Notes under the pieces: generated by a model
Told to the model about the DNA's origin: nothing
The model's input: only the letters and a program-made list of their open reading frames with translations
The model's database searches: none
Shown: positions 1 through 64,000 of the stretch, piece after piece
Layout: every line of letters starts with the position of its first letter
How positions within the stretch are numbered: position 1 is the first letter of the stretch
Assembly (NCBI GenBank): GCA_016789785.1
Contig: JAEUQE010000015.1
Coordinates: 1-64,000, forward strand
Direction of reading: 5' to 3'
DNA: 64,000 nt
From: Bryobacterales bacterium
GTDB lineage: Bacteria; Acidobacteriota; Terriglobia; Bryobacterales; Bryobacteraceae
Program-made: the position numbers and the translations under genes

Positions 1-365
1 ACTTCGTTCTGGGTCGAGATCAGCCGGTCAATCATCTTGTTGAAGCTCTGACCCAGAAACTCGATCTCGTCACCCGTCCGGCTGACCTGAATCTGCTCCG
101 GACGGCCCTCTGTCACCGAAGTGATGCCTTCCTGCAACAGCTTCAACGGCCGCGCCAGTAAACGCGTGGTGAACTTTGAGAGCGCCGCCGCCACCGCCAC
201 CACTAACACGCTCATTCCAAGCACTTTGGGAATGTTCACCGTCTCCGGCCGGAAGTCCAGGCCGAACAGGACCATCACCACCCACACCAGCAGCCCCGCC
301 GTAAACACGAAGAACTTCGTGGCCAGCGATCGGTGCGCTGCGGATTGATTCTTCGGCTTGCTCAT
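1..365 (-). CDS. HAMP-domain membrane sensor protein, N-terminal part (cut by window edge)
   Basis: Reading leftward from an ATG at 363-365, an open frame runs off the window start after about 121 codons. It encodes a short cytoplasmic start, a first membrane helix (about residues 18-37, including FVFTAGLLVWVVMVLFG), a very short external loop, a second helix (about 48-64) and then a HAMP-like linker (ARPLKLLQEGITSVTEG, later GDEIEFLGQSFNKMIDRL). HAMP linkers pass a signal from membrane helices to a kinase, cyclase or chemoreceptor output domain, but that domain lies outside the window, so the type of sensor cannot be told. The short external loop suggests sensing within or near the membrane. 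A histidine kinase is the likeliest reading. Confidence 0.8.
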   Translation of the reverse strand, partial: MSKPKNQSAAHRSLATKFFVFTAGLLVWVVMVLFGLDFRPETVNIPKVLGMSVLVVAVAAALSKFTTRLLARPLKLLQEGITSVTEGRPEQIQVSRTGDEIEFLGQSFNKMIDRLISTQNE

Positions 366-530
366 GTCGGGTTACTATCATCTTCCCGTGGGATCGTCAC
401 CGGTCCCATTCGCGAGACACCCTATGAGCCTTAGATTTCGCGTTTAGTATTTAGGGCCTTCAGGGACTGCCCGTTAGTACTTATGGTCTAAATTGCCTAC
501 ATCCGAGCGCGCCGCGGCGATACACGATCG

Positions 531-977
531 TTAATCGATATAGGCAATGCAATCAATCTGAAGGAGTTGGCCCTTCCGCCGGAATCCGGTCGTCCCGAAG
601 TATGACCGCACTGGACGATCCTTCGGAAAGTATGTGTTGTAGACCTCGTTCATTGGGTCCCAATTCGTCTCCGGATCCACCAGTGAAACCTGCACCTTCA
701 ACACCATATCGAGCGACGTGCCGGCTTTCGCCAAACTTTCCTTCATGATGTTGAGGGCATCGGCCGTCTGCTGGCGGATGTCCCCCGCCACCGGACGCCG
801 CTCGGGATACCACCCGCCGATCCCGCTCAGAAACAACAGGTTCCCTGATCGTACGCCGCTGCCGGCAATCAATTGCTTCTTGGGTTTGCCGCCGGATTGC
901 GCCGGCATCGCCCCCGCCCCGGCCAACATCAGTGCCGCGGCGCTCATGGCCGCCCGTCTGGATTCTTTGCTCTTCAT
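531..977 (-). CDS. Exported RidA-family (YjgF/YER057c/UK114) protein
   Basis: 148 residues from the ATG at 977, which has a strong GGGGGAGAGG ribosome site just upstream; a longer frame exists but lacks one. The N-terminus is an export signal (MKSKESRRAAMSAAALMLAGAG, in part) with a twin Arg, so the mature domain probably acts outside the cytoplasm, unusual for RidA. The body has family features: SGNLLFLSGIGG, the helix DIRQQTADALNIMKESLAKAG, and the Arg in PVRSYFGT that binds the carboxylate of imine substrates in RidA. The usual Glu near the C-terminus is Asp (LQIDCIAYI). It lies just downstream of the SelA-like PLP enzyme on the same strand. RidA proteins hydrolyse enamines and imines released by PLP enzymes, so a functional link is plausible. 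Confidence 0.85.
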   Translation of the reverse strand: MKSKESRRAAMSAAALMLAGAGAMPAQSGGKPKKQLIAGSGVRSGNLLFLSGIGGWYPERRPVAGDIRQQTADALNIMKESLAKAGTSLDMVLKVQVSLVDPETNWDPMNEVYNTYFPKDRPVRSYFGTTGFRRKGQLLQIDCIAYID

Positions 978-1000
978 GCCTCTCCCCCTTGCTCTCATGC

Positions 1001-1081
1001 CACTCGCCGCGCCGGCCACTTGGCCCCCCCGAACTCGCCTAACTCCACTTCTCCCGCCATCCCATCGCCTTCCAGCGAACC
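1001..1081 (-). repeat. Decayed partial duplicate of the 3' end of the SelA-like gene
   Basis: Bases 1001-1081 repeat 1163-1243, which is the last coding stretch of the neighbouring SelA-like gene, at an offset of 162 bp. The inner 51 bp (1031-1081 and 1193-1243) are identical and the outer 30 bp carry about five changes. On the minus strand the copy still reads GSLEGDGMAGEVELGEFGGA, then ARRVA and a stop, parallel to GSLEG...ARRVG of the gene. A further CTGGCGGTG match just upstream suggests an internal deletion in the copy. It looks like a local tandem duplication that is decaying between the gene and the RidA-like gene downstream. Confidence 0.85.
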
Positions 1082-1156
1082 GCGTATTTCACCGCCAGCG
1101 TCCCGCCACACAAGCAACGCGCGGAAGCGGCATGCAGTGACATGCGGAGAGCGACG

Positions 1157-2707
1157 CTACCCTACTCGCCGAGCCGACCACTTCGCCCGCCCGAACTCGC
1201 CTAACTCCACTTCTCCCGCCATCCCATCGCCTTCCAGCGAACCACGGAAACGATACGGAATGTGCATCCCCTCCACCGCCAGTACACTCGTGAACTCGAC
1301 GTTCCGGCCTTCCGCCTTGCCCTTCAACTTCGCCTTGGCATGTAGACCCAGATGTAGACCTTGAATCCGCCCCGGGCTCGTCTGCTCCAACACCAACGTG
1401 TGCTTTGCGTGCCCCGCGGCGAACTTCAACTCCACATCCCACGTTCCCGCGAGACTGCCCGCCGGTGCCGGTTGATCCTTCGCCGCCGCGTGCCCCGAAG
1501 CCCCGAAAATTTCGGTGAGCCGCTTGGCGACCATCGCCGGATGTTCCGGCCGCATCGCCACCGCCCGGATCAGAAAGCTCGTCGACTCTCCGCCTGCGTG
1601 CGACATGATTCGAGGCTCACCATGCAACAACTGCTCGTACACTTCAGCGCCGGTAACGCGAATCCGCTGAGGATCCCACGCCACTTCCATGGTCGGGAAT
1701 GGACTCGCACCCGCCGGTGGATTCATCTTCGCCGTCACACCGGGAATCTTCGCGAGCTCCGCCGCAATCTGCTGATACCAACTCCGCCAAGTTTGATACT
1801 CCGCCTCCAGATTACGCTTGCCGTGGAAGAACTCGAGCGCCGTCACCATGCCCACCACTTCTTCCTTGCTCACCTTCATCGAGCGGCCGAAAGCATGATG
1901 CGGAGCGCTGTTCCACCAAGCCGCCGCAACCAGATCCTTACGCCCCGCCAGAACACCCGCGCTTTGCGGCCCGCGCAGGATCTTGCCGCCGCTGTATGCC
2001 ACCAAATCGGCGCCCCGGGAGAGGTACGGATTTGGCTTGATGGGCAACTCGGCCGCCGCGTCCACAACTACGGGCACGCCGCGCTTGTGCGCCGCTTCGG
2101 CGATCTCCTCCAATCGCACATTCTGTTTCGCTTCTCCCGTGCCGAGCACCGCAACCATCGCCGTCCGTTGGCTCAGCGCAGCGTAGAACTCTTCCTTGCT
2201 GTCGAATTCAATCAGCTTCGCACCGGGCGCCCGGAACGCATGGTCATAGTCGTTGCGGGATTGCTTTGCGATCAGCACTTCATTGCGCAAGCCGCTGGTC
2301 TCCGGAAGCTGCTTCATCTTCTCGGGATCGCCACCAGTCATCGACGCGGCGGTCGCATGAACCAGCGCCGCGGCGCACCCACACGTGATAATCGCGGATT
2401 CCGCGCCCAGCAACTCCGCTACACGCGCACCGGCTTTCTCCATCAGTTCATCGAGGTTCACAGCCCATTGCGACGCGTCCTCCATCGCCTGCTTCACTTC
2501 CGCCAACATCGGCGCGCCACCGTTGATCGTGTAGGTGGCGGTCATGTTGATAAACGGCGTCACGCCGAGCCGCGAATATACGCCGGCGGGTTCTGTTTTC
2601 GCGGGTGCGGCGGATCCAGCGGCGGGCAGCAACATCGCGGCTGCACCCGACTGAAATACCTGACGGCGGCTGAATCGCTTCGATGTGTCGAATCGCTTCG
2701 ATGGCAT
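1157..2707 (-). CDS. Exported SelA-like PLP-dependent enzyme
   Basis: 516 residues. A twin-arginine type signal (SRRQVFQSGAAAMLLPAAG) opens the protein, followed by a fold-type I PLP domain of the SelA/DgaE group: PFINMTATYTINGG near residue 52, CGCAAALVHATAAS, VVVDAAAELP as the Asp that pairs with the pyridine nitrogen, and AYSGGKILRGPQSAG with the PLP lysine near residue 242. About 100 C-terminal residues from AGTWDVELKF onward form a separate beta-rich segment. True SelA makes Sec-tRNA, but an exported protein with no tRNA partner nearby points to the lyase or aldolase relatives such as D-glucosaminate-6-phosphate ammonia-lyase. The RidA-like gene follows on the same strand. Substrate unknown. 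Confidence 0.85.
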   Translation of the reverse strand: MPSKRFDTSKRFSRRQVFQSGAAAMLLPAAGSAAPAKTEPAGVYSRLGVTPFINMTATYTINGGAPMLAEVKQAMEDASQWAVNLDELMEKAGARVAELLGAESAIITCGCAAALVHATAASMTGGDPEKMKQLPETSGLRNEVLIAKQSRNDYDHAFRAPGAKLIEFDSKEEFYAALSQRTAMVAVLGTGEAKQNVRLEEIAEAAHKRGVPVVVDAAAELPIKPNPYLSRGADLVAYSGGKILRGPQSAGVLAGRKDLVAAAWWNSAPHHAFGRSMKVSKEEVVGMVTALEFFHGKRNLEAEYQTWRSWYQQIAAELAKIPGVTAKMNPPAGASPFPTMEVAWDPQRIRVTGAEVYEQLLHGEPRIMSHAGGESTSFLIRAVAMRPEHPAMVAKRLTEIFGASGHAAAKDQPAPAGSLAGTWDVELKFAAGHAKHTLVLEQTSPGRIQGLHLGLHAKAKLKGKAEGRNVEFTSVLAVEGMHIPYRFRGSLEGDGMAGEVELGEFGRAKWSARRVG

Positions 2708-2778
2708 GGGACTGATAATAACCCATGCTAGACTGAAGCGGAACCGGTTTCCCGAATACGGAACGCTTCATTGAACGG

Positions 2779-3705
2779 ATGCCTCACTCGTCCCGCCTCT
2801 CCACATCGATTTGTGGAATCCCACTGAAAAACCCAGTGCTTGCCGCCTCCGGTACATTTGCTTACGGCGTGGAGTTCGCCACGCTGGTCGATCTGAATGC
2901 GCTTGGCGGCATCGTGGTGAAAGGACTCTCCGCGAAGCCAATCGATGGCAATCCTCCGCCTCGCATCTGGGAGACCGAAGCGGGCATGATGAACAGCATC
3001 GGCCTGCAGAACATCGGCGTGCGTGCCTTTGTCGCGGAGAAACTCCCGCACTTGCGCGGCCTCGGCACGCCTGTCTTCGCGAACGTCTTTGGCTATGCCT
3101 CGGAAGACTACCTCGAAGTCGTGCGCGTGCTGGAAGACGCCGAGGGCATCGCGGCCTACGAACTGAACGTATCGTGCCCGAATACGAAGCATGGCGGCAT
3201 CTTCTTTTCGAGCGATCCCGCGTTGCTCTCGGATCTGATCGCTTCCATCCGCCGCCTCAACCCCAGGCGGCCACTCATCGTGAAGCTATCGCCCAACGTC
3301 GCCCGCATCGACCCGATTGCGAAGGCCGCGGAGGAGTCCGGCGCCGATGCCATCTCGCTGGTCAATACGTTCGTTTCGCTTGCCATCGATCCAAGAACGC
3401 GCCGTCCGCGCATTGGTGCGAACTTCGGAGGACTTTCCGGGCCCGCAATCAAGCCCATCGCGTTGCGCATGGTGTACGAAGCGGCAAAGGCTGTCAAAGT
3501 TCCGGTGATCGGATTGGGCGGGATTGCGAATGGAGAAGATGCCGCCGAGTTCCTGATCGCCGGCGCCTCAGCGGTGGAAGTCGGCACCGCGACGTTCTGG
3601 GATCCCGAATCGCCTTTGCGCATCGCGCGTGAATTGGAGCGCTTCCTTGAAAGCGAAAACATCGGCAGTGTGCGCGACATCGTCGGCACGCTGCGTTTGA
3701 ACTGA
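2779..3705 (+). CDS. pyrD: Dihydroorotate dehydrogenase, class 1B type catalytic subunit
   Basis: 308 residues, normal length for the class 1 enzyme. It oxidises dihydroorotate to orotate in pyrimidine synthesis using FMN in the cytosol. The N-terminus [16 protein letters not shown], the catalytic-cysteine motif [11 protein letters not shown] (Cys near residue 133), IVKLSPNV and the FMN phosphate site [17 protein letters not shown] all fit. NVSCPNxKHGG is the class 1B pattern, whose partner is the iron-sulfur flavoprotein PyrK; no pyrK is in the window. It is transcribed divergently from the SelA-like gene across about 70 bp and is followed after 25 bp by a RidA gene on the same strand, so those two are probably co-transcribed. 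Confidence 0.96.
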
Positions 3706-3730
3706 TGCGCGAAGATGGAGATTACTCACC

Positions 3731-4111
3731 ATGAAACAGATCATTTCCACTGAGGGCGCGCCGAAAGCTATCGGCCCTTATTCGCAGGCAGTCGCCTACA
3801 ACGGCCTGGTTTATTTGAGCGGGCAGATTCCACTTGATCCGCAGACAGGCCAGGTTGTGGACGGCGATATCGCGGCCCAGACACATCGCGTGATGCGCAA
3901 CCTGAAAGCGGTGCTCGAAGCCGCGGGCAGTTCGCTCGATCATGTGCTCAAGACCACGGTGTTCCTCAAGGACATGGGCGAATTCGCGGCGATGAACCAA
4001 GTCTACGGGGAGTACTTCACCTCGAATCCGCCGGCCCGCGCCACGGTGGAAGTGGTGCGGTTGCCTCGCGACGTGCGAGTGGAGATTGAAGCCGTCGCGA
4101 TTGCGAAGTAG
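3731..4111 (+). CDS. ridA: RidA family 2-iminobutanoate/2-iminopropanoate deaminase
   Basis: 126 residues, the standard length for RidA. It hydrolyses reactive enamine/imine products of PLP enzymes to keto acids and protects cytosolic enzymes from 2-aminoacrylate damage. Family marks: [42 protein letters not shown], the substrate-binding Arg in PPARATVEV and the Glu in VEIEAVAI. There is no signal peptide, unlike the RidA-like protein at 531-977. A GGAG ribosome site lies about 10 bases before the ATG. It probably shares a transcript with pyrD. Confidence 0.95.
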
Positions 4112-4130
4112 AACGATTGTGAAGTAGCGT

Positions 4131-4499
4131 CTACACCGGCGCCTTCTCGTATTGCATCGCCCCTACGACATTGCCTTCGGGGTCTTGAAAAAAGATCAGT
4201 GTCCCCACCGTCGGGATGGTGACCTTCGGCATCAGAATCTTGCCGCCCATACTCTCCACCGCTGCTTGCGTGACGTCGATGTCTGCAACGCCAAAGGAAC
4301 ACTCCATGCCCGCCATTCTGAGTCCAGGAACGATTTCGCGGCGTGGTTGAATCGCGGCCATCACGCCAGGGTCCGAGGTGTTGAAGAACCCCGGGGGCCC
4401 CCATGGCTGGAACTTCCAGCCGAAGACCTTCTCATAGAAGCCGCGAGCGCGGTCCACGTCATCGCAGTTGATGGCAAAGTGCCGTAGTGTGTCTGGCAT
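4131..4499 (-). CDS. VOC superfamily (glyoxalase/bleomycin-resistance fold) protein
   Basis: 122 residues. The N-terminus RHFAINCDDVDRARGFYEKVFGW is the classic VOC opening, with a metal-ligand His and the FYxxVFGW helix. The C-terminal half ends in IFFQDPEGNVVGAMQYE, the usual second beta-alpha-beta module with a metal-binding Glu position. VOC proteins include glyoxalase I, dioxygenases and small-molecule sequestering proteins; nothing here narrows the substrate. It is divergent from the AraC regulator with 55 bp between the start codons, so the regulator may act on both genes. That is inference. Confidence 0.9.
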   Translation of the reverse strand: MPDTLRHFAINCDDVDRARGFYEKVFGWKFQPWGPPGFFNTSDPGVMAAIQPRREIVPGLRMAGMECSFGVADIDVTQAAVESMGGKILMPKVTIPTVGTLIFFQDPEGNVVGAMQYEKAPV

Positions 4500-4554
4500 G
4501 GGACCATCCTAAGACGGAAGGTGCCGTGTCGGAATTACGATAAACTGTCAATTC

Positions 4555-5304
4555 ATGTCGAAAATCCGACACGACGGCGCGCTGATTCGCACCTACCCGG
4601 TGACCTTCCATTCGCCCCAGACGGTCTACTATCCGGTGAGGGGATGGGATCAACTGATCTACGCCAAACAAGGCGTGGTGAGTGTGCAGACGGGCCCCGG
4701 CGTGTGGGTGCTTCCGGCGCATCGCGCATTGTGGGTGCCGGATGGCGTGGACCACCGGATTCATATCACCACGCCTGCTTCCCTGCGCTCGATCTACCTT
4801 CGCGCGCGTGCCGCACGGCAGTTGCCGCGAAGTTGTTGCGTGGTCAACGTGCCGCCGCTGTTGCGCGAACTGATTCTCGCGTGCGTGCGGCTGGGTGCAC
4901 TGAAGTCACGCAAGCCCGCGCATCGGAGGCTGGCCGGAGTGTTGCTGGATCAGTTGCGGACGTTGCCCGCGGCGCCGCTGCAGTTGCCGCAACCACGATG
5001 TACACGCGCGGTGCTGATGGCGAAGATTCTCCGCGATCATCCGGATTGGTCGTTGCCGGCGGCCGCGCGGGAATGCGGCAGCAGCGTACGCACGATGGAG
5101 CGGTTGTTTCGCGAGGAGACCGGAATGTCTCTGGGCGCATGGCTGCGCCGGATGCGTTTGCAGCTTGCGTTGGAACACCTGGCCGCCGGTGCGACGGTGA
5201 GTGAAGCCGCAAAGAAGAGTGGGTACAACCCAAGCTCGTTCGTGTCGATGTTCCGCCGGGAACTTGGTGTGACGCCTGGATGTTACTTCGGCGACGCGGC
5301 GTGA
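4555..5304 (+). CDS. AraC family transcriptional regulator
   Basis: 249 residues. The N-terminal 90 or so form a cupin-like sensor (WDQLIYAKQGVVSVQTGPGVWVLPAHRALWVPDGV). The C-terminal 100 hold the two helix-turn-helix motifs of the family: WSLPAAARECGSSVRTMERL followed by FREETGMSLGAWLRRMRLQ, then ATVSEAAKKSGYNPSSFVSMFRRELG. The order and length match one-component AraC activators that sense a small ligand in the cupin. The start ATG is 55 bp from the start of the divergent VOC gene, which is its most likely target besides itself. The ligand is unknown. Confidence 0.93.
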   Translation: MSKIRHDGALIRTYPVTFHSPQTVYYPVRGWDQLIYAKQGVVSVQTGPGVWVLPAHRALWVPDGVDHRIHITTPASLRSIYLRARAARQLPRSCCVVNVPPLLRELILACVRLGALKSRKPAHRRLAGVLLDQLRTLPAAPLQLPQPRCTRAVLMAKILRDHPDWSLPAAARECGSSVRTMERLFREETGMSLGAWLRRMRLQLALEHLAAGATVSEAAKKSGYNPSSFVSMFRRELGVTPGCYFGDAA

Positions 5305-5773
5305 TCGGGCAGGCTGCCGGAGAGTCGTGTTCGTTGCGCGGAGCAGTGCACTCGCGCACCGCGTCGCGGGGGCGAGTGCTTCACCGGACCGTTGTTGTGA
5401 CAGCGGCGGGCCACTTCGCGACGCCGAGCGACGGCGCTGCGGCTGGACTGGCCCGCCAGATTGCGCCAGCGGCTGTGCCCGACGTCTCCTTGCTTGCAGT
5501 GCCGCCCGCTCGCGCTTCTCCTCGCGGAGACTTGCAGTCCGTCGCGCTGCCAGATACCTTTCGGCTGCTTGTCGCAGGCCGCAATCTGCTGTCGGCCGCT
5601 CCCGCGCGGTCGAGCCACGTCGATATCAAGGAGTGCCCGCCACCATCGTCCGAATCGCCAAACACGAGAGCCATGCTGACTCTGGGGTGGAAACATGCCA
5701 TGGAATAGGAGGCCTATCGCTGCCGGGCCGCGTCCATGAGTTGCCTTCGGGCTTCGAGTCTGCGCCAAGCAGA
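5305..5773. other. Intergenic stretch, no supported gene
   Basis: About 470 bp between the AraC stop and the terminator hairpin of the response-regulator gene. Open frames exist on both strands because of high GC, but their translations are low-complexity Arg/Ala/Ser/Pro-rich, have no recognisable motif and no convincing ribosome site. I cannot tell whether it is a dead gene or spacer. Confidence 0.5.
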
Positions 5774-5810
5774 ACGACCCGCCTCGCGCGCAGGCGGGGA
5801 GGCGGGTCGT
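5774..5810 (-). terminator. Hairpin terminator after the NarL-type regulator gene
   Basis: A perfect 11-bp inverted repeat (ACGACCCGCCT at 5774-5784 with AGGCGGGTCGT at 5800-5810) encloses a 15-base loop. It lies 25 bp past the stop codon of the minus-strand response-regulator gene. The bases that follow on the minus strand are only moderately T-rich (TCTGCTTGG), so termination strength is uncertain. Confidence 0.6.
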
Positions 5811-5835
5811 CTACTCGAGAACCGATATCGAAAGC

Positions 5836-6564
5836 TCAGCGTTCCTGCGCGATGTGCAGTCCCTTGTGAATCGCGTACAGGGCCAACTCGAGACGGTCAG
5901 AGACGCCGAGTTTATCGAAGATGTTGTGCAGGTGGTTCTTCACCGTCTGCTCACTAATGAACATCTTCTCCGCCATCTCCTTGTTCTTGTACCCTTGCGC
6001 GACCAGTTGCACGATCTCACGTTCCCGCGTGCTCAGCGGCGAACGCTCTCTGCCCTTGGTCATGCCGCTGCCACCGAGTTCGCTGGCCGGGCTCGCAAAC
6101 TGCCGCATCACCGCGGCCGTTGTATGCGAATCCAACCAAATTTCTCCGGAGTTCACCTTCCGGATGCTCTTCACAATCAGCTCCGGCGCGGTCTGCTTCA
6201 GCACAATCCCCGAACAGCCGAGCTTCATCGCCTGTACGAATTCGTTCTTGTCGTCCGACGCAGTAAGGACGATCACTCTGGCCTTGCGGCCGCTGGCCTG
6301 GATGCTCTGGAGGACGCTCAAGCCGTCCAAATTTGGCATCCGCAGATCCAGCAGCACTACGTCAGGTTCGATCTCCTGGATCAATTCGAGAACCTGCCGG
6401 CCGTCGCTCGCTTCTCCTACCACCTTGATGTCGTCTTCCAACATCAACAGCTTCTTCAGACCATCCCGCACAATCGGGTGATCGTCGGCGATCACCACGC
6501 GGATGTTCTTCGTCGTTTCCTGTACTACTTCACTTACTTCTTGAACTGAGTTTTCTGCAAGCAT
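5836..6564 (-). CDS. NarL/FixJ family response regulator (orphan)
   Basis: 242 residues from the ATG at 6564, preceded by AAGGGC; an in-frame GTG at 6606 would add 14 residues. Receiver domain: IRVVIADDHPIVRDGLKKLL with the acidic pocket, phospho-acceptor Asp73 in LLDLRMPNLDG, the Thr switch in VIVLTASDD and Lys in IVLKQTAPEL. Linker about 150-170. C-terminal LuxR-type HTH: LSTREREIVQLVAQGYKNKEMAEKMFIS, then EQTVKNHLHNIFDKLGV. It is a DNA-binding two-component regulator of cytosolic location. No histidine kinase is adjacent, so its partner is elsewhere (the sensor at the window start lies 5.5 kb away). Confidence 0.95.
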   Translation of the reverse strand: MLAENSVQEVSEVVQETTKNIRVVIADDHPIVRDGLKKLLMLEDDIKVVGEASDGRQVLELIQEIEPDVVLLDLRMPNLDGLSVLQSIQASGRKARVIVLTASDDKNEFVQAMKLGCSGIVLKQTAPELIVKSIRKVNSGEIWLDSHTTAAVMRQFASPASELGGSGMTKGRERSPLSTREREIVQLVAQGYKNKEMAEKMFISEQTVKNHLHNIFDKLGVSDRLELALYAIHKGLHIAQER

Positions 6565-6794
6565 GGCTGTGCCCTTATTCAAGCCAACTCTCAACTCACC
6601 AACCACTCACTTCCCTAACTTCGACGACCTGTTCTGCCCCTTTGGCCTTGCCCACTGGATCGCCTCCAGCCGGCCATCGCATCCGAACTGTCAAGGGCTG
6701 GCGAGTACCACGACTTGATTCTATTTCGTTCTAGTACTCTCGACAAATCAGCACAGCACCCTAACGCGCTAAGGCGGTTCACCCTATTAGACCC

Positions 6795-7937
6795 TTAGGG
6801 AAGAGTACTACGGAAAGGCAGCCTTACCCGCTCTGTGTATACAGTTGCCTTCAAACGGTCGAGCGCTCCTGCCCTCACCAGCCCCTGGTAATACCATATT
6901 ACGACGCCCGGCAAGCCTCGCTCCCGCGTTGCCTCGATCATTTGGATCAACACCGCCGGATCGTTCGAGTTCGTGATGTCTACTCCTGGCACAAGCCGGC
7001 TGGTATCCGGCGTGGCACGAATCTGCCGGTCCAACTCCGCGACATAACTTTCCAGGTCGCGGCGGTACACCTGCGGGGTCACAAAGTCCAGCGACCCCTC
7101 CCTCATCCATGTGGGATAGTCCTGTCCGAAATTCACATAGGCGAACGTCCACAGCCCGGGCGCATTCGTCACCAGCATCCGCCAGTCCTGATCCTTCAGC
7201 GTCCGGTACAGACGTCCCACAAACTGGTTGATCCTCCGCGACCGCCACTGCAGCCAGCCCGCGTCCGCCTCGTTCTGCGGCGGCTGCCGTCCATCGTTCT
7301 CCGACGCATACAACTGCTTCGTGAAGTCGTCGTAGCCACAATCGAGCGCGGGAAGCCTCGCGCGGTCGAACTGGATGGACGGCACGTTGTAGCGATCGGC
7401 CAGCTCCGCCATCAAATCGAGCATGAACTTCTGCACATCGGGATGGAAGTGATTCATCCACGTGAAGAACGACCCATCCGCCATCGGGTAACGGAAATCG
7501 CCATCCTTCTTCCGCGCCACCCAATCCGGATGAGCCGTGAAAATGGGTCCCTGATTGTCCGGCCCCGCCCGCCGCGAACTCCATCCGCCAATGAATCCAT
7601 ACTCCACCCAGGGCACTACCGTCAGCCCAACTTCGCGCGCCTCGTCGATCGACTCCTGCAGGAGGTCCCGCCCGGCATACTGCGGATCAATCCGGATCCC
7701 CGTTTCGCGTTCGAAGACGTCGCTTGGCCACATCGGATAGCCCTGCGACCACACCAGAATGTAGACGAGGTTGAAGTTGGCATCGGCGAGATTGCGCATC
7801 ATGGTGCGAATCTGCTCCCGCGAACCGAGCGAGTCTCTTGCCACCCATACTCCGCGCACCTCCGCCGGCGCGCCCATTGCCGGCACCTCGCCCATCAGTG
7901 CCAGCCCACAGGCAACAGCGAACCGCTTTCGAGTCAT
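6795..7937 (-). CDS. Exported GHL10-family (family 10-like) glycosidase-like protein
   Basis: 380 residues with an N-terminal signal (RKRFAVACGLALMGEVPAMG). The mature protein starts with VRGVWVARDSLGSREQIRTM and continues NFNLVYILVWSQGYPMWPS, then GLTVVPWVEYGF, PSIQFDRARLP and DFVTPQVYRRDLESYVAEL. These are the TIM-barrel strands of the glycosyl-hydrolase-like 10 family (PF02638), whose members act on peptidoglycan or exopolysaccharides in a few studied cases. Acidic residues at strand ends (QFDRAR, VPWVEYG) are candidates for catalysis. It lies upstream of the NarL regulator on the same strand with a 230-bp gap. The substrate is not deducible. Confidence 0.88.
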   Translation of the reverse strand: MTRKRFAVACGLALMGEVPAMGAPAEVRGVWVARDSLGSREQIRTMMRNLADANFNLVYILVWSQGYPMWPSDVFERETGIRIDPQYAGRDLLQESIDEAREVGLTVVPWVEYGFIGGWSSRRAGPDNQGPIFTAHPDWVARKKDGDFRYPMADGSFFTWMNHFHPDVQKFMLDLMAELADRYNVPSIQFDRARLPALDCGYDDFTKQLYASENDGRQPPQNEADAGWLQWRSRRINQFVGRLYRTLKDQDWRMLVTNAPGLWTFAYVNFGQDYPTWMREGSLDFVTPQVYRRDLESYVAELDRQIRATPDTSRLVPGVDITNSNDPAVLIQMIEATRERGLPGVVIWYYQGLVRAGALDRLKATVYTERVRLPFRSTLP

Positions 7938-8031
7938 TTTCCTTTCAGAATAGCGTCACAAACGCCACCAAGTTTGCGGCCCGGCTATCGAAAAGTACGA
8001 TTTTGTACGATATATCGATAACCGGACCATC

Positions 8032-10737
8032 ATGGAATCCCGCGACATCCCCGATGAACGCCCCTGGCACACCCCTGCGGACTCAGGCCGCTGGATGCCG
8101 AAACAAATCGGTCCCTACGCCGTCGACCGTGAGCTCGGCCGCGGCGGCATGGGTGTTGTTTATCTTGCCCGGCGCGCCGACAAGCAATTCCAGAAGCTCG
8201 TCGCCATTAAGCTGATGCATACCAGCCTGATGGACGATGAGATGCTGAAGCGGTTCCGCGCCGAGCGCCAGATTCTCGCGTCCCTCGAACATCCCAACAT
8301 CGCGCGGCTGCTGGATGGCGGCACTACCGAACAGGGTGAGCCGTACTTCGTAATGGAGTACGTGCGCAACGCAATGCCGCTGCGCCGCCACGTCGACGAG
8401 CAGGCGCTCCCCATCCGCGAACGTCTCCGCCTGTTCCGCATCGTCTGCGGCGCGGTGCACTACGCCCATCAGCGCCTTGTGGTCCATCGCGATCTGAAGC
8501 CGGCAAACATCCTCGTTACCGAGGAAGGCGAAATCAAACTCCTCGACTTCGGCATCGCAAAGCAGCTAATCCCCGTCTTCGGCGGTGAAGAGGCGCCGCA
8601 CACCCGCACTGGCCACGCCGCCATGACTCCCGAGTATGCGAGTCCGGAACAGATCCGCGGCGAAGCGCTCGGCACCACCTCCGATGTCTACTCGCTGGGC
8701 GTGGTTCTCTTCGACCTCCTGACCGGGCGCCTCCCTTTCCCCAGCCAGGAGAATGTGATCTCGATGATGCATGCGATCTGCGAAGTCGAGCCGCCGAAGC
8801 CCAGCACCGTCGTCGTCAGCGTCGAGCCACCCACCAACGCCCCCACCACGCAGCGCGACCGCTGGAAACTGTCGCGGGAACTCACCGGTGATCTCGACAA
8901 CATCGTCCTCCGCGCGCTCGAAAAAGATCCCGAACGCCGCTACTCCTCCGCCATGGAGTTGAGCGACGACATTGGCCGCTACCTCGAAGGACTCCCCGTT
9001 CTTGCCCGCAAGGCCAGTGGCTTTTATCGTGCCCGCAAGTTCGCCGCCCGCCATCGCGCCGTCATCGTTTCCGCGGCCGCCGCAATCCTGCTCCTGATTG
9101 GCGGCACCGTGACCACGCTCATCCAGGCCCGCCGCGCCGGACAGCAGCGCCAGATTGCCCAGGAGCAGGCGCGCGAAGCTCAAACACAAAAGGCGCTCGC
9201 CGAGCAGATGGCGAGACTCGCCACCGAGCAGGCGGCTCAGACCAGGAACGAGCGCAATCGCGCCGAGACCGAAGCCGCCGCCGCCGAAGAGCAGAAGAAA
9301 ATCGCGGTTGCCAAAGCCGCCGAAGCCGACCGCCAGCGGGCCATGGCTCAGGAACGCCTCAATGAAGTCCGCGAAATCTCCGAGTCCCTGATCTTCGACT
9401 TCTCCGATAGCATCCTCAATCTGCCCGGCGCCAACCCGGCCCGCAAACTCATCGTCGAGCGCGCACAGAAGTATCTGGAGGCAATCGCGAAGAATCCCTC
9501 AGCCACGTTCATCGATCATGCGCGCCTCGCCACGGCATACCAGCAGGTCGCAGTCATCCAGCGCAGCCGTTTCCTTCCGAATCTCGGCGACACCGAAGGC
9601 GCGCTCAAGAACTATCAGAAGGCATTAAGCATTCTCGAAGAGGCGCGAAAGAAATTCGGCTCCAACCCTTCGCTCGAACTTCAGGAGGGCATGGCGTTGA
9701 ACGGCCTCGGCGATATTCGCTGGCTGATGGGAGATCCGGAAGGAGCGCTGAAGCTCTATCTGGAAGCTCTCACCAAGAATGAGACCCTCACCCTTCAGCC
9801 GCCAACCAAGCCAAATAGCTATCGCGAAACCATGCGCACTTACGCCAAGATCGCCGACATGCTCGCCGATCTTGGCCGCGGGGGCGAAGCGTTGCCCTAC
9901 ATCGAGAAAGCGGCCGCGCTCAGCACCCGGAACTCCGGTTACTTCCCGGACATGCTCATCATCCAACGCGATGAATGGATCAGCATGTTCCGGCTCGGAA
10001 CCCATTTACTCGAACGCGGCGAGAACCAGAAGGCGCTTGAGAAGTTTCGCGAAACGATTCCGCTCATCGAGAAGGGCCTCAAACGGAGCCCCGAAAGCGC
10101 CCAGATTCAGCGGGATCTCATGCTCGCCGATGGCCGCATCGGACTCGCGCTCCAGCGCCTCGGCAAGCTTGAAGAAGCGATGCCCTACTTCGAAAGGGAA
10201 CTCAAGGTCTGCCGCGATCTCTATCAGCGCGATACCCGGAACGTGCTCATTGGCCAGGATCTCGTGGTCACGCTTGTCCGCTATTCCTCCGGCGTCGCCA
10301 CCCAGCGGAGTCCCTCCAAGGCGCTTTCCTACCTCCGCGAAGCCGTTTCCATTGCTGATCAGATCGTGAAGGTCGACACCAAGTCATTCCAAATCGCGTC
10401 CCACCAGTTGAGCGCGCGCCGGTCGCTCGGCGAGACACTCGCGGATGCTGGCCAGTGGGCCGAGGGAGACACGGTTTACTCCGATCTCTTCCGGCTGCTC
10501 GATAGCCTCACGGCGGTTCATAAAGGCGCGGGCGTCCATCGGCAGATCGGGGAGGCTCACTACTCGTTTGCGGAATACCTGAGAGAATCTGCAAAACAAC
10601 GTAAGCGTCCGGAGGAATTGCAGCGCGCCACCGAGCACTATCAGAAGGCGCTCTCGGCCTACGAACTCGCAAAGGATAAGAAGACCTACGAGGAAGTCGC
10701 ACAACTGCTTCGCGAACTCAAGGAGACCTCGAAATGA
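8032..10737 (+). CDS. Serine/threonine protein kinase with membrane helix and TPR-type tail
   Basis: 901 residues. Hanks-type kinase domain about 27-300: glycine loop ELGRGGMGVVYLA (34-46), ATP Lys60 in VAIKLM, HRD loop VVHRDLKPANIL (near 150), DFG in LLDFGIAK (near 173), and the P+1/APE region MTPEYASPEQIRG. A membrane helix follows at about 343-365 (VIVSAAAAILLLIGGTVTTLI), then an Ala/Glu/Gln-rich coiled coil (365-450) and an exported, helix-repeat tail of TPR character (480-890; for example GDTEGALKNYQKALSILEEA). Catalytic residues are intact. Its stop overlaps the start of a second kinase by ATGA, so both are in one operon. Divergent from the GHL10 gene across 94 bp. Confidence 0.95.
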   Translation: MESRDIPDERPWHTPADSGRWMPKQIGPYAVDRELGRGGMGVVYLARRADKQFQKLVAIKLMHTSLMDDEMLKRFRAERQILASLEHPNIARLLDGGTTEQGEPYFVMEYVRNAMPLRRHVDEQALPIRERLRLFRIVCGAVHYAHQRLVVHRDLKPANILVTEEGEIKLLDFGIAKQLIPVFGGEEAPHTRTGHAAMTPEYASPEQIRGEALGTTSDVYSLGVVLFDLLTGRLPFPSQENVISMMHAICEVEPPKPSTVVVSVEPPTNAPTTQRDRWKLSRELTGDLDNIVLRALEKDPERRYSSAMELSDDIGRYLEGLPVLARKASGFYRARKFAARHRAVIVSAAAAILLLIGGTVTTLIQARRAGQQRQIAQEQAREAQTQKALAEQMARLATEQAAQTRNERNRAETEAAAAEEQKKIAVAKAAEADRQRAMAQERLNEVREISESLIFDFSDSILNLPGANPARKLIVERAQKYLEAIAKNPSATFIDHARLATAYQQVAVIQRSRFLPNLGDTEGALKNYQKALSILEEARKKFGSNPSLELQEGMALNGLGDIRWLMGDPEGALKLYLEALTKNETLTLQPPTKPNSYRETMRTYAKIADMLADLGRGGEALPYIEKAAALSTRNSGYFPDMLIIQRDEWISMFRLGTHLLERGENQKALEKFRETIPLIEKGLKRSPESAQIQRDLMLADGRIGLALQRLGKLEEAMPYFERELKVCRDLYQRDTRNVLIGQDLVVTLVRYSSGVATQRSPSKALSYLREAVSIADQIVKVDTKSFQIASHQLSARRSLGETLADAGQWAEGDTVYSDLFRLLDSLTAVHKGAGVHRQIGEAHYSFAEYLRESAKQRKRPEELQRATEHYQKALSAYELAKDKKTYEEVAQLLRELKETSK

Positions 10738-13457
10738 CGGGCATGAATCAAGGCGCTGATTCCTTGGAGCCCCAGCAACTGTTTCTCGAGCACGATGACC
10801 ATCTCCAGACGTGGAAGCCCACGCAGATCGGCCCCTATCGCATCGAGCGCGAACTCGGCCGCGGCGGGATGGGCGTGGTCTTCCTGGCATCCCGTGACGA
10901 CAAGGAGTTCCGTAAACAGGTCGCCATTAAGATCCTGCAGGGCCATCTTGTCAATGAACAGATGCGCCGCCGCTTCCGTTTCGAGCGCCAGACACTCGCC
11001 AACCTCGAACATCCGAACATTGCACGGCTGCTTGATGGCGGCACCACCGAACATGGCGAACCCTATCTCGTCATGGAGTATGTCCGAGGGGCGCTCTCCA
11101 TCACCCGCTATTGCGAAGAGCAGAACCTCAAGGTGAACGAACGGATTCGCCTGTTTCGCGATGCCGTCACCGCAGTCCAATACGCGCACTCGCACCTTGT
11201 GGTGCATCGCGACCTCAAGCCCAACAACATCCTCGTCACACCCGAAGGCGTTGTCAAACTGGTCGATTTCGGCATCGCCAAGACTCTCATGCCAGGCTTC
11301 TATCCCGATGAAGAAGCCCTCACCATGACCGGCACACACGCCATGACACCCGAGTACGCCAGCCCTGAGCAGGTGCGTGGCGAGCCGATCGGCACGGGCT
11401 CGGATGTCTACTCACTCGGCGTGATTCTCTACGTCCTTTTGACCGGTGAGCTGCCCTTCGGCAAGCGCGACAAGGGTATGCCGGAGTTGATTCGTGAGAT
11501 CTGCGAAGCGGAACCGCGCAAGCCCAGTACGCGGATCGCGCGCGCATCGGCACTTCGGGCACGCACTGAAGAACACACCACCGAAGAAACCGAGGATCCC
11601 GCACTGGTCAAATCCGAAGGACGCGCTCGTCTGGCGCGCATCCTGGCCGGCGATCTCGACAACATCATCCTCATGGCGCTTCGCAAGGATCCGATGCGCC
11701 GTTACAATTCCGCCGAGCAGTTCAGCGAAGACCTTGGGCGCTACCTGGACGGCATGCCCGTCATCGCCCGAAAGGATACGTTTCACTACCGTGCCAGTAA
11801 GTTCGTTGGCCGCAATCTCGGCGGCGTGATCGCCGCGGCACTGCTCGTCGCGGCGGTAGCGGGCGGAATCGTCTCCACCATCCGCCAGTCGCATCGTGCC
11901 GAAGAAGAACGCGCACGCGCCACAGCCAGCGCGTTGGAGGCCAATCAACAAAAACAGCGCGCCGAAGAGATGGCGCGGCTTGCGTCACAAAATCAGCTTC
12001 GCGCCGAACAAATGGCCGCAACCGCCAAGGCCAAGGCCGACGAAGCCGGCCGCGAGCGCCTCCACGCCGAAGAGCGCTTCAAGGACGTGCACAAGTTGGC
12101 AACGTCGTTTCTCTTCGAGTTCGACCGCAAAGTCGCACCGCTGGCGGGCTCGACACCGGCGCGGCAGATGGTGGTGCAAAAGGCACTCGAGTATCTCGAA
12201 AAGCTCTCGGTGGAAGGCGAGCGCGACCCCATCTTCTTCTATGACCTCGCGATTGCCTACTACCAGATCGGCTTGATCCAGCGTGCCCGCAATCTGCCCA
12301 ACCTCGGCGATTCGGAAGGCGCCCTCAAGAGCCACCGGCGCGCGCTCGAGATTGCCGAGCGTTCCCTTGCCCTGCATGGAGAAACCACCTCTGGTATGCG
12401 TGCGAAGTCCGTTGCGCTCTCCGGCATCGCCGATGTCGCTTCGCTTCAGGGCGACACCCCGCGTGCCATCGAAGGCTACGAGAAAGCACTCGAATTGGCC
12501 GAGAAAATCGCGCGTATGGAGAAGAAGCACTTCAACATTCGCCGCGACCCGATGCGCATGCACGGCCGCCTCGCCGACATGCGCTTGGAACTCGGCCAGC
12601 ATGAGCGTGCCCGGCTCCATCTCGAAAGCGCCTTGCGCACCTCGGAAGACATGGCGCGGGACTTCACCGAGGCGCAGGTCTCCCGCGACCTGGCGGTCGG
12701 CTATTCCGCCCTCGGCCGTTATCACCAGAACCGGCGCGACTTTCCCAACGCTCTCGCTCGTTTCGAAAAGGCCTTGGAGACTTCGGAAGGCTTACTCGAT
12801 AAGTATCCCAACAACGCCCAGTATCAACGCGACGTGATGGTGATGGCCGCGCAACTCGCCGGCACGTGGCGCGCGCACAACTCCCTCAATCAGGCTCTGC
12901 CCTACGCTCAGCGCGGATTCGACATCAGCCGCGGCTTACACGAGGCGGACCCGAAAAACCTGCTCGCGCTTCAGGATCACGCCGCTGCCCACGTGCACCT
13001 TGGCGAAGTACTCGCCGGCCTCGGCAAGTTGGACGATGCAGCCCGGCTTCTTCGCGCCGGAGTCGGCCTGGCGGACACAGCCGGAACGTTCGACCCGCGC
13101 TCCGTCCCAGCCCTGGCCCACCGCAACATGACCCGCAGTGCGCTTGGCTCCGTGCTCGCCAGCCTCAACGACTGGCAAGGAGCCGAGCAGCAATTCGACA
13201 ACTTGCTTGTCATCAGCGAAGCATCTACTCGAGGCAACGCGACGCCAGGCCTGTGGCGCGAACTCGCCAAGCGCTACGTGGAAGCAGGTGACTTCCATCA
13301 TCGCGCCAGTAAGTCGATCGACCCCGAGCGGCACCAGAAGGCCGCGCGGGAGTGCTACTCCAAGGCGCTGGAAGCCTACTCGCGCGCCAACGACAGTTCG
13401 CAGCGCGAGTTACTCTCGCGCAAACTCAACGAAGTTACCGCGTCCTTGCGCCAGTAG
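10734..13457 (+). CDS. Serine/threonine protein kinase, tandem paralogue
   Basis: 907 residues, start ATG inside the stop of the preceding kinase (ATGA). Same plan: kinase domain about 34-310 with ELGRGGMGVVFLA (40-52), Lys66 in VAIKIL, VVHRDLKPNNIL (near 156), LVDFGIAK (near 177) and MTPEYASPEQVRG; membrane helix about 360-382 (GGVIAAALLVAAVAGGIVSTI); Ala/Glu-rich coiled coil; TPR-like helices to the end (GDSEGALKSHRRALEIAERS, QGDTPRAIEGYEKALELAEK). Long stretches match the upstream kinase nearly word for word, so the pair arose by tandem duplication. The tails differ more than the kinase cores, which suggests separate outside signals. Substrates unknown. Confidence 0.95.
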   Translation: MTGMNQGADSLEPQQLFLEHDDHLQTWKPTQIGPYRIERELGRGGMGVVFLASRDDKEFRKQVAIKILQGHLVNEQMRRRFRFERQTLANLEHPNIARLLDGGTTEHGEPYLVMEYVRGALSITRYCEEQNLKVNERIRLFRDAVTAVQYAHSHLVVHRDLKPNNILVTPEGVVKLVDFGIAKTLMPGFYPDEEALTMTGTHAMTPEYASPEQVRGEPIGTGSDVYSLGVILYVLLTGELPFGKRDKGMPELIREICEAEPRKPSTRIARASALRARTEEHTTEETEDPALVKSEGRARLARILAGDLDNIILMALRKDPMRRYNSAEQFSEDLGRYLDGMPVIARKDTFHYRASKFVGRNLGGVIAAALLVAAVAGGIVSTIRQSHRAEEERARATASALEANQQKQRAEEMARLASQNQLRAEQMAATAKAKADEAGRERLHAEERFKDVHKLATSFLFEFDRKVAPLAGSTPARQMVVQKALEYLEKLSVEGERDPIFFYDLAIAYYQIGLIQRARNLPNLGDSEGALKSHRRALEIAERSLALHGETTSGMRAKSVALSGIADVASLQGDTPRAIEGYEKALELAEKIARMEKKHFNIRRDPMRMHGRLADMRLELGQHERARLHLESALRTSEDMARDFTEAQVSRDLAVGYSALGRYHQNRRDFPNALARFEKALETSEGLLDKYPNNAQYQRDVMVMAAQLAGTWRAHNSLNQALPYAQRGFDISRGLHEADPKNLLALQDHAAAHVHLGEVLAGLGKLDDAARLLRAGVGLADTAGTFDPRSVPALAHRNMTRSALGSVLASLNDWQGAEQQFDNLLVISEASTRGNATPGLWRELAKRYVEAGDFHHRASKSIDPERHQKAARECYSKALEAYSRANDSSQRELLSRKLNEVTASLRQ

Positions 13458-13530
13458 CCTGCATACGCCCACGATTGACGTGCTTCCCAGTCAGAATCTG
13501 GTCAGCTCTTGTTAAGATTGGAGTCAGGGT

Positions 13531-13800
13531 ATGACACGAGTGAACATCCAGGAGGCGAAGGCCCACCTTTCGCGTTACATCGATAAGGTTCTGAATGGTG
13601 AGGTGGTCATCGTGTGCCGGCACAATCAACCGGTGGCCGAACTCCGCGCGGTTGAACTATCTCCGGTGAGGCAGGCCCGAGTCGCCGGTCTATTGAAAGG
13701 CCAGGTCGATTGGGAGCCCGAGACTTTCGCCCCGATGAGCGATGAGGAACTTGCCGAGTTCGACGGTGCACCCGTCTTTTCCTCGCCGGTCCTCAGGTAA
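13531..13800 (+). CDS. Phd/YefM family antitoxin, no adjacent toxin seen
   Basis: 89 residues. The N-terminal half RVNIQEAKAHLSRYIDKVLN followed by GEVVIVCRHNQPVAELRAVE is the Phd/YefM DNA-binding fold typical of type II antitoxins. The C-terminal part (MSDEELAEFDGAP) is the acidic toxin-binding tail usual in VapB-like proteins paired with PIN-domain toxins. A PIN or Doc/RelE toxin is expected within a few bases downstream, but the next 236 bp hold no such frame on either strand. It therefore looks like an orphan antitoxin or one whose toxin was lost. Confidence 0.88.
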   Translation: MTRVNIQEAKAHLSRYIDKVLNGEVVIVCRHNQPVAELRAVELSPVRQARVAGLLKGQVDWEPETFAPMSDEELAEFDGAPVFSSPVLR

Positions 13801-14036
13801 CCAGGATCTCCACTGAGGCATCGGGAAGGGCAATCCCAAAGGCGCCGCCGGACCACCCAGCGTCAACTCTCAGCCCAAACGGCCCCGCCCCATGAAAGTG
13901 CAAGCTTGGCAGGTGTGTGAACCGCCAACGTATGGACCAGCGCCTTTTGCACGCGCTTACTCTTTGCACGCATTCGTAACTTACGATTGAGGCCGGTATA
14001 GACTCGATCCACGGCACTGAATGACGGCTTGATACA

Positions 14037-14279
14037 ATGGATGGAGTGTTTTTCGAGATCTGCGGAGACATCGCGGACGCCGAAACGTTCGCGGTCGGCC
14101 GCGGGATTCGCGAACTGCCACGTCTACGAAAACTCTATGGACCAGGCCGTTGGCGAAAGCGAAAGGGAATCGCCGAGGTCAAACTGCCGAATGGTAGGAT
14201 ACAAAAAGCGGAGCTTCACTGGTACGAGGCGTCCGGCATAGGCAGGAAAGAATTCAAGATCAAACGGTTCGTGGATTAG
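14037..14279 (+). CDS. Small conserved hypothetical protein, first gene of a two-gene module
   Basis: 80 residues, basic (VGRGIRELPRLRKLYGPGRW, then RKRKGIAEVKLPNGRIQKAE). The chain reads like a small RNA- or protein-binding beta/alpha fold: a helix-rich, Arg-rich first half, then two beta strands (IAEVKLPNGRI, AELHWYEASGIG) and a Lys/Arg tail (RKEFKIKRFVD). I recall the pattern from other bacterial genomes, where it occurs next to a partner like the following gene, but I know no function. The next gene starts 4 bp after its stop. A toxin-antitoxin role is possible from size and pairing only. Confidence 0.7.
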   Translation: MDGVFFEICGDIADAETFAVGRGIRELPRLRKLYGPGRWRKRKGIAEVKLPNGRIQKAELHWYEASGIGRKEFKIKRFVD

Positions 14280-14282
14280 AAG

Positions 14283-14519
14283 ATGCCATCACGTCGGCCG
14301 AAGATTCAGGGGTTTGCCGTATGCTTGCGGAACACCGGCTATGCTGCCTCACTCGAGATTCGGAAGTTGTATTCAGTTCTAAACGACCTCGATGCAGAAG
14401 CGAACGGTCTTATCCGCGTGATTGACGAATCGGGTGAGGACTACGTTTATCCGGCCCGGCTTTTTCAGAAGCTCACTTTGCCCAAAGAGGTTCAGCGGGC
14501 GTTACGCCTGGCTTCGTAG
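14283..14519 (+). CDS. Small conserved hypothetical protein, second gene of the module
   Basis: 78 residues starting 4 bp after the preceding small gene. The sequence (FAVCLRNTGYAASLEIRKLY, then VLNDLDAEANGLIRVIDESGEDYVYPARLF) looks like a compact beta-barrel/SH3-like domain: strands, then the GEDYVYPA turn, then a helix (KEVQRALRLAS). The phrase IDESGEDYVYP is seen in small proteins co-occurring with short basic partners in many bacteria. No catalytic motif. Together the two genes form a self-contained pair between the orphan antitoxin and the sulfatase. Confidence 0.7.
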   Translation: MPSRRPKIQGFAVCLRNTGYAASLEIRKLYSVLNDLDAEANGLIRVIDESGEDYVYPARLFQKLTLPKEVQRALRLAS

Positions 14520-14650
14520 GTGAGAGGTAAGCTCAGTTACATCGGGTGCCATACGCCGCTTGAATTGGTGTCCCGCCTTCATTGTCCCGCGCCAGCGTCA
14601 CCATTGATATGCTCATTGCGGACGGGGTGATTCCCGTTCCCCATCCAACC

Positions 14651-16054
14651 ATGACCAGAAGACAACTCGGATCCGTACTCGCGCCGCTCGCCATGCAGGC
14701 GCAACCCGCCAGCAAACCCAACATCCTGCTGATCCTCTCCGACGATCACTCCGCGGAGTTCGCGGGCTGCTACGGCAACCCCACCATCCGCACGCCGAAC
14801 ATCGATCGCCTCGCCAGTGAAGGCATGCGATTCACGAAGTTCTTCTGCTCCGCCCCGCAGTGTGTCCCCTCGCGCACCGCCTATCTCACCGGACGCAGCC
14901 CCGTCTCCGCGCGCATGGGGCGCTTCACCGCACCCCTGCCTCCCGATGTCACCACCCTTCCCGAACTGCTCCGTGCGCAGGCCGGCTACTTCACCGGCAT
15001 CTGCCGCCGCCAGTTTCATCTCGACGGAGCGATAGGACCGAACACCCGCGCGGTGTTTCAGAAACACCAACTGCAAACCTTCGACAAGCGCGTCGACTTC
15101 CTCGACCGTGCCTCGCCACGCGCCATGACCGAAAAGCGCGTCAACGAATTCTTCGACCGCCGCCCGGCCACCAAGCCATTCTTCCTCTGGGTGAACTTCG
15201 ACGATCCGCACTTCCCCTGGGACAACGTGCCCAACGGCATCGACCCTAAGAAACTCCGCGTCCCCGGCTTCCTCCCCGATCTGCCCGGCGTGCGTGAGGA
15301 CCTCCGCCGCTACTATGACGAAGTGCAGCGCGTCGATGGCGAGTTGCAATTGGTGCTCGACACGGTGCAGAAGCGCGCTGGGCTCGACAACACCATCGTG
15401 CTCTTCGCCGGCGACAACGGCTTTCCGTTTCCACATGGCAAGGGCACGCTCTACGATCCCGGCCTGAACGTTCCCTTCATCATGCGATGGCCAGGGAAGA
15501 TCAAGCCCGGCTCCGTATGCGACGATCTCATCTCCGGCGAAGACTACACCCCCACCATGCTCGACGCCGCCGGTGTCGCCGCCCCAAAGGAAATGTCCGG
15601 TGTCAGCTTCCTGCCGCGCCTGCTGGGCCGTTCCTCTCCGCCCCGCCAGCATGTATTCGCGCAGCGGCTCACGCACGGTTCGCGGCCCTATGCGGAGAGC
15701 ACCACCACCCACACTTTCGATCTCTCACGCATGGCGCGATCGGCCCGCTACAAGCTCATCTACAACTGCACACCCAAGCAGCAGTACTCACCCGTCGACA
15801 GCTACAACGAAGCAAGCTGGCGTGAGATGTCGGATGAGAATGCTTGGGGACGCATGGCCCCGCATTTCGCCCGTGCCTACTTCGCACCATCAAGACCGGT
15901 GTTCGAGCTCTACGACATGGAGAAGGACCCGCTTGAGATGGAGAATCTCGCGGGCCGCACGGAGTTGGCGAAAGTCGAGCACGATCTGAAGCTCGCCTTG
16001 CAGGAGAAGATGATACTCGATTGGGACTTCCTGCCACTCCCACTGACGCCGTAG
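14651..16054 (+). CDS. Exported type I sulfatase
   Basis: 467 residues from the ATG at 14651 (an upstream in-frame start at 14582 would add 23 non-signal-like residues). N-terminal signal MTRRQLGSVLAPLAMQAQ, then PNILLILSDDHSAEFAGCYG with the calcium-binding Asp pair (31-32). The activation motif is CVPSRTAYLTGR with Cys71, which a formylglycine-generating enzyme would convert to the catalytic residue. Later metal ligands appear in IVLFAGDNGFPFPHGKG. The family removes sulfate from polysaccharides or glycosides outside the cytoplasm. It stands alone, without a carbohydrate locus or maturase beside it, so the substrate cannot be inferred. Confidence 0.93.
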   Translation: MTRRQLGSVLAPLAMQAQPASKPNILLILSDDHSAEFAGCYGNPTIRTPNIDRLASEGMRFTKFFCSAPQCVPSRTAYLTGRSPVSARMGRFTAPLPPDVTTLPELLRAQAGYFTGICRRQFHLDGAIGPNTRAVFQKHQLQTFDKRVDFLDRASPRAMTEKRVNEFFDRRPATKPFFLWVNFDDPHFPWDNVPNGIDPKKLRVPGFLPDLPGVREDLRRYYDEVQRVDGELQLVLDTVQKRAGLDNTIVLFAGDNGFPFPHGKGTLYDPGLNVPFIMRWPGKIKPGSVCDDLISGEDYTPTMLDAAGVAAPKEMSGVSFLPRLLGRSSPPRQHVFAQRLTHGSRPYAESTTTHTFDLSRMARSARYKLIYNCTPKQQYSPVDSYNEASWREMSDENAWGRMAPHFARAYFAPSRPVFELYDMEKDPLEMENLAGRTELAKVEHDLKLALQEKMILDWDFLPLPLTP

Positions 16055-16072
16055 ACGGTCGCTCTTACTGGC

Positions 16073-16492
16073 CTACGATTCCGCGGCGCGTTTCAAGTCG
16101 CGTGCAAACTCATCGAAGGCTGGCTGCAGATCCGGAATCGACTTACTGATCAGCGGACTCAGCAATCCGCTGAATTCTTCACACATCGAAAACTCGACCT
16201 CGCCATTCGCGCCGGCCTGCAATTGAAACGTGCGTTCGCCCTTGAATAAGCCGAGCGGCATGCCTCCGGTCCACACCATTCGCTTCGGTTCCTCGAACCC
16301 GGTCACCTTGAGCGGAAAGGCACGTCCCGGATTGGCCGTGGCGTGGACGGTCACCCGTCCGCCCGGAGCGATCGTTCCTTCCACCTTCGATACGGTGCGA
16401 TTCCAGCGAGGATAACCGCCAGCGTCCGTCAACAGAGCCCAGATGCGCTCGGGCGTCGCCCGAATTGAGATACGAACGGCGAATCTTTTCAT
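16073..16492 (-). CDS. SRPBCC (START/Bet v1-like) family protein
   Basis: 139 residues. The opening VRISIRATPERIWALLTDAG, then YPRWNRTVSKVEGTIAPGG and the middle VTGFEEPKRMVWTGGMP are typical of polyketide-cyclase/AHSA1-like SRPBCC proteins, which bind hydrophobic ligands in a deep cavity. The end (PDLQPAFDEFARDLKRAAES) is the usual long C-terminal helix. It is encoded 62 bp downstream of the HxlR regulator on the same strand and is probably its co-transcribed target. Ligand unknown. Confidence 0.9.
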   Translation of the reverse strand: MKRFAVRISIRATPERIWALLTDAGGYPRWNRTVSKVEGTIAPGGRVTVHATANPGRAFPLKVTGFEEPKRMVWTGGMPLGLFKGERTFQLQAGANGEVEFSMCEEFSGLLSPLISKSIPDLQPAFDEFARDLKRAAES

Positions 16493-16554
16493 GAATAGGT
16501 GATTCGCATAGCGCGCGCCGCGGCGTCAACGCACCGGAAGGTGCGTGGGCCAAC

Positions 16555-16863
16555 TCACCTCGAGGCGAGCATCTTCGATCCCCACGTCAGCAATGTCTTG
16601 AAGGCAGGCATCAGTCCCTTCCCCAGCTTCGTCAATTCATAGGGACCGTTCCGGTTTTCCGCGCGATGAATCAAGCCGGACTCCGTAAGTTCGCGTAAGT
16701 TGCGAGTAAGTTCCTTCGGACTGATCGAAGTGACACTCGCCAGCAGCTCGTTGTATCGCTGCGGGCCATTCAGCAGCAGGGAGCGCAGCACCAGCAGCTT
16801 CCACTTCCCTCCAATGACCTTGATCGCTTCTTCCACCGGGCAGACTTGCAGGGCTTCGGGCAT
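16555..16863 (-). CDS. HxlR family winged-helix transcriptional regulator
   Basis: 102 residues, normal for HxlR. CPVEEAIKVIGGKWKLLVLR is the signature with the conserved Cys and the GGKWK turn; the winged helix continues LLNGPQRYNELLASVTSISP, then KELTRNLRELTESGLIHRAE and the wing NGPYELTKLGKGL. HxlR proteins sense reactive carbonyls, redox or ligands and control adjacent small operons. Here the SRPBCC gene follows on the same strand. A promoter would lie to the right of 16863. Confidence 0.93.
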   Translation of the reverse strand: MPEALQVCPVEEAIKVIGGKWKLLVLRSLLLNGPQRYNELLASVTSISPKELTRNLRELTESGLIHRAENRNGPYELTKLGKGLMPAFKTLLTWGSKMLASR

Positions 16864-17687
16864 TGAGCCATTCTACACCCGCAGTTTCCCGGCTGGTCCA
16901 CGCCGGCGGGACTGACTTACTCATTGGCGCGCATCGAAACGACGGGCAGAGGATCACGGCGTTCTCGATGATCCTGCTCGGGTGCATGCGGTGGCGCCGG
17001 AAGGGTAGGAACTGGAGCGCGAATCGATGGTGTTCGTGCGCAAGCCGGCGGCAACTATCCACATGCAGTGGGCTGATCTTTCTTCGGATGCGGGACGTCG
17101 GCATCCAGGATCCGTCTGATACACCCCAGGTCAGCCACGCCGTCTCAGTTCCTGATCGACCCGCCGCGAGCACTCGGATCAGGTCCACGATATCCGAGGC
17201 TCTATTCTGTAGGAGCGATGTGCCTAGAGATCACGCATTTTCGCCTCGCAACCTCCACTCTGTGGCGGTAGGTCAGCTTGGAATTCCACAGGCCTGACAT
17301 CCGAAAGCCGTCTTCACGCTGGCTGCGTGAATGAACGCGAAGAACGCCAAAGCAAGTCGACGCCACCCGGAACAAGACAGCCAACTGTGGCAAGGGGCGA
17401 GGCCGTAAACAAGACGGCGTTCTCGATTGCGCGGAGGGCACCGGGAGGCACCGGGATTGCGTGCGAAACGGAATCTGGCGGCAGTTACGTTGGGCAGGTC
17501 GGGTGGGTTGACGGCGGAAGTTGGACGACGCGCGGAAGCGCCGGGAAAAGCGTCCAATGGCCACGGCGACTGAGCGGAATGAGCAGCCGTACCACCCGTT
17601 GGGCCTGCTCGGGGACACAAACCCAGGCTCACATTCGGGAAAGCTATGTTAATCTATAGGAGAGTAGTCACGGAGGGCACCTCGCCC
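16864..17687. other. Long intergenic stretch, no supported gene
   Basis: About 820 bp between the HxlR start and the Panacea-domain gene. Several open frames exist on both strands, but the translations are disordered Arg/Ser/Pro-rich sequence without a motif or a good ribosome site. It contains a small hairpin (TCACGC-TGGCT-GCGTGA, near 17311-17327) and a short tandem GGCACCGGGA repeat near 17438-17457. It probably holds the promoters of the two flanking divergent units plus decayed sequence. No mobile-element end recognised. Confidence 0.5.
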
Positions 17688-18143
17688 ATGGCGTTCGGAC
17701 ACGATTCCATTAATGTCGCTCACTATATCCTCTGGCTTGCTAACCAAGCAGGGAATCCGGTCACACCGATGCAACTCATCAAGCTTGTGTATATCTGCCA
17801 CGGCTGGATGGTTGGCCTCTACAGTCGCCCGCTCTTAGTCGAGAACATTGAGGCTTGGCAGTATGGCCCGGTGGTTCCGTCCGTATACCGCCGCTACAAA
17901 GCTTACGGGGCCGGATTCATAACCGAGTCTCCGGAGAAGCCAAGCTGTTTCGATGCGGCCGAAGAAAGCGTGATGAAGCAAGTCTGGCAGCACTACGGGA
18001 TCTTTAGCGGAGTCCAGCTTTCTACTTTGACCCATCAAAAGGGGAGCCCTTGGGATATCACTTGGAGATCCAGGGGCAGAAGTGGCATCATCTCGAACGA
18101 TCTAATTGAGCAGCACTACAAGCAGTTGGCTTCCGCCCAGTAA
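17688..18143 (+). CDS. Panacea-domain (SocA/DUF4065-like) protein, candidate antitoxin
   Basis: 151 residues from the ATG at 17688, chosen because GGAGGG lies about 9 bases upstream; an in-frame ATG at 17646 lacks a site. Domain marks: NVAHYILWLANQAGNPVTPM, then QLIKLVYICHGW (29-40) and EAWQYGPVVPSVYRRYKAYG (56-75), SGVQLSTLTHQKGSPWD with the conserved helix before the end. Panacea domains act as antitoxins of many unrelated toxins (PanAT systems) and as proteolytic adaptors such as SocA of Caulobacter. The next gene starts 6 bp later and encodes a small one-helix membrane protein, the usual toxin position. Cytosolic. The family call is firm; the antitoxin role is inferred from context. Confidence 0.9.
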   Translation: MAFGHDSINVAHYILWLANQAGNPVTPMQLIKLVYICHGWMVGLYSRPLLVENIEAWQYGPVVPSVYRRYKAYGAGFITESPEKPSCFDAAEESVMKQVWQHYGIFSGVQLSTLTHQKGSPWDITWRSRGRSGIISNDLIEQHYKQLASAQ

Positions 18144-18149
18144 CCGACA

Positions 18150-18431
18150 ATGGCAGACACCTCCAGTGATCGGCAGATCATTCCAGAGGCAGCCCCAATT
18201 GTGGATGAAAGCGCTAAAGCGGAAGCTGCCGCGATTGCTCAGCAGCGATTGACGAGCAGGTTTGAGCGAAGCGAAAGGGTTCAGAAGCACGTCCACTATG
18301 GAGCATTGGTAGTGTTCTGGCTTGTCCTTGCTGCGCTGCTCGCTAGCGCGGGGGTTCTTTTCTTGCACATGATCCTTCCCGCTAAGTGGCATTTCCTGGT
18401 TGAGGCTCAGCGCTCCGAGTTGCGGTCCTGA
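18150..18431 (+). CDS. Small single-span membrane protein, candidate toxin of a PanAT-like pair
   Basis: 93 residues. A hydrophilic, Ala/Glu-rich N-terminal half (IVDESAKAEAAAIAQQRLTS) leads into basic FERSERVQKHVH and one membrane helix (about 50-76: GALVVFWLVLAALLASAGVL onward), ending with a short basic tail. No known enzymatic motif. The gene follows the Panacea gene by 6 bp. Transmembrane proteins that disrupt membrane potential are among the toxins described next to Panacea antitoxins, so a toxin role is a fair guess. The 326 bp after it hold no gene. Confidence 0.75.
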   Translation: MADTSSDRQIIPEAAPIVDESAKAEAAAIAQQRLTSRFERSERVQKHVHYGALVVFWLVLAALLASAGVLFLHMILPAKWHFLVEAQRSELRS

Positions 18432-18756
18432 TTTCCGTTATCGGGTCTTCGGCGATTTCAGAAGGCGTCAAGCGAGCGTTCGCATCCGAGTGAACTTTAG
18501 ACTTAACCGATGCCGGTTGAGCTAACCTTTGCCGGGTCTTAACATGGCGCGTTTCGAAGGAGAGATCGGGCGTGCCTCGTCCGCGCTTGCGAGTCAGGCA
18601 AGCGGTGGACATCTAGAATCTAAACTCGGCACAACCCTCGCCCGGCGCGCACGGACGCCCTCCAATATGCGGCTGTCTTTGAGGCTCGCGAAAGAGGCTC
18701 TCCCCTGTGGAACTCGCTGGGTCCCGATACTGGAGGACCGACCAGGGATCTATCAA
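18432..18756. other. Intergenic stretch, no supported gene
   Basis: 325 bp between the small membrane-protein gene and the convergent dihydrodipicolinate-synthase-like gene. No frame with a motif or ribosome site; no clear strong terminator hairpin found by eye. Confidence 0.5.
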
Positions 18757-19641
18757 CTAACCGCGGATCTCGCGAAACGCATCCTCGATTTCGCGTTTCG
18801 CCTCCGGGCCGAGCACCGTCAACGGCAGCCGCGGCGGACCGCCATAATAGCCATTCAACTCCATCGCATACTTCAGCCCCGGCACGCCGTACCTCGTCGT
18901 GACCAAACGGGCCGCGCGCATGATGCGCTCCTGCCAGTCCTTCGCGGCTTCCACCTCACGCGTCCGGTGCGCTTCCCAAATCGTGATGCAGGCATACGGC
19001 GCGGCATTCGCGAACGCCAGCACTGCCCCCACCGCGCCCACCGCAAACGATGGCCACAGCGTCGGTGCCGATCCCACCAGCACCTGAAATCCGGGCTTCA
19101 CTTCCCGGATCATCCGCATCACCTTCTCCAGGTTTCCCGAACTCTCCTTGATCGCGAGAATGTTCGGATGTTCGCTCAGCGCAGTGACCGCCTCGGGGCT
19201 GATGTCGACTCCCGTGGTCTGCGGCCAGTTGTAGATCATGATCGGGATCCTGGTCTGGTCCGCCACCGCGCGGAAGTAGAGGAGTTGGGCATCGTCGCGA
19301 TTCACCAGGCTCTTGTAGTAATGCGGCGTCCGCACCATCGCGGCCCTGTATCCCATCTCCGCGGCCTTGTTCGTCAGCCACACTGTTTCGCGCACGCTCT
19401 CCACGCCAGTGCCGGCGATCAGCAACTTCTCGGGCGCCGCGGCTTCGGCCACCCACCCGAACATCTCGAACTTCTCGTCGGGCGTGAGCATGACGCTTTC
19501 GCCAGTCGATCCGCACACCACATAGCCTGCCAGCGCGGTCTTGTTCCACTGCTCGACGTTGTGGAACACTTTCGCCTTATACAGTGATCCGTCGTATTGA
19601 AAGGGCGTCGTAATCGGAGGGAAGATGCCTTGCAGTTTCAC
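18757..19641 (-). CDS. DapA/NAL family class I aldolase or dehydratase
   Basis: 294 residues starting with GTG at 19641, supported by AGGAG about 10 bases upstream. Family marks: LQGIFPPITTPFQYDGSLYK, VVCGSTGESVMLTPDEKFEM with the GSTGE carboxylate site, the Tyr in RIPIMIYNWPQTTG and the Schiff-base Lys in LAIKESSGNLEKVMR. The active-site set is complete. The family covers dihydrodipicolinate synthase, N-acetylneuraminate lyase and 2-keto-3-deoxy sugar acid aldolases. The GGPPRLPL near the end is common in the sugar-acid branch, so it is not safely dapA. It is downstream of the atp genes but separated by a terminator. Confidence 0.9.
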   Translation of the reverse strand: MKLQGIFPPITTPFQYDGSLYKAKVFHNVEQWNKTALAGYVVCGSTGESVMLTPDEKFEMFGWVAEAAAPEKLLIAGTGVESVRETVWLTNKAAEMGYRAAMVRTPHYYKSLVNRDDAQLLYFRAVADQTRIPIMIYNWPQTTGVDISPEAVTALSEHPNILAIKESSGNLEKVMRMIREVKPGFQVLVGSAPTLWPSFAVGAVGAVLAFANAAPYACITIWEAHRTREVEAAKDWQERIMRAARLVTTRYGVPGLKYAMELNGYYGGPPRLPLTVLGPEAKREIEDAFREIRG

Positions 19642-19681
19642 AGTGAGATTGCTCCTGTAGCCTTACACGCTTAGAGACACG

Positions 19682-19719
19682 AAGAGGGGAGGAGCCCTTG
19701 CGGAGCCCGCTCCCCTCTT
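19682..19719 (-). terminator. Hairpin terminator after atpE
   Basis: A perfect 10-bp inverted repeat (AAGAGGGGAG at 19682-19691 with CTCCCCTCTT at 19710-19719) sits 12 bp past the atpE stop. The run that follows on the minus strand (CTTCGTGTCTCT) is only partly T-rich. It separates the ATP synthase genes from the aldolase gene. Confidence 0.65.
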
Positions 19720-19731
19720 AGGATGCCAAAG

Positions 19732-20019
19732 TTAGACAACCTTGACGAAGATAATAACGAGCGTGTACAGCGCCAGCGATTCGATCAGCACGAGACCGAG
19801 AATCAACGCACCACGAATCGCGCCGGCGGCCGCTGGGTTGCGAGCCATGGCTTCCGCCGCCTTACCCACCGCGCTCCCCTGGCCGATTGCGCAGAGCGCG
19901 GAAGCGATCGCCATCGAGAAGCCGGAGGTGATGGCCACCCAGTTCGTGCCGTCCGCGCCGAACATCGGCGAAGCGACGAACATCAGGACCAGAAGCGTCC
20001 AAACCATTTTGAGGTTCAT
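19732..20019 (-). CDS. atpE: ATP synthase F0 subunit c with N-terminal signal-like extension
   Basis: 95 residues from the ATG at 20019, which has AAGGA upstream. Residues 1-21 (MNLKMVWTLLVLMFVASPMF, then G) look like a cleavable signal before the usual two-helix hairpin. Helix 1 holds GQGSAVGKAAEAMARNP (Gln47) and helix 2 holds LGLVLIESLALYTLVIIF with the ion-carrying Glu80 followed by Ser81 and Tyr85. It forms the rotating ring of F0 in the membrane. Gln plus Glu-Ser is the core of the sodium-binding signature in c subunits, though the Thr that helps hold water in the Ilyobacter ring is Leu here. Last gene of the atp run. Confidence 0.95.
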   Translation of the reverse strand: MNLKMVWTLLVLMFVASPMFGADGTNWVAITSGFSMAIASALCAIGQGSAVGKAAEAMARNPAAAGAIRGALILGLVLIESLALYTLVIIFVKVV

Positions 20020-20148
20020 CTGTTTTTTCCTTTTCAAGTATGTTCCCGCTGGAGGTGGTTCCATTCCGTGCGCTGGGGCGCCGGCGGCTCACACAGCAGA
20101 CTTTATCAAGCCACTAAGAATCTTCGCCCTCTTCTTACTGCTGTCTTC

Positions 20149-20889
20149 TTAATGCTCCTCATGCGCCACCGCTCCACCAACGTAGAGCATGGTCATCAGA
20201 GCAAAGATATAAGCCTGCAGAAACGACACGAAGAGGTGCAGCCCCATGAACACAGCCGGCATCACCAGGTAGGTGAGCGAGATGAACAGCACCGTCACCA
20301 TTTCGCCCGCATACATGTTCGCGTAAAGACGAATGGTGAGCGACAGCGGGCGCGCCAGGTTGCTGATAATTTCGATGGGGAACATCAGAGGCGCAAGCGC
20401 GGGCACCGGGCCTGCGAAGTGCGCCAGATACTTGCCAAGACCGTTCTCCCGGATGCCGATCACGTTGTAGTAAAGGAACGACGCGATGGCAAGCCCGCAG
20501 GGGACGTAGGGGAACATGGTCGGCGATTCCAGCCCCGGAATGATGCCCATGAGATTCGAGAACAGCACAAAGATGAAGATCGACCCGAAGAACGCCACAT
20601 AGTGATGGCCGTGATGGCCCACGTTCGACTTCGCTTCACTGTAGAGGAAGTTGTAGATCGCCTCGAAGATGTGCTGCATCTTGCCCGGCTTATCCATCGA
20701 CAGCCTCGGCTTGAGAATCGCGAACACCACAACGATAATCAACGCCACCAGGATCTGCGTCGTGATCCAGTTGGTCCAGGGCCTCGCCGGATTGTGCGCG
20801 TGCAGACCCACCAGACCAAGAATCGCGTTGCCAACACCCGCAAGGTTGTCGTTGAACAACCGGGTAAGTGCTATTTCGTGTTCGCCCAT
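20149..20889 (-). CDS. atpB: ATP synthase F0 subunit a
   Basis: 246 residues. Multi-span membrane protein that forms the ion half-channels next to the c ring. Conserved helices: the essential Arg lies in IEIISNLARPLSLTIRLYAN, with the partner helix near the end (FVSLTYLVMPAVFMGLHLFV region, then SFLQAYIFALMTMLYVGGA). The N-terminal part includes WITTQILVALIIVVVFAIL. Its ATG abuts the stop of the upstream membrane gene with no gap, and atpE follows after 129 bp. Subunits b, delta, alpha, gamma, beta and epsilon are not in the window, so the complex is encoded in at least two places. Confidence 0.96.
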   Translation of the reverse strand: MGEHEIALTRLFNDNLAGVGNAILGLVGLHAHNPARPWTNWITTQILVALIIVVVFAILKPRLSMDKPGKMQHIFEAIYNFLYSEAKSNVGHHGHHYVAFFGSIFIFVLFSNLMGIIPGLESPTMFPYVPCGLAIASFLYYNVIGIRENGLGKYLAHFAGPVPALAPLMFPIEIISNLARPLSLTIRLYANMYAGEMVTVLFISLTYLVMPAVFMGLHLFVSFLQAYIFALMTMLYVGGAVAHEEH

Positions 20890-21276
20890 TTATTTCCCAA
20901 GGATGAGTTCGTACAGGATCTCAAGAATTGCGGCGCCAGCGGCAACCAGCATCCCGCACAGGGCGGCGGAGATATGCAACCCGAGAAACTTCATCATAAC
21001 ATAGAAGAACCCGGCGATCAGGAGCCAGCGCATGCCCAGCAGTACGGACTTCCCCGTCGCCGGTTGTGAGCCGGCGGGCTTGCCGATCGACATCACGAGC
21101 CTGTGCGTCAGGTGCAGGCTGATGGCGGAAATCACGGCGCCGAACAGAAAGCTCGACCCGGCGCCCATGCCCAGCCATCCCGACACCACAATGGCGCCCG
21201 CCGCGGCGAGAATCCACAGAAACCGCCACACCCGCACCATTACCCGATCGAGGTCGAAGCCCTCCTCCACACTCAT
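20890..21276 (-). CDS. AtpI-like ATP synthase assembly membrane protein
   Basis: 128 residues from the ATG at 21276, which overlaps the stop of atpZ by 4 bases. Four predicted helices: FLWILAAAGAIVVSGWLGMG, SSFLFGAVISAISLHLTHRL, LLGMRWLLIAGFFYVMMKFL and a C-terminal helix ISAALCGMLVAAGAAILEIL. Size, topology and position directly upstream of atpB fit the AtpI/subunit I group (uncH-like) that helps c-ring assembly. Sequence is weakly conserved in this family, so the name rests mainly on position. Confidence 0.8.
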   Translation of the reverse strand: MSVEEGFDLDRVMVRVWRFLWILAAAGAIVVSGWLGMGAGSSFLFGAVISAISLHLTHRLVMSIGKPAGSQPATGKSVLLGMRWLLIAGFFYVMMKFLGLHISAALCGMLVAAGAAILEILYELILGK

Positions 21277-21482
21277 GATTTCTCTTTGGTCAGTTCGCGG
21301 ATCAAATGGGTCATCCCGGATGCGATGCCGAGCAGCAGGAACACGATCTTCAGATACGTGGTCCCGAGCCATTGATCCAGCAGGTATCCGATGGCATAGC
21401 CCACGAACGTCGCCGCCGGCAGCATCATGGCAAGCGAACTGTACTTGCCGAATTGCGACCACAAGCGGCGGTCCCGGTTCAT
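21273..21482 (-). CDS. atpZ: AtpZ/AtpI family small membrane protein
   Basis: 69 residues with two membrane helices: YSSLAMMLPAATFVGYAIGY and LKIVFLLLGIASGMTHLIRE. The pattern with GYLLDQWLGTT between the helices is the F0F1-ATPase gca/AtpZ family, thought to be a magnesium or calcium channel or an assembly aid linked to ATP synthase. Start overlaps the hemD stop by 4 bases and its stop overlaps the next gene, so hemD, atpZ, atpI, atpB and atpE are read as one unit. Confidence 0.88.
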   Translation of the reverse strand: MNRDRRLWSQFGKYSSLAMMLPAATFVGYAIGYLLDQWLGTTYLKIVFLLLGIASGMTHLIRELTKEKS

Positions 21483-22303
21483 GCGCGTTTGCTCCGTAAG
21501 AGTTCACCTGCGCGGTCGGCGGTTTCCTTCACCAGGAAGCCCATCTTCGGATGGCTCGGCGAAATGTCGGTGGGCAGGCCGTGCTCTTCCAGCATCTCAC
21601 TGCAGCTTGGCCCGATCGACGATACCACCACCCGTTCGCGCAACTGCTGGCGCACTTCGCTCTCCACGCCCTCCTCGGCCGCGATGCGAAGAACGTGCGG
21701 GATCTGGATCGCCGTGGTGAACATCGCGATTTCGAATTCCCCCGCCGCGAGCCGGCGTACCGCATCTCGCAGTGGCGCGGTATCGAAGGGGAGTGCCCAC
21801 TGGTAGATGCGAACCGAAGTGACTTCCGCGCCACGCGCGCGGAGCGCATCCAGGAGTTCCGCGTTTGACCGGCCATACTCCTGCACCGCGATGCGACGCT
21901 CCGTTCTCCCTTCCAACGCTCCCAACAGTTCGCGCCACGTGTTCGGCTCCGGCGCGGTCACCGCGATGGGAACCGCCATCTCGCGCAGCGCTGCTACCGG
22001 TTTCGGGCCACGTGCCGCCACGGTGATCTTGCGCAGTGCCTCGGCGAATTGGTGCTCCGGATAGCGCGTGGCGAGCAGTTTGTTCAACGCCCGGGTGCCA
22101 ACTCCCGTCAGCAGAATCATCAGGTCGAACTCGCCGCGAAACAACCGCTCGGCGAACTCGAAGGCGGTCTCGTTCTCTTCGATCGGCGCTTCCCGCATGG
22201 ACGGCGCAACCACCGCTTCGCCGCCCTGATTGCGGATCAGCGTAGCAATCTCGTTGGCGCGCCGGCTCTCGAACGACACAATCCGCAGACCTTGAAATCC
22301 CAT
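21479..22303 (-). CDS. hemD: Uroporphyrinogen-III synthase
   Basis: 274 residues. It closes and inverts ring D of hydroxymethylbilane to give uroporphyrinogen III in haem synthesis. Although this family is weakly conserved, key parts are clear: RIVSFESRRANEIATLIRNQ at the start, DLMILLTGVGTRALNKLLA, ITVAARGPKPVAAL, a central VQEYGRSNAELLDALRARGA, EIAMFTTAIQIPHVL and VVVSSIGPSCSEMLEEHGLP. Two alpha/beta domains are implied. Overlapping the atpZ start by 4 bases puts a haem gene at the head of the F0 genes, which may couple respiratory-chain supply and ATP synthase. Confidence 0.93.
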   Translation of the reverse strand: MGFQGLRIVSFESRRANEIATLIRNQGGEAVVAPSMREAPIEENETAFEFAERLFRGEFDLMILLTGVGTRALNKLLATRYPEHQFAEALRKITVAARGPKPVAALREMAVPIAVTAPEPNTWRELLGALEGRTERRIAVQEYGRSNAELLDALRARGAEVTSVRIYQWALPFDTAPLRDAVRRLAAGEFEIAMFTTAIQIPHVLRIAAEEGVESEVRQQLRERVVVSSIGPSCSEMLEEHGLPTDISPSHPKMGFLVKETADRAGELLRSKRA

Positions 22304-22504
22304 TCCCTTTCAGTGTACTGCCGCCACCCGATGCGAGATCTGACGAGTACGATTCTGCGGGAGAAGCGACGCATGGCTGGTACGGCAATATCACTCGAAT
22401 CCCGACTACAAAGAGTCGACTACAAAGAGTCTGCCTCTGCTGACTTCAAAGAACCCTTGACCCGCACCCACTCACTCTCCATAATCGGGCCAAGGAGTCC
22501 AACG

Positions 22505-24310
22505 ATGGCAGTAAAGCGTCTTCGCGGAGAGATCCGCGCACCCACGATGGGATTCGTTCGCGGATTCACGCTCTTCCTGCTCGCGACAATCGCGGCGTTC
22601 GGTCAAGTGCGCCCGCCTTATCCTCATTCCGGATTCTCAACTCCGGCGGATGGGACGAAAGTGTACTTCACCAGTGTACTTAGACAGAAGGGAACGGACC
22701 AGCCCTTCTGGGGCAAAGCGTTTGTGCGCGATGAGGCCGGGTTAAGCCTGTTCGAGGTTCGCCCGCGTGTTTTTCCGCCTCAGCCCATTCCCCTCACCTA
22801 TCGTTTGAGTGAACCCTTCATCATTCAATCAACGGACGTCAGCGCGGACGGTTCCGTAATCGCCATTTCCGCGTCGATCGAGTGCAGCGGCTATCCATGC
22901 CGTCCCATTCAACCGATTCACACAACCGTAAGATCTGCGGGACGGGACGATCCAAGTACTTACGAAGGCACGTTGCTGCTGAGTTCCAACGGGTGCTGGG
23001 CGCTGAGCTACCTGAACCTGTCCCCTCAGCCAGTGCGCTTCCGGCTGATTGACCTTTGCAACGGTATCGCGTATCCCTCGTTCACCAGGGACACGTGGTT
23101 CGGTGGCCGCCGCGTGGTGGCGAACAACGGTACGGCTGTGCTGACTTGGCGCACCAATCTTGTCATCATCACACCCGATGGCCAGAAGCTACTTCCACTG
23201 AGCGGATATGCGGATGGCGCCGCGATCGACGCCGAGGGCAAAACCGTCGTGATGGGAGGCAACCCGTTGCGGATTTTCGCACCCGATACGGGTGCGGTCC
23301 GGGACCTGGAGGGCATCCGTGGACGCAATCCGCAGATCAGCGATGATGGCCAGCGAATCCTGTACCGTTCAGTGCACGATTCCAACGAATTGCGGGTGGT
23401 TCACTCTGACGGCTCCGGCGACCGGCCTCTTGCCAGACTCGAAACGGGACTTGTCGATTTCGTTTTGGCCGGCAACGGGGAAATCGCGTTCGCCGCCACC
23501 CGCGAGGGCCAGATCTATCGTATCGACGTCACCACAGAGGCGCGGGAAGAGTGGATCACTCGTTCCCCCTATCTGCGGCCGGATCGCAGTCCGGGAGCAG
23601 CCCCCAAGCTCCTTGCCAGGTTTACAGGATACGGTCTTGCCGCACAGAAGGAGTATGCGGAGACGCCTCTTCCGGATGCGTTGCAAGGACTTCGGATCCG
23701 CGTCGGTGGGCGTCCTCTGAGAATGATTTCAGCCGGTCCGAACTTCGTGTGGGCCGTGCACCCGCCCGATATCGCGCCGCTTGATCCAAACGCCATCCAA
23801 TTGAGGGCCTTGGTTGAGTACGTGAGCGATTCGGCTGAGTACTTCGACGCAGGCGAATACGAGACGAGTTTCAATCAGCGGGAGCTTCTTCCTGGAAATC
23901 TGTTGCCTCTGTTCGCGCACGGCGACTTTCGCGGTCCCGTCTCGGAGCAGGACCCGGCGGAGCCTGGCGAGGTGCTGCACTTCTACACCACCGGTCTCGG
24001 TTCGACAACGCCTTCCGTGCCGTATGATGAGCCCGCGCCCGCTGGCACCATGGCGAGATCTCCCTTGCGGCTGCGATGTAACGACCCGGCGGTCGAGGTG
24101 CTTTTCCTCGGCTTGGCTCCGGCTGAGCCCGGGCAGGTAGACCTGCTGACCAGAATGCTCGACCTCCCAACAACCGCCGGCCTCTATCGCATGGACCTCC
24201 GAGTGCCGAAGACGGCGCAAGGAAGTTATACATTCTCCTGCCGGATCGACAATTCCGTGACTTATGTAAGTGGGGAACTATTCATGCGAGTACCCATTCA
24301 TGTTCCGTAA
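22505..24310 (+). CDS. Secreted beta-propeller protein with TIGR03437-like C-terminal domain
   Basis: 601 residues from the ATG at 22505, picked for AAGGAG 8 bases upstream; a much longer open frame upstream overlaps hemD and has no site. Signal helix about 19-36 (MGFVRGFTLFLLATIAAFGQ, in part). The middle consists of propeller-like blades with short strands such as PQISDDGQRILYRSVHDSNE, ISASIECSGYP and GEIAFAATREGQIYRIDV, similar to TolB/WD40-like proteins. The last 200 residues (RIRVGGRPLRMISAGPNFVW, later GEVLHFYTTGLGSTTPSVPY) match the Solibacter-type TIGR03437 pattern. Role unknown; a cell-surface or secreted adhesion or binding function is likely. Confidence 0.85.
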   Translation: MAVKRLRGEIRAPTMGFVRGFTLFLLATIAAFGQVRPPYPHSGFSTPADGTKVYFTSVLRQKGTDQPFWGKAFVRDEAGLSLFEVRPRVFPPQPIPLTYRLSEPFIIQSTDVSADGSVIAISASIECSGYPCRPIQPIHTTVRSAGRDDPSTYEGTLLLSSNGCWALSYLNLSPQPVRFRLIDLCNGIAYPSFTRDTWFGGRRVVANNGTAVLTWRTNLVIITPDGQKLLPLSGYADGAAIDAEGKTVVMGGNPLRIFAPDTGAVRDLEGIRGRNPQISDDGQRILYRSVHDSNELRVVHSDGSGDRPLARLETGLVDFVLAGNGEIAFAATREGQIYRIDVTTEAREEWITRSPYLRPDRSPGAAPKLLARFTGYGLAAQKEYAETPLPDALQGLRIRVGGRPLRMISAGPNFVWAVHPPDIAPLDPNAIQLRALVEYVSDSAEYFDAGEYETSFNQRELLPGNLLPLFAHGDFRGPVSEQDPAEPGEVLHFYTTGLGSTTPSVPYDEPAPAGTMARSPLRLRCNDPAVEVLFLGLAPAEPGQVDLLTRMLDLPTTAGLYRMDLRVPKTAQGSYTFSCRIDNSVTYVSGELFMRVPIHVP

Positions 24311-24333
24311 CTGGCTTTCCGGCGGCTGGTCAG

Positions 24334-24720
24334 GCTTGACGCAGGGCCAACTTCACCGCGCGCGGATCATTCGCCCGCCGCGGTGTGACCACGCCGAAGT
24401 GCGCGCCGCTCACCGTCAGGTTTAGATCGCCGAACCACGGCGGAGTTGTAACGGGGAATGACTGCGCCCGGAACTCCCCCATTCACCCGCTTCGTCGAGG
24501 GAACTTCCTTGAAGACCACCGGTCCGAGGACGGCGAAGCAATGGGCTTCATTGAAGCCGAGGAAATGGTTTCCCTCACGGCTGAGGCCGGGACGTGGCGA
24601 TCTGGTTCGTCGCCGATCATCACCTGAATCCGCGGCACCCTGATTCCCTTCCAAACATGTAAGGCGAGACTGCCCAGTGGTTCCGGCGATCCCGCGGGCA
24701 TGGCACTGACCGATGCAACG
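24334..24720 (-). pseudogene. Decayed coding remnant, family not recognised
   Basis: On the minus strand three frames must be joined to read a protein-like chain: SLALHVWKGIRVPRIQVMIG, then GNHFLGFNEAHCFAVLGPVV with FKEVPSTKRVNGGVPGAVIP, then FGDLNLTVSGAHFGVVTPRR ending ANDPRAVKLALRQA and a stop near 24334. The switches of frame, lack of a start and lack of a ribosome site point to a broken gene fragment. I do not recognise the family. The rest of the 24311-24861 interval holds only the terminator of the large gene to the right. Confidence 0.45.
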
Positions 24721-24796
24721 CTGAAAGGACCCAATTCATCAGCGGCACGGCTGTCCGGAACTGGGGGCAGAAGGGGCGGTCAGGACGCTCCCAAAC

Positions 24797-24829
24797 AAAA
24801 GCGGCCAGCCATGTTCCGGCTGACCGCTT
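24797..24829 (-). terminator. Rho-independent terminator after the giant surface-protein gene
   Basis: On the minus strand AGCGGTCAGCC and GGCTGGCCGCT form a stem (one G-U pair) around a 7-base loop and are followed by TTTTGTTTGGG. It lies about 33 bp past the stop of the 1505-residue gene. Stem plus T run make this the most convincing terminator in the window. Confidence 0.8.
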
Positions 24830-24861
24830 CTGATTTCCAGCTTTCGAATCGCTTCCTGAAG

Positions 24862-27800
24862 TTAGAAGAAGCCTCTACCCACGAACGCCCCCATCTGGCC
24901 TCGCGAGTTCACATCATCTCCGCAGAACTGCGTCGCCGTGCATCCGGTTGTGATGCCGAGTTCGCCCAACTTCTGTACATAACTGAAGAAGATGTTCGAG
25001 GGCGCCACATCCTGGAAGCGCTGCACCGGTGAGAATGGGAACAACTGGTCAAAGCGGATTCCCAAGCGCGCACGCACCAGGAACGCCGCCATCTGACCGC
25101 GCGTCACCGGATCATCCGGGCAGTAACGAGTCGCCGTACAACCCGCCGTCACCCCGATCTCGCGCAGCTTCTGAATGAAGCGGAACTGCGGATGCGTGGC
25201 CGGAACGTCCGTGAAATAAGGCGTCTCGGGGAAGGTGAAGTTGTCGCCGCCAAACAACGTGCGTGCCAGGAAGATCGACATGGATGCACGCGTGATGCTC
25301 GTCTCCGGGCAGTACGTGTTCGGTTCGCACGTGTCCGGAACGTTGTTCAGCCGAAGCAGCGCGATGTAGTCGAAGAACGGATGCGTGGTCGGCACATCCA
25401 GATACTGCTGAGCGATGGTCGCACTCTTCTGCACGAAGTGCAGAGTGTTGCCGCCGATCGTCACACGTCCCGACCTCGGCACGGCCGTTGTATTCGCCGT
25501 TACGTTCAACGCCACGCTGCCGTTGCCAGCACCGCTGGTTGTGCCGAGCGTGTACCAGTCGCCCGTTTTCTGCACCGTCCACTGGCAGGTTGACGCCGTG
25601 GTCACGGTGATCTGATAGGCGTTCGCCGTGGATGGCAGAACCAGACCATCGGGCACCTGGAGTTGGAACACACAGGAGTTCGACGGCTGCGTGATCGTAT
25701 AGGTGAAGCCGGCAATCGTCACCGTGCCGGTCCGTTGCGAATCCGTGGTATTGGTCTGAACTGTGAGCCCCACCGTTCCGTTTCCAGTACCCGTTGCGCC
25801 GCTGGTCACTTGCACCCACGACACATTCGGCACCGCGGTCCACGCGCATGTCGGTCCTGTGGAGACACGCACCTGACGGAGATCGCCAGAGCCCGCGGGA
25901 TACGCTTCGGTTTGGTCAATCGCAAAGGCGCAGGTCGCACTCGCGGCGAACGATGCGGTCACCGTCCGCGGCGACGTCATTTGAACGTTCTGCGGATTGC
26001 CCGTGCCCGCCAGCGCGCCCGACCAGCCCGTGAATTCGAAGCTGATTCCGGAGTTCGCCGTCAACTGCACGGTGGTCCCCGCGTTGTAGAAGCCATCCAC
26101 AGACGACGGAGATGCGACCACCGTGCCTGCACCTGCCGGCGCGACAAGCGTGGTGAGTTGATGCTGCGTCGCGTAGTTCGCGGTGTATGTGGTCGCGACC
26201 GCGGGGGCCGTTACCGTTTGCGAGATCCCACCTCCCTGGCTCCAACTCACAAAGCTGTTGCGAGTTCCAGCCACGACGCTCACGGGGCTAATCGCCGCGA
26301 GTGTGTGCTGGCTGCCCACCGCCCATTGGAACGTCTGCGGAGTGGTGTAGTTGAGGCCGTCAACCTGAACGGACAATCCCGGCGGCGAACTTGTGACCGT
26401 GATCGATGACGGCGGGGTATTGATGTTCGCTGTCACCGACTTCGGCGTATCCATCACCACTGCGATCGGATTCGTACTGCCGGTCACCGCGCCGCTCCAG
26501 TTGATGAACGTGCTGCCCAGCGTGGGATTCGCGGTCAGGAACACCGAAGTGCCCGCGGCATAGAATCCATCTCCCGACGACGGGCTTGCGACGATCGTGC
26601 CCGATCCGCTGACGCTGGTTGTGAGCAGATGCTGAGTGATGTAGCTCGCCGTATAGAACGTCTGTTGTGCCGGCGCGATAATCGTCTGCGTCGCGGTTCC
26701 ACCGTTACTCCAGTTCGAAAACACCTGACGCGTCGGCGAACTGCCGATTTGCAGCGGCGCGCTTACCACGTGCGAGCTTCCCGGCGTCCAAGTGAAGCTC
26801 TGCGGTGTGGTGTACTGCACTCCATCCACCGTCACCTGTAAGCCGCTGGGGATCGATGTGATCACCGCGTTGCCGCCCGGTGTGAAGTTCGCCGTGATGT
26901 TCTTCGGCGAATCCATTACGAGTGGAAGAGGATTCTGCGTGCTCGTCAAGGAGCCGGTCCAGTTCTGGAATTGGCCGCCCACCGACGGCACCGCCGTGAG
27001 ATTCACCGTTGAACCGGCGTCGTAGAAGTTATCCGGTGAAGGCGAGCCGATCTGCACCGTGCCGCCACCCGTGACTGTCGTCGTCAGAAGGAATTGCGTC
27101 GTGTAGGTCGCAATGTAGGTGGTGGTGCTGGTTGGTGCGGTAACCGTCTGGAAGGACGCGCCACCGTTGCTCCAGTTATTAAACACCGAGCGTGACGTGG
27201 AACTGGATTGCTGCGTGGGCGCGTTCAACGTGTGCGTGGTGCCCGAAACCCAGGTCAGCGTCACGGGAGCAGTGTACTGCGCTCCGTCCACTTGAATCAG
27301 CAGGCCCGCGGGCGACGTGGTCACCGTCACCTGCACGTTCGTGGCTGTGTTCGAGAAGTTGCCCGTCACCGATTTCGGTGCATCCATCAGCACGATGGAA
27401 GGATTCGCGGAGCCGGTGATCGCGCCCGTCCAGTTCAGGAACGAGAACCCGCTCGCGTTCGATGCCGATACTTGAACGGACGTGCCCGCATTATAGAAAC
27501 CGTCGGTGGAGAACGGCGCCGCAGTGACGGTGCCGCCGGTGGTTGGCGCTGCCGCGAGAGTCAACTGGTGCTGCGTCTGATAAGTGGCGATATAGGAAGT
27601 CGCGACGCCCGGAGTCACGATCGTCTGCGTCGCGTTGCCGCCATTGCTCCACGAAGCAAAGAGATTGCGTGTGCTCCCCGTACCCTGCGTCGCCGCCGCG
27701 CTGAGCGTATGCGAAGAGCCAACGGACCAGTTGAAAATCTGCGGCGTGGTGTAGAGTTGCCCGTCCACGGTAATCGAGAGGCCCGAAGGAACCGTATCCA

Positions 27801-29379
27801 CCGTGATCGCGACCGTGGAACTCGCGCTCGCAGCCTGATTGATTGTCACCGCTTGCGCGCCGACGGTGATCGTCCCCACCCTCGAATTCGGGCTCTGGTT
27901 CGCCGCGATGCTGTAGTCCACGGAGCCGCTTCCTGTCCCCGTCACCGCGCCGGTCAGCGTGATCCAACTGTCGCCGGTTGTCGCAAACCAGGTGCACGAT
28001 GCTCCGGTGGAGATACTAATGGTGCCGGTGACCGCGGATGCCGTGTGATTCACGGTGGTCGGGCTGACGTTGTAGTTGCATCCCGCGGTGCCGCGGAAGT
28101 TCGCGACCGTGTTCCTCGTGTTGTTGAGCGTGAGCCGGTTGTCCGCGGAATTCGCCTGATTGGATGCAATGCCCGTAGCCTGTCCGTTGAGCGTCACTTC
28201 CGGATTCGACCAGTGATTCACCACGGGACATGTGATCGTTTCGCATGGCACCGTCATGATGGTTCGAAACGGACTCGCACCCGTAAAGCGGTAGCCATGC
28301 GAGTAAGAAAATGCGCCGAAGCCACCGGTGTCACCCACGGTCGAGCGGTCGAGCGCAGCACCCATGTTGTGGCCCATGCCACGCGCGAAGCCGTAGTTCG
28401 GGCCAGGCGCCCAGAACTGCTCCACCGCGCTGAATGCGCTAGTGGCGAAGCCCGCGGAAACCGTGGTCATTTGGAATCCCACGCTCACCGCGCCCGCCGG
28501 AAGCGAACCGAGATTGTGGATCCAAAGGCTCACCAGGTCCGCACCGCGATTGTTCCGCTCCGTGTGGACATTATCCATGAACCCATCGGCGGGCTCGCGC
28601 AAGCGGGAAAGCGCCACTCCGATTCCGGTGCTCTCGTCGTAGGCGACCTCCATCATGTGCACGAGGATCATTTCGATGCCGACACCGCTGTTCACGAAGC
28701 TCTGATTCACTTCGGCGACCGCCAGTTGAATACGGTTCTCAATGGCTGCCGTGCCTCCTGCCTGACTGCGGGCATTCGCCGTGTAAGCCACGAGAATGTC
28801 GATCACCGTATCGCCCGCGGCATTCCTCTCCGTGATGGTGGGGGCCAAACGCTCGGCGTCCTTCGCAATCGATGCGGCGTAGTCATCCGGAGGCGCGACG
28901 CCACGATCCCCATCCGCGGGAGCGCGTGCGTCCACCTGCTGCAACACGTGCAGCGTACCGTCCACATGCCGCACCTGGTAGAACGCACCGCTATCCGTGT
29001 TGATGTTCATGGACACGATGTCGCCGGTCGCGGCGAGCACTACTTCGCCACGGCGCATGCCTTCGATACTGCCGTGCCATAGAAACGTCTGCTGATCTCG
29101 CGACCAATAAGACTTGGTCTCCCTGACCGTGAGTTGCACGTCCGGAAAAAGATCGAGATGAATGCGACGCGCCGTCCCGGAAGCCTGCTGCAACACATCC
29201 ATTTGAAGCCGCACTTGACGGCTGCGGCGCACCTCCATCCCATCCTCGGAACGCGCGGACGCGGCTCGGGCAGCGCCGGGGGACGCACTGGAGATGAGTG
29301 AGGGAAGTTCTTGTGCAAAGGAAGCGCCAGCCGCGCTCAACAGCCATAAGCCGGCGATCAGATAATTCGTGCGCATCAT
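24862..29379 (-). CDS. Giant secreted surface protein: metalloprotease-like domain with ruined active site, BACON and repeat domains, SLH-like tail
   Basis: 1505 residues. Signal 1-22 (LIAGLWLLSAAGASFA). A reprolysin-like fold (about 195-430; DTVIDILVAYTANARSQAGG, FVNSGVGIEMILVHMMEVAY) has its zinc motif as ARGMGHNMGAALDR near 333-346, where HExGHNxGxxHDR is expected: first His is Arg, catalytic Glu is Gly, third His is Leu. Then a BACON domain (about 433-515), four tandem units of about 157 residues starting near 518, 678, 834 and 991, two more BACON domains (about 1150 and 1234) and three SLH-like repeats with CxxxxYCPxxxxTR motifs (1325-1505). The tail suggests anchoring to the cell surface; the first domain is probably a binding pseudo-enzyme. 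Confidence 0.9.
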   Translation of the reverse strand: MMRTNYLIAGLWLLSAAGASFAQELPSLISSASPGAARAASARSEDGMEVRRSRQVRLQMDVLQQASGTARRIHLDLFPDVQLTVRETKSYWSRDQQTFLWHGSIEGMRRGEVVLAATGDIVSMNINTDSGAFYQVRHVDGTLHVLQQVDARAPADGDRGVAPPDDYAASIAKDAERLAPTITERNAAGDTVIDILVAYTANARSQAGGTAAIENRIQLAVAEVNQSFVNSGVGIEMILVHMMEVAYDESTGIGVALSRLREPADGFMDNVHTERNNRGADLVSLWIHNLGSLPAGAVSVGFQMTTVSAGFATSAFSAVEQFWAPGPNYGFARGMGHNMGAALDRSTVGDTGGFGAFSYSHGYRFTGASPFRTIMTVPCETITCPVVNHWSNPEVTLNGQATGIASNQANSADNRLTLNNTRNTVANFRGTAGCNYNVSPTTVNHTASAVTGTISISTGASCTWFATTGDSWITLTGAVTGTGSGSVDYSIAANQSPNSRVGTITVGAQAVTINQAASASSTVAITVDTVPSGLSITVDGQLYTTPQIFNWSVGSSHTLSAAATQGTGSTRNLFASWSNGGNATQTIVTPGVATSYIATYQTQHQLTLAAAPTTGGTVTAAPFSTDGFYNAGTSVQVSASNASGFSFLNWTGAITGSANPSIVLMDAPKSVTGNFSNTATNVQVTVTTSPAGLLIQVDGAQYTAPVTLTWVSGTTHTLNAPTQQSSSTSRSVFNNWSNGGASFQTVTAPTSTTTYIATYTTQFLLTTTVTGGGTVQIGSPSPDNFYDAGSTVNLTAVPSVGGQFQNWTGSLTSTQNPLPLVMDSPKNITANFTPGGNAVITSIPSGLQVTVDGVQYTTPQSFTWTPGSSHVVSAPLQIGSSPTRQVFSNWSNGGTATQTIIAPAQQTFYTASYITQHLLTTSVSGSGTIVASPSSGDGFYAAGTSVFLTANPTLGSTFINWSGAVTGSTNPIAVVMDTPKSVTANINTPPSSITVTSSPPGLSVQVDGLNYTTPQTFQWAVGSQHTLAAISPVSVVAGTRNSFVSWSQGGGISQTVTAPAVATTYTANYATQHQLTTLVAPAGAGTVVASPSSVDGFYNAGTTVQLTANSGISFEFTGWSGALAGTGNPQNVQMTSPRTVTASFAASATCAFAIDQTEAYPAGSGDLRQVRVSTGPTCAWTAVPNVSWVQVTSGATGTGNGTVGLTVQTNTTDSQRTGTVTIAGFTYTITQPSNSCVFQLQVPDGLVLPSTANAYQITVTTASTCQWTVQKTGDWYTLGTTSGAGNGSVALNVTANTTAVPRSGRVTIGGNTLHFVQKSATIAQQYLDVPTTHPFFDYIALLRLNNVPDTCEPNTYCPETSITRASMSIFLARTLFGGDNFTFPETPYFTDVPATHPQFRFIQKLREIGVTAGCTATRYCPDDPVTRGQMAAFLVRARLGIRFDQLFPFSPVQRFQDVAPSNIFFSYVQKLGELGITTGCTATQFCGDDVNSRGQMGAFVGRGFF
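25935..27830 (-). repeat. Four tandem repeat units inside the giant surface protein
   Basis: Four in-frame units of about 470 bp each start near 27825, 27345, 26875 and 26405 (reading leftward). Each begins with a PEGA-like half (SGLSITVDGQLYTTPQIFNW; SGLQVTVDGVQYTTPQSFTW), continues with FxSWSNGGxxxQTITxP, and ends with an InlB-like half (GTSVQVSASNASGFSFLNWT, then MDxPKSVTANF). Similarity persists at base level, so unequal recombination could change the copy number between strains. Confidence 0.85.
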
Positions 29380-29439
29380 AGACCCTGGTCCTCCAACTGA
29401 AGGAAGTCACTTCTCGAAGCCGTAACTTTGGGTACTACT

Positions 29440-29480
29440 ACTGCTATTGTCGAGAATACACCTACTATATAACTTCCGTG
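29440..29480. promoter_or_regulatory. AT-rich divergent promoter region
   Basis: The 152-bp spacer between the giant surface-protein gene (minus) and the SBBP lipoprotein gene (plus) has the only AT-rich patch in this part of the window. TTGTCG followed at 15-17 bases by CTATATAAC could be a plus-strand -35/-10 pair. This is visual matching only. Confidence 0.3.
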
Positions 29481-29531
29481 CCACAAAAATCCTGTGTGCG
29501 GACGTTGAATGTGGCCTGCTAGGCTGGGCAG

Positions 29532-30974
29532 GTGAGTTTCGCAAGACTGGCTTCGGTGTTCGGCTGCCTGCTATTGACCTCATGCGGCAGCCCTCCGGGC
29601 CTGACCACCGGTTCTTACTTCGGCGCGGAAGGCGATGATGATTGTGACGGCATCACCTCCGATGCCGAAGGGTTTCTCTACGTCGCCTGCCACGCCAGTT
29701 CTCCCGATTTCCCAGCGCCGCCTGGGATCCGGCTTGGTCTGGCTGGAGACATGGATGCGTTTGTGATGAAGATCCACCCCGTGACCATGGAGCCTCTATG
29801 GACCGTACGGCTTGGCGGCAAGGATTGGGAAGGCGCCCTCGCGATCCAAACCTTGCCGTCCGGTGAGGTGTATGTTGCGGGCTTCACCCGGTCGGCGGAC
29901 TTCCCCGTTACGCCGAACGCCATGCAGAAGCAACTGCGCGGTGAGAGCGATGCGTTCGTTGCCATCGTCTCCCGGGAAGGGAAGGTGGAGTACGCGACAC
30001 TGCTTGGCGGCAGTGCAGCGGAACGGTGCCAGTCGCTTGCGGTGGATCCTGCGGGCACGATCTTCGTTGCGATCACAACGAACTCCACGGACTTCCCCGG
30101 CGTCTCGGAATCGAAACATGCGGGCGGCTGGGATGTGGCGATTGCACGCTTCAATCCCCGTACGCTCGTTCCGCTCCGCGCTCGCTATCTGGGCGGTTCC
30201 AGAGACGAGAAGGATGCGGGTCTCGCGTTGCGAAGTGTGCATGGTGGCGTGTTCGTCTCGGGTACCACGGAGTCAGCGGACTTTCCGGCGCGGCCTCAGT
30301 ACTTGCGCACGCAACTGCGTGGAAAGTCGGATGGATTCGTAGCCAACCTCGATCCTCATTCGCTCCGTGTCCTTTGGGCGACCTACGCGGGCGGGTCGGG
30401 CGAGGACACCATTTGGGGCTTGGCTGCCGACAACGAAAGCCACCTTCGCGTGACGGGAACCACTACGTCGGATGATCTGCCAAACGCCGAATCCTCCGCA
30501 CAGAAGAAGAGGCGCGGAGGGACCGATGCCTTCGTGAGCTTTCTCATTGGCGCGACCGGCGAGATCTCGTCGAGCTACTACTTCGGAGGCGAAGGCGACG
30601 ACTCCGCGGGTTTTGACGGAACCTCGATTTGTATCGACCGGCGTGGCAACGTCTGGATCGTTGGAATCACGGCTTCCGCGAAATTGGCCACGACCTCCGA
30701 TGCGATTCCTCGCAGCACTTCCGCGCCTCCGAATCAGGATGCGACCGATGGCTTCGTGGCAATGTTCGATGCACGATCGCCAACGCTGCGCTTTGCTACC
30801 TACTGGAGCGGCAGCGGCCGTGACCTGGCGGAAGGGATCACCTGCAACGCGGCCACAGGCAAGGTCTATGTCACGGGAGTCACCTGGTCGCGCGATCTAC
30901 CAGTCATGACCGGACAGCGCAGCTACAGCGGCGCCGCCGATGTGTTCGTCGCTGCCTTCTCCATGCCTCAATGA
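29532..30974 (+). CDS. SBBP (beta-propeller repeat) lipoprotein
   Basis: 480 residues from GTG at 29532. Signal with lipobox: SFARLASVFGCLLLTSC places the acylated Cys at 18, so the protein is membrane-anchored on the outside. The rest is about seven blades each carrying DAFVxxxxP/D, then YATxLGGSxxDxxxxLAVDxxGxxxVxGxTxSxDFP (for example EYATLLGGSAAERCQSLAVD and VYVAGFTRSADFPVTPNAMQ). This is the SBBP repeat common in acidobacteria and bacteroidetes. No enzymatic site; a binding scaffold is likely. It is divergent from the giant repeat protein, which is also surface-exposed. Confidence 0.92.
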   Translation: MSFARLASVFGCLLLTSCGSPPGLTTGSYFGAEGDDDCDGITSDAEGFLYVACHASSPDFPAPPGIRLGLAGDMDAFVMKIHPVTMEPLWTVRLGGKDWEGALAIQTLPSGEVYVAGFTRSADFPVTPNAMQKQLRGESDAFVAIVSREGKVEYATLLGGSAAERCQSLAVDPAGTIFVAITTNSTDFPGVSESKHAGGWDVAIARFNPRTLVPLRARYLGGSRDEKDAGLALRSVHGGVFVSGTTESADFPARPQYLRTQLRGKSDGFVANLDPHSLRVLWATYAGGSGEDTIWGLAADNESHLRVTGTTTSDDLPNAESSAQKKRRGGTDAFVSFLIGATGEISSSYYFGGEGDDSAGFDGTSICIDRRGNVWIVGITASAKLATTSDAIPRSTSAPPNQDATDGFVAMFDARSPTLRFATYWSGSGRDLAEGITCNAATGKVYVTGVTWSRDLPVMTGQRSYSGAADVFVAAFSMPQ

Positions 30975-30990
30975 GCGTTCGCGCGGGCTA

Positions 30991-32160
30991 CTATGGCGCG
31001 TGTGCGAGCGCCTGAGCCCAAATCCTTCTGCGTTCCTCCAATGACAGTGGCAACTCGGGGACACGATCGCTAAAGCCGGGCGCGAAGTATGTATCCGGCC
31101 CATCTTGAGCGGCGCGAAACGTCTTTGCCACACGGTCGAGATGATCCTTCGCACCGCTCGCATCAAACAAATACCTCTCGATCTCTTCGTGGATCTCGGC
31201 CATGGTCATTTCCGGCATCGGGCTCACTTCAACCGGAGGCGGTATGAGGTCGGGCGGTACGGGTCTTCCGGTGCGCGCGAAGTAGCCTTCCACGCCGCCT
31301 TCCACCTTGCGAACCGTCCACCCCGGCCACGCGCGGGCAACATGCTCCACAGCACAGGTCTCCCAGCTTTCCGAGTAAATGATTTCGCGGCTTACTTCAT
31401 CGACGATTGCAAACGCAGTGAGTGCTTGGTTGTAAGGTAAGGGCGCGGGGGTAAACGGCTGTAAGCCTGCTGCCCGAAGCCGGTCGGGCAGGGGATCTCC
31501 CGAGGAGGGCCGCTTCCAGAATGAGGCAATTCGCTCCCACATTGGCCGCCGGACTGGAGGCGCTGGAGTGCTTGCCGGCCTGGCCCGCAAGTCTTCGAGA
31601 GACAGGAGCCGTGCGAGATGAGACAGGGCAATCGGCCCGTTCAGCAGGAAGCCTGTGAGCGTGAAATCGAGAACACGGTCCGTTGCTCCCTGGGCCGTGC
31701 GGTGATAGATCAGTGCCGCGACACTACCCTTGGCGCAGTTCTCGCCAATCCTCTCAATCGGAAACGGAAGTGGCGAAGGACGTTCCGGTATGACATCGCC
31801 GCGGCGCAGTCCGGTGAACTCCACAAGGTCGCCGAGTTCACGCCGATAGTCGATACTCCAGCCGCTCTGCTTCCAGACATACCGGCACAATCGCAGGAAT
31901 TCGGCCTCGATCGGCCCTTCATCGCTCATGTCGTCCATTCCGAAGAAGCACGCCGATCGCGAGTCCTTGTCGAGAGCGATGCCGCCTTCCGCATCGGCCT
32001 CATCCAGCCAGTGATCCAGCGGCGCGTTGGTTCGAATGAATGCTTCCGCGGGCACCGGTCCCCAGAAGACATCGGCTGGCACCGTCTTCGCGCCCCAGTG
32101 GGAATAGAACAGCGAGATCCGCCCGTTCTCCTTGATGACGTGATTGGCGCGGTGTCCCAC
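30991..32160 (-). CDS. Conserved hypothetical protein of the MGHRAN type
   Basis: 389 residues without signal or membrane helix. The N-terminal motif MGHRANHVIKENGRISLFYS, then HWGAKTVPADVFWGPVPAEA occurs in uncharacterised proteins of several phyla that I recall only by this opening; no activity is known to me. The middle (FLLNGPIALSHLARLLSLED) is helical and the C-terminal third is rich in Glu (MPEMTMAEIHEEIERYLFDA) and in Trp-containing strands (WPGWTVRKVEGGVEGYF). The Cys-rich gene lies immediately upstream on the same strand with 29 bp between them, suggesting co-transcription. Confidence 0.8.
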   Translation of the reverse strand: MGHRANHVIKENGRISLFYSHWGAKTVPADVFWGPVPAEAFIRTNAPLDHWLDEADAEGGIALDKDSRSACFFGMDDMSDEGPIEAEFLRLCRYVWKQSGWSIDYRRELGDLVEFTGLRRGDVIPERPSPLPFPIERIGENCAKGSVAALIYHRTAQGATDRVLDFTLTGFLLNGPIALSHLARLLSLEDLRARPASTPAPPVRRPMWERIASFWKRPSSGDPLPDRLRAAGLQPFTPAPLPYNQALTAFAIVDEVSREIIYSESWETCAVEHVARAWPGWTVRKVEGGVEGYFARTGRPVPPDLIPPPVEVSPMPEMTMAEIHEEIERYLFDASGAKDHLDRVAKTFRAAQDGPDTYFAPGFSDRVPELPLSLEERRRIWAQALAHAP

Positions 32161-32189
32161 GGCTGCTTCACCTCAAAGGGTGCCTCACC

Positions 32190-32822
32190 TCAAACGGAGA
32201 GGAGCGACTGGCCTTGTCCGCCCGGCCCGTTCATCGGGAAGCGATGCAGCAGATACGAAATCAGCGAACGGCCTCGCGAGCGCGAGTTGTCGAAATAGAT
32301 AGCCAGACGCTGCAGGAACACGAGTGTCCCAAGCACATCCGCGTCGCGAACCGACGTAAGGCCGCGTTCACGGGCAAGGGCTTGAGAATACTGTTCGACG
32401 TCGGCCTGCAGGCGCTGTTGCACCATGCCCGCGATCGGATTGTCCGGGCGGCTTTCGTAGATCAGTCCGCTTTCCTTGGTGCGGTAAGTCTTGATCATTG
32501 CTTCAAGCGCGGTCTGCACGTCGCGATCGACGGCTCCCGGCGTCTGCAGCGCGGCTGTAAGTAACATCTGCGATACTGCTTCCAGCAATTCATCGATCTT
32601 TTCGAGAAACTCCTCTTTGAGTTCGATGTCCCGGTTCGGAAGCTTCTCAGGATCGGGCTCATTCACCTTTTCGCGCGTCCTCGATTCGAGCAGGTATTCG
32701 CAGTCGAGCGGGCAGGTGATCGTCACTTCACGTTCGGTGCCACAGCAGGGCGCGCAGATCTCACCTCGCACTCCCGGGCAATAACGGCGGGGCCTTCGGA
32801 CTTCGCACAATCGGCAATTCAC
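32190..32822 (-). CDS. Conserved hypothetical protein with N-terminal cysteine cluster
   Basis: 210 residues. The first 41 contain eight cysteines (3, 6, 15, 23, 26, 27, 37, 41; NCRLCEVRRPRRYCPG and CAPCCGTEREVTITCPLDCE) that could hold one or two zinc ions or an iron-sulfur centre. The remainder is helical (LKEEFLEKIDELLEAVSQML, QQRLQADVEQYSQALARERG) and ends with DNSRSRGRSLISYLLHRFPM. I recognise it only as a conserved acidobacterial-type protein of unknown role. It precedes the MGHRAN gene on the same strand and diverges from the 55-residue gene over about 23 bp, so the two start regions share a tiny promoter gap. Confidence 0.78.
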   Translation of the reverse strand: MNCRLCEVRRPRRYCPGVRGEICAPCCGTEREVTITCPLDCEYLLESRTREKVNEPDPEKLPNRDIELKEEFLEKIDELLEAVSQMLLTAALQTPGAVDRDVQTALEAMIKTYRTKESGLIYESRPDNPIAGMVQQRLQADVEQYSQALARERGLTSVRDADVLGTLVFLQRLAIYFDNSRSRGRSLISYLLHRFPMNGPGGQGQSLLSV

Positions 32823-32845
32823 CTTCGTATCGTATCATTAGGTCG

Positions 32846-33013
32846 ATGGTCCGAACTGACATTTTCCTCAAGGTTGTGGTGGAGCACGACGATCGCGAAC
32901 GCGCGGAAAAACTGGCGGATGAGCTATGCCGGAACCTGAAGAAACTCTACGGCGTGCGCACCGTGGAAGTGGCTAGTGTCGTGTCGCACGGCGGTTCCAA
33001 CGTGGAGGGCTAG
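32846..33013 (+). CDS. 55-residue conserved hypothetical protein
   Basis: ATG at 32846 to TAG at 33011-33013. The chain MVRTDIFLKVVVEHDDRERA, then EKLADELCRNLKKLYGVRTV looks like a small alpha/beta protein: a strand, a helix with the acidic EHDDRERAEKLADE pattern and a final strand (VRTVEVASVV). I have seen close look-alikes as short hypotheticals in related genomes. Base composition by codon position looks coding. It is transcribed away from the Cys-rich gene. The hypothetical gene at 33061 begins 47 bp later on the same strand. Confidence 0.65.
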   Translation: MVRTDIFLKVVVEHDDRERAEKLADELCRNLKKLYGVRTVEVASVVSHGGSNVEG

Positions 33014-33060
33014 CCAGCCGGCCCGCACATCGGCGGAAACCCGGAGTATCATTGGTGTCC

Positions 33061-33978
33061 ATGCCATCTGGAAACCTGCTCGTCAACCTCTCTGATCTTC
33101 GCTGGCGTCCCCTCGATCGAAACGTGGACATCACCTTGTCGCGCGACCCCGGCCCGTCCGGCGCCGGCGGACGCGACAGCGAGTTCGAACTCGATCCCGA
33201 CGGCCACACCGAAACCGAACTCGAAGGCATCCCGACTCGTGGCGGCCCGGGTTCCCTGTACTTCCTGCGGTTCGCCTCACGCGGCTACCTGGATTTCTCC
33301 TTTGCTCAGTTCATCACTGAAGGCGATCAGAAGGCGCTGCAGGATGTCCTGATGGTGCGCAACCCGAAGCATGTGAAGTCCATTGACGCACCGGACTTCA
33401 GCGGCCTCCCATCGAAGTTAAGGGATTGGCTTTCGTCAGCCCGGATGTTGGCCCCGGCTCAGGAGGATAAGGACCTTGTGGGTAAGAGCGGCGGCGATCT
33501 TTACGACGCCTTGAGAGACGAACGGAAGGCCGGAATGTTGAACATCTTTGCCAAGGCCACGCACACTGGCACGGTGGGCGGTCTTTGGGAGTTCATTGGT
33601 GAGCCCCTGGTGTTCCGCCGCGACCGCTGCTTCGTTCGGGTGGACAACCGGTTGCTCCGGTTTCTGGCCGAAGACGAACATTTTGTACCGGCTCCCAACA
33701 CTCTTCACGATCCGCTTCCCGGCTTCCGGTTATCGAACAGCGTCAAGAGCGACGACAAACACGCCAATCTTCAAATCACTTTGCAGCAGGCCAAGGACGG
33801 TTCGTTTGCCGCCGATGTCGACATTGACGAGAGTTCGGGGTTTGGCCATTGGGGAGAGGTGCTGCGCAACTTCTTCTCTCGCCAGCGCACAAACCCATAC
33901 GCGATTCACGAACTGCTGCTCGCTGCCGATCTGAAAGAGCACACACTCGATCCAGGTTACGAACTGGTACTGAAATAG
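33061..33978 (+). CDS. Hypothetical protein with a decayed second copy 13 kb away
   Basis: 305 residues from ATG at 33061 (TTG at 33052 is an alternative). No signal or membrane helix and no family I recognise. Parts: LLVNLSDLRWRPLDRNVDIT, YFLRFASRGYLDFSFAQFIT, ADVDIDESSGFGHWGEVLRN and a C-terminal FFSRQRTNPYAIHELLLAAD. Trp and Phe patterns suggest a beta-rich fold with a helical end. Bases of three of its segments recur at 46828-47024 in the same orientation, exactly on the other side of the uronate locus. That makes it the left-hand border of the locus. Function unknown. Confidence 0.75.
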   Translation: MPSGNLLVNLSDLRWRPLDRNVDITLSRDPGPSGAGGRDSEFELDPDGHTETELEGIPTRGGPGSLYFLRFASRGYLDFSFAQFITEGDQKALQDVLMVRNPKHVKSIDAPDFSGLPSKLRDWLSSARMLAPAQEDKDLVGKSGGDLYDALRDERKAGMLNIFAKATHTGTVGGLWEFIGEPLVFRRDRCFVRVDNRLLRFLAEDEHFVPAPNTLHDPLPGFRLSNSVKSDDKHANLQITLQQAKDGSFAADVDIDESSGFGHWGEVLRNFFSRQRTNPYAIHELLLAADLKEHTLDPGYELVLK

Positions 33979-34296
33979 TAGCTTGCGCGGACAGAGAAAG
34001 AGGCTGTCTGCGAGCGGATGCGATTGCGGCAGAACGCACAAGAACTCACCCAGGAACAGATCCGAGCATTCCTTCGATGGAGCCAAGAGATCAAATTGGG
34101 TGGCCAGAGGAAACCGTTGGAACAAGCCGCGCGGAAAATGGGCGACACCGCTTGCGCGCGAAACGTCCCGGGGCGAACCAGATTGCAGTGTGCGGCGTTG
34201 AAGGCGACACTTCCCAAACACGGAACCCGAGAATCCTCCCGACCCGGCCGCGAGCGGCCGACACGCCAGCCCTTCTTTTCTGCTAACACTTTCCTC

Positions 34297-34325
34297 TTGA
34301 CAGCGGCGTTTCAATGTGGAATCAT
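34297..34325 (+). promoter_or_regulatory. Candidate lacI promoter (-35 and -10)
   Basis: TTGACA at 34297-34302 matches the consensus -35 exactly; 17 bases on, AATCAT at 34320-34325 is a poor but possible -10. The operator palindrome 34317-34330 covers the -10, the arrangement of a self-repressing regulator. Confidence 0.5.
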
Positions 34326-34330
34326 TTCCA
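34317..34330. promoter_or_regulatory. LacI-family operator, site 1 (at lacI promoter)
   Basis: TGGAATCATTTCCA is a perfect inverted repeat (TGGAA-TCAT-TTCCA) 15 bp before the lacI start. A near copy with the same ATG before it and CAG-like end lies just before the TonB receptor gene. Fourteen-base palindromes of this kind are typical binding sites of LacI-family dimers. Direct binding is inferred from position. Confidence 0.65.
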
Positions 34331-34345
34331 GCAGGTTAAGATTCC

Positions 34346-35398
34346 GTGAAGGCAACGGTTCGAGATGTCGCGCGGGCGGCTGGCGTGGGAGTGGCGACCG
34401 TTTCCCGCGTCCTGAATGGTTCCGGGTACTTCGACGAGGAGACCGCGCGCAAGGTGCGCGCAGCCGTAGCGGAACTCGGATACCGGCGCAACGTGCATTG
34501 GACGCGTCTGAAGCGGAGGACTTCGGACACGGTGTGCTTCCTCCTGGGAAACCGTGAGGCAATGAACTCCATGCAGATGCGAATGCTGGTCGCCTGCGAA
34601 ACAGTTCTGCGCGAAAAGGGACTCGACCTGATCTTCAGCGGGATTCGCTATGGCCCGGAGGCGCGGAGCAGTGAACTGGCTTTGCCGCGCGTCCTCGCGG
34701 AGGAAGGCATGGTAGATGGAGTGCTGCTGGCCGGGCAGCACCACGGGAACCTGTTGGAGTCGTTTGTGCGGATGGGCATGCCCTACGCACTGGCTGCGAA
34801 CAACTTCACCGGGAAGCCCTCCCAGATCAAGCACCACGCCGTCCTTTACGACGACCGGACCGCCTGCTACGAGGCCGTGCGATATCTGGCGCGGTTGGGT
34901 CACCGGCGGATCGCCTTCGTGGGCAATCAGGACCTGGTGTGGTTCCGGCGGCGCGCGGAGGGCTATCGTGCCGCGATCCAGCAGGAAGGGCTCTCCGAAA
35001 TTGCCGTGACCCACCCATGGCAGATAGCAGCCATCGAATACGGGAAGTTGGCCATCGCTGAGCTGCTCCGCAACCCGAAGCGGCCTACCGCGGTGCTGGC
35101 CGCCAACGACGAGGTGGCGGCAGGAATCTGGAAAGAGCTGATCCACCGCGGTGTGCGGGTGCCGCGTGAGATTAGTCTGGTGGGCTTCGGCGATCGCGAG
35201 GAGTTTTCGATTCTCGAACCGTCCTTGACATCGATTTCCGTGTTTCCGGATAAGTTGGGCGCGGAATTGGCGCGTATGCTTCTGCGGCGGCTCGAGGACC
35301 CGGCGACCGCCGAAGCGGCGACGGTTTTTCCCTGTCAGTTGATGGAAAGGGCAAGTTGCGGGCCCCCGCCGGCAGCATTGTCCGCGGCGTTAGGTTGA
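34346..35398 (+). CDS. LacI family transcriptional regulator of the uronate locus
   Basis: 350 residues from GTG at 34346. The DNA-binding headpiece is KATVRDVARAAGVGVATVSR, then VLNGSGYFDEETARKVRAAV with the hinge helix GYRRNVHW. The sugar-binding core follows (DTVCFLLGNREAMNSMQMRM, VDGVLLAGQHHGNLLESFVR, HRRIAFVGNQDLVWFRRRAE, PTAVLAANDEVAAGIWKELI, ISLVGFGDREEFSILEPSLT). Order and length are standard for LacI/GalR repressors that release DNA on binding a sugar or sugar acid. The transported substrate of the downstream genes is the likely effector. A matched operator lies at its own promoter and at the receptor gene 53 bp after its stop. Confidence 0.94.
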   Translation: MKATVRDVARAAGVGVATVSRVLNGSGYFDEETARKVRAAVAELGYRRNVHWTRLKRRTSDTVCFLLGNREAMNSMQMRMLVACETVLREKGLDLIFSGIRYGPEARSSELALPRVLAEEGMVDGVLLAGQHHGNLLESFVRMGMPYALAANNFTGKPSQIKHHAVLYDDRTACYEAVRYLARLGHRRIAFVGNQDLVWFRRRAEGYRAAIQQEGLSEIAVTHPWQIAAIEYGKLAIAELLRNPKRPTAVLAANDEVAAGIWKELIHRGVRVPREISLVGFGDREEFSILEPSLTSISVFPDKLGAELARMLLRRLEDPATAEAATVFPCQLMERASCGPPPAALSAALG

Positions 35399-35418
35399 GT
35401 CTTTTTTCGGGCTTGATG

Positions 35419-35432
35419 TGGAAATGTTTTCA
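35419..35432. promoter_or_regulatory. LacI-family operator, site 2 (before TonB receptor)
   Basis: TGGAAATGTTTTCA is an imperfect palindrome matching site 1 (TGGAATCATTTCCA) in 9 of 14 bases, including the outer TGGAA half and the TTTyCA end, and like site 1 is preceded by ATG and followed by a G. It sits 19 bp before the receptor ATG and overlaps the expected promoter/leader. Confidence 0.6.
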
Positions 35433-35450
35433 GAAAGAGGAATTTCTGCG

Positions 35451-38400
35451 ATGCGCAATACCCTGATGGCGGCCCTGATGACCGCCGGTATGCTGATGGG
35501 ACAGGATTTCCGGGCAAGCGTCGTCGGCCGGGTAACCGATGGCTCCGGTGCGGCGGTTCCAATGGCATTGGTAACTGCAACCAACAACGGCACCGGATTC
35601 GTAACTCGCACCAACAGCACCTCCACTGGCGATTACACGATCACGGGTCTGGCGCCCGGGGTCTACCAACTCACGGTTGAGATGAAGGGCTTCAAGAAGT
35701 TCGTGCAGGATAAGCTGACGCTGGCGATTCAGGAGCGTCCTACCATCGATGTAACGCTTGAACCAGGCGATGTCCTGACCAGCGTTACGGTTACTTCCGA
35801 TGCTGCTGTCCTCGAGACCAGTACGGCATCCCGAGGCGAGTTGATCTCCGGGCGAACCCTGGTCGATATGCCGCTGAACGGGCGCAACGCGTTCGCTTTG
35901 GCGGGGCTGGCCCCAGGAGTAGCCGTGACGGCGCGCGGGCAGGCATCGACGTTTCTACGACCCACCGCGAACCTGGGAATCTCCTCAATTGCCCTTTCAG
36001 GCAGCCAGCCGCGTCAGAACGAGGCGCTGCTGGATGGCATCCCCAACACAGGGTCGGACGGCCTGATTCAGTTCGTGCCGTCGATCGATGCCACCCAGGA
36101 GTTCAAAGTGCAGACCAATTCGTTCGACGCCGAGTACGGCCGGTTCACGGGCGGCGTCATCAACGCGATGATCAAATCGGGGACGAACGAATTCCATGGC
36201 GCGGGCTTCTGGTTCGTTCGCAACTCGGCGTTCAACGCCCGTGATCCGTTCTCAACCAGCATTCCGCAGTTCGGGTACAACCTGTTCGGCGTGTCGGCAG
36301 GCGCGCCCGTCATCATTCCAAAGCTGTACAACGGCCGCAATCGTACCTTCTGGTTCTGGAACTACGAGGGTTCACGCGAGGGCGTGCCCCGGGCCTTCGT
36401 GAGTTCCGTTCCCACGGAACTCCATCGGGCGGGCAACTTCTCACAAACCCGGCTCGCCCAGGGGCCGGTAACCATTTACGATCCTTCCACTACACGGCAG
36501 GTGGGCGCCGCCTGGCAGAGGGATCCCTTCCCGGGTAACGTTGTACCGCAGAGCGCCTGGGACCCGGTAGCCCGCAATCTCTTGGCTCTGTATCCCTTGC
36601 CCAATAATCCGGGCAACGCCGTGACCGCTGCCAACAACTTCCTGCTTTCCTTCAAAGATCTTACCGGCGACGACGGCTACGTGATCAAGGTGGACCACCG
36701 GTTCAGCGACGGCCACGCGATGTTCGCCCGGTTCAGTCTGCGCAACTGGTATGTTACCCGCCAGGGCGCCTTCAAGAACCCGGTTACCGGGGATGTGGAA
36801 ACGCGTGATGCTCCGGGATTCGCACTCGATGACACCTACACCATCAACCCCACGACCGTACTGAACCTGCGCTACGGGTTCACGCGCTTCTTCGTGAACG
36901 CGCGCTCCGATAATTATGGGGCCGATTTGCGCGGGCTGGGTTTTCCCCAGTCCTTCGTCCAGGCCCTGCCGGTGCAGGCGATTCCACAGATTTCGATTTC
37001 CGGCATGACCGCCCTCAGCGCAGCCAACAAGTTGAACCGCAGCGCCGAGAACGCCCATACGCTACGCGGCGCGCTGACCAGAGTCTCCGGGCGTCATACG
37101 ATGAAGTTCGGCGCGGAGGGCCGGCTGCTGCAGTCCAACGTCGGCAGCCTCGGTTCCGCGGCGGCCGGATCATTCAACTTCGACACGGTGTTCACGCGCG
37201 GCCCCAACCCGCAGGTGGCCAACGCGACCGCGGGATTTGGCCTCGCGTCCTTCCTCCTCGGCCTTGGACCCAGCGGCTCGGTCGCCAACAATGCCGCGAC
37301 CGCGGACAGTCTCCCCTACTACGGCTTCTACGCGCAGGACGACATACGCCTGGGCCGCAAGCTCACGCTCAATCTCGGGCTTCGCTACGAATGGGAAGGT
37401 GGATACACGGAGCGATACAACCGTCTGAACCGTGGGTTCGATTCCTCCACGGACCTGCCCATCGCTGCTCAGGCGAAAGCCAACTACGCGTTGTCTCCCG
37501 TTCCCGACGTGCCGCCATCGCAGTTCCAGGTGCGCGGCGGCCTGTTGTTCGCCGGAGTTATGCAGCCAGAAGCCATTAGCGACATTCAACGTACGAACCT
37601 GGCGCCACGCGTTGGGGCCGCATACCAGCTCAATTCCAGGACCGTCTTGCGGGGCGGCTACGGAATCTTCTATGGTGCGGGCACCCTCTCGGGCGAAGCG
37701 CGCAACGGTTTTAGCGTGTCGACGCCGTATGTGGGGACGATCAACGGGAGTCTCACTCCGGTCAATCGCCTCAGTAATCCCTATCCCGACGGCCTGCTCC
37801 AGCCAATCGGTTCTTCCCAGGGGCTGATGACTTTGACTGGCCAGGGAATCTCATTCACCGCGGTCGATCGCCAGCAGCCGCTCGCGCAGCAGTATCAGTT
37901 CGGCGTACAGCGCCAACTGGGAGCAACGATTATGGCCGAGGTGGCTTACGCCGGATCGGTCACCAGTGACGTGGCCCTTGACCGGCAGATCAACTTCATC
38001 CCGGCCGCCGTTCGCGATGCCGCCGAGAACACGTTTCGATCTTCAGGCCGCAACATTCTCAACGATTCTGCGGCGAACCCCTTTCGCGGTGGTTTGATCA
38101 CCGGTGGCGCGCTTACCGGCGCTACCACCACGCGCGGGCAACTTACGCGGCCATACCCACAGTTCACATCGGTGGTGGCAGGCGCCGCGCCGCTCGGCAA
38201 CATCCGCTATGACTCGCTGCAGGCGAAGTTCACCAAACGCTTCAGCGCCGGCTTCAGCTTTCTTGGCGCCTACACCTGGATGAAGCAACTCGAACGGACT
38301 CGCTTCTTGAATGATCAAGACCTCGCACCAGTGAAGGAGTTGAGCGACTTCGACTACGGTCATCGCTTCACGCTCAGCGGCGCGTACGAACTGCCATTCG

Positions 38401-38858
38401 GCCCGGGCAAGCGGTTCTTTTCCGGGTCAAGCAGCCTGATGCAGCGCCTGATGGGCGGCTGGCAGTTGAACGGCATTTACATCGCTCAAGGCGGCGTGCC
38501 CCTCACGGTAGGTGGCGCGCAGAGCCTCGGCCGAAGCGCCAAACTGGAGAATCCCACGGTGGGGCGCTGGTTTGACACGACTGCCTTCCGCCAATTGGAG
38601 ACGCTTGAGCAAGTGGGCACATCCCGGCTTCCTGACGTTCGCAGCGCGGGCAAGAACAACGTTGACCTCTCGGTGTATAAGACCACGCAAATCACCGAGG
38701 TACTCAAGTTGCAGTTCCGGGTGGAGAGTTTCAACACATTCAACCGCCCCGAGTACTCCTCCCCGGCGACCTCGTTCGGAGTTGCGAACTTCGGGGTGGT
38801 GACCAGCACCAACACCTTCGCCCGCCAGTTGCAGTTCGGTCTGAAGCTGCTCTGGTAG
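35451..38858 (+). CDS. TonB-dependent receptor with carboxypeptidase-like N-domain (uronate locus)
   Basis: 1135 residues from the ATG at 35451 with AGAGGA upstream; GTG at 35418 lies over the operator and is rejected. Signal MRNTLMAALMTAGMLMG. A carboxypeptidase-regulatory-like domain follows (about 20-100: FRASVVGRVTDGSGAAVPMA, GDYTITGLAPGVYQLTVEMK), then the plug (LVDMPLNGRNAFALAGLAPG, EFKVQTNSFDAEYGRFTGGV) and a large beta-barrel ending in LQFGLKLLW with an aromatic C-terminus. Such outer-membrane receptors import or bind oligosaccharides with TonB energy. First structural gene of the locus, controlled by the operator just upstream; the GH115 gene follows after 5 bp. Confidence 0.95.
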   Translation: MRNTLMAALMTAGMLMGQDFRASVVGRVTDGSGAAVPMALVTATNNGTGFVTRTNSTSTGDYTITGLAPGVYQLTVEMKGFKKFVQDKLTLAIQERPTIDVTLEPGDVLTSVTVTSDAAVLETSTASRGELISGRTLVDMPLNGRNAFALAGLAPGVAVTARGQASTFLRPTANLGISSIALSGSQPRQNEALLDGIPNTGSDGLIQFVPSIDATQEFKVQTNSFDAEYGRFTGGVINAMIKSGTNEFHGAGFWFVRNSAFNARDPFSTSIPQFGYNLFGVSAGAPVIIPKLYNGRNRTFWFWNYEGSREGVPRAFVSSVPTELHRAGNFSQTRLAQGPVTIYDPSTTRQVGAAWQRDPFPGNVVPQSAWDPVARNLLALYPLPNNPGNAVTAANNFLLSFKDLTGDDGYVIKVDHRFSDGHAMFARFSLRNWYVTRQGAFKNPVTGDVETRDAPGFALDDTYTINPTTVLNLRYGFTRFFVNARSDNYGADLRGLGFPQSFVQALPVQAIPQISISGMTALSAANKLNRSAENAHTLRGALTRVSGRHTMKFGAEGRLLQSNVGSLGSAAAGSFNFDTVFTRGPNPQVANATAGFGLASFLLGLGPSGSVANNAATADSLPYYGFYAQDDIRLGRKLTLNLGLRYEWEGGYTERYNRLNRGFDSSTDLPIAAQAKANYALSPVPDVPPSQFQVRGGLLFAGVMQPEAISDIQRTNLAPRVGAAYQLNSRTVLRGGYGIFYGAGTLSGEARNGFSVSTPYVGTINGSLTPVNRLSNPYPDGLLQPIGSSQGLMTLTGQGISFTAVDRQQPLAQQYQFGVQRQLGATIMAEVAYAGSVTSDVALDRQINFIPAAVRDAAENTFRSSGRNILNDSAANPFRGGLITGGALTGATTTRGQLTRPYPQFTSVVAGAAPLGNIRYDSLQAKFTKRFSAGFSFLGAYTWMKQLERTRFLNDQDLAPVKELSDFDYGHRFTLSGAYELPFGPGKRFFSGSSSLMQRLMGGWQLNGIYIAQGGVPLTVGGAQSLGRSAKLENPTVGRWFDTTAFRQLETLEQVGTSRLPDVRSAGKNNVDLSVYKTTQITEVLKLQFRVESFNTFNRPEYSSPATSFGVANFGVVTSTNTFARQLQFGLKLLW

Positions 38859-38863
38859 GCCCT

Positions 38864-40903
38864 ATGCGAAATTTCCTCGCAGTCCTGGCTGGCATCTGTA
38901 TCGCGGGACCGCTGCTCGCGCGGGTGGAACTCGTCTCTCCCGGACGAACCGCTAGGATCTGGATCGCGCCCGGCGAAAAGGAAGCCGTGCGGATCGCCGT
39001 GGCCGACCTGGTGAGGGATGTCTCTCGCATCACGGGACGGACTCTGGCGATCGTTCCGGACCGCACTCAGTGCGTGGCGCCCTGTCTCGCGGTGGAGACC
39101 AGACCCGACGGCAGGTGGGAAGCATATCGCGTCGCGGAAACGCCGGGTGGCCTGTCCCTCACTGGCAGTGATGAAAGAGGGACCATCTATGCCGTTTACT
39201 CCTTCTGCGAAACGTACCTCGGTGTGGACCCGCTCCACTTCTGGACGGGCCGCGAACCAACCAAACGGGACAGGCTCGTCTGGGACCGCGTGGCCATCGA
39301 AAGCGGCGCGCCGGACTTTTGCTACCGCGGCTGGTTCATCAACGACGAAGATCTCCTGACCGAGTGGAAGGACGGAGGTGGCGCAAGGCACATCGATTAC
39401 CCGTTCTACCATCAGGTCACCCATCCCGATCTGCTGGAGAGAGTCTTCGAGGCCGCGCTCCGCCTGCGGTTCAACTTCATCATTCCAGCGTCCTTCACTG
39501 ACATTGCGAACCCCGCGGAGGAACGCATGGTGAGGGACGCCACCCGGCGCGGACTGATGATTTCCATGCACCACGTGGAACCGATGGGCGTGAGCGCGTT
39601 TGCGTTTCAGAACTATTGGAAAGCGCGCGGGAAAAGCGTCCCCTACACCTACCATTCGCAGAAGGCCGCATTCGAGGAAGTGTGGCGTTGGTATGCCTCC
39701 CGTTGGGCGAAGTACCCTGGCGTGATCTGGCAACTGGGGCTCCGCGGGGTGGCGGACCGCCCGGCCTGGCATCACGATCCGGAGGCGCCCAAAACCGATG
39801 AGGCGCGCGGACGCATGATCTCGGACGCCATGCGTCTTCAGCGCGAAATCATTCGCCAAATCGATCCCCGGCCGAGCCCGCCCATGACCACAACTCTCTG
39901 GATGGAGGGCGCGGAGTTGAACCGGCGAGGCTCGCTTGACATCCCACCGGACGTCACCGTGGTGTTCGCCGACAATACCCCCGGCTGGAAGATGCAGGCC
40001 GACTTCCACGAAACGCCGCGCGATCCCTCCCGCACCTATGGAGTCTATTACCACCATGCCGTTTGGGGCTGGGGCCCGCATCTTGTTCAGGCGGTTCCGC
40101 CTTGGAAAACACAGGAGATTCTGAGGGAAGCGACCGCCCGGCAGAGCAGTCACTACGCCGTGCTGAACGTGTCCAACGTGCGGGAGTTCGTCCTGGGGAT
40201 CGCGGCGACCTCGCGGATGTTGCAAAAAATGGACGGCTTCGATGGACGCGCGTTCCTGAAGCAGTGGTGCGTGGAGCGCTTCCCCGCCGCCGCGCTGGAT
40301 GCCGAACAAGCTTACGTGAGGATGTTTGAGTCCTATTGGGTCGATCCCGACGTCGGGACTCCGGCGCTACTCGATGGAACATCTCTGGCCCAAGGAAAGC
40401 GTTTGTTCACGCGGTTGCTGGAACGGATCCGCGGCATCTCCACGAAGCCGGCTGCCAGACCCGTGGAAAACCTCAGCCGCTATTTGCCCAATATGCCCGA
40501 TCCGGCATCGTATCCCTTGCCGAAACTGCTCGAGGTGGTCACGCGGCAGCGCGCCGATGTCCAGGCGGCGGCGAAGAAGGCCGCCTCCATCCGCGGGCGC
40601 CTCGCTGGCACGGACCGGGAGTTCTTCGAAAACAACTTCCAGGCGCAGCAACAGATCCTGGAAGGAATTCTCGGCTGGCTCGAATGCGCGGTGCGGGCCA
40701 ACCTCACTGAGGAGCCGGGAGCACGGCTACGCTTCGTGCGGCAAGCAGCGGGCCAGATCGAACGGATCCGTTCCGGGCAAGCCCTTGCCTCGCGAGGGAT
40801 GTGGAAAGAATGGTATCGCGGCGACCGGAAAATGAACCTTGGCGCAGCCGAAAAGCTGACGCTCGAGGTGTTGGCGAGTTTGCAGACGGGAGAGATGAAA
40901 TGA
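38864..40903 (+). CDS. GH115-like alpha-glucuronidase, exported
   Basis: 679 residues with signal MRNFLAVLAGICIAGPLLA. GH115 enzymes remove (4-O-methyl)glucuronic acid from xylan or arabinogalactan. Family patterns visible: GTIYAVYSFCETYLGVDPLH, CYRGWFINDEDLLTEW near 155-170 with the acidic INDE, MISMHHVEPMGVSAFAFQNY (the HEPM-type site), VIWQLGLRGVADRPAW, DVTVVFADNTPGWKMQADFH, TYGVYYHHAVWGWGPHLVQA and SSHYAVLNVSNVREFVLG. Length is shorter than many GH115 proteins, which often carry C-terminal extra domains. Its stop overlaps the start of the enolase-family gene (ATGA). Periplasmic action on oligosaccharides delivered by the receptor is likely. Confidence 0.85.
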   Translation: MRNFLAVLAGICIAGPLLARVELVSPGRTARIWIAPGEKEAVRIAVADLVRDVSRITGRTLAIVPDRTQCVAPCLAVETRPDGRWEAYRVAETPGGLSLTGSDERGTIYAVYSFCETYLGVDPLHFWTGREPTKRDRLVWDRVAIESGAPDFCYRGWFINDEDLLTEWKDGGGARHIDYPFYHQVTHPDLLERVFEAALRLRFNFIIPASFTDIANPAEERMVRDATRRGLMISMHHVEPMGVSAFAFQNYWKARGKSVPYTYHSQKAAFEEVWRWYASRWAKYPGVIWQLGLRGVADRPAWHHDPEAPKTDEARGRMISDAMRLQREIIRQIDPRPSPPMTTTLWMEGAELNRRGSLDIPPDVTVVFADNTPGWKMQADFHETPRDPSRTYGVYYHHAVWGWGPHLVQAVPPWKTQEILREATARQSSHYAVLNVSNVREFVLGIAATSRMLQKMDGFDGRAFLKQWCVERFPAAALDAEQAYVRMFESYWVDPDVGTPALLDGTSLAQGKRLFTRLLERIRGISTKPAARPVENLSRYLPNMPDPASYPLPKLLEVVTRQRADVQAAAKKAASIRGRLAGTDREFFENNFQAQQQILEGILGWLECAVRANLTEEPGARLRFVRQAAGQIERIRSGQALASRGMWKEWYRGDRKMNLGAAEKLTLEVLASLQTGEMK

Positions 40904-42051
40904 GCGATGCTCCGAAGATCCAGAGTGTGCGGCTGTACCCGGTGTCCACGCCGCGGCTATACGGCGAGCCGAGCCAGCACGTGCTCGTTCGCATGGAAGC
41001 CAACGACGGTTCCGTGGGGTGGGGCGAGATCTCCGATGTCTCACACCTGCCCGCGATGCAGCCCGATGTTGCGGACTTGGCGCTCTGCCTGGAGTCCCTC
41101 CTTTGCGGCCGCCCCGCCACCGACCTGAACGGCGCTGAGGACTTGATGCGGGCCAACTTCCCCGGCACCCGGTTCCATGGGAAAGCGTGTCTGGTGCGCG
41201 CCGGAGTGAGTATTGCCATGCACGATCTGAAGGCTCGCATGCTTGGCATCAGTGTGGCGGACTTGCTGGGCGGTGCGCGCCGCGCCCGCATCCCGATCTG
41301 TTATCCCATCTTTCGCCAGAAATCCCGCGCGGATGTCGATGACCGCTGCCGTCTGGTGGATGAGCAGTTCGCCCGTGGATTCGACAAATTCCGCCTATAC
41401 TTTGGACGCGATACCGATGCTGACGTGGAGTTGCTGGAGCGCATCTGCGGCAAGTACGGCGATTCGATTCAGATCACATCGCTCGACGGCAGCGGTCTCT
41501 TCACCGTCCCCGCCTTTCATCGCGCTTACCGCCGCCTGAAGAGGTTCCCTTTCCAAAGCATCGAGAGCCCGGTGGATCGTGACGACGTGGACTCGATCGC
41601 CGAAGTGCGGCGCAATATCGACCATCCCGTCAGCGAGCATGTACGGAGCGAGGAATACGCCATCCGTCTGATCAGGACTCGGGCGGTGGACATCTTCAAC
41701 ATCTCGATCACCGTGGCCGGCGGAATTCAGGGCATGTTGGCGCTGTTCGCGATCGCCAGCGCGGCGAATGTCGAGTGCCTCATCGGCACCACGCAGGAAC
41801 TCAGTGTCGCCACCGCCGCTCAGGCTCTGGTCGGAGCGGTGGCTCCGCGGCTCGACTACGCGTCAGATCCCGTTGGACCATGCCTCTACCAGGCGGACGT
41901 CACGTGGGAACCAGTTGTTTTCTCAGGTGGCGATTTGCTGGTGCCCGAAGGGATTGGCCTCGGTGTGCAGGTGGACCTGGAGAAGGTGGTGGCTCTTACG
42001 ACGCCACTCAGCTCAGTGAACGATGTGAAGACTCTGTTTGTCCGAGGTTGA
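40900..42051 (+). CDS. Enolase-superfamily sugar-acid dehydratase-like protein
   Basis: 383 residues from ATG at 40900. N-terminal capping domain (VRLYPVSTPRLYGEPSQHVL, VGWGEISDVSHLPAMQPDVA) and a barrel with a KxR strand (FDKFRLYFGRD, Lys near 163), metal-ligand candidates in SLDGSG (Asp near 195), IESPV (Glu near 221) and SEHVRSE (Glu near 246). The strand IFNISITVAGG has Asn-Ile-Ser where many muconate-lactonising relatives have Lys, and no clear mandelate-racemase His-Asp pair was found, so the reaction is uncertain. In this context dehydration of an aldonate or aldarate made from the released uronate is the best guess. Cytosolic. Confidence 0.85.
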   Translation: MSDAPKIQSVRLYPVSTPRLYGEPSQHVLVRMEANDGSVGWGEISDVSHLPAMQPDVADLALCLESLLCGRPATDLNGAEDLMRANFPGTRFHGKACLVRAGVSIAMHDLKARMLGISVADLLGGARRARIPICYPIFRQKSRADVDDRCRLVDEQFARGFDKFRLYFGRDTDADVELLERICGKYGDSIQITSLDGSGLFTVPAFHRAYRRLKRFPFQSIESPVDRDDVDSIAEVRRNIDHPVSEHVRSEEYAIRLIRTRAVDIFNISITVAGGIQGMLALFAIASAANVECLIGTTQELSVATAAQALVGAVAPRLDYASDPVGPCLYQADVTWEPVVFSGGDLLVPEGIGLGVQVDLEKVVALTTPLSSVNDVKTLFVRG

Positions 42052-42057
42052 TCCGCC

Positions 42058-43332
42058 ATGACCGCTTCCCGCCTCCGCTGGTTGATCCTGGGAATGCTCT
42101 GCCTTTCTACCGTAATCAACTACGTGGACCGGCAAGCGCTCGCCGTCGTCCTGCCCGAGCTTCGAAAGGACCTCGGGATCACCAGCGCGCAGTACGGTGC
42201 GATTACGACCTGGTTCTTGGCCGCGTACACCGTGGGCCAGATTGGCGGCGGCATCGTGATCGACCGGCTCGGCACCAGGCTGGGGTTCGCCGGCTCGATC
42301 CTGATCTGGTCGATCGCGGCAGCGTTGCACGCTTTCGCGAGTGGTCCGGTCAGCCTGTCGGTGATGCGTGTTTTGCTGGGCATCGGCGAAGCGGGGAACT
42401 GGCCGGCCGGCGGCAAAGCGATCTCCGAGTGGTTCCCAAAGTCCCGGCGTGCGTTCGCCATGGGCGTCTTCGATGGAGGATCCGCCATCGGCGCGATCCT
42501 GGCTCCGCCCGTGGTCGCCGCCCTGGCCTTGGCGTTCGGTTGGCGTGCGGCGTTCCTCGCCACGGGCTTGTCCGGATTCGTGTGGCTGGCAGGTTGGTGG
42601 GCGATCTACCAGACCCCGGCGGCGCACAAGTGGTTACCGCCAGCGGAACTGAAACTGCTGCGAGAAGAGATCGTCGCATCGCCGGCTACCCAACGCCCGC
42701 TCGCGGATTCGCTGCGCTCCTGGATGGGAGCACGGCAGTTGTGGGGGCTGATGGTGACCCGCATGTTGGCAACGCCGGTGTGGTGGTTTTACGTTTTCTG
42801 GTTGCCGGACTATCTCAGCAAAGAGCGCGGGTTCACCCTGCGCGAGATCGGCATGTTCGGATGGATTCCGTTTCTCACCGTCGACATTGGCAAACTCCTC
42901 GGAGGAGGCTTGTCGGATCGCCTGCTTCGCGCGGGCTGGACGCCCACCCAGGCGCGCAAGAGCGTGATGGCTGCCGGCGCTTTCGCAATGCTGGGCGGCG
43001 TGCAGGTCGTCTCATCGGCGACCGCGGCCGGGGCGCTGGCCTGGGTTTCGCTCGCCACTTTCGGATTTGGCCTCTGGAGCGCGAACATTCTGGCGCTGCA
43101 TGCCGATATCTTCCAGGCCAGGGACATGGCTACTGCCTTGGGCCTCACAGGCGCTGCCGCGAGTTTCGGCTCGGCGGTATTCACCTACGCCACCGGCCTG
43201 CTGGTGGATGTTCATGGATACGCTCCAGCTTTCTGGGTGGCGGGAACCGCGGCTCCGGCGGCTCTGCTCTCGCTGATCTTCCTTCTGGGGCGCGTGGAAA
43301 CGTTGAGTCCAAAGGAGGCCGCATCATCATGA
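42058..43332 (+). CDS. MFS transporter, anion:cation symporter type (hexuronate-like)
   Basis: 424 residues, 12 predicted helices. The opening LRWLILGMLCLSTVINYVDR, then QALAVVLPELRKDLGITSAQ is the ACS-family pattern with NYVDRQ, as in hexuronate/glucarate carriers ExuT and GudP. The middle GIGEAGNWPAGGKAISEWFP and RRAFAMGVFDGGSAIGA are further family signatures. It probably imports the uronic acid or aldonate with protons across the inner membrane. Start 6 bp after the enolase-family gene; stop overlaps the SDR start (ATGA). Confidence 0.92.
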   Translation: MTASRLRWLILGMLCLSTVINYVDRQALAVVLPELRKDLGITSAQYGAITTWFLAAYTVGQIGGGIVIDRLGTRLGFAGSILIWSIAAALHAFASGPVSLSVMRVLLGIGEAGNWPAGGKAISEWFPKSRRAFAMGVFDGGSAIGAILAPPVVAALALAFGWRAAFLATGLSGFVWLAGWWAIYQTPAAHKWLPPAELKLLREEIVASPATQRPLADSLRSWMGARQLWGLMVTRMLATPVWWFYVFWLPDYLSKERGFTLREIGMFGWIPFLTVDIGKLLGGGLSDRLLRAGWTPTQARKSVMAAGAFAMLGGVQVVSSATAAGALAWVSLATFGFGLWSANILALHADIFQARDMATALGLTGAAASFGSAVFTYATGLLVDVHGYAPAFWVAGTAAPAALLSLIFLLGRVETLSPKEAASS

Positions 43333-44084
43333 GCGTCATGGGGTTCGCGGATCGAGTGGTCCTGGTCACCGGCGGCGCCCGCGGCATCGGATTGGCCACG
43401 GCAAGAGCCTTCGAAGCCGAAGGGGCGCGGGTGGTTGTCGCTGATCTGGAACCCGGCGAACCATGTGGAGAGTTCTGCCGTGCCGACGTGTCGGACCGGG
43501 CTGATGTCGCTGCGATGATCGGCCGCATCCGCAGCCGCTACGGGCGGCTCGACACGCTGGTGGCGAATGCAGGTTTGCCCTATCAACTCACGTCGTTAAC
43601 TGCGACCGAGGACGACTGGCATCGTTGCCTTCGCGTCAACCTCGAATCGGTCTGGTTGTGCGCGCGGGCCGCCCATGAGATGCTCGCCGCCGAGGGCCAT
43701 GGAAGCATCGTCACGGTCGCCTCGGCGCAGGGCTTGCGGTCCAACAAAACATCCTTCCCCTACTCAGCCGCGAAGGGCGGATTGATCGCACTCACGCGGA
43801 CGCTGGCCATTGAATACGCGCCGCGCGTCCGTGTGAACGGCATCATCCCCGGGCAGATCGAGTCGGTGCGAACGGAGCCCTATTTCGCCAGTTTCCGAGA
43901 TCCCGCCGAGGCACGCCGCCGCGTACTGTCTTCGTTTCCAATGGGCCGGCTCGGCAAGCCTGAGGACATCGCACACGGGATCGTCTTCCTGGCCAGTGAC
44001 GCCGCCGCGTGGATCACAGGAACGTTCTTGACCATTGATGGCGGACGCGATGCCGCACTTACGGATCTGTCGGACCTGAAATGA
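43329..44084 (+). CDS. Classical SDR oxidoreductase
   Basis: 251 residues from ATG at 43329. Rossmann motif VLVTGGARGIGLATARAFEA (TGxxxGIG), the NAG strand TLVANAGLPY, catalytic Ser in SIVTVASAQGLRS, and YxxxK as YSAAKGG (Tyr near 144), then GIIPGQIESVRTEPY and a typical end WITGTFLTIDGGRDA. It is a cytosolic NAD(P)-dependent dehydrogenase. In the locus it may oxidise or reduce the imported sugar acid. It belongs to the FabG-like group, not to the extended SDR group of known uronate dehydrogenases. Confidence 0.92.
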   Translation: MSVMGFADRVVLVTGGARGIGLATARAFEAEGARVVVADLEPGEPCGEFCRADVSDRADVAAMIGRIRSRYGRLDTLVANAGLPYQLTSLTATEDDWHRCLRVNLESVWLCARAAHEMLAAEGHGSIVTVASAQGLRSNKTSFPYSAAKGGLIALTRTLAIEYAPRVRVNGIIPGQIESVRTEPYFASFRDPAEARRRVLSSFPMGRLGKPEDIAHGIVFLASDAAAWITGTFLTIDGGRDAALTDLSDLK

Positions 44085-45196
44085 CGGTACAACGGCGCTC
44101 GGTGTGGATGAATGCGTGGGACCTGGATGGCCGCGAGCCGGCGGAGGTCATTGAGGCGCTGCGCCGGGCCGGGATGAACTCCTGCAGCCTGGCCTTGAGT
44201 TACCACGGGGGCCGCATGCTTCTGGCAAGGCATCCGGGACGCGTCGTCTACGAGCAGCCCGACGGGGCGCTCTACTTCCGCGCCGGCCTCGCGCGATTCC
44301 CGGAACCCCTGGTTCCCGAGGTGAGCGATCTTGGCCGGGTCGCCGAAGACTTCCTCAGGGAATGCCGTCATTCCGGCTTCGACGCACAGGCTTGGATCGT
44401 GCTTTGTCACAATGACGCACTCGGCCGGCGAAGTCCGGAGTACACGGTTGAGAACGCATTCGGCGAGCGTTACCACTACGCGCTCTGCCCCGCACAACCC
44501 GCCGTTCAGGACTACTGTGTCGAATTGTGCCGCCAGGCTGCATCGGTGGAAGGAATCCGTGGCCTCGACCTGGAGGCGCTCGGCTGGTTGGGCTACGAGC
44601 ACGCGGGATTGCACGACAAACGCGGCGTCCCTCTGCCGGCCCACGCGGCGTGGTGGCTCTCAATCTGCTGCTGCCCCGCTTGCCGCGTGGGTACCGGAGA
44701 TCTGCGCGGCGAACTCTGCGAACGGATCAGGACATGGCTCCGGAATCCCTGGCAGACCCAGGAGTGCGGCTTCGAGGAAGTGGCGGAATGGCGTGCCTCG
44801 GTTCAACTCACGCTGCTTCGGAAGATTCGCGCCGCTGCCGGGGACGCCACGTTGAATGTGCGGACAGCGCAGGACCGCCGGTTCAGCGGAGGCAAGTCCA
44901 ACCTTCGTCTCGAGGAAATGGCCGGCCTTGCACATGAGGCCACCTTCACCTTCTTCGGCGCGAGCGAAACCGCGATGGCATCGGGTTTGAACCAACTGCC
45001 GCACTCGCCGGCGATCCAGCGCAATGGCGGTTTTGCATTCGTAGCGCCTGACTGCAACTCGGCGGAGGACATCCGCAAACGGATCAGCCTTCTGCGCGAT
45101 GCCCGCCTGGATGGCTGGGGATTCTATGGTTTCGGGATGGCGTCGCCAACTCAGTGGAACTGGCTGATCGAGGCTCTGAAAGGCGGCACGGAATGA
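44081..45196 (+). CDS. Uncharacterised TIM-barrel-like protein of carbohydrate loci
   Basis: 371 residues, start inside the SDR stop (ATGA). No signal. SVWMNAWDLDGREPAEVIEA, then LSYHGGRMLLARHPGRVVYE and AQAWIVLCHNDALGRRSPEY, ENAFGERYHYALCPAQPAVQ, IRGLDLEALGWLGYEHAGLH, SICCCPACRVG are conserved in a group of uncharacterised proteins I know from actinobacterial and acidobacterial sugar loci. The pattern of strands and charged ends resembles a glycosidase barrel; ASETAMASGLNQL near the end could line a pocket. The CCCPAC run may bind metal. Cytosolic glycosidase or isomerase-like role is a guess. Confidence 0.75.
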   Translation: MTVQRRSVWMNAWDLDGREPAEVIEALRRAGMNSCSLALSYHGGRMLLARHPGRVVYEQPDGALYFRAGLARFPEPLVPEVSDLGRVAEDFLRECRHSGFDAQAWIVLCHNDALGRRSPEYTVENAFGERYHYALCPAQPAVQDYCVELCRQAASVEGIRGLDLEALGWLGYEHAGLHDKRGVPLPAHAAWWLSICCCPACRVGTGDLRGELCERIRTWLRNPWQTQECGFEEVAEWRASVQLTLLRKIRAAAGDATLNVRTAQDRRFSGGKSNLRLEEMAGLAHEATFTFFGASETAMASGLNQLPHSPAIQRNGGFAFVAPDCNSAEDIRKRISLLRDARLDGWGFYGFGMASPTQWNWLIEALKGGTE

Positions 45197-45248
45197 GCAC
45201 CCCCTGCAGCACGCGGTCGCCCTCACCACCGGAAAGGGAAAAACAAGT

Positions 45249-46682
45249 ATGAAACGTTTCCTGCTTTTACTGGCCATGGCCTCGCTCGCGGGTGCCGGCC
45301 CGAAGATCGATACTTCGCCCGATCGCGCCAAAACCCCCATCAACCCGGGCCTGAAACGCATCGGAACCCTGATCCCGCGGAGCGCCGGTCAGATCTCCGG
45401 CTCGAACTGGACGCTGGGATGCGAAACCCTCGACCGCGACTTCGCCAACTATGAGGAATACAAGGAGTACCTTGTCCCTCTCGGCATCAAGACAATTCGC
45501 TTGCAGGGTGGATGGGCCAAAACCGAACGCACGAAGGGCGCCTACAATTTCGAGTGGCTCGACCGGATTGTGAATGACGCGCACGGCCGCGGTCTCAACA
45601 TTTTGCTCGAAACCGGCTATGGGAACCCAAACTACGAAGGCGGCGGCGGTTGGGACCTCTCCGGCGACTTCCCCCACTCACCCGAGGCGCTCGCTGCCTG
45701 GGACCGCTGGGTGGAAGCGATGGCAACCCGGTACCGCGGCAAGGTGCGCGATTGGGCCATGTGGAACGAACCGGATATCAACAAGAAGCACCGGCCGGAA
45801 GACATCGCCGAACTCAACATTCGCACCGCCGGGATCATCCGCCGCGTGATTCCGGACGCCCGCATCGCGGGACTGTCACTGGCCAGTTCCAGCCCCAAGT
45901 TGCTCGATAGTTGCCTTCAGGCTTTGAACGACAGAGGCAAGGTCGGCCTGTTCCACTGGTTCATCTACCACGGGTATCAGTTCAACCCCGACCAGTCCTA
46001 CAAGAACGTGGAGGAACTCAAGGCGACACTGGCGAAGTACTCGAGTACCGCCCGCATGCGGCAGGGGGAAAACGGCGCGCCGTCGGAGAGAGCTACCAGG
46101 TTTGCCCTCTCCAATCACCCCTGGACGGAATGGAGCCAGGCCAAGTGGAACCTGCGCCGCATGCTGGGCGATCTGGGCCACGATGTCGAGTCCGCCGTGT
46201 TCACCATCTGCGACTTCAATCACACTGGACGCGAGATCAACCGGAAAGGACTTCTTCACGCCACGGAAGATAAGAAGGTCGACAAGATCAAACTGGCGTA
46301 CTACTCGGTGCAAAATGTGGTTTCGGTCTTCGACGACACCTTGCAGCGGATCCCGGATCCGCGGGTTCAAATCGAATTCGACAAGAGCACCGCGTCGTTC
46401 GTGTACCGCCACAGGAAGAGCGCGGCTCATCTGGTTGTGGCGTGGGACAATTCCGGAATCCCGGACGACAGCTTCGTCACGCGTCCAGCCAGGTTCGAGT
46501 GGACAGGCTTTCGGATCAAAGAGCCCGTATGGGTGGATCTGGTGTCTGGCGGCATCTACGAAGTCCCCGCTGACCGCATCTCCAGAGATGGGGAACGCAC
46601 CATCATCCGGGACGTGCCCTTCTACGACGCACCGGTTGTTCTCACGGAGAAGTCGCTGGTTCTTCCGCGCGGCGGACGCTGA
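45249..46682 (+). CDS. Exported clan GH-A glycosidase (GH39/GH5-like)
   Basis: 477 residues, start with AAAGGGA ribosome site. Signal MKRFLLLLAMASLAGAG. Barrel strands KTIRLQGGWAKTERTKGAYN, LNILLETGYGNPNY, and WAMWNEPDINKKHRPED with the acid/base Glu near 174 (the WNEP of clan GH-A); the nucleophile is probably the Glu in RMRQGENGAPSERA near 272. A C-terminal beta domain follows (FVYRHRKSAAHLVVAWDNSG, FEWTGFRIKEPVWVDLVSGG). Last gene of the run, 52 bp after the preceding one. It likely cleaves xylo- or other uronate-bearing oligosaccharides alongside the GH115 enzyme. Confidence 0.87.
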   Translation: MKRFLLLLAMASLAGAGPKIDTSPDRAKTPINPGLKRIGTLIPRSAGQISGSNWTLGCETLDRDFANYEEYKEYLVPLGIKTIRLQGGWAKTERTKGAYNFEWLDRIVNDAHGRGLNILLETGYGNPNYEGGGGWDLSGDFPHSPEALAAWDRWVEAMATRYRGKVRDWAMWNEPDINKKHRPEDIAELNIRTAGIIRRVIPDARIAGLSLASSSPKLLDSCLQALNDRGKVGLFHWFIYHGYQFNPDQSYKNVEELKATLAKYSSTARMRQGENGAPSERATRFALSNHPWTEWSQAKWNLRRMLGDLGHDVESAVFTICDFNHTGREINRKGLLHATEDKKVDKIKLAYYSVQNVVSVFDDTLQRIPDPRVQIEFDKSTASFVYRHRKSAAHLVVAWDNSGIPDDSFVTRPARFEWTGFRIKEPVWVDLVSGGIYEVPADRISRDGERTIIRDVPFYDAPVVLTEKSLVLPRGGR

Positions 46683-46827
46683 GCTTGAGTTCCTTCCGGC
46701 TTGTGACGATCCGGGCTCTACTCAAAAAACATTAACATTCCCCATCGCGCAGGCCAGCCGCTGCACGCCCGACGAAATAGCCGTAGCGGCTGCGGATCTG
46801 CAAGATATAGTTGGAGCACCGCGACGT
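46683..46827. other. Spacer at the right border of the uronate locus
   Basis: 145 bp between the last glycosidase stop and the decayed gene copy. It has an A-run (CTCAAAAAACATTAACATTC near 46720) and a GCCGTAGCGGC short hairpin near 46781. No gene, no clear mobile-element end. Confidence 0.4.
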
Positions 46828-47024
46828 CATCACCGAAGGCGATCAGAAGACCCGCTGGCATTCAGCGGCATCCCAGCGAAGTTCAGAGATTGGCTTCCGT
46901 CAGGTCAGATGATGGCCCCGGCTTCTCTCGCCAGCGCACCAACCCATACGCCTGTCACGAACTGCTGCTCGCTGGCCGGTCTCAAGGTCACATACTCGAT
47001 CCAGGTTGCGAATTGGCGCTGAAA
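46828..47024 (+). pseudogene. Decayed partial copy of the hypothetical gene at 33061-33978
   Basis: Three segments follow the intact gene in order but with gaps: ATCACxGAAGGCGATCAGAAG (46828), TTCAGCGGCxTCCCA...GATTGGCTTxCGTCAG...GGCCCCGGCT (46860-46924) and TTCTCTCGCCAGCGCACxAACCC...CTCGATCCAGGTTxCGAA to near 47024. About 60 bp and 415 bp are missing between them, the frame is broken, and neither start nor stop survives. Retained pieces look about 80% identical to the intact gene. Same strand as the intact copy, 13 kb apart, with the uronate locus between. Confidence 0.85.
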
Positions 47025-47084
47025 CAACGGTCGCGTCGTGCGCCGGCACTGCCCCTGGTGTTTCGAGGTTTTGCTGGCTGTCTC

Positions 47085-47102
47085 GTCCCCTATCGAGGGG
47101 AC
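47085..47102 (-). terminator. Possible terminator hairpin after a TonB receptor gene
   Basis: GTCCCCT-ATCG-AGGGGAC is a perfect 7-bp stem with a 4-base loop, 50 bp past the receptor stop on the minus strand. No T run follows, so it may be a protein site or half of a weak terminator. Confidence 0.35.
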
Positions 47103-47151
47103 CCTCCGATCGTGATGAGGAGATCACTCCGGGATCATCCGCACGCCGCCC

Positions 47152-50100
47152 TTACCACGTCAGCCGCAGTGTCAGTTGCAGATTGCGAGGCGTGTTATTC
47201 GAAAACCTCGTCAGCAGGATGCCAGTGTTTCCGTCCGGCACCTGCAGACCTGGGTTGTTCAGCACGTTGAAGAAATCCACGTTCAGCCGCGCGATCACGC
47301 GTTCCGTGATCGGCACCGCTTTGAACAGCGAGGAATTCAGAACGAAGACCCACGGTGCGGCGAGGAACTGATTGCGCCACGGGTGCAGGTTCGTGTTGAC
47401 ACTCGTCTGCTGCAACGCCCCGTTGCGCAGGGGCACGAAAACCGTGTTGGTCTCATAGAAACGGGCGTTCGGGTCATTGGCCGGGGGAGTTGCGGGAGTC
47501 GCGAACACGGGCTGGCTCGACGGCCGGTAGCTCGTGGGAACGCCCATCACGCCGTTCGGCTGTCCGTTCGCGGCCGTGGAGTTCACGCGATTGGCCGGGA
47601 TATAGCCGTTGTAGTAGAGCCAGCCATCAAAGCACACGCCGCTCCGGCAGTCCTGCACGGGAGTGTTCCGGTTGTAGACCTCGATGTTGTCCAATCGTCC
47701 CCAGTTGCCCGTGCCGATGGTGAAGTAGCGGCTGAACCACTCGCCATTGCCGGCGATCTGCCATCCTCCGATCAGTGCATCGAGAGCGCGATTGGCATTG
47801 CGTCCGAAAGTCTTGCCCTTGCCGAACGGAAGATCGGCCACCCAGTTCCAATTGACGCGATGCTTCGGAATGCTGATGTCGCGGCGGTAGTTCAGGAAGC
47901 GGTTGAGCGCGTTGTAATCCTCCGGCACCGCACCCCGGAGATAGAGGTTCGGCGTGAGCATATTGTCATCGCGCCATCCGTCGCCGGCCACTCGCATTGC
48001 GTTGGAGAGCGTGTAGAAGAACTGAAAGCCGAGGCCATCGGCGTAGCGGCGCTGGACCTCGAAGGTCAGGTTGTTGCTGTTCGACCAGCCGGTCTTGCGG
48101 TACTCCTGAATGGTGCCGAGCGTCTGGCGATCGTGATTGCGGCGAATCACACCGGCGAACTCTCCAGTGGGAAGCGGCTCGCCCGTATTGACGAACCAAA
48201 CGTAGTCGTTCGGGGCGTTGTTGTAGCTATACCATTGGCTCAAACGGGTTCCGTGCGTGCCGACGTAGGCGACGCGAACGCTGGTGTTGGCGAAGAGTTC
48301 GCGCTCGACGGCGAGATTCCATTCGTGCGCGCGGGCTGTAGGCTGATTCGGCTCGAAGTGATACATCACGCCATTACCGCGAGGGATCGTCAGGCGCTGA
48401 TTGGTGTCGATGACGGAGGAGCTGTTCTGTCCCGCGATGACGGTGGGAACCGAGCGCAGCAGATGGTTCGGCAGACCGTCGGGGCTGGTTTGCGCCTGCG
48501 TCGGATTGAACTGCAGAATCGCCTGGCCGGGTGCGTTCTGGGCCATGGTGCCGTTGTACAGGCGTAGCGATTCGGGGAACGCGAAGATCGAGTATCCCCC
48601 GCGAATGACGGTCGGACGGCCGAACGTATCGATTCGATAAGCGAAGCCCGCACGGGGGCCGAAGTCGAACCGGTTCGGGTTGACGAAGCGGCTGGGCAGG
48701 CCCGATTGTTCGAGCGGCTGATAGGTTGCGCCGATTGCATTGTAGGCCTGAACGATGGCGGGCAGCGTGACACCCAGGCGAGTGAGCTCTTCAATGGGAC
48801 GGCCGAGGACGATCGCGCGCGCGTCGCGGTTGTAGCCAATCATGGCGTTGTTCGCCTCCGTCGGCGGCACGTTGTACTCGTAGCGCAAACCCATGTTCAG
48901 CGTGAGACGGGACGTGACTTTCCAGTTGTCCTGGAAATAGAGCGCGCGCTCACCGGATCGCATGCGGAACCAGCCGCGATTAAACCGGGCATTGTAGTTC
49001 GCCAGGCCCATGTGGAAATTCGCGGAGTTGTGGCCGGTGAACGGAGCGGCCGCAAACGCCGACCCAGTGGTGGGATCGAACAAACCGCTGGCGTTGGTGG
49101 CGAAGTTGTGATTGCCGGCTGCCTCGGTCTGATCCACCAGCGTATCCAGCCGCTCGTACCGGAAACGGCCGCCGAACTGGAACTCGTGACGGCCGTAGAC
49201 CTTGGTCATGTTCTCGTCGATCATGAATACGTTGGCGTAGTTCAGCGTGTAGTTGATGCCGGTGTCCCAGTTCATCCGGAAGCCGGCCTGCTGGATGCGC
49301 GGATGGCCCCCTCCGTTGAATGGGTTGGGAAGCCCGTATTCCTGTGCGATGTTGCTGAGGCCCCCGAGCGGAATCTGTCCGCGATAGTCGCGAGCAAACG
49401 AAACAACCATTTCGCTGAAAAACGTGGGCGAGAACGAGTGCGTCCACGAGGCGACACCGTTGTCATTCTGGCCCTCATCAATGGCTCCGTTGGCGCGGCC
49501 ATCGGTGGATGTGGGCGTGCCCGCGTCGATGCCGCTCGAAGTGCGCCATGCATAGGAGCGATTCGAAGAGTAGCGGAAGAACAACTGGTCTTTGTCGGAG
49601 ATGCGATGATCCACGCGCGTGGTGACCGTCCAGTCATTGCGGTTGCTGAAAGCGGTGCCGAACCAGTTCTCCGCGACCAGCGGATTGACGTTCGGTTCGG
49701 TGGGCAGCGGCGTGATGTTGTAGAGCGCTCGGGCCAGCGGGCTGAGCCGGTTCGCGGGGATGCGATTGTTCACGAAGGGTACGCGGACCCAGTTCTGATC
49801 GCGGCCTCCCGTGCTCCACGGATCGTACAGCGTGAAGCGCCGTCCCGCGCCGTCGATGAGGCCGCTGTAGTCGCCGTCGCGCATCGCAGCCGTGTGCATG
49901 GTGATCGCACGCGTGGCCGCTGAGCGCAGCCGTAGACCTTCGTACGCGGCAAAGAAGAACGTCCGGTCCTTGCCGTTATAGAGCTTCGGCAGAAGAACCG
50001 GTGCTCCCGCCGATGCGCCGTATTCGTTGCGGATCAACTGTGGCGGCTTGGTGAAGAAGTCCTGCCGTGCGCGCGCGACGCCCAGGCCGCTGTTGCGGTG

Positions 50101-50823
50101 GGTTTGAAACAATGCGCCATGAAACTGATTGGTGCCGGACTTGGTGGTAAGGATGATGGAGCCGGGACGTGGCATTTTCGCCGAGGAATTGCTGGTCTCC
50201 ACAACAAACTCGCCAACGGTGTCGATTCCGGGAGGACGGTTGGGCAGCGAGGCCCAATCCCGATTCGAAAGCAGCGCGCCGTCCTGAACGTATTCCATCG
50301 CGTAGCGAAGGCCGAACAGCCGGGGCACGGAGCCGGACTCGAGACCTGGCGTCGTCATCAGCACCAGATTCTGGAGGAAGCGGCCGTTGACCGGCAACTG
50401 CTCGATGCGTTGGCGCTCCAGCACGTTCGCAAGCGTCGGCCCGGTGGTGGTGACCAGCGGCGTAACGTCGCCCGCCACCGTGACAGTGGTGCCGGTCTGC
50501 CCGACTTTCAGCGTCGCATCCACCTGGGCGGTCTGCCCGGCGACAAGAGTTAGACTGGCCTTCCACGTTTCCATTCCCGGAGCGGCCACGGTGAGTTCGT
50601 ACGAACCACGCTGCACGGACGGGAAGACATAGAATCCAACCTGATTGGTAGTGCTATTGAACTCCTGCGCGGTTTCCGTCTGGCGCAGCTTGACCGAGGC
50701 GTTTGGGATCACCGATGCGGAAGCGTCGCGAACGGTGCCTTGAATGCTTCCGGTGCCCGTCTGAGGCAGGGCCGGCATTGTCAAAAGGAATGAAAGAACC
50801 CAGAGCAATCGCTGACGAGACAT
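47152..50823 (-). CDS. TonB-dependent receptor with carboxypeptidase-like N-domain
   Basis: 1223 residues from ATG at 50823 (longer frame to the right rejected: it has no signal and overlaps DUF1501). Signal MSRQRLLWVLSFLLTMPALP. N-domain about 22-105: GSIQGTVRDASASVIPNASV, YELTVAAPGMETWKASLTLV. Plug: IEQLPVNGRFLQNLVLMTTP, TVGEFVVETSNSSAKMPRPG. The barrel ends RNLQLTLRLTW with an aromatic final residue, as needed by the Bam machinery. It lies downstream of the DUF1501/DUF1549 genes on the same strand with 130 bp between, so it could belong to that unit. Substrate unknown. Confidence 0.94.
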   Translation of the reverse strand: MSRQRLLWVLSFLLTMPALPQTGTGSIQGTVRDASASVIPNASVKLRQTETAQEFNSTTNQVGFYVFPSVQRGSYELTVAAPGMETWKASLTLVAGQTAQVDATLKVGQTGTTVTVAGDVTPLVTTTGPTLANVLERQRIEQLPVNGRFLQNLVLMTTPGLESGSVPRLFGLRYAMEYVQDGALLSNRDWASLPNRPPGIDTVGEFVVETSNSSAKMPRPGSIILTTKSGTNQFHGALFQTHRNSGLGVARARQDFFTKPPQLIRNEYGASAGAPVLLPKLYNGKDRTFFFAAYEGLRLRSAATRAITMHTAAMRDGDYSGLIDGAGRRFTLYDPWSTGGRDQNWVRVPFVNNRIPANRLSPLARALYNITPLPTEPNVNPLVAENWFGTAFSNRNDWTVTTRVDHRISDKDQLFFRYSSNRSYAWRTSSGIDAGTPTSTDGRANGAIDEGQNDNGVASWTHSFSPTFFSEMVVSFARDYRGQIPLGGLSNIAQEYGLPNPFNGGGHPRIQQAGFRMNWDTGINYTLNYANVFMIDENMTKVYGRHEFQFGGRFRYERLDTLVDQTEAAGNHNFATNASGLFDPTTGSAFAAAPFTGHNSANFHMGLANYNARFNRGWFRMRSGERALYFQDNWKVTSRLTLNMGLRYEYNVPPTEANNAMIGYNRDARAIVLGRPIEELTRLGVTLPAIVQAYNAIGATYQPLEQSGLPSRFVNPNRFDFGPRAGFAYRIDTFGRPTVIRGGYSIFAFPESLRLYNGTMAQNAPGQAILQFNPTQAQTSPDGLPNHLLRSVPTVIAGQNSSSVIDTNQRLTIPRGNGVMYHFEPNQPTARAHEWNLAVERELFANTSVRVAYVGTHGTRLSQWYSYNNAPNDYVWFVNTGEPLPTGEFAGVIRRNHDRQTLGTIQEYRKTGWSNSNNLTFEVQRRYADGLGFQFFYTLSNAMRVAGDGWRDDNMLTPNLYLRGAVPEDYNALNRFLNYRRDISIPKHRVNWNWVADLPFGKGKTFGRNANRALDALIGGWQIAGNGEWFSRYFTIGTGNWGRLDNIEVYNRNTPVQDCRSGVCFDGWLYYNGYIPANRVNSTAANGQPNGVMGVPTSYRPSSQPVFATPATPPANDPNARFYETNTVFVPLRNGALQQTSVNTNLHPWRNQFLAAPWVFVLNSSLFKAVPITERVIARLNVDFFNVLNNPGLQVPDGNTGILLTRFSNNTPRNLQLTLRLTW

Positions 50824-50953
50824 AGTGTCGAGAGTAGAGCATTCTCGTTCGGCGAGCAAGTGAAGATCGCGTGAAGGGCGGTCGCCTGGCCAGCCGGCGG
50901 AACGGTGGCCGGATGTGCGAGAGAGCCACTGGCCAACGAGAGAGATAAGCTGG

Positions 50954-52288
50954 CTACGCCACCACGGCGCGAACCACTTGCCCATGCACATCCGTGAGCC
51001 TTTGCTCCCGGCCCCCAAAGCGATAAGTGAGCCGCTCGTGGTCGAGGCCGGCCAGGTGCAGGATGGTCGCATGCAGATCATAGATGGTGACCGGATCGCG
51101 CACCACTTGGTCGCCCACCTCATCGGTCTCGCCGTAGGTGACGCCACCCTTCGCACCACCCCCCGCCAGCCAGATGGTGAAGCAGAACGGATGATGATCG
51201 CGGCCGTCGCCGTTGCCCGTGTCGGGAGTGCGGCCGAACTCGCCGGCCCAGATCACCAGCGTCTCGTCGAAGAGCCCACGTTGCTTCAAGTCGGTGAGCA
51301 GAGCGCCGATCGCCTGATCGGTGACGCGTGCATTGTGTTCATGATCGCGCTTGAGGTGATCGTGCTGATCCCAGGTGCCGTTCATCCCCACCAGGTTCGG
51401 ACAGGTGACTTCGACAAAGCGCACACCCGCTTCCACCAACCGGCGTGCTCGCAGGCATTGCAGTGCGTAGGCACGTTGCGCCTTGTCCGCGGCGTCGAGG
51501 CCATAGAGCCGCTTGATCCCCTCGGTCTCCTTCGAGAGATCGAGCACATCCGGCACCAGCGACTGCATGCGATACGCCATTTCGTAGTTGGCAATCGCCG
51601 CGTCGACCGCGTCCTCCCGGGGAAGCTGGCGGTTCTGCGCGACGCTGGCATCAAGTTTGGCCCGCTGAATGCGCTGGTCGGCATCGGCGGGCGTCAGATT
51701 CTCCACCGGTGTGCCGGTGTCGCGCAGATGGGTCGCTTGATGTGTGGCCGGCAGGAAGCCGTTCGAAAAATTCTCGATTCCACCAGGCGGCACGTAGGCA
51801 TCTCGCAACAGCACGTAGCCAGGCAGATTCCGGTTCTCGCTGCCGAGCCCATAGGTGATCCAGGAGCCCAGGCTCGGGTAACCGCCGACGTTGCGTCCAG
51901 TGTGCAGCAGCACGTTGCCACGGGCGTGCAGCGGAAACTGAGCCTTCATCGAACGAATGATCGCGAGCGAATCGACGTGGCGGGCGATGTGCGGGAACAG
52001 GCTCGACACCGGCGCGCCGCACTGTCCGTGTTGTTGAAATTCCCACAGGCCTCGCAGCCACTTGCGTTTCGGGCCAGCGACGTAGTTGTCCAGCTTCGCC
52101 GGCTGGCCGTCGAGTTGAGCAAGCTTCGGTTTCGGGTCGAAGCTCTCCATGTGGGAGACGCCGCCTGGCATGAAGAGAAAAATGATGTTCTTCGCGCGCA
52201 CGCGATGGTGCGGCGCCGCAAGCAATGCCTTCAACGAGAGAAACGGAAATCCGTTCGAGGCGATCTTCAACAGGTCCCTACGGAACAT
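50954..52288 (-). CDS. DUF1501 protein (alkaline-phosphatase/sulfatase-like superfamily)
   Basis: 444 residues from ATG at 52288, inside the end of the DUF1549 gene (11-bp overlap). Twin-Arg like start MFRRDLLKIASNGFPFLSLK suggests Tat export. Conserved DUF1501 pieces: NIIFLFMPGGVSHMESFDPK, LFPHIARHVDSLAIIRSM, RLVEAGVRFVEVTCPNLVGM, TLVIWAGEFGRTPDTGNGDG and the closing HHPFCFTIWLAGGGAKGGVT. The fold is like sulfatases and phosphatases, with His/Asp sites seen in FGRTP and DHHPF. Such genes nearly always sit next to DUF1549/DUF1553 cytochrome-like genes in planctomycetes and acidobacteria, as here. Activity undetermined. Confidence 0.92.
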   Translation of the reverse strand: MFRRDLLKIASNGFPFLSLKALLAAPHHRVRAKNIIFLFMPGGVSHMESFDPKPKLAQLDGQPAKLDNYVAGPKRKWLRGLWEFQQHGQCGAPVSSLFPHIARHVDSLAIIRSMKAQFPLHARGNVLLHTGRNVGGYPSLGSWITYGLGSENRNLPGYVLLRDAYVPPGGIENFSNGFLPATHQATHLRDTGTPVENLTPADADQRIQRAKLDASVAQNRQLPREDAVDAAIANYEMAYRMQSLVPDVLDLSKETEGIKRLYGLDAADKAQRAYALQCLRARRLVEAGVRFVEVTCPNLVGMNGTWDQHDHLKRDHEHNARVTDQAIGALLTDLKQRGLFDETLVIWAGEFGRTPDTGNGDGRDHHPFCFTIWLAGGGAKGGVTYGETDEVGDQVVRDPVTIYDLHATILHLAGLDHERLTYRFGGREQRLTDVHGQVVRAVVA

Positions 52289-55100
52289 AGAGGAACTCCT
52301 TGAGGTTGAAGATGGCATGGGCGACATCCTTCCACACATTGTCACTGCCCAGACGTTTCAGTTCGGCGGCCAGGCCGTTGAATCGCGCAAGTTCATCCTC
52401 GCGCACCGGCCTTGCAAGCGCTGTGCGGAACATCGTGTCGACGCGCTCGCCCTCCGGAATGGCTGCGAGTTTGGAGGCCCATCGCTGGGCCATCTCTACG
52501 ACAAAGGGATCGTTGAGGAGAGTAAGCGCCTGTGCGGGCACGTTGGTGATGTCGCGACTGCCACGGGCGGCCATGTTACTCGGATAGTCGAAGGTCTCCA
52601 GGAAAGCGGGACCCTGCATCCGCGTCACCTTCGTGTAGAGACTGCGGCGGCCGCCTCCATCGATCGGACCACTGAACAGGCGACGGTACTCCTGCGCTTC
52701 CTTGCGCGCCGGATGAATGCTCTCGCCGTAAAGTGCGGGATTCAATTCGCCGGCGGCCGAGAGGATGGCATCGCGAAGTTCTTCAGCCGTGCGGCGGCGC
52801 GGCGTCGCACGTTGCTGGAACGCTTGAGAAGTCACCAGCAGACGCATCATCTTCTTCACGGACCAGCCACTGTCGACGAATTGTCCGGCCAGCCAATCGA
52901 GGAGTTCGGGATGCGTAGGCGGATCGCCCAGCACGCCGAAGTTGTCGACACTTGCGACGATGCCTTTCCCGAAGGTGTGGTGCCAGAGACGATTCACCAT
53001 CACGCGCGCAGTGAGCGGATTCGCGGGACTCGTAAGGATCCCGGCCAGTTGCAAACGTCCGCTGCTTCTGTCATCGCCGAGCGGAGGGCCGCCGAGAATG
53101 CGCGAGAGATAACGGCGCGGAGTCAGAGGTCCAGCGCTCTGCGCGTTGCCCGAGAGAAACACCGGGAAGTCACGTGCCTGCCCAGCGTCTGCGAGACCTT
53201 CCACGACATTGGGTGTGCTGATCTCGGGATCGGCGACGGCTTCCGCGCTGAGCACGCCTTGGCGTAGCGCCCAGTCGAGCCACTTCACGTCAGCCTCGCC
53301 GGCTTTGTTGCCGTTCCAGCGTTCCACCGCACGCGCGATCACCGTGGTGACGCGCTCCATCGCCGTGCCCTCCACCTCGAACAGGAGAAGCAGGTGATCC
53401 AGGGGGTCGCGCGGCGTCTCATCGATCTCATGGAGAACGGCCCCGGAAAGGCTCCACCAGGACGTCTTCGCGTCGAGTTGCTTCAGTTGATCCGCTTTGA
53501 GGACGCCGGGACGATCCGGGTAGCGAGGGTTCTCCCAGCGGGTGACCAGTTCGACGAAGACCGGCAGGCCGGAGTCGCGAGCGGAGACATCCAGCTTGAT
53601 CCACTGGGGACTGGCGTGACCAATGGGCTTGTAGCCTTCGCCGATGGCGCAGTTGTCGATCAGCACGCGGTGGGCGGCGAGTTGGCCACCGGCGGCACGG
53701 ATGCTCAGATACTTGCGTTTCGCCGGCAGATTCGGCGAGCGGAGGGCTCCGGCGAGGCGGGCGCTCCAGTTGGTAAAGCCTTTGGGTAGGATCGCTTCGA
53801 GCTTGCCTTCCTTGATCACGGCGTGGCCTGTCGCGTTGGCTTGAGCGGCGCCTGAGGCAGTCCAGCCCTGATCGAAAACGGCGAAGTTCCTCGCGTTGAA
53901 TGCGAGCCGCTGACGGTGCTCGTCCTTGTAGCGTTTCCTTGCTTCGTGCGGGTCCTTATCGATGAGCGCCCGCGCAGTCGCGGGATCGTCGAGAGATTGG
54001 GTCCCGCTTCCTTGGAGCTTGGGTGTACCGATTACGGTCAAACGAGGCCTGCGCGGCGCCGGAAGCTTCGGTTGCCCGATGACGTGGACCACCGGACGGC
54101 TGCTGTTGAGGATACCGTAGAGCGCATAGTAGTCAGCCGTGGGAATCGGGTCTAGCTTATGGTCGTGGCAGCGGGCGCAGGATACGGTCAGGCCCTGAAA
54201 TGCCTTCGTCAGCGTATCGATCTGGTTGTCGATGACGTCCGTCGCGATTTCACGGAACTGCACACAGTCGTCGTGACCTGCCTCGCCGAGGCGATAGAAC
54301 GCGGTGCCGATCGGGCTTTCCGGGCGTGCATCCGGCAGAAGGTCGCCGGCGACGTGCTCGCGGACGAGTTGATCATAAGGCAGGTCGTCATTGAACGCGC
54401 GGATCAGGTAGTCGCGATAGCGCCACGCGCCGGTGATCTCGTAGTTCCACTCATAGCCGCGCGTTTCGCCGAACCTCATCAGGTCGAGCCACCAACGGGC
54501 CTGCTGCTCGCCGTAGTGGGGAGACGCTAGCAGTCGATCCACGGCCTTCTCATAGTCACCGCTCTTCACGAACGCTTCAAGTTCGCGCGGGTCCGGCGGC
54601 AGTCCGGTCAGCACGTTGGCCAACCGTCGATAGAGTGACCGGCGGTCGAGCAGTGGCTGCTCGCTTTTGAGGAATCCATCAATGGAGCCCTGCGGCTGCG
54701 GGCGGACTTGGCGAAAAGCCCAATGACTGCGAACCAGTTCGGTGTAACGGTCGGGGGTGGTTTGCCGGGCGGCGGGCCAACGGGCGCCCTGATCGATCCA
54801 CTGCCCAATGGCGGCGATCTCCGCGTCGCTCAGCTTGCCACCGGGCGGCATCTTCAGCGCACCCTCATGGCGAATCGCCTTCATCAGCGGGCTGCTGGCG
54901 GCGCTGCCGGGCGTGAGCGCGGGACCGCGCTGGCCACCGTTTATGAGGGCCTCTCGTGAATCCACGCGCAAGCCGCTGAACTGCTTCCCGGCGCCGTGAC
55001 AGCCGGTGCATCTCGCCACAAGAACAGGACGCACCCGCTTTTCAAAAAGCGTGTCGTCCTGCGCAAAGGCGGCGATGGCGGCAAGGGCAAACAGCAACAC
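52278..55100 (-). CDS. DUF1549/DUF1553 protein with planctomycete cytochrome-c domain
   Basis: 940 residues from GTG at 55100. Signal MLLFALAAIAAFAQ. N-terminal PSD1-type cytochrome domain: RPVLVARCTGCHGAGKQFSG with C31xxC34H35 as the haem site, and later MPPGGKLSDAEIAAIGQWI where the Met may be an axial ligand. DUF1549 follows (ARWWLDLMRFGETRGYEWNY, DQLVREHVAGDLL, FYRLGEAGHDDCVQ, VSCARCHDHKLDPI with another CxxCH-like cluster). DUF1553 is C-terminal (LTARVMVNRLWHHTFGKGIV, HPELLDWLAGQFVDSGWSVK). Probably periplasmic and redox-linked; function unknown. Overlaps DUF1501 by 11 bp, so translation is coupled. Confidence 0.94.
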   Translation of the reverse strand: MLLFALAAIAAFAQDDTLFEKRVRPVLVARCTGCHGAGKQFSGLRVDSREALINGGQRGPALTPGSAASSPLMKAIRHEGALKMPPGGKLSDAEIAAIGQWIDQGARWPAARQTTPDRYTELVRSHWAFRQVRPQPQGSIDGFLKSEQPLLDRRSLYRRLANVLTGLPPDPRELEAFVKSGDYEKAVDRLLASPHYGEQQARWWLDLMRFGETRGYEWNYEITGAWRYRDYLIRAFNDDLPYDQLVREHVAGDLLPDARPESPIGTAFYRLGEAGHDDCVQFREIATDVIDNQIDTLTKAFQGLTVSCARCHDHKLDPIPTADYYALYGILNSSRPVVHVIGQPKLPAPRRPRLTVIGTPKLQGSGTQSLDDPATARALIDKDPHEARKRYKDEHRQRLAFNARNFAVFDQGWTASGAAQANATGHAVIKEGKLEAILPKGFTNWSARLAGALRSPNLPAKRKYLSIRAAGGQLAAHRVLIDNCAIGEGYKPIGHASPQWIKLDVSARDSGLPVFVELVTRWENPRYPDRPGVLKADQLKQLDAKTSWWSLSGAVLHEIDETPRDPLDHLLLLFEVEGTAMERVTTVIARAVERWNGNKAGEADVKWLDWALRQGVLSAEAVADPEISTPNVVEGLADAGQARDFPVFLSGNAQSAGPLTPRRYLSRILGGPPLGDDRSSGRLQLAGILTSPANPLTARVMVNRLWHHTFGKGIVASVDNFGVLGDPPTHPELLDWLAGQFVDSGWSVKKMMRLLVTSQAFQQRATPRRRTAEELRDAILSAAGELNPALYGESIHPARKEAQEYRRLFSGPIDGGGRRSLYTKVTRMQGPAFLETFDYPSNMAARGSRDITNVPAQALTLLNDPFVVEMAQRWASKLAAIPEGERVDTMFRTALARPVREDELARFNGLAAELKRLGSDNVWKDVAHAIFNLKEFLYVP

Positions 55101-55192
55101 GTTCCAGACTCTACTACAAGTGGACCCGGATCACAATTCTCGGGAGAGTCTGTTTCGGGTCGGGGCAGGGCAGGGCGCTCCCCACCAAAGAC

Positions 55193-55230
55193 AAACCCGG
55201 CGCTCCGCGGATTCGCGAAGCGCCGGGTTT
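55193..55230 (-). terminator. Strong hairpin terminator after a TonB receptor gene
   Basis: AAACCCGGCGCT (55193-55204) pairs perfectly over 12 bp with AGCGCCGGGTTT (55219-55230) around a 14-base loop. On the minus strand it is followed by GTCTTTGG and lies about 20 bp past the receptor stop. A clear terminator between that gene and the DUF1549 gene. Confidence 0.78.
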
Positions 55231-55250
55231 GCGTTGATCAGTTTGCGGGA

Positions 55251-58200
55251 TTAGAAGCTGTAGCGCAACGAGAGCTGAATGTTGCGCTCGCTACCCTTAC
55301 CCGTCACCTTGCCGAATGCAGCCGAGTTCGGATCGGTGGTTACGCCGTTCCAGTTCGGGTGGTTCGGAAGGTTGAAGAATTCGGCACGGAATTGCAACCG
55401 GTGCCGTTCCGCGAAGGTGAAGCCTTTGAACAGCGCGGCGTTCCAGTTCTGGAAGCCAACGTTGTTGAAGGTGATGGAGTTGCGGTTCTGGTTGCCATAG
55501 GTGCCGTTGGCCGGGCGGCTGGCCCAGGGCTGGCCACCGGGACGCGGGTTGAACCAGAAGTTGCTGTCCGAGGCGGATTCGCTGAATTGCTTCGGTTGAT
55601 CCGTCGAGGACGAAGTGAGATTCCACGGAATGAAGTTGTTCGAACCGATTCCGTAGATATCCTGGCTGGTGCCGACCGTGAAAGGTGTGCCCGATTGGAA
55701 CTGGATCACACCGTTCACCTGCCAGCCTCCGAACGCATTCTTCGTGAATGCGTTGCCACTCTTGAAGAACGGCAGATCCCAGATGAAGTTCGACACAACC
55801 ACGTGACGCGTATCGAAACTCGACTTGCCCCACACGTTGAAATCGGTGTTCGAATCATACAGACGGTCGCGCGGACCGGAGGCATGATCCATCGACTTCG
55901 AAAGCGTGTAAGCGAAGCTGTAGCTGAAGCCCTTGGTGAAGCGGCGAGTCACTTCCATCTGCAATCCGTTGTACTCGCTGCGTCCGGCGTGCTCCAGCAT
56001 CGGGATGAACGCGAAGCCCTTATAGGGCCGGAGGAAATTGACGTTGGCGCCCTGGTTTTCGGGGCGGAACGTGGTCCCGAGAGGCAACTGATTGAGATCG
56101 CGCTCGCGAGCGAGGTGGTTGCCGGTTGTGCCGATGTAGCCGACTTCAACAGTCGTCTCGAAGCCAATCTGGCGCTGATAGCTCAAGTTCCAGTTGTAAG
56201 CCTTTGGCAGCTTGAGGACCGGATCGATGGTCATGAAGAACTGCGGGAACGCCACGCGGGATGCGCCGCCTGGGTTGTCGGCAAGACCGTTGGACACCGA
56301 GGCCATCGGCTGGAACGGAGGATTGCCGCCAAGGAAGACTGAGTCGTACACGCCGTAGCGGGAGATGAATCCGCCAAAGCCCGCACGCAGTACGTCCTTG
56401 TTCCCGAGCTGATAAGCGAGACCGACACGCGGAACGATGTTGAACTGGCCATCGGTCGGGTAGCGATCGCCGCGGAGCAGGTTGTTAAACTGGCCAGAGT
56501 CGATTGCCGGAACACGGCCCTTGCCTGCCGCCGGGAACTCGGTGCCAGGAATGTACACGCCGTTGAAACGGTCACCGCCGAGCACATTGCCGGTCGCCCG
56601 GTCGAGCACGGCGGCGCGGCTCGCATCATACAGAGCGGGATCGAACACTGCCATGTTGCCCCACAGCGATTTGAAGTAACCGCTGATCCACGTGCCGCGG
56701 AAGCCGAGTTCCAGCTTCAGCTTCTGCGTCGCGCGCCAGGAATCCTGACCGAAGAATTCGATCATCGTTCCCCGGTACGGAGTGAAGGAGCGAGGTCCGA
56801 TCTCGGCGTAAGTGGAGAACAAGCCGAGCGCCGCATTGCTGAGAGCGACACCGCTGGTCGGTGCGCCCGTACGCGAATCGTCGAACACGAAACGGCCGTT
56901 CTGGTTATTGGTTCCACCCGGAACACCGGTCACGTTGATCTGGTCAAAGTCGTTCTGGCCGGCCTTCTCGTAGTAAACGCCGAACTTGAGCTGATGGTTG
57001 CCCTGGATCTTCGTGAAGTTGTTCGAGATCTGATAGATCGGACCTGTGGACTGTGCTGGATAGGGACCGCCATCGATCGAGGCGAAATTCTGGATTTCAA
57101 TCGTCGGAAGCTTGTCCTGAATCTCCTTCGGTTCGCTGAACAGGTAAGGATAGTTGATTCCGCGCGTGGAGCGCAGATAGCGCTCGCCGCGGCGATCAAT
57201 GCCGATGAACACGCGGTCCACCGACGCCGCCACCAACACTTCGTTGATCATGGTGGGGCTGATGGTCCAAACGTGGTTCAAAGACGCCGTCTTGTTGGGA
57301 CGGTCCCAGTCCGTGACGGCGTAATCAAAGCCGCCGCGGAATGCGTCGATCGCCGTCCAGTTGTAGTTGGAGTGGCGGAAACGCAGCACCTGATTCTGCG
57401 TCAGGTTGTAATCGATGGAGACCGTGTCCTTGCGTTGATTCTGCGGATTCGGCCGGATCTGGAAGAAGTTCGCAGTGCCCTGGCGGAATCCGGGGGTTGG
57501 CGTCGGATAGGTGCGCAGGAACGCGATGCCGTTCGGGCTGAGACGCGAGCCGGGAATGATGTTGCCAGCGAAGGGCTGGCCATTCGTCGGGTCGTTGATC
57601 GTACGAGCCGCATTGAAGAAACCAGTGGCCGGATTGAGAAGTTCGCTGAAGTTCCCCTGACGCATCAGTTCGCTCGGAACCGTCTGCGTGGAACTCGAGA
57701 ACTGGCGGAACCGCACCCACTCCTGGCTCCACAGGAAGAAGGCTTTGTTGCGATCCGTATTGAATACTTTCGGAATCATGATCGGACCGTCGATCACATA
57801 TCCGAACTGATTAAACCGGCGCGCGGGACGAGGAGTGTTGGAGCGGTTCTGCTGCCAGGTGTTCGCGTCCAGCTTGTCGTTGCGGAAGTACTCATACGCA
57901 GCGAAGTGGAGATCGCGTCCGCCGGAGCGAGTCACGATACGCACCTGCCCGTTGTTCGACCGGCCATATTCGGCTGCGTAGTTGGCGGTGAGAATCTGCA
58001 CTTCCTGCACCGTCTCCACGTCGGCGGCGCCAATGGATGTGCCGTTTGTGCGTGTGCGGATGCCGACCGCGCCATCGTAGGTGATCACGGAGTCCTGCGA
58101 GCGTCCGCCGTTGATCGACAGGCCACCCGAGGTGAGACCGAAGTTGAACCCGTTCAAAGCGCCGCCGCGAACACCAGGCTTCAGAAGCGCCAGGAAGATC

Positions 58201-58655
58201 GGGTTGCGGCCGTTGAGCGACAGGTTTTCAATCTGCGTGCGCTCCACGGTCTTGCCGACGGTGGCCGATTCGGTCTGCAGCGTCGCGACGCTCGCTTCCA
58301 CCGTCACCGACTCCGTGAGTTGGCCTACCGCCAGTTCCACCGAAACGTTCAGCGGAACGCCTGCGTCCATTTTGTTGCGTGTCGTTTCGGACTTCTTGAA
58401 GCCCTGCGCCTCAATTGTTACTGTGTAGAAGCCTGGAGGCAGGTTTGTAGCGATGTAGATTCCACCTTCGTTCGTGTTGACCTCGCGGGCGAAGCCGGTG
58501 GATTCGTTCTTTACAGTGACTTTGGCGCCCGAGATGACAGCGCCGGTCGGATCTTTCACCAACCCCGTGATATAAGAGTTGTCAGATTGTCCAAAAGCAA
58601 ACGTGGCCATGAGGAGAACGGCAAGCGCCGCCACCCATGAGCGTACGTAGTTCAT
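55251..58655 (-). CDS. TonB-dependent receptor with carboxypeptidase-like N-domain
   Basis: 1134 residues. Signal MNYVRSWVAALAVLLMATFA, then the N-domain (SYITGLVKDPTGAVISGAKV, PPGFYTVTIEAQGFKKSETT), plug (TQIENLSLNGRNPIFLALLK, VQEVQILTANYAAEYGRSNN) and barrel ending RNIQLSLRYSF with the C-terminal Phe. Third member of this receptor type in the window; the three differ enough in barrel sequence to suggest different cargo. It stands alone between the LytTR operon and the terminator at 55193, and has its own promoter space (58656-58809). Confidence 0.94.
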   Translation of the reverse strand: MNYVRSWVAALAVLLMATFAFGQSDNSYITGLVKDPTGAVISGAKVTVKNESTGFAREVNTNEGGIYIATNLPPGFYTVTIEAQGFKKSETTRNKMDAGVPLNVSVELAVGQLTESVTVEASVATLQTESATVGKTVERTQIENLSLNGRNPIFLALLKPGVRGGALNGFNFGLTSGGLSINGGRSQDSVITYDGAVGIRTRTNGTSIGAADVETVQEVQILTANYAAEYGRSNNGQVRIVTRSGGRDLHFAAYEYFRNDKLDANTWQQNRSNTPRPARRFNQFGYVIDGPIMIPKVFNTDRNKAFFLWSQEWVRFRQFSSSTQTVPSELMRQGNFSELLNPATGFFNAARTINDPTNGQPFAGNIIPGSRLSPNGIAFLRTYPTPTPGFRQGTANFFQIRPNPQNQRKDTVSIDYNLTQNQVLRFRHSNYNWTAIDAFRGGFDYAVTDWDRPNKTASLNHVWTISPTMINEVLVAASVDRVFIGIDRRGERYLRSTRGINYPYLFSEPKEIQDKLPTIEIQNFASIDGGPYPAQSTGPIYQISNNFTKIQGNHQLKFGVYYEKAGQNDFDQINVTGVPGGTNNQNGRFVFDDSRTGAPTSGVALSNAALGLFSTYAEIGPRSFTPYRGTMIEFFGQDSWRATQKLKLELGFRGTWISGYFKSLWGNMAVFDPALYDASRAAVLDRATGNVLGGDRFNGVYIPGTEFPAAGKGRVPAIDSGQFNNLLRGDRYPTDGQFNIVPRVGLAYQLGNKDVLRAGFGGFISRYGVYDSVFLGGNPPFQPMASVSNGLADNPGGASRVAFPQFFMTIDPVLKLPKAYNWNLSYQRQIGFETTVEVGYIGTTGNHLARERDLNQLPLGTTFRPENQGANVNFLRPYKGFAFIPMLEHAGRSEYNGLQMEVTRRFTKGFSYSFAYTLSKSMDHASGPRDRLYDSNTDFNVWGKSSFDTRHVVVSNFIWDLPFFKSGNAFTKNAFGGWQVNGVIQFQSGTPFTVGTSQDIYGIGSNNFIPWNLTSSSTDQPKQFSESASDSNFWFNPRPGGQPWASRPANGTYGNQNRNSITFNNVGFQNWNAALFKGFTFAERHRLQFRAEFFNLPNHPNWNGVTTDPNSAAFGKVTGKGSERNIQLSLRYSF

Positions 58656-58809
58656 GAGGAACCCTCCCTGAAATCTGTGAATAAAACAGTTGGCCGCCCC
58701 AACAGCGGCCCCGTCGCATCACACCTAACACGACGGTACTGAAGCAATTTCTTCGATCACTGTAGCAAGTGGCGGAGTACGAAGCAACCGTTCGCGAGTG
58801 ACGATCCTG

Positions 58810-59553
58810 TTACTGCTTCAGCAGTTCTTCCAACCGCGCATAGCCCGCACGGCTGACGGCGAGCTTGTCGCCCGTGGTCAACACCGCGACCTTGCTGTTC
58901 TTGCCATAGGGTTCCACGCGTGCCACGCGCTCCAGATTGACGAGGTACGACCGGTGGATTCGTACGAAACGCGCAGGATCGAGTGATTCCTCAAGACTGG
59001 AAATCGTCTGCTGCTTGAGCACCGTTTTGCCTTCCGAGCGCAACGCGATGTAGTCTTCCTGGGCCTCGACGAAGTCGAGCTTTTCGACGGGAATCAAATG
59101 CACTTTCGCACCATCGCGGGCGACGATGCGCTCCAGATACTGCTGCGGCCCCCGCGCCGCGGCGGAGAGGGCTTCGCCCGGCACCGATTTCTGGCCGGTG
59201 CGGAGCTTCGCCCGTCCAACCGCGGTGTCCAGGCGCTCCTGCGTAAATGGCTTCAGCAGATAGTCGACGGCGTGCACTTCGAACGCACGCATCGCATAGG
59301 CATCGAACGCCGTCACAAAGATCACCGCGGCATCGGCGCCAATGAGTTCCAACACTTCGAATCCGTCCAGCTTCGGCATCTGCACATCGAGCAGAATCAG
59401 ATCAGGCTTCAACTCGCTGAACGCCTTTACCGCCTCGAAACCATTGGCACATTCGGCCACGATCTCGATTTCGTCATTGAGGTCCAGCATTTCGCGGAGC
59501 ACGGCTCTCGCGAGCTGCTCATCGTCAACCACAATCGTCCGTAGCTTCCCCAT
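58810..59553 (-). CDS. LytTR family response regulator
   Basis: 247 residues. Receiver: LRTIVVDDEQLARAVLREML, phospho-acceptor Asp56 in LILLDVQMPKLDGFEV, VIFVTAFDAYAMRAFEVHAV, then DYLLKPF. C-terminal LytTR DNA-binding domain: KVHLIPVEKLDFVEAQEDYI, SSLEESLDPARFVRIHRSYL, VNLERVARVEP and SRAGYARLEELLKQ. It binds DNA through a beta-rich LytTR fold to direct repeats. It begins 3 bp after the kinase stop in the operon LiaF-like, kinase, regulator. Confidence 0.96.
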   Translation of the reverse strand: MGKLRTIVVDDEQLARAVLREMLDLNDEIEIVAECANGFEAVKAFSELKPDLILLDVQMPKLDGFEVLELIGADAAVIFVTAFDAYAMRAFEVHAVDYLLKPFTQERLDTAVGRAKLRTGQKSVPGEALSAAARGPQQYLERIVARDGAKVHLIPVEKLDFVEAQEDYIALRSEGKTVLKQQTISSLEESLDPARFVRIHRSYLVNLERVARVEPYGKNSKVAVLTTGDKLAVSRAGYARLEELLKQ

Positions 59554-59556
59554 TGC

Positions 59557-60615
59557 TTAAACACCTGCTCCGTTCCGCAACGTCCGCAACTCCACACGAA
59601 ACAGCCCGCCCTCCACATGCACGTCCAAGCGCGCGCCTCCACCATAGATGGTCGCCAGGCGCTTGCGCACGTTGGCAAGTCCGGTCCCTGTGCCGGGACG
59701 TTTCGGCGCATCGGGATCGAAGGTATTCGTGATGGCGATTCTCAAGTCGTTCTCCCCCACCGTTGCTTCCAAACGGATGGTTCCTCCATCAATGCTCTGC
59801 GCGACACCGTGCTTCACTGCGTTTTCGACGAGAGGCTGCAGGATCAGGGGTGGCACAAGCACCGCGGTTGCGGCGATCTCCACATGCTCTTCGATTTCCA
59901 AGCGCGAGAACCGCACCTGTTCAATCGAAAGATAGTCGCGCACGATCGACAACTCCTGGGCCAGCGGGATCAGCCGCTGCTCGCCGGCACTGAGGCTCGT
60001 GCGCAGGAAATCCGCAAGCCGCACACACATCTCTCGTGCGCGGACGCGATCCACCGTCGTCAGCGCGCTGATCGAGTTCAGGCTATTGAAGAGAAAGTGC
60101 GGGCGGATCTGTTCCCGTAGCGCCCTTAGTTCCGCTTCCCGGGCGAGCATCGCCATTTGCACTTCGCGGTTCCTGGCTTCGCGAGCGGTTTCCACCTCCG
60201 CCATCAGGTAGTGAACGGTGACGGAGATCAGATAGAGCAAGGCGCCCAAGGCCCACAGCCAGTTTTCGTTGCGCACCATCTTCTCCTCCAAGCCGGCGAA
60301 ATCCGTTGTGCCTGCCACCAATGCCGCGAGGGCGCGCGACGCCGCCATCCACAGGCCCGCCGACGCGGCTGCGGCAATCGACACCGCGACGGCCACCTGG
60401 AGGCCGCGGCCTTCACGAAGCGGCACCCACCGGCACAGATACCAGGAACTCAAGCAGACCATCGAAAGCGTAAGGCTCATCGGGAGAGCCATCGCCACCG
60501 CTTCCTGCCACCGCAGGTTGCCACCGCGGACCAGCAACAGAACGAGCATTCCCGCCACTGGCAGACTGGCCAGCGCGAAAACCGCAATCCTACGGCCCGT
60601 CCATAGCGGAGCCAT
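59557..60615 (-). CDS. LytS/YehU-type sensor histidine kinase
   Basis: 352 residues. Four or five N-terminal helices (IAVFALASLPVAGMLVLLLV, AVAMALPMSLTLSMVCLSSW, VAVAVSIAAAASAGLWMAA, LWALGALLYLISVTVHYLMA), then a linker coil and the His_kinase domain REQIRPHFLFNSLNSISALT with the phospho-acceptor His near 173. The ATP lid follows: PPLILQPLVENAVKHGVAQS (N box) and GTGTGLANVRKRLATIYGGG (G box). No extracytoplasmic sensing domain is apparent, so the signal is probably membrane stress. Start overlaps the LiaF-like stop by one base. Confidence 0.95.
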   Translation of the reverse strand: MAPLWTGRRIAVFALASLPVAGMLVLLLVRGGNLRWQEAVAMALPMSLTLSMVCLSSWYLCRWVPLREGRGLQVAVAVSIAAAASAGLWMAASRALAALVAGTTDFAGLEEKMVRNENWLWALGALLYLISVTVHYLMAEVETAREARNREVQMAMLAREAELRALREQIRPHFLFNSLNSISALTTVDRVRAREMCVRLADFLRTSLSAGEQRLIPLAQELSIVRDYLSIEQVRFSRLEIEEHVEIAATAVLVPPLILQPLVENAVKHGVAQSIDGGTIRLEATVGENDLRIAITNTFDPDAPKRPGTGTGLANVRKRLATIYGGGARLDVHVEGGLFRVELRTLRNGAGV

Positions 60616-61307
60616 CAGTTCTTGATCTCCACGCCTCCCAGCAGCGCAAGGCCCTCCACAATCAGGTGTTGATCCGGTGCGTCAGAGGACGGGGGCAGTG
60701 CGGAGTTCTCGAATCCGCCCATGAATGCGCTGCCGCGCGCGGTGACCCGCCAGCCGGACGGCACCTTCATGGATACTCCGCCAAAGACCGCGTCGGCGTG
60801 AATCACCGCCGGCGACACCGCGATCTTCGAGTTGGTGAAGTCCACCTCATATCCTCCGAAAAGGGCGAACAGGCTGCCGCCCTCAAAATGAGGCGTGGCG
60901 ACCTTGATTTCACCGCCGCCGAATACCGCGAACTCATTCAGTCTCGATTCCACATGTTCGGTTCCTGTCCTCACCTGGGGGGGCCGGATCGCGCGCCAGA
61001 GAAGCAGCGCGCCAAGCACGATCAGATAGACGGGCCAGAGTTCCCGGAAGCGGAAACGCACCAAACCGAATTTCTCCACCTCCAGAAGAGCGCCGAACAG
61101 CACCAGGCAAGCACCGAACGCCAGACCATAAGGCCCCCTCTGGCTGATGAGGAGGTTCACGCCGACAAGCAGGATCACCAGAGGCCAAAAGTGCCGCAAC
61201 AGGTCCGTCTGCAACAGGTCCAGTCTCTCCAACAATAAGAACGAACCGAGTACGATGAGTACGATTCCCAAAAATATCCCCGACCTTGCCATGCCCTTCT
61301 GCTGCAT
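60615..61307 (-). CDS. LiaF-like membrane protein (cell-wall-stress sensor partner)
   Basis: 230 residues. Four N-terminal helices (IFLGIVLIVLGSFLLLERLD; HFWPLVILLVGVNLLISQ; GLAFGACLVLFGALLEVEKF; ELWPVYLIVLGALLLWRAI) form a DUF5668-like part. The C-terminal half is a beta-helix-like LiaF/DUF2154 domain (LNEFAVFGGGEIKVATPHFE, LFALFGGYEVDFTNSKIAVS, ADAVFGGVSMKVPSGWRVTA, GLALLGGVEIKN). In Bacillus LiaF restrains the LiaS kinase; here it heads an operon with a LytS/LytTR pair, so it may tune that kinase in response to envelope damage. Inference from homology and context. Confidence 0.9.
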   Translation of the reverse strand: MQQKGMARSGIFLGIVLIVLGSFLLLERLDLLQTDLLRHFWPLVILLVGVNLLISQRGPYGLAFGACLVLFGALLEVEKFGLVRFRFRELWPVYLIVLGALLLWRAIRPPQVRTGTEHVESRLNEFAVFGGGEIKVATPHFEGGSLFALFGGYEVDFTNSKIAVSPAVIHADAVFGGVSMKVPSGWRVTARGSAFMGGFENSALPPSSDAPDQHLIVEGLALLGGVEIKN

Positions 61308-61404
61308 TCTGACCGCGTCCTTTCAACAGCAGATTATCAGGGAAGCAACCGCGGGTTCACCACGGAATCGCCGGGAACACGATGTCTACCGATGAACGCA
61401 CCGC

Positions 61405-62811
61405 TTACGCCGACGGCTTGCGCGCAATGACAATCAGAGACGTGGACGGCCAGGGGAGAAAGCGGTCGATTCTTCTCCACAGCCACACGAACCGGTCGAA
61501 GATCTTCAACTGAAACGGGCTCACCGTGGGACGCTTGAGGAACTTGCCGTTGAGATACCAGCCGGGAAGTGCGGCGCGGTTGAAATACAGCATCTTCTCC
61601 ACCTGGAAGCCCGCTTCCAGCACCCGTTCCGTGAGCAGTGCCTCCGAATAGCGAAGCCAATGCCCGAGCATCTCGTCGATCTTCCCGTAGGCCCACTGTC
61701 CCTGTGGCACCAGCACGATTGCGCGGCCTCCGGGCACCAGTGCGCCGTACAGGTTCTTCAGACCCTGGCGGTGATCCTGCACATGCTCAAGGACGTTGAG
61801 GCAGACGATGGTATCCACGCATTGCCGCAATTCCGTGAAGTCATCCGCGCAAGCCAGGTCGGCCTTGCGAACCTCGAAGATCGGCCGGTGCTGAAACCGG
61901 GAGCGCAGACGCGCGATGTGGTGCTCGTCGATATCCGTGGCAATGTAGCGCTTCCGTCCGGAGATCAACTGCCGGCTCAGACTCCCAATGCCCGACCCGA
62001 TCTCCAGCACCGACTTGCCCACGTAGGGCCGGATGGTATCCGCCATCCAACGGTTGAACTCAATGGCGGAAGAGAATGCTTCCAGCACTTCCGGCCCGGT
62101 CTCTTTGTAGATGTCGTTGCTGAACCAGTAGCGAAGGATGATTGCAAAGGCCGCCACGGCGTCGCGGAATCCGATCTTCTTGCCTTCAGCGTAGGTGCGG
62201 CCGTGATAGCTGATCGGCACTTCGTAGATACGGGCCTCGCGCTTGGCAAGCTTGATGGTCAGTTCCGGTTCAATGCCAAAGCGATTCGACCGCAGAGGAA
62301 TGCTCTTCACAAGGGAAGTGCGGAAGGCTTTGTAGCAGGTCTCCATGTCGGTGAGGTTCAGATCCGCGGCGATGTTGCAGAACGTGGTGAGAATGCGATT
62401 GGCGAGCGCATGCCAGAAGTAGAGTACGCGCCTCTCTCCGGAGATGAGAAAGCGCGACCCAAAGACGGCATCGGCGCGCCCTTCGACAAGCGGCGCGAGC
62501 ATCCGCGGATACTCCGCCGGATTGTACTCGAGGTCGGCGTCCTGAATGATGCTGAACTCCCCGCGCGCATGTTCCAGAGCCGTGCGAATCGCCGCGGCCT
62601 TCCCCTGGTTGCGCGGGTGCCGGAAAAGACGGATCTCCGGATGCTTCGCCGCAAGACCCTCCACGATCTCCACCGAGCCATCCCGGGAACAGTCGTCCAC
62701 CACGATGATCTCCCGCTCCAGACCGGCCGGCAAAGGCGCACGGAGCACCCGGTCGAGGATGGCTCCAACGAACTCCTCCTCGTTGTAAACCGGCATCAGG
62801 ACGGAGAGCAT
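61405..62811 (-). CDS. Family 2 glycosyltransferase fused to a SAM-dependent methyltransferase
   Basis: 468 residues. N-terminal GT2 (1 to about 215): MLSVLMPVYNEEEFVGAILD, IIVVDDCSRDGSVEIVEGLA, RNQGKAAAIRTALEHARGEF, IIQDADLEYNPAEY with the DAD metal site, and VSISYHGRTYAEGKKIGFRD-like PISYHGRTYAEGKK. It resembles dolichyl-phosphate mannose synthase type enzymes but with no membrane helices. C-terminal class I methyltransferase (about 255-400): SVLEIGSGIGSLSRQLISGR near 267-286 and DTIVCLNVLEHVQDHRQGLK. The fusion suggests a sugar that is transferred and methylated, or methylation of a lipid carrier. RmlC-like gene 12 bp upstream: polysaccharide pair. Confidence 0.93.
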   Translation of the reverse strand: MLSVLMPVYNEEEFVGAILDRVLRAPLPAGLEREIIVVDDCSRDGSVEIVEGLAAKHPEIRLFRHPRNQGKAAAIRTALEHARGEFSIIQDADLEYNPAEYPRMLAPLVEGRADAVFGSRFLISGERRVLYFWHALANRILTTFCNIAADLNLTDMETCYKAFRTSLVKSIPLRSNRFGIEPELTIKLAKREARIYEVPISYHGRTYAEGKKIGFRDAVAAFAIILRYWFSNDIYKETGPEVLEAFSSAIEFNRWMADTIRPYVGKSVLEIGSGIGSLSRQLISGRKRYIATDIDEHHIARLRSRFQHRPIFEVRKADLACADDFTELRQCVDTIVCLNVLEHVQDHRQGLKNLYGALVPGGRAIVLVPQGQWAYGKIDEMLGHWLRYSEALLTERVLEAGFQVEKMLYFNRAALPGWYLNGKFLKRPTVSPFQLKIFDRFVWLWRRIDRFLPWPSTSLIVIARKPSA

Positions 62812-62823
62812 GACGGTGCGGAA

Positions 62824-63378
62824 CTACTTATGCTGGAGTTCCCAGTCGTAGTTGATCCGCGCGTCGTTGTGTGGAATTCGCCCTTCGTCCTTGGGATTGT
62901 AGAGCTGGTCTGTGACGTAAATCAGCATCGACGGGTCCATGCCAATTACTTTGTAACCGTGTCCCACGCCAGGCGGAATCAAAATCTGCCAGGGGCGCAT
63001 TTGGCCAACATAGAGAGTGTTGCGCAGACCGAAGGTCGCCGATCCCCGGCGTAGGTCCACCAGCGCAACTTGAAGCATGCCTTTCGACGGTACCCAGAAA
63101 TCGGTCTGGTGCAAATGGTAGTGAAAGGCTTTAATGGAGCCGGGGTAGTTCAACGCGGCGGAGACTTGGGTGCTTTCCGGAGGAAACGCCGAAACGGGCC
63201 CCTGCTTGAGCCGTGCGACTTCAAGAAAATAACCGCGATCATCCGGCCAAAGCGCGTAAGGCGTCACTTGGACGCCGTGAATGAGGTCCGGCGAGTCAGG
63301 CTTCAGGATTACTTTCCCGATCCCTCGCTCGCACTCGGGAAGGACCAGAGTAAGAGAATCCGTTGAGGCGACTATCAT
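62824..63378 (-). CDS. RmlC-like dTDP-4-dehydrorhamnose 3,5-epimerase family protein
   Basis: 184 residues, standard for RmlC, start ATG with GAGGGG upstream. Cupin core with DLIHGVQVTPYALWPDDRGY, SIKAFHYHLHQTDFWVPSKG (catalytic His region), MLQVALVDLRRGSATFGLRN (catalytic Asp) and ILIPPGVGHGYKVIGMDPSM, then LIYVTDQLYNPKDEGRIPHN and a tail with NYDWEL. Family enzymes invert C3 and C5 of dTDP-4-keto-6-deoxyglucose. The usual HxQ is YHLHQ here, so the substrate may be a related sugar. Upstream of the GT-methyltransferase fusion by 12 bp and divergent from the cupin gene. Confidence 0.9.
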   Translation of the reverse strand: MIVASTDSLTLVLPECERGIGKVILKPDSPDLIHGVQVTPYALWPDDRGYFLEVARLKQGPVSAFPPESTQVSAALNYPGSIKAFHYHLHQTDFWVPSKGMLQVALVDLRRGSATFGLRNTLYVGQMRPWQILIPPGVGHGYKVIGMDPSMLIYVTDQLYNPKDEGRIPHNDARINYDWELQHK

Positions 63379-63408
63379 TGCAACCCCTCATGATACAATC
63401 AGCGAGCA

Positions 63409-63756
63409 ATGCGGGTCCAACATTGGAATGAAGCCGAAGTGGAGCAGATGAATCCACTCACCGCGCGCCAGGTAATCCACACCGAAAACATGACCATGGC
63501 GCGGTTGATCCTGAAGAAAGGCGCCGTGGTGCCGGAGCATCATCACATCAATGAGCAGATCTCCACGGTCCTGGAAGGAAGTCTCATCTTCCACATCGAA
63601 GGCAAGGATGTCCTGCTGAAAGCGGGCGACTCCCTTGTGATTCAACCGAACGTTCCGCATGGTGTGTCGGTCCCGGAAGACTGTCTGGTGTTTGATCTGT
63701 TCGCTCCGCCGCGCGAGGATTGGAAAAGGGGAGACGATTCCTACCTGCGCCGTTAG
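63409..63756 (+). CDS. Small cupin-domain protein
   Basis: 115 residues. Single cupin: the first motif PEHHHINEQISTVLEGSLIF carries two to three metal-ligand His and a Glu, and the second is LKAGDSLVIQPNVPHGVSVP with the third His. Small cupins act as isomerases, dioxygenases or ligand sensors. Its start lies 30 bp from the divergent RmlC-like gene and is preceded by GATACAAT, a fair -10. The partial Tat-exported isomerase-like gene follows 31 bp after its stop, so the two may share a transcript. Confidence 0.9.
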   Translation: MRVQHWNEAEVEQMNPLTARQVIHTENMTMARLILKKGAVVPEHHHINEQISTVLEGSLIFHIEGKDVLLKAGDSLVIQPNVPHGVSVPEDCLVFDLFAPPREDWKRGDDSYLRR

Positions 63757-63787
63757 CAGGTCCCTCGGACTTGAAAGGAGAGAGTTC

Positions 63788-64000
63788 ATGATCCGCCGCA
63801 CGTTCCTGAAGACCGCCGCTTCGGCCGCCGCCGGTGCTTCCGCAGCCAGCGCAAAGAAGCTGCGGACGCTGGGAGTTCAACTCTACACCGTTCGCTCGAT
63901 CTTGCCGGACAAGCCGCTTGAGACGTTGAAGGCCCTGGACGAGATGGGATACCGGGAAGCGGAAGTTGTACGCGCTTCGATGGACAAGATCTGGGACAGC
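63788..64000 (+). CDS. Tat-exported sugar isomerase/epimerase-like protein, N-terminal part (cut by window edge)
   Basis: 71 codons from ATG at 63788 (AAAGGAGAG upstream), running off the window end. Twin-arginine signal MIRRTFLKTAASAAAGASAA, then KLRTLGVQLYTVRSILPDKP and LETLKALDEMGYREAEVVR. GVQLYTVR is the opening strand of the xylose-isomerase-like TIM-barrel family (AP2Ec type; sugar phosphate isomerase/epimerase), whose exported members are common in acidobacteria. Catalytic residues lie beyond the window. Confidence 0.88.
   Translation, partial: MIRRTFLKTAASAAAGASAASAKKLRTLGVQLYTVRSILPDKPLETLKALDEMGYREAEVVRASMDKIWDS

Follow-up and report, generated by a model that had tools for sequence, protein, structure and literature searches.

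A putative LacI-controlled regulon for acidic plant sugars in a Bryobacterales bacterium

Eight genes at positions 34346-46682 of the window, the 64 kb stretch of Bryobacterales DNA analysed here, very probably form a single regulon controlled by their own LacI-family protein, whose binding is predicted from sequence. The full explanation, in which this regulon uses an acidic plant sugar through an oxidative uronate route, has about an even chance of being right.

Gene layout and putative operators

The locus begins with the LacI-family regulator gene (34346-35398; PF00356, PF13377), followed by genes for an Oar-like outer-membrane TonB-dependent receptor (35451-38858), a GH115 alpha-uronidase (38864-40903), an enolase-superfamily protein (40900-42051), an MFS anion:cation symporter-type sugar-acid importer (42058-43332), a classical short-chain dehydrogenase (SDR; 43329-44084), a Pfam-less TIM-barrel protein with a glycosidase-like fold, named BAR (44081-45196), and a clan GH-A glycosidase with a GH39/PslG-like fold (45249-46682). 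All lie on the plus strand. Gaps of 5 bp (receptor/GH115), 6 bp (enolase/MFS) and 52 bp (BAR/last glycosidase) alternate with ATGA overlaps at the GH115/enolase, MFS/SDR (SDR start ATG 43329) and SDR/BAR junctions. This arrangement agrees in order, strand and junctions with a sequence-only reading of the same DNA, and the two palindromes which that reading placed over the lacI -10 element and before the receptor gene are both present.

The first putative operator, TGGAATCATTTCCA (34317-34330), overlies the -10 element (AATCAT, 34320-34325) of a TTGACA-17 bp-AATCAT lacI promoter (34297-34325, plus strand), while the second, TGGAAATGTTTTCA (35419-35432), lies ahead of the receptor gene. Both are treated as strandless, and each equals its own reverse complement at five of seven positions. 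The promoter arrangement is identical in three other loci (L027, L028 and L029), and TTGACA also precedes the lacI site in L002, L033 and L034. A promoter consensus scan lists the lacI promoter as well, but proves nothing by itself, because it found 2 promoter-like sites against 2.3 expected from shuffles.

Matrix searches single out the two palindromes. With a matrix built from nine sites in four other loci, operators 2 and 1 rank first and second in the 64 kb, at 26.6 and 22.7 bits, and the next position reaches 12.2. Those nine training sites were chosen by eye; four sites in L033 and L034, found later and not by eye, score 20.4-29.3 out of sample, with next-best positions at 2.0 and 4.2. 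Leave-one-out scans rank the known sites 1-2 (1-3 in L002) across all five loci used. A matrix made from the two window sites only also ranks the correct positions first in four other loci, with a narrow lead for the second L028 site (13.5 vs 12.0); it gives 17.5 to a position within the L032 glycosidase gene, which the full matrix scores at 11.9.

A strict operator pattern, searched across seven genomes (46.6 Mb), matches only at this locus, with one site counted twice through overlapping contig ends, and the backwards control gives no match. The pattern was built from sites in the window, L027, L028, L029 and L002, so matches there are partly built in; matches in G001 (one of two sites) and G293 (two of two), together with the absence of matches elsewhere, are independent of its making. 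Its sensitivity is limited to 8 of the 13 sites known from six genomes, which means that weaker ones outside the locus may be missed. As the 46.6 Mb hold no further strict site, the idea that LacI governs strict sites beyond this locus was rejected, though weaker outlying ones may exist. The palindromes resemble a common LacI-family operator type, but the confinement of the strict pattern to this locus and the successful out-of-sample prediction at all four sites make it very improbable that the similarity arose by chance or that they serve a global, CcpA-like LacI-type regulator rather than the window LacI.

Orthologous loci were compared in seven other genomes, with the lacI side visible in six; the seventh contig is cut. 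In each of these six, a LacI orthologue (57-75% identity) adjoins the other genes and is preceded by a counterpart of operator 1. A counterpart of operator 2 precedes the first structural gene in five of the six, and the one in L028 lies just inside the receptor gene, in its first few codons. The palindromes and the adjacent lacI thus recur at orthologous loci, two of the three points on which the sequence-only reading had said its proposal depended; the third was the GH115 assignment. The window LacI combines an HTH with a periplasmic-binding-type domain and has operator-like sites at its own and its target promoters, the features of a local regulator.

Predicted transport and enzyme functions

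The receptor carries OMP_b-brl_4 and CarboxypepD_reg domains (PF25183, E 2.7e-200; PF13620; PF00593, E 4.9e-8). The GH115 assignment made from the letters alone is upheld by PF15979 (E 6.7e-55; 187 bits, cut-off 27), while an NCBIfam profile search with this protein returned no families. A signal peptide is visible by eye. The best solved relative is BtGH115A (PDB 5BY3, E 4.8e-23), an arabinogalactan-active (4-O-methyl)glucuronidase of low overall identity, matched over residues 86-471. Residues D161, R294, D298, E348, Y395 and H397 correspond to BoAgu115A Asp206, Arg328, Asp332, Glu375, Tyr420 and His422, which are activity-critical according to PMC3879575; all six are kept in the window, L027, L028 and L001, and the truncated L002 copy is missing most of this region. 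The BoAgu115A pocket residues Trp245, Met248 and Trp249 are replaced by Ile, Ser and Phe, and the Asp424 position is Ala in the window and Ser in BtGH115A, both with Trp two residues on. With these residues retained, the protein most likely acts as an alpha-uronidase.

The enolase-superfamily protein has MR_MLE N and C domains. It is closest to 2oqy (E 1.8e-75), the Oceanobacillus iheyensis galactarate dehydratase II reportedly described by Rakus et al. in 2009 (PDB 2OQY, 3HPF), with 39% identity over 358 aligned residues. In that diacid-specific enzyme, an Arg-x-Tyr dyad is the base, a His is the fifth-strand metal ligand, and Tyr90 is presumably the general acid. The two proteins share the dyad (R165, Y167), the Asp/Glu/His ligands (D196, E222, H247) and the SHLP and TTQE motifs, whereas the window enzyme has a one-residue deletion, carries H93 in place of Tyr90 and sits in a LacI/receptor/GH115 operon. 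Among the 120 listed of 237 homologues, the dyad and metal ligands are present in all, and the Tyr90 position is His in 92, Tyr in 27 and Phe in 1. With His at this position, the window enzyme cannot be presumed specific for galactarate, and it is classed as a relative of galactarate dehydratase II rather than as that enzyme, although JGI names some homologues galactarate dehydratase (D-threo-forming).

Members of the MLE subgroup carry a Lys-x-Lys motif on strand 2 and a further Lys on strand 6. A muconate cycloisomerase of this type was rejected: in the alignment to 1nu5, the paired lysines become Arg165 and Tyr167, and the third becomes Ser269. The best NCBIfam profile, TIGR02534, scores 139 bits, well under its cut-off of 335. 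An earlier suggestion was that the site lacks familiar catalytic residues; it has a precedent in 2OQY/3HPF. An acid-sugar dehydratase is the probable function given these residues, and a hexarate is slightly favoured as its substrate.

The MFS carrier (PF07690) scores 269 bits against TIGR00893, under the cut-off of 395, and among solved structures it is closest to the D-galactonate transporter 6e9n (E 5.8e-51). The SDR matches adh_short (PF13561/PF00106) in a profile search queried from 43335. Uronate dehydrogenase (Udh) belongs to the extended-SDR/Epimerase profile; this identity was rejected for the window SDR, which scores 181.7 bits against the classical PF13561 and 20.0 bits against PF01370, below the cut-off of 20.9. 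No match of the SDR carries information on substrate specificity.

BAR has no Pfam match at E 0.01, PF02449 (GH42) included; NCBIfam searches with BAR and with the last glycosidase gave no families, and a PDB sequence search with BAR gave chance matches only. Its homologues number 71 proteins found, with invariant residues that include H42, H110, E165, H174, H178 and four Cys. GH42 characteristically has a Cys4 zinc cluster. Unlike the GH42, GH153 (PgaB) and Cwp19 barrels, with which it shares 8-14% identity, BAR is Pfam-less and shows no signal peptide by eye. An AP-endonuclease-like isomerase was set aside since fold searches list glycosidase barrels, though unlisted folds may still fit. The Asp/His pair of GH156, as given in PMC6811678, was considered as a possible guide. 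BAR is predicted to work in the cytoplasm as a TIM-barrel enzyme, probably hydrolysing a pathway intermediate or an oligouronide brought into the cell. The last glycosidase, with a signal peptide by eye, has a weak GH42 match (E 3.3e-6) and ranks GH39/PslG structures first; PF01229 (GH39) matches some homologues and leaves the window protein unmatched. It is a xenologue of the gene that occupies the same slot in other loci.

Constant core and candidate routes

With the window counted, the dehydratase and SDR occur in all eight loci (SDR orthologues at 58-77% identity in the seven others), LacI in all seven with that side visible, and MFS and BAR in seven of eight each. GH115 was not found in the analysed stretches of G464 and G293. 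The G002 copy is truncated, and by eye only a GH28-like start is fused to this GH115 remnant. A fixed link between core and GH115 was accordingly rejected. By gene content, the constant core is LacI, the dehydratase and the SDR, and GH115 is accessory. Because GH115 is not constant, the core may act on a substrate other than glucuronate. The idea of one uronate regulon, advanced from the sequence alone, is sustained on the regulator side, where operators and LacI recur, but not as regards uronate release as a constant part. In G001 and G472, GH28 genes adjoin the core, which fits the uronate theme.

A variant of the oxidative aldarate route is the simplest reading, because the enolase site has the galactarate dehydratase II precedent. 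LacI would repress both promoters and be freed by a sugar or sugar acid derived from the substrate. Oligosaccharides would cross the outer membrane through the receptor, secreted GH115 (with the GH39-like glycosidase) would release (4-O-methyl)glucuronate or a similar uronate, and the MFS carrier would bring the acid into the cell. There, the classical SDR, rather than Udh, would oxidise the uronate to the aldarate (lactone); that it makes the hexarate is a tentative assignment, somewhat short of even chances. The dehydratase would then use its dyad to abstract the proton alpha to the carboxylate, and loss of water would yield a 2-keto-3-deoxy-hexarate, a keto-acid for central metabolism. The eight window genes include no keto-acid-processing families by Pfam.

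Classical SDRs of this type can also act downstream of a dehydratase. Import of an aldarate or aldonate, with the dehydratase acting first and the SDR oxidising the 2-keto-3-deoxy product as in L-fucose/L-rhamnose-type routes, would leave the secreted glycosidases loosely tied to the core. The galactonate transporter as nearest solved relative of the MFS carrier, the non-extended kind of SDR and the constancy of dehydratase and SDR without GH115 speak for it, as do the FAA_hydrolase, Amidohydro_2 and HpcH/HpaI aldolase genes, equipment of such routes, in the stretches around distant BAR genes. It is nonetheless unlikely, given the diacid specificity of the O. iheyensis relative and the uronate-releasing GH115 or GH28 genes that adjoin the core in several loci.

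Somewhat less likely still is a rhamnogalacturonan or galacturonide locus, in which the SDR would convert galacturonate to galactarate, a galactarate dehydratase II would yield the keto-acid and GH115 would trim glucuronate decorations. The homology of the dehydratase and the GH28 genes of G001 and G472, with the GH28-like start in G002, suit this scheme, but the window's eight genes include no GH28, GH28 is not constant elsewhere, and Tyr90 has become His.

An elaboration of the oxidative route is improbable: GH115 would free 4-O-methylglucuronate, the SDR would form 4-O-methylglucarate, the dehydratase would eliminate methanol instead of water, and BAR, as the first member of a new family of cytoplasmic TIM-barrel enzymes, would handle an imported oligouronide or lactone. 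It draws on the Tyr90-to-His change and the deletion, which affect the presumed proton donor to the leaving group. For the first oxidation, the conversion of 4-O-methylglucuronate to 4-O-methylglucarate by uronate dehydrogenases in vitro, as reported in PMC7071571, offers a precedent.

Significance and relation to known systems

The locus provides a sharply defined, locus-specific LacI operator for the Acidobacteriota, a phylum of soil bacteria in which few regulons have been studied, and supplies a biological context for an enolase subgroup of which one solved enzyme is known here. The BAR family becomes a likely participant in the catabolism of sugar acids, and the bacterial disposal of GH115-freed 4-O-methylglucuronate becomes directly testable with three cytoplasmic enzymes. 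Open-access titles and abstract openings on the regulon, 4-O-methylglucuronate catabolism and Bryobacter glucuronidases, a scope that leaves out most subscription literature, contain no description of it.

Like the classical hexuronate regulons (UxaC/UxuAB; Udh-GarD/KdgD), the locus places an importer and catabolic enzymes under a local regulator. Unlike them, its eight genes include neither isomerase nor Udh, its SDR is classical, its regulator is of the LacI type and its dehydratase belongs to another enolase subgroup. Five of the seven other genomes also carry UxaC; none has KdgD at the curated cut-off, and KdgD and UxuA searches match broad paralogues. With the SusCD polysaccharide utilisation loci of Bacteroidota, the locus shares a receptor adjoining secreted glycosidases and a local regulator. 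No SusD-like gene, and hence no SusCD pair, occurs among its eight genes, and it differs from those loci in its OMP_b-brl_4-kind receptor, its LacI regulator and its inclusion of the catabolic enzymes.

Operon structure and distribution

The locus consists of eight plus-strand genes between 34346 and 46682, as the sequence-only reading had described. Its contig measures 65,358 bases and probably stems from a metagenome. Pfam searches identify a LacI regulator, an Oar-like receptor barrel, a GH115 protein, an MR/MLE enolase-superfamily protein (40900-42051, here called the dehydratase), an MFS carrier and a classical SDR. BAR, a TIM-barrel protein at 44081-45196, matches no Pfam family, and the last protein (45249-46682) gives a weak GH42 match. 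The tight junctions of that reading are also present: a 5-bp gap, ATGA, a 6-bp gap, ATGA and ATGA, followed by 52 bp before the last gene. This junction pattern is that of an operon. The next downstream gene (47152-51159) runs on the opposite strand, which places the end of the unit after 46682; a consensus scan finds no terminator-like site between the last gene and this neighbor.

A Pfam-less gene (33052-33978) occupies one flank, and just past the last gene, at 46827-47024, parts of this flanking gene recur as a degenerate copy with internal deletion. The two share about 86% nucleotide identity, with spacing falling from 13,464 to 13,049 bp, and the flanks look as if the locus had inserted within a duplicated gene. 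The 33052-33978 gene has no match in the other loci compared.

The synteny comparison covers eight loci, the window included. The dehydratase (71-83% identity to the window copy) and the SDR (58-77%) occur in all eight, and LacI (57-75%) in all seven whose lacI side is visible. The MFS carrier and the last glycosidase are each found in seven of eight loci, both being absent from the G002 stretch, while BAR is missing only from G293. A receptor orthologue adjoins lacI in five of seven loci. GH115 is full-length in four of seven, truncated in G002 and absent from the G464 and G293 stretches, the relevant side of G467 not being visible. The complete eight-gene order recurs in G628 and G472, and GH28 genes adjoin the core in G001 and G472. 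In a Luteitalea genome (L002, 7067-7975), a 302-aa frame joins an apparent GH28 start, recognized by eye, to the C-terminal third of GH115, reflecting either a deletion or a misassembly. In the G293 stretch lacking BAR and GH115 (L032, 6311-11900), genes for an RraA-like aldolase, a symporter-like protein (by eye), a laminin-G protein and an aldo-keto reductase precede the dehydratase.

Dehydratase orthologues are rare, occurring in 5 of 237 genomes from the family of G001 (E 1e-60 or better) and in 2 of 396 sampled across the phylum (1e-50), with G001 in both counts. BAR appears in 13 of the 396 phylum genomes at E 0.001, and in five of these the match exceeds 200 bits; scanning the species-genome collection with a pattern gives two loci. 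Around distant BAR genes (L017, L018, L019) lie Amidohydro_2, FAA_hydrolase, HpcH/HpaI aldolase, aldehyde dehydrogenase and creatininase genes; such equipment is met in oxidative sugar-acid routes.

Operator sites

Both proposed palindromes, TGGAATCATTTCCA at 34317 and TGGAAATGTTTTCA at 35419, are confirmed. The first covers the -10 hexamer of TTGACA-17-AATCAT, a layout found identically before lacI in L027, L028 and L029. A symmetric matrix built from nine sites, picked by eye in four other loci (these three and L002) with the window left out, ranks the two window operators first and second across 64 kb (26.6 and 22.7 bits; third, 12.2). The 12.2-bit match, at 23716 inside frame 22049-24310, is probably chance. 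In leave-one-out scoring, the sites of each other locus (2, 2, 2 and 3) also rank top, and a window-only two-site matrix places its best positions in the four loci at the same sites. With that matrix the second L028 site, which lies inside the first codons of the receptor gene and not ahead of it, barely leads (13.5 vs 12.0), and a position within the L032 glycosidase gene scores 17.5, as against 11.9 with the full matrix.

The upstream ends of the G001 (L033) and G293 (L034) loci each carry an orthologous LacI and two predicted sites, scoring 28.2 and 20.4 against 2.0 for the next position in L033, and 29.3 and 27.8 against 4.2 in L034. In contrast to the training sites chosen by eye, these provide a clean test of the prediction. 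Scanning seven whole genomes (46.6 Mb by rounded sizes) with the strict 14-mer TGKAAWYRTTTMCA yields nine places in six genomes, all at the orthologous locus; one of these, on G472 contig 177, repeats a lacI promoter already counted, because contig ends overlap there. The reversed pattern has no match in these seven genomes, and G467, whose contig starts inside the dehydratase gene, contains no strict match. The strict pattern recovers 8 of 13 sites known from the six genomes and is therefore informative for strong sites only. The operator-like sites are conserved; repression and induction by LacI are predicted.

Glycosidases, carrier and SDR

The "GH115-like" label is borne out by a Pfam GH115 match (E 6.7e-55). 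Among solved structures the protein comes closest to BtGH115A (E 4.8e-23), wtsAgu115A and BoAgu115A. One study marks Asp206, Arg328, Asp332, Glu375, Tyr420 and His422 as important in BoAgu115A (PMC3879575), and all are kept in the window and three other full copies. The position corresponding to Asp424, which lies one residue beyond the aligned part of BoAgu115A, is Ala in the window and Ser in BtGH115A. The pocket residues Trp245, Met248 and Trp249 become Ile, Ser and Phe, so the window protein is a GH115 with an altered pocket. BtGH115A is described, in two papers, as an arabinogalactan-active member (PMC13059095, PMC9063842); arabinogalactan-type or other alpha-uronides would be as likely a substrate as glucuronoxylan. 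Since GH115 is accessory, the regulon's identity lies in intracellular acid-sugar chemistry rather than in glucuronate release.

The last gene is the least certain member of the locus. Its product has a GH39/PslG-like fold, and the window copy is 31-36% identical to those of G628, G472, G464, G467 and G001, which share 59-77% among themselves, and 46.5% identical to that of G293. It reaches 72-76% with homologues named Verrucomicrobiota or Kiritimatiellia (among 120 of 2384 listed). By these identities, the 45249-46682 glycosidase is a xenologue of the gene in that slot elsewhere, and replacement by horizontal transfer is likely.

The MFS protein has a D-galactonate transporter as its nearest solved structure and scores below the TIGR00893 cut-off. 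The best solved relatives of the classical SDR spread across many named activities, and from context alone we infer a uronate dehydrogenase role. UxaC occurs in five of seven genomes, so most of them have an isomerase route as well. Proteins resembling KdgD are also present, but none reaches the curated cut-off. The substrate, the reaction order and the role of BAR are inferred.

The dehydratase and galactarate dehydratase II

The O. iheyensis enzyme (2oqy/3hpf) is by far the best solved match to the dehydratase, scoring 257 bits at 39% identity where the next family reaches 108 bits, and 2oqy presumably sits in the SFLD galactarate dehydratase 2 subgroup. A 2009 study of this enzyme reportedly assigned Arg162-Tyr164 as the base, Tyr90 as the acid and His246 as a metal ligand. 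Arg162, Tyr164 and His246 align with R165, Y167 and H247 of the window, and these three, with D196 and E222, are invariant among the 120 homologues listed out of 237, the window's own included: the catalytic residues are conserved. Tyr90 aligns with His93, a position holding His in 92, Tyr in 27 and Phe in 1 of the same 120.

An MLE-type assignment is rejected, as the MLE-type lysines are absent. For the site that the sequence-only reading described as lacking familiar catalytic residues, the O. iheyensis type is a precedent: the site looks unfamiliar because its residues follow that type, with Tyr90 replaced by His93. SFLD treats galactarate dehydratase 2 as a separate subgroup (PMC7246345). 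The window protein shares the Arg-Tyr base and His ligand with O. iheyensis galactarate dehydratase II, whereas His93 stands in place of the acid Tyr90; because of this differing acid residue, it is filed as a relative, not a member, of galactarate dehydratase II.
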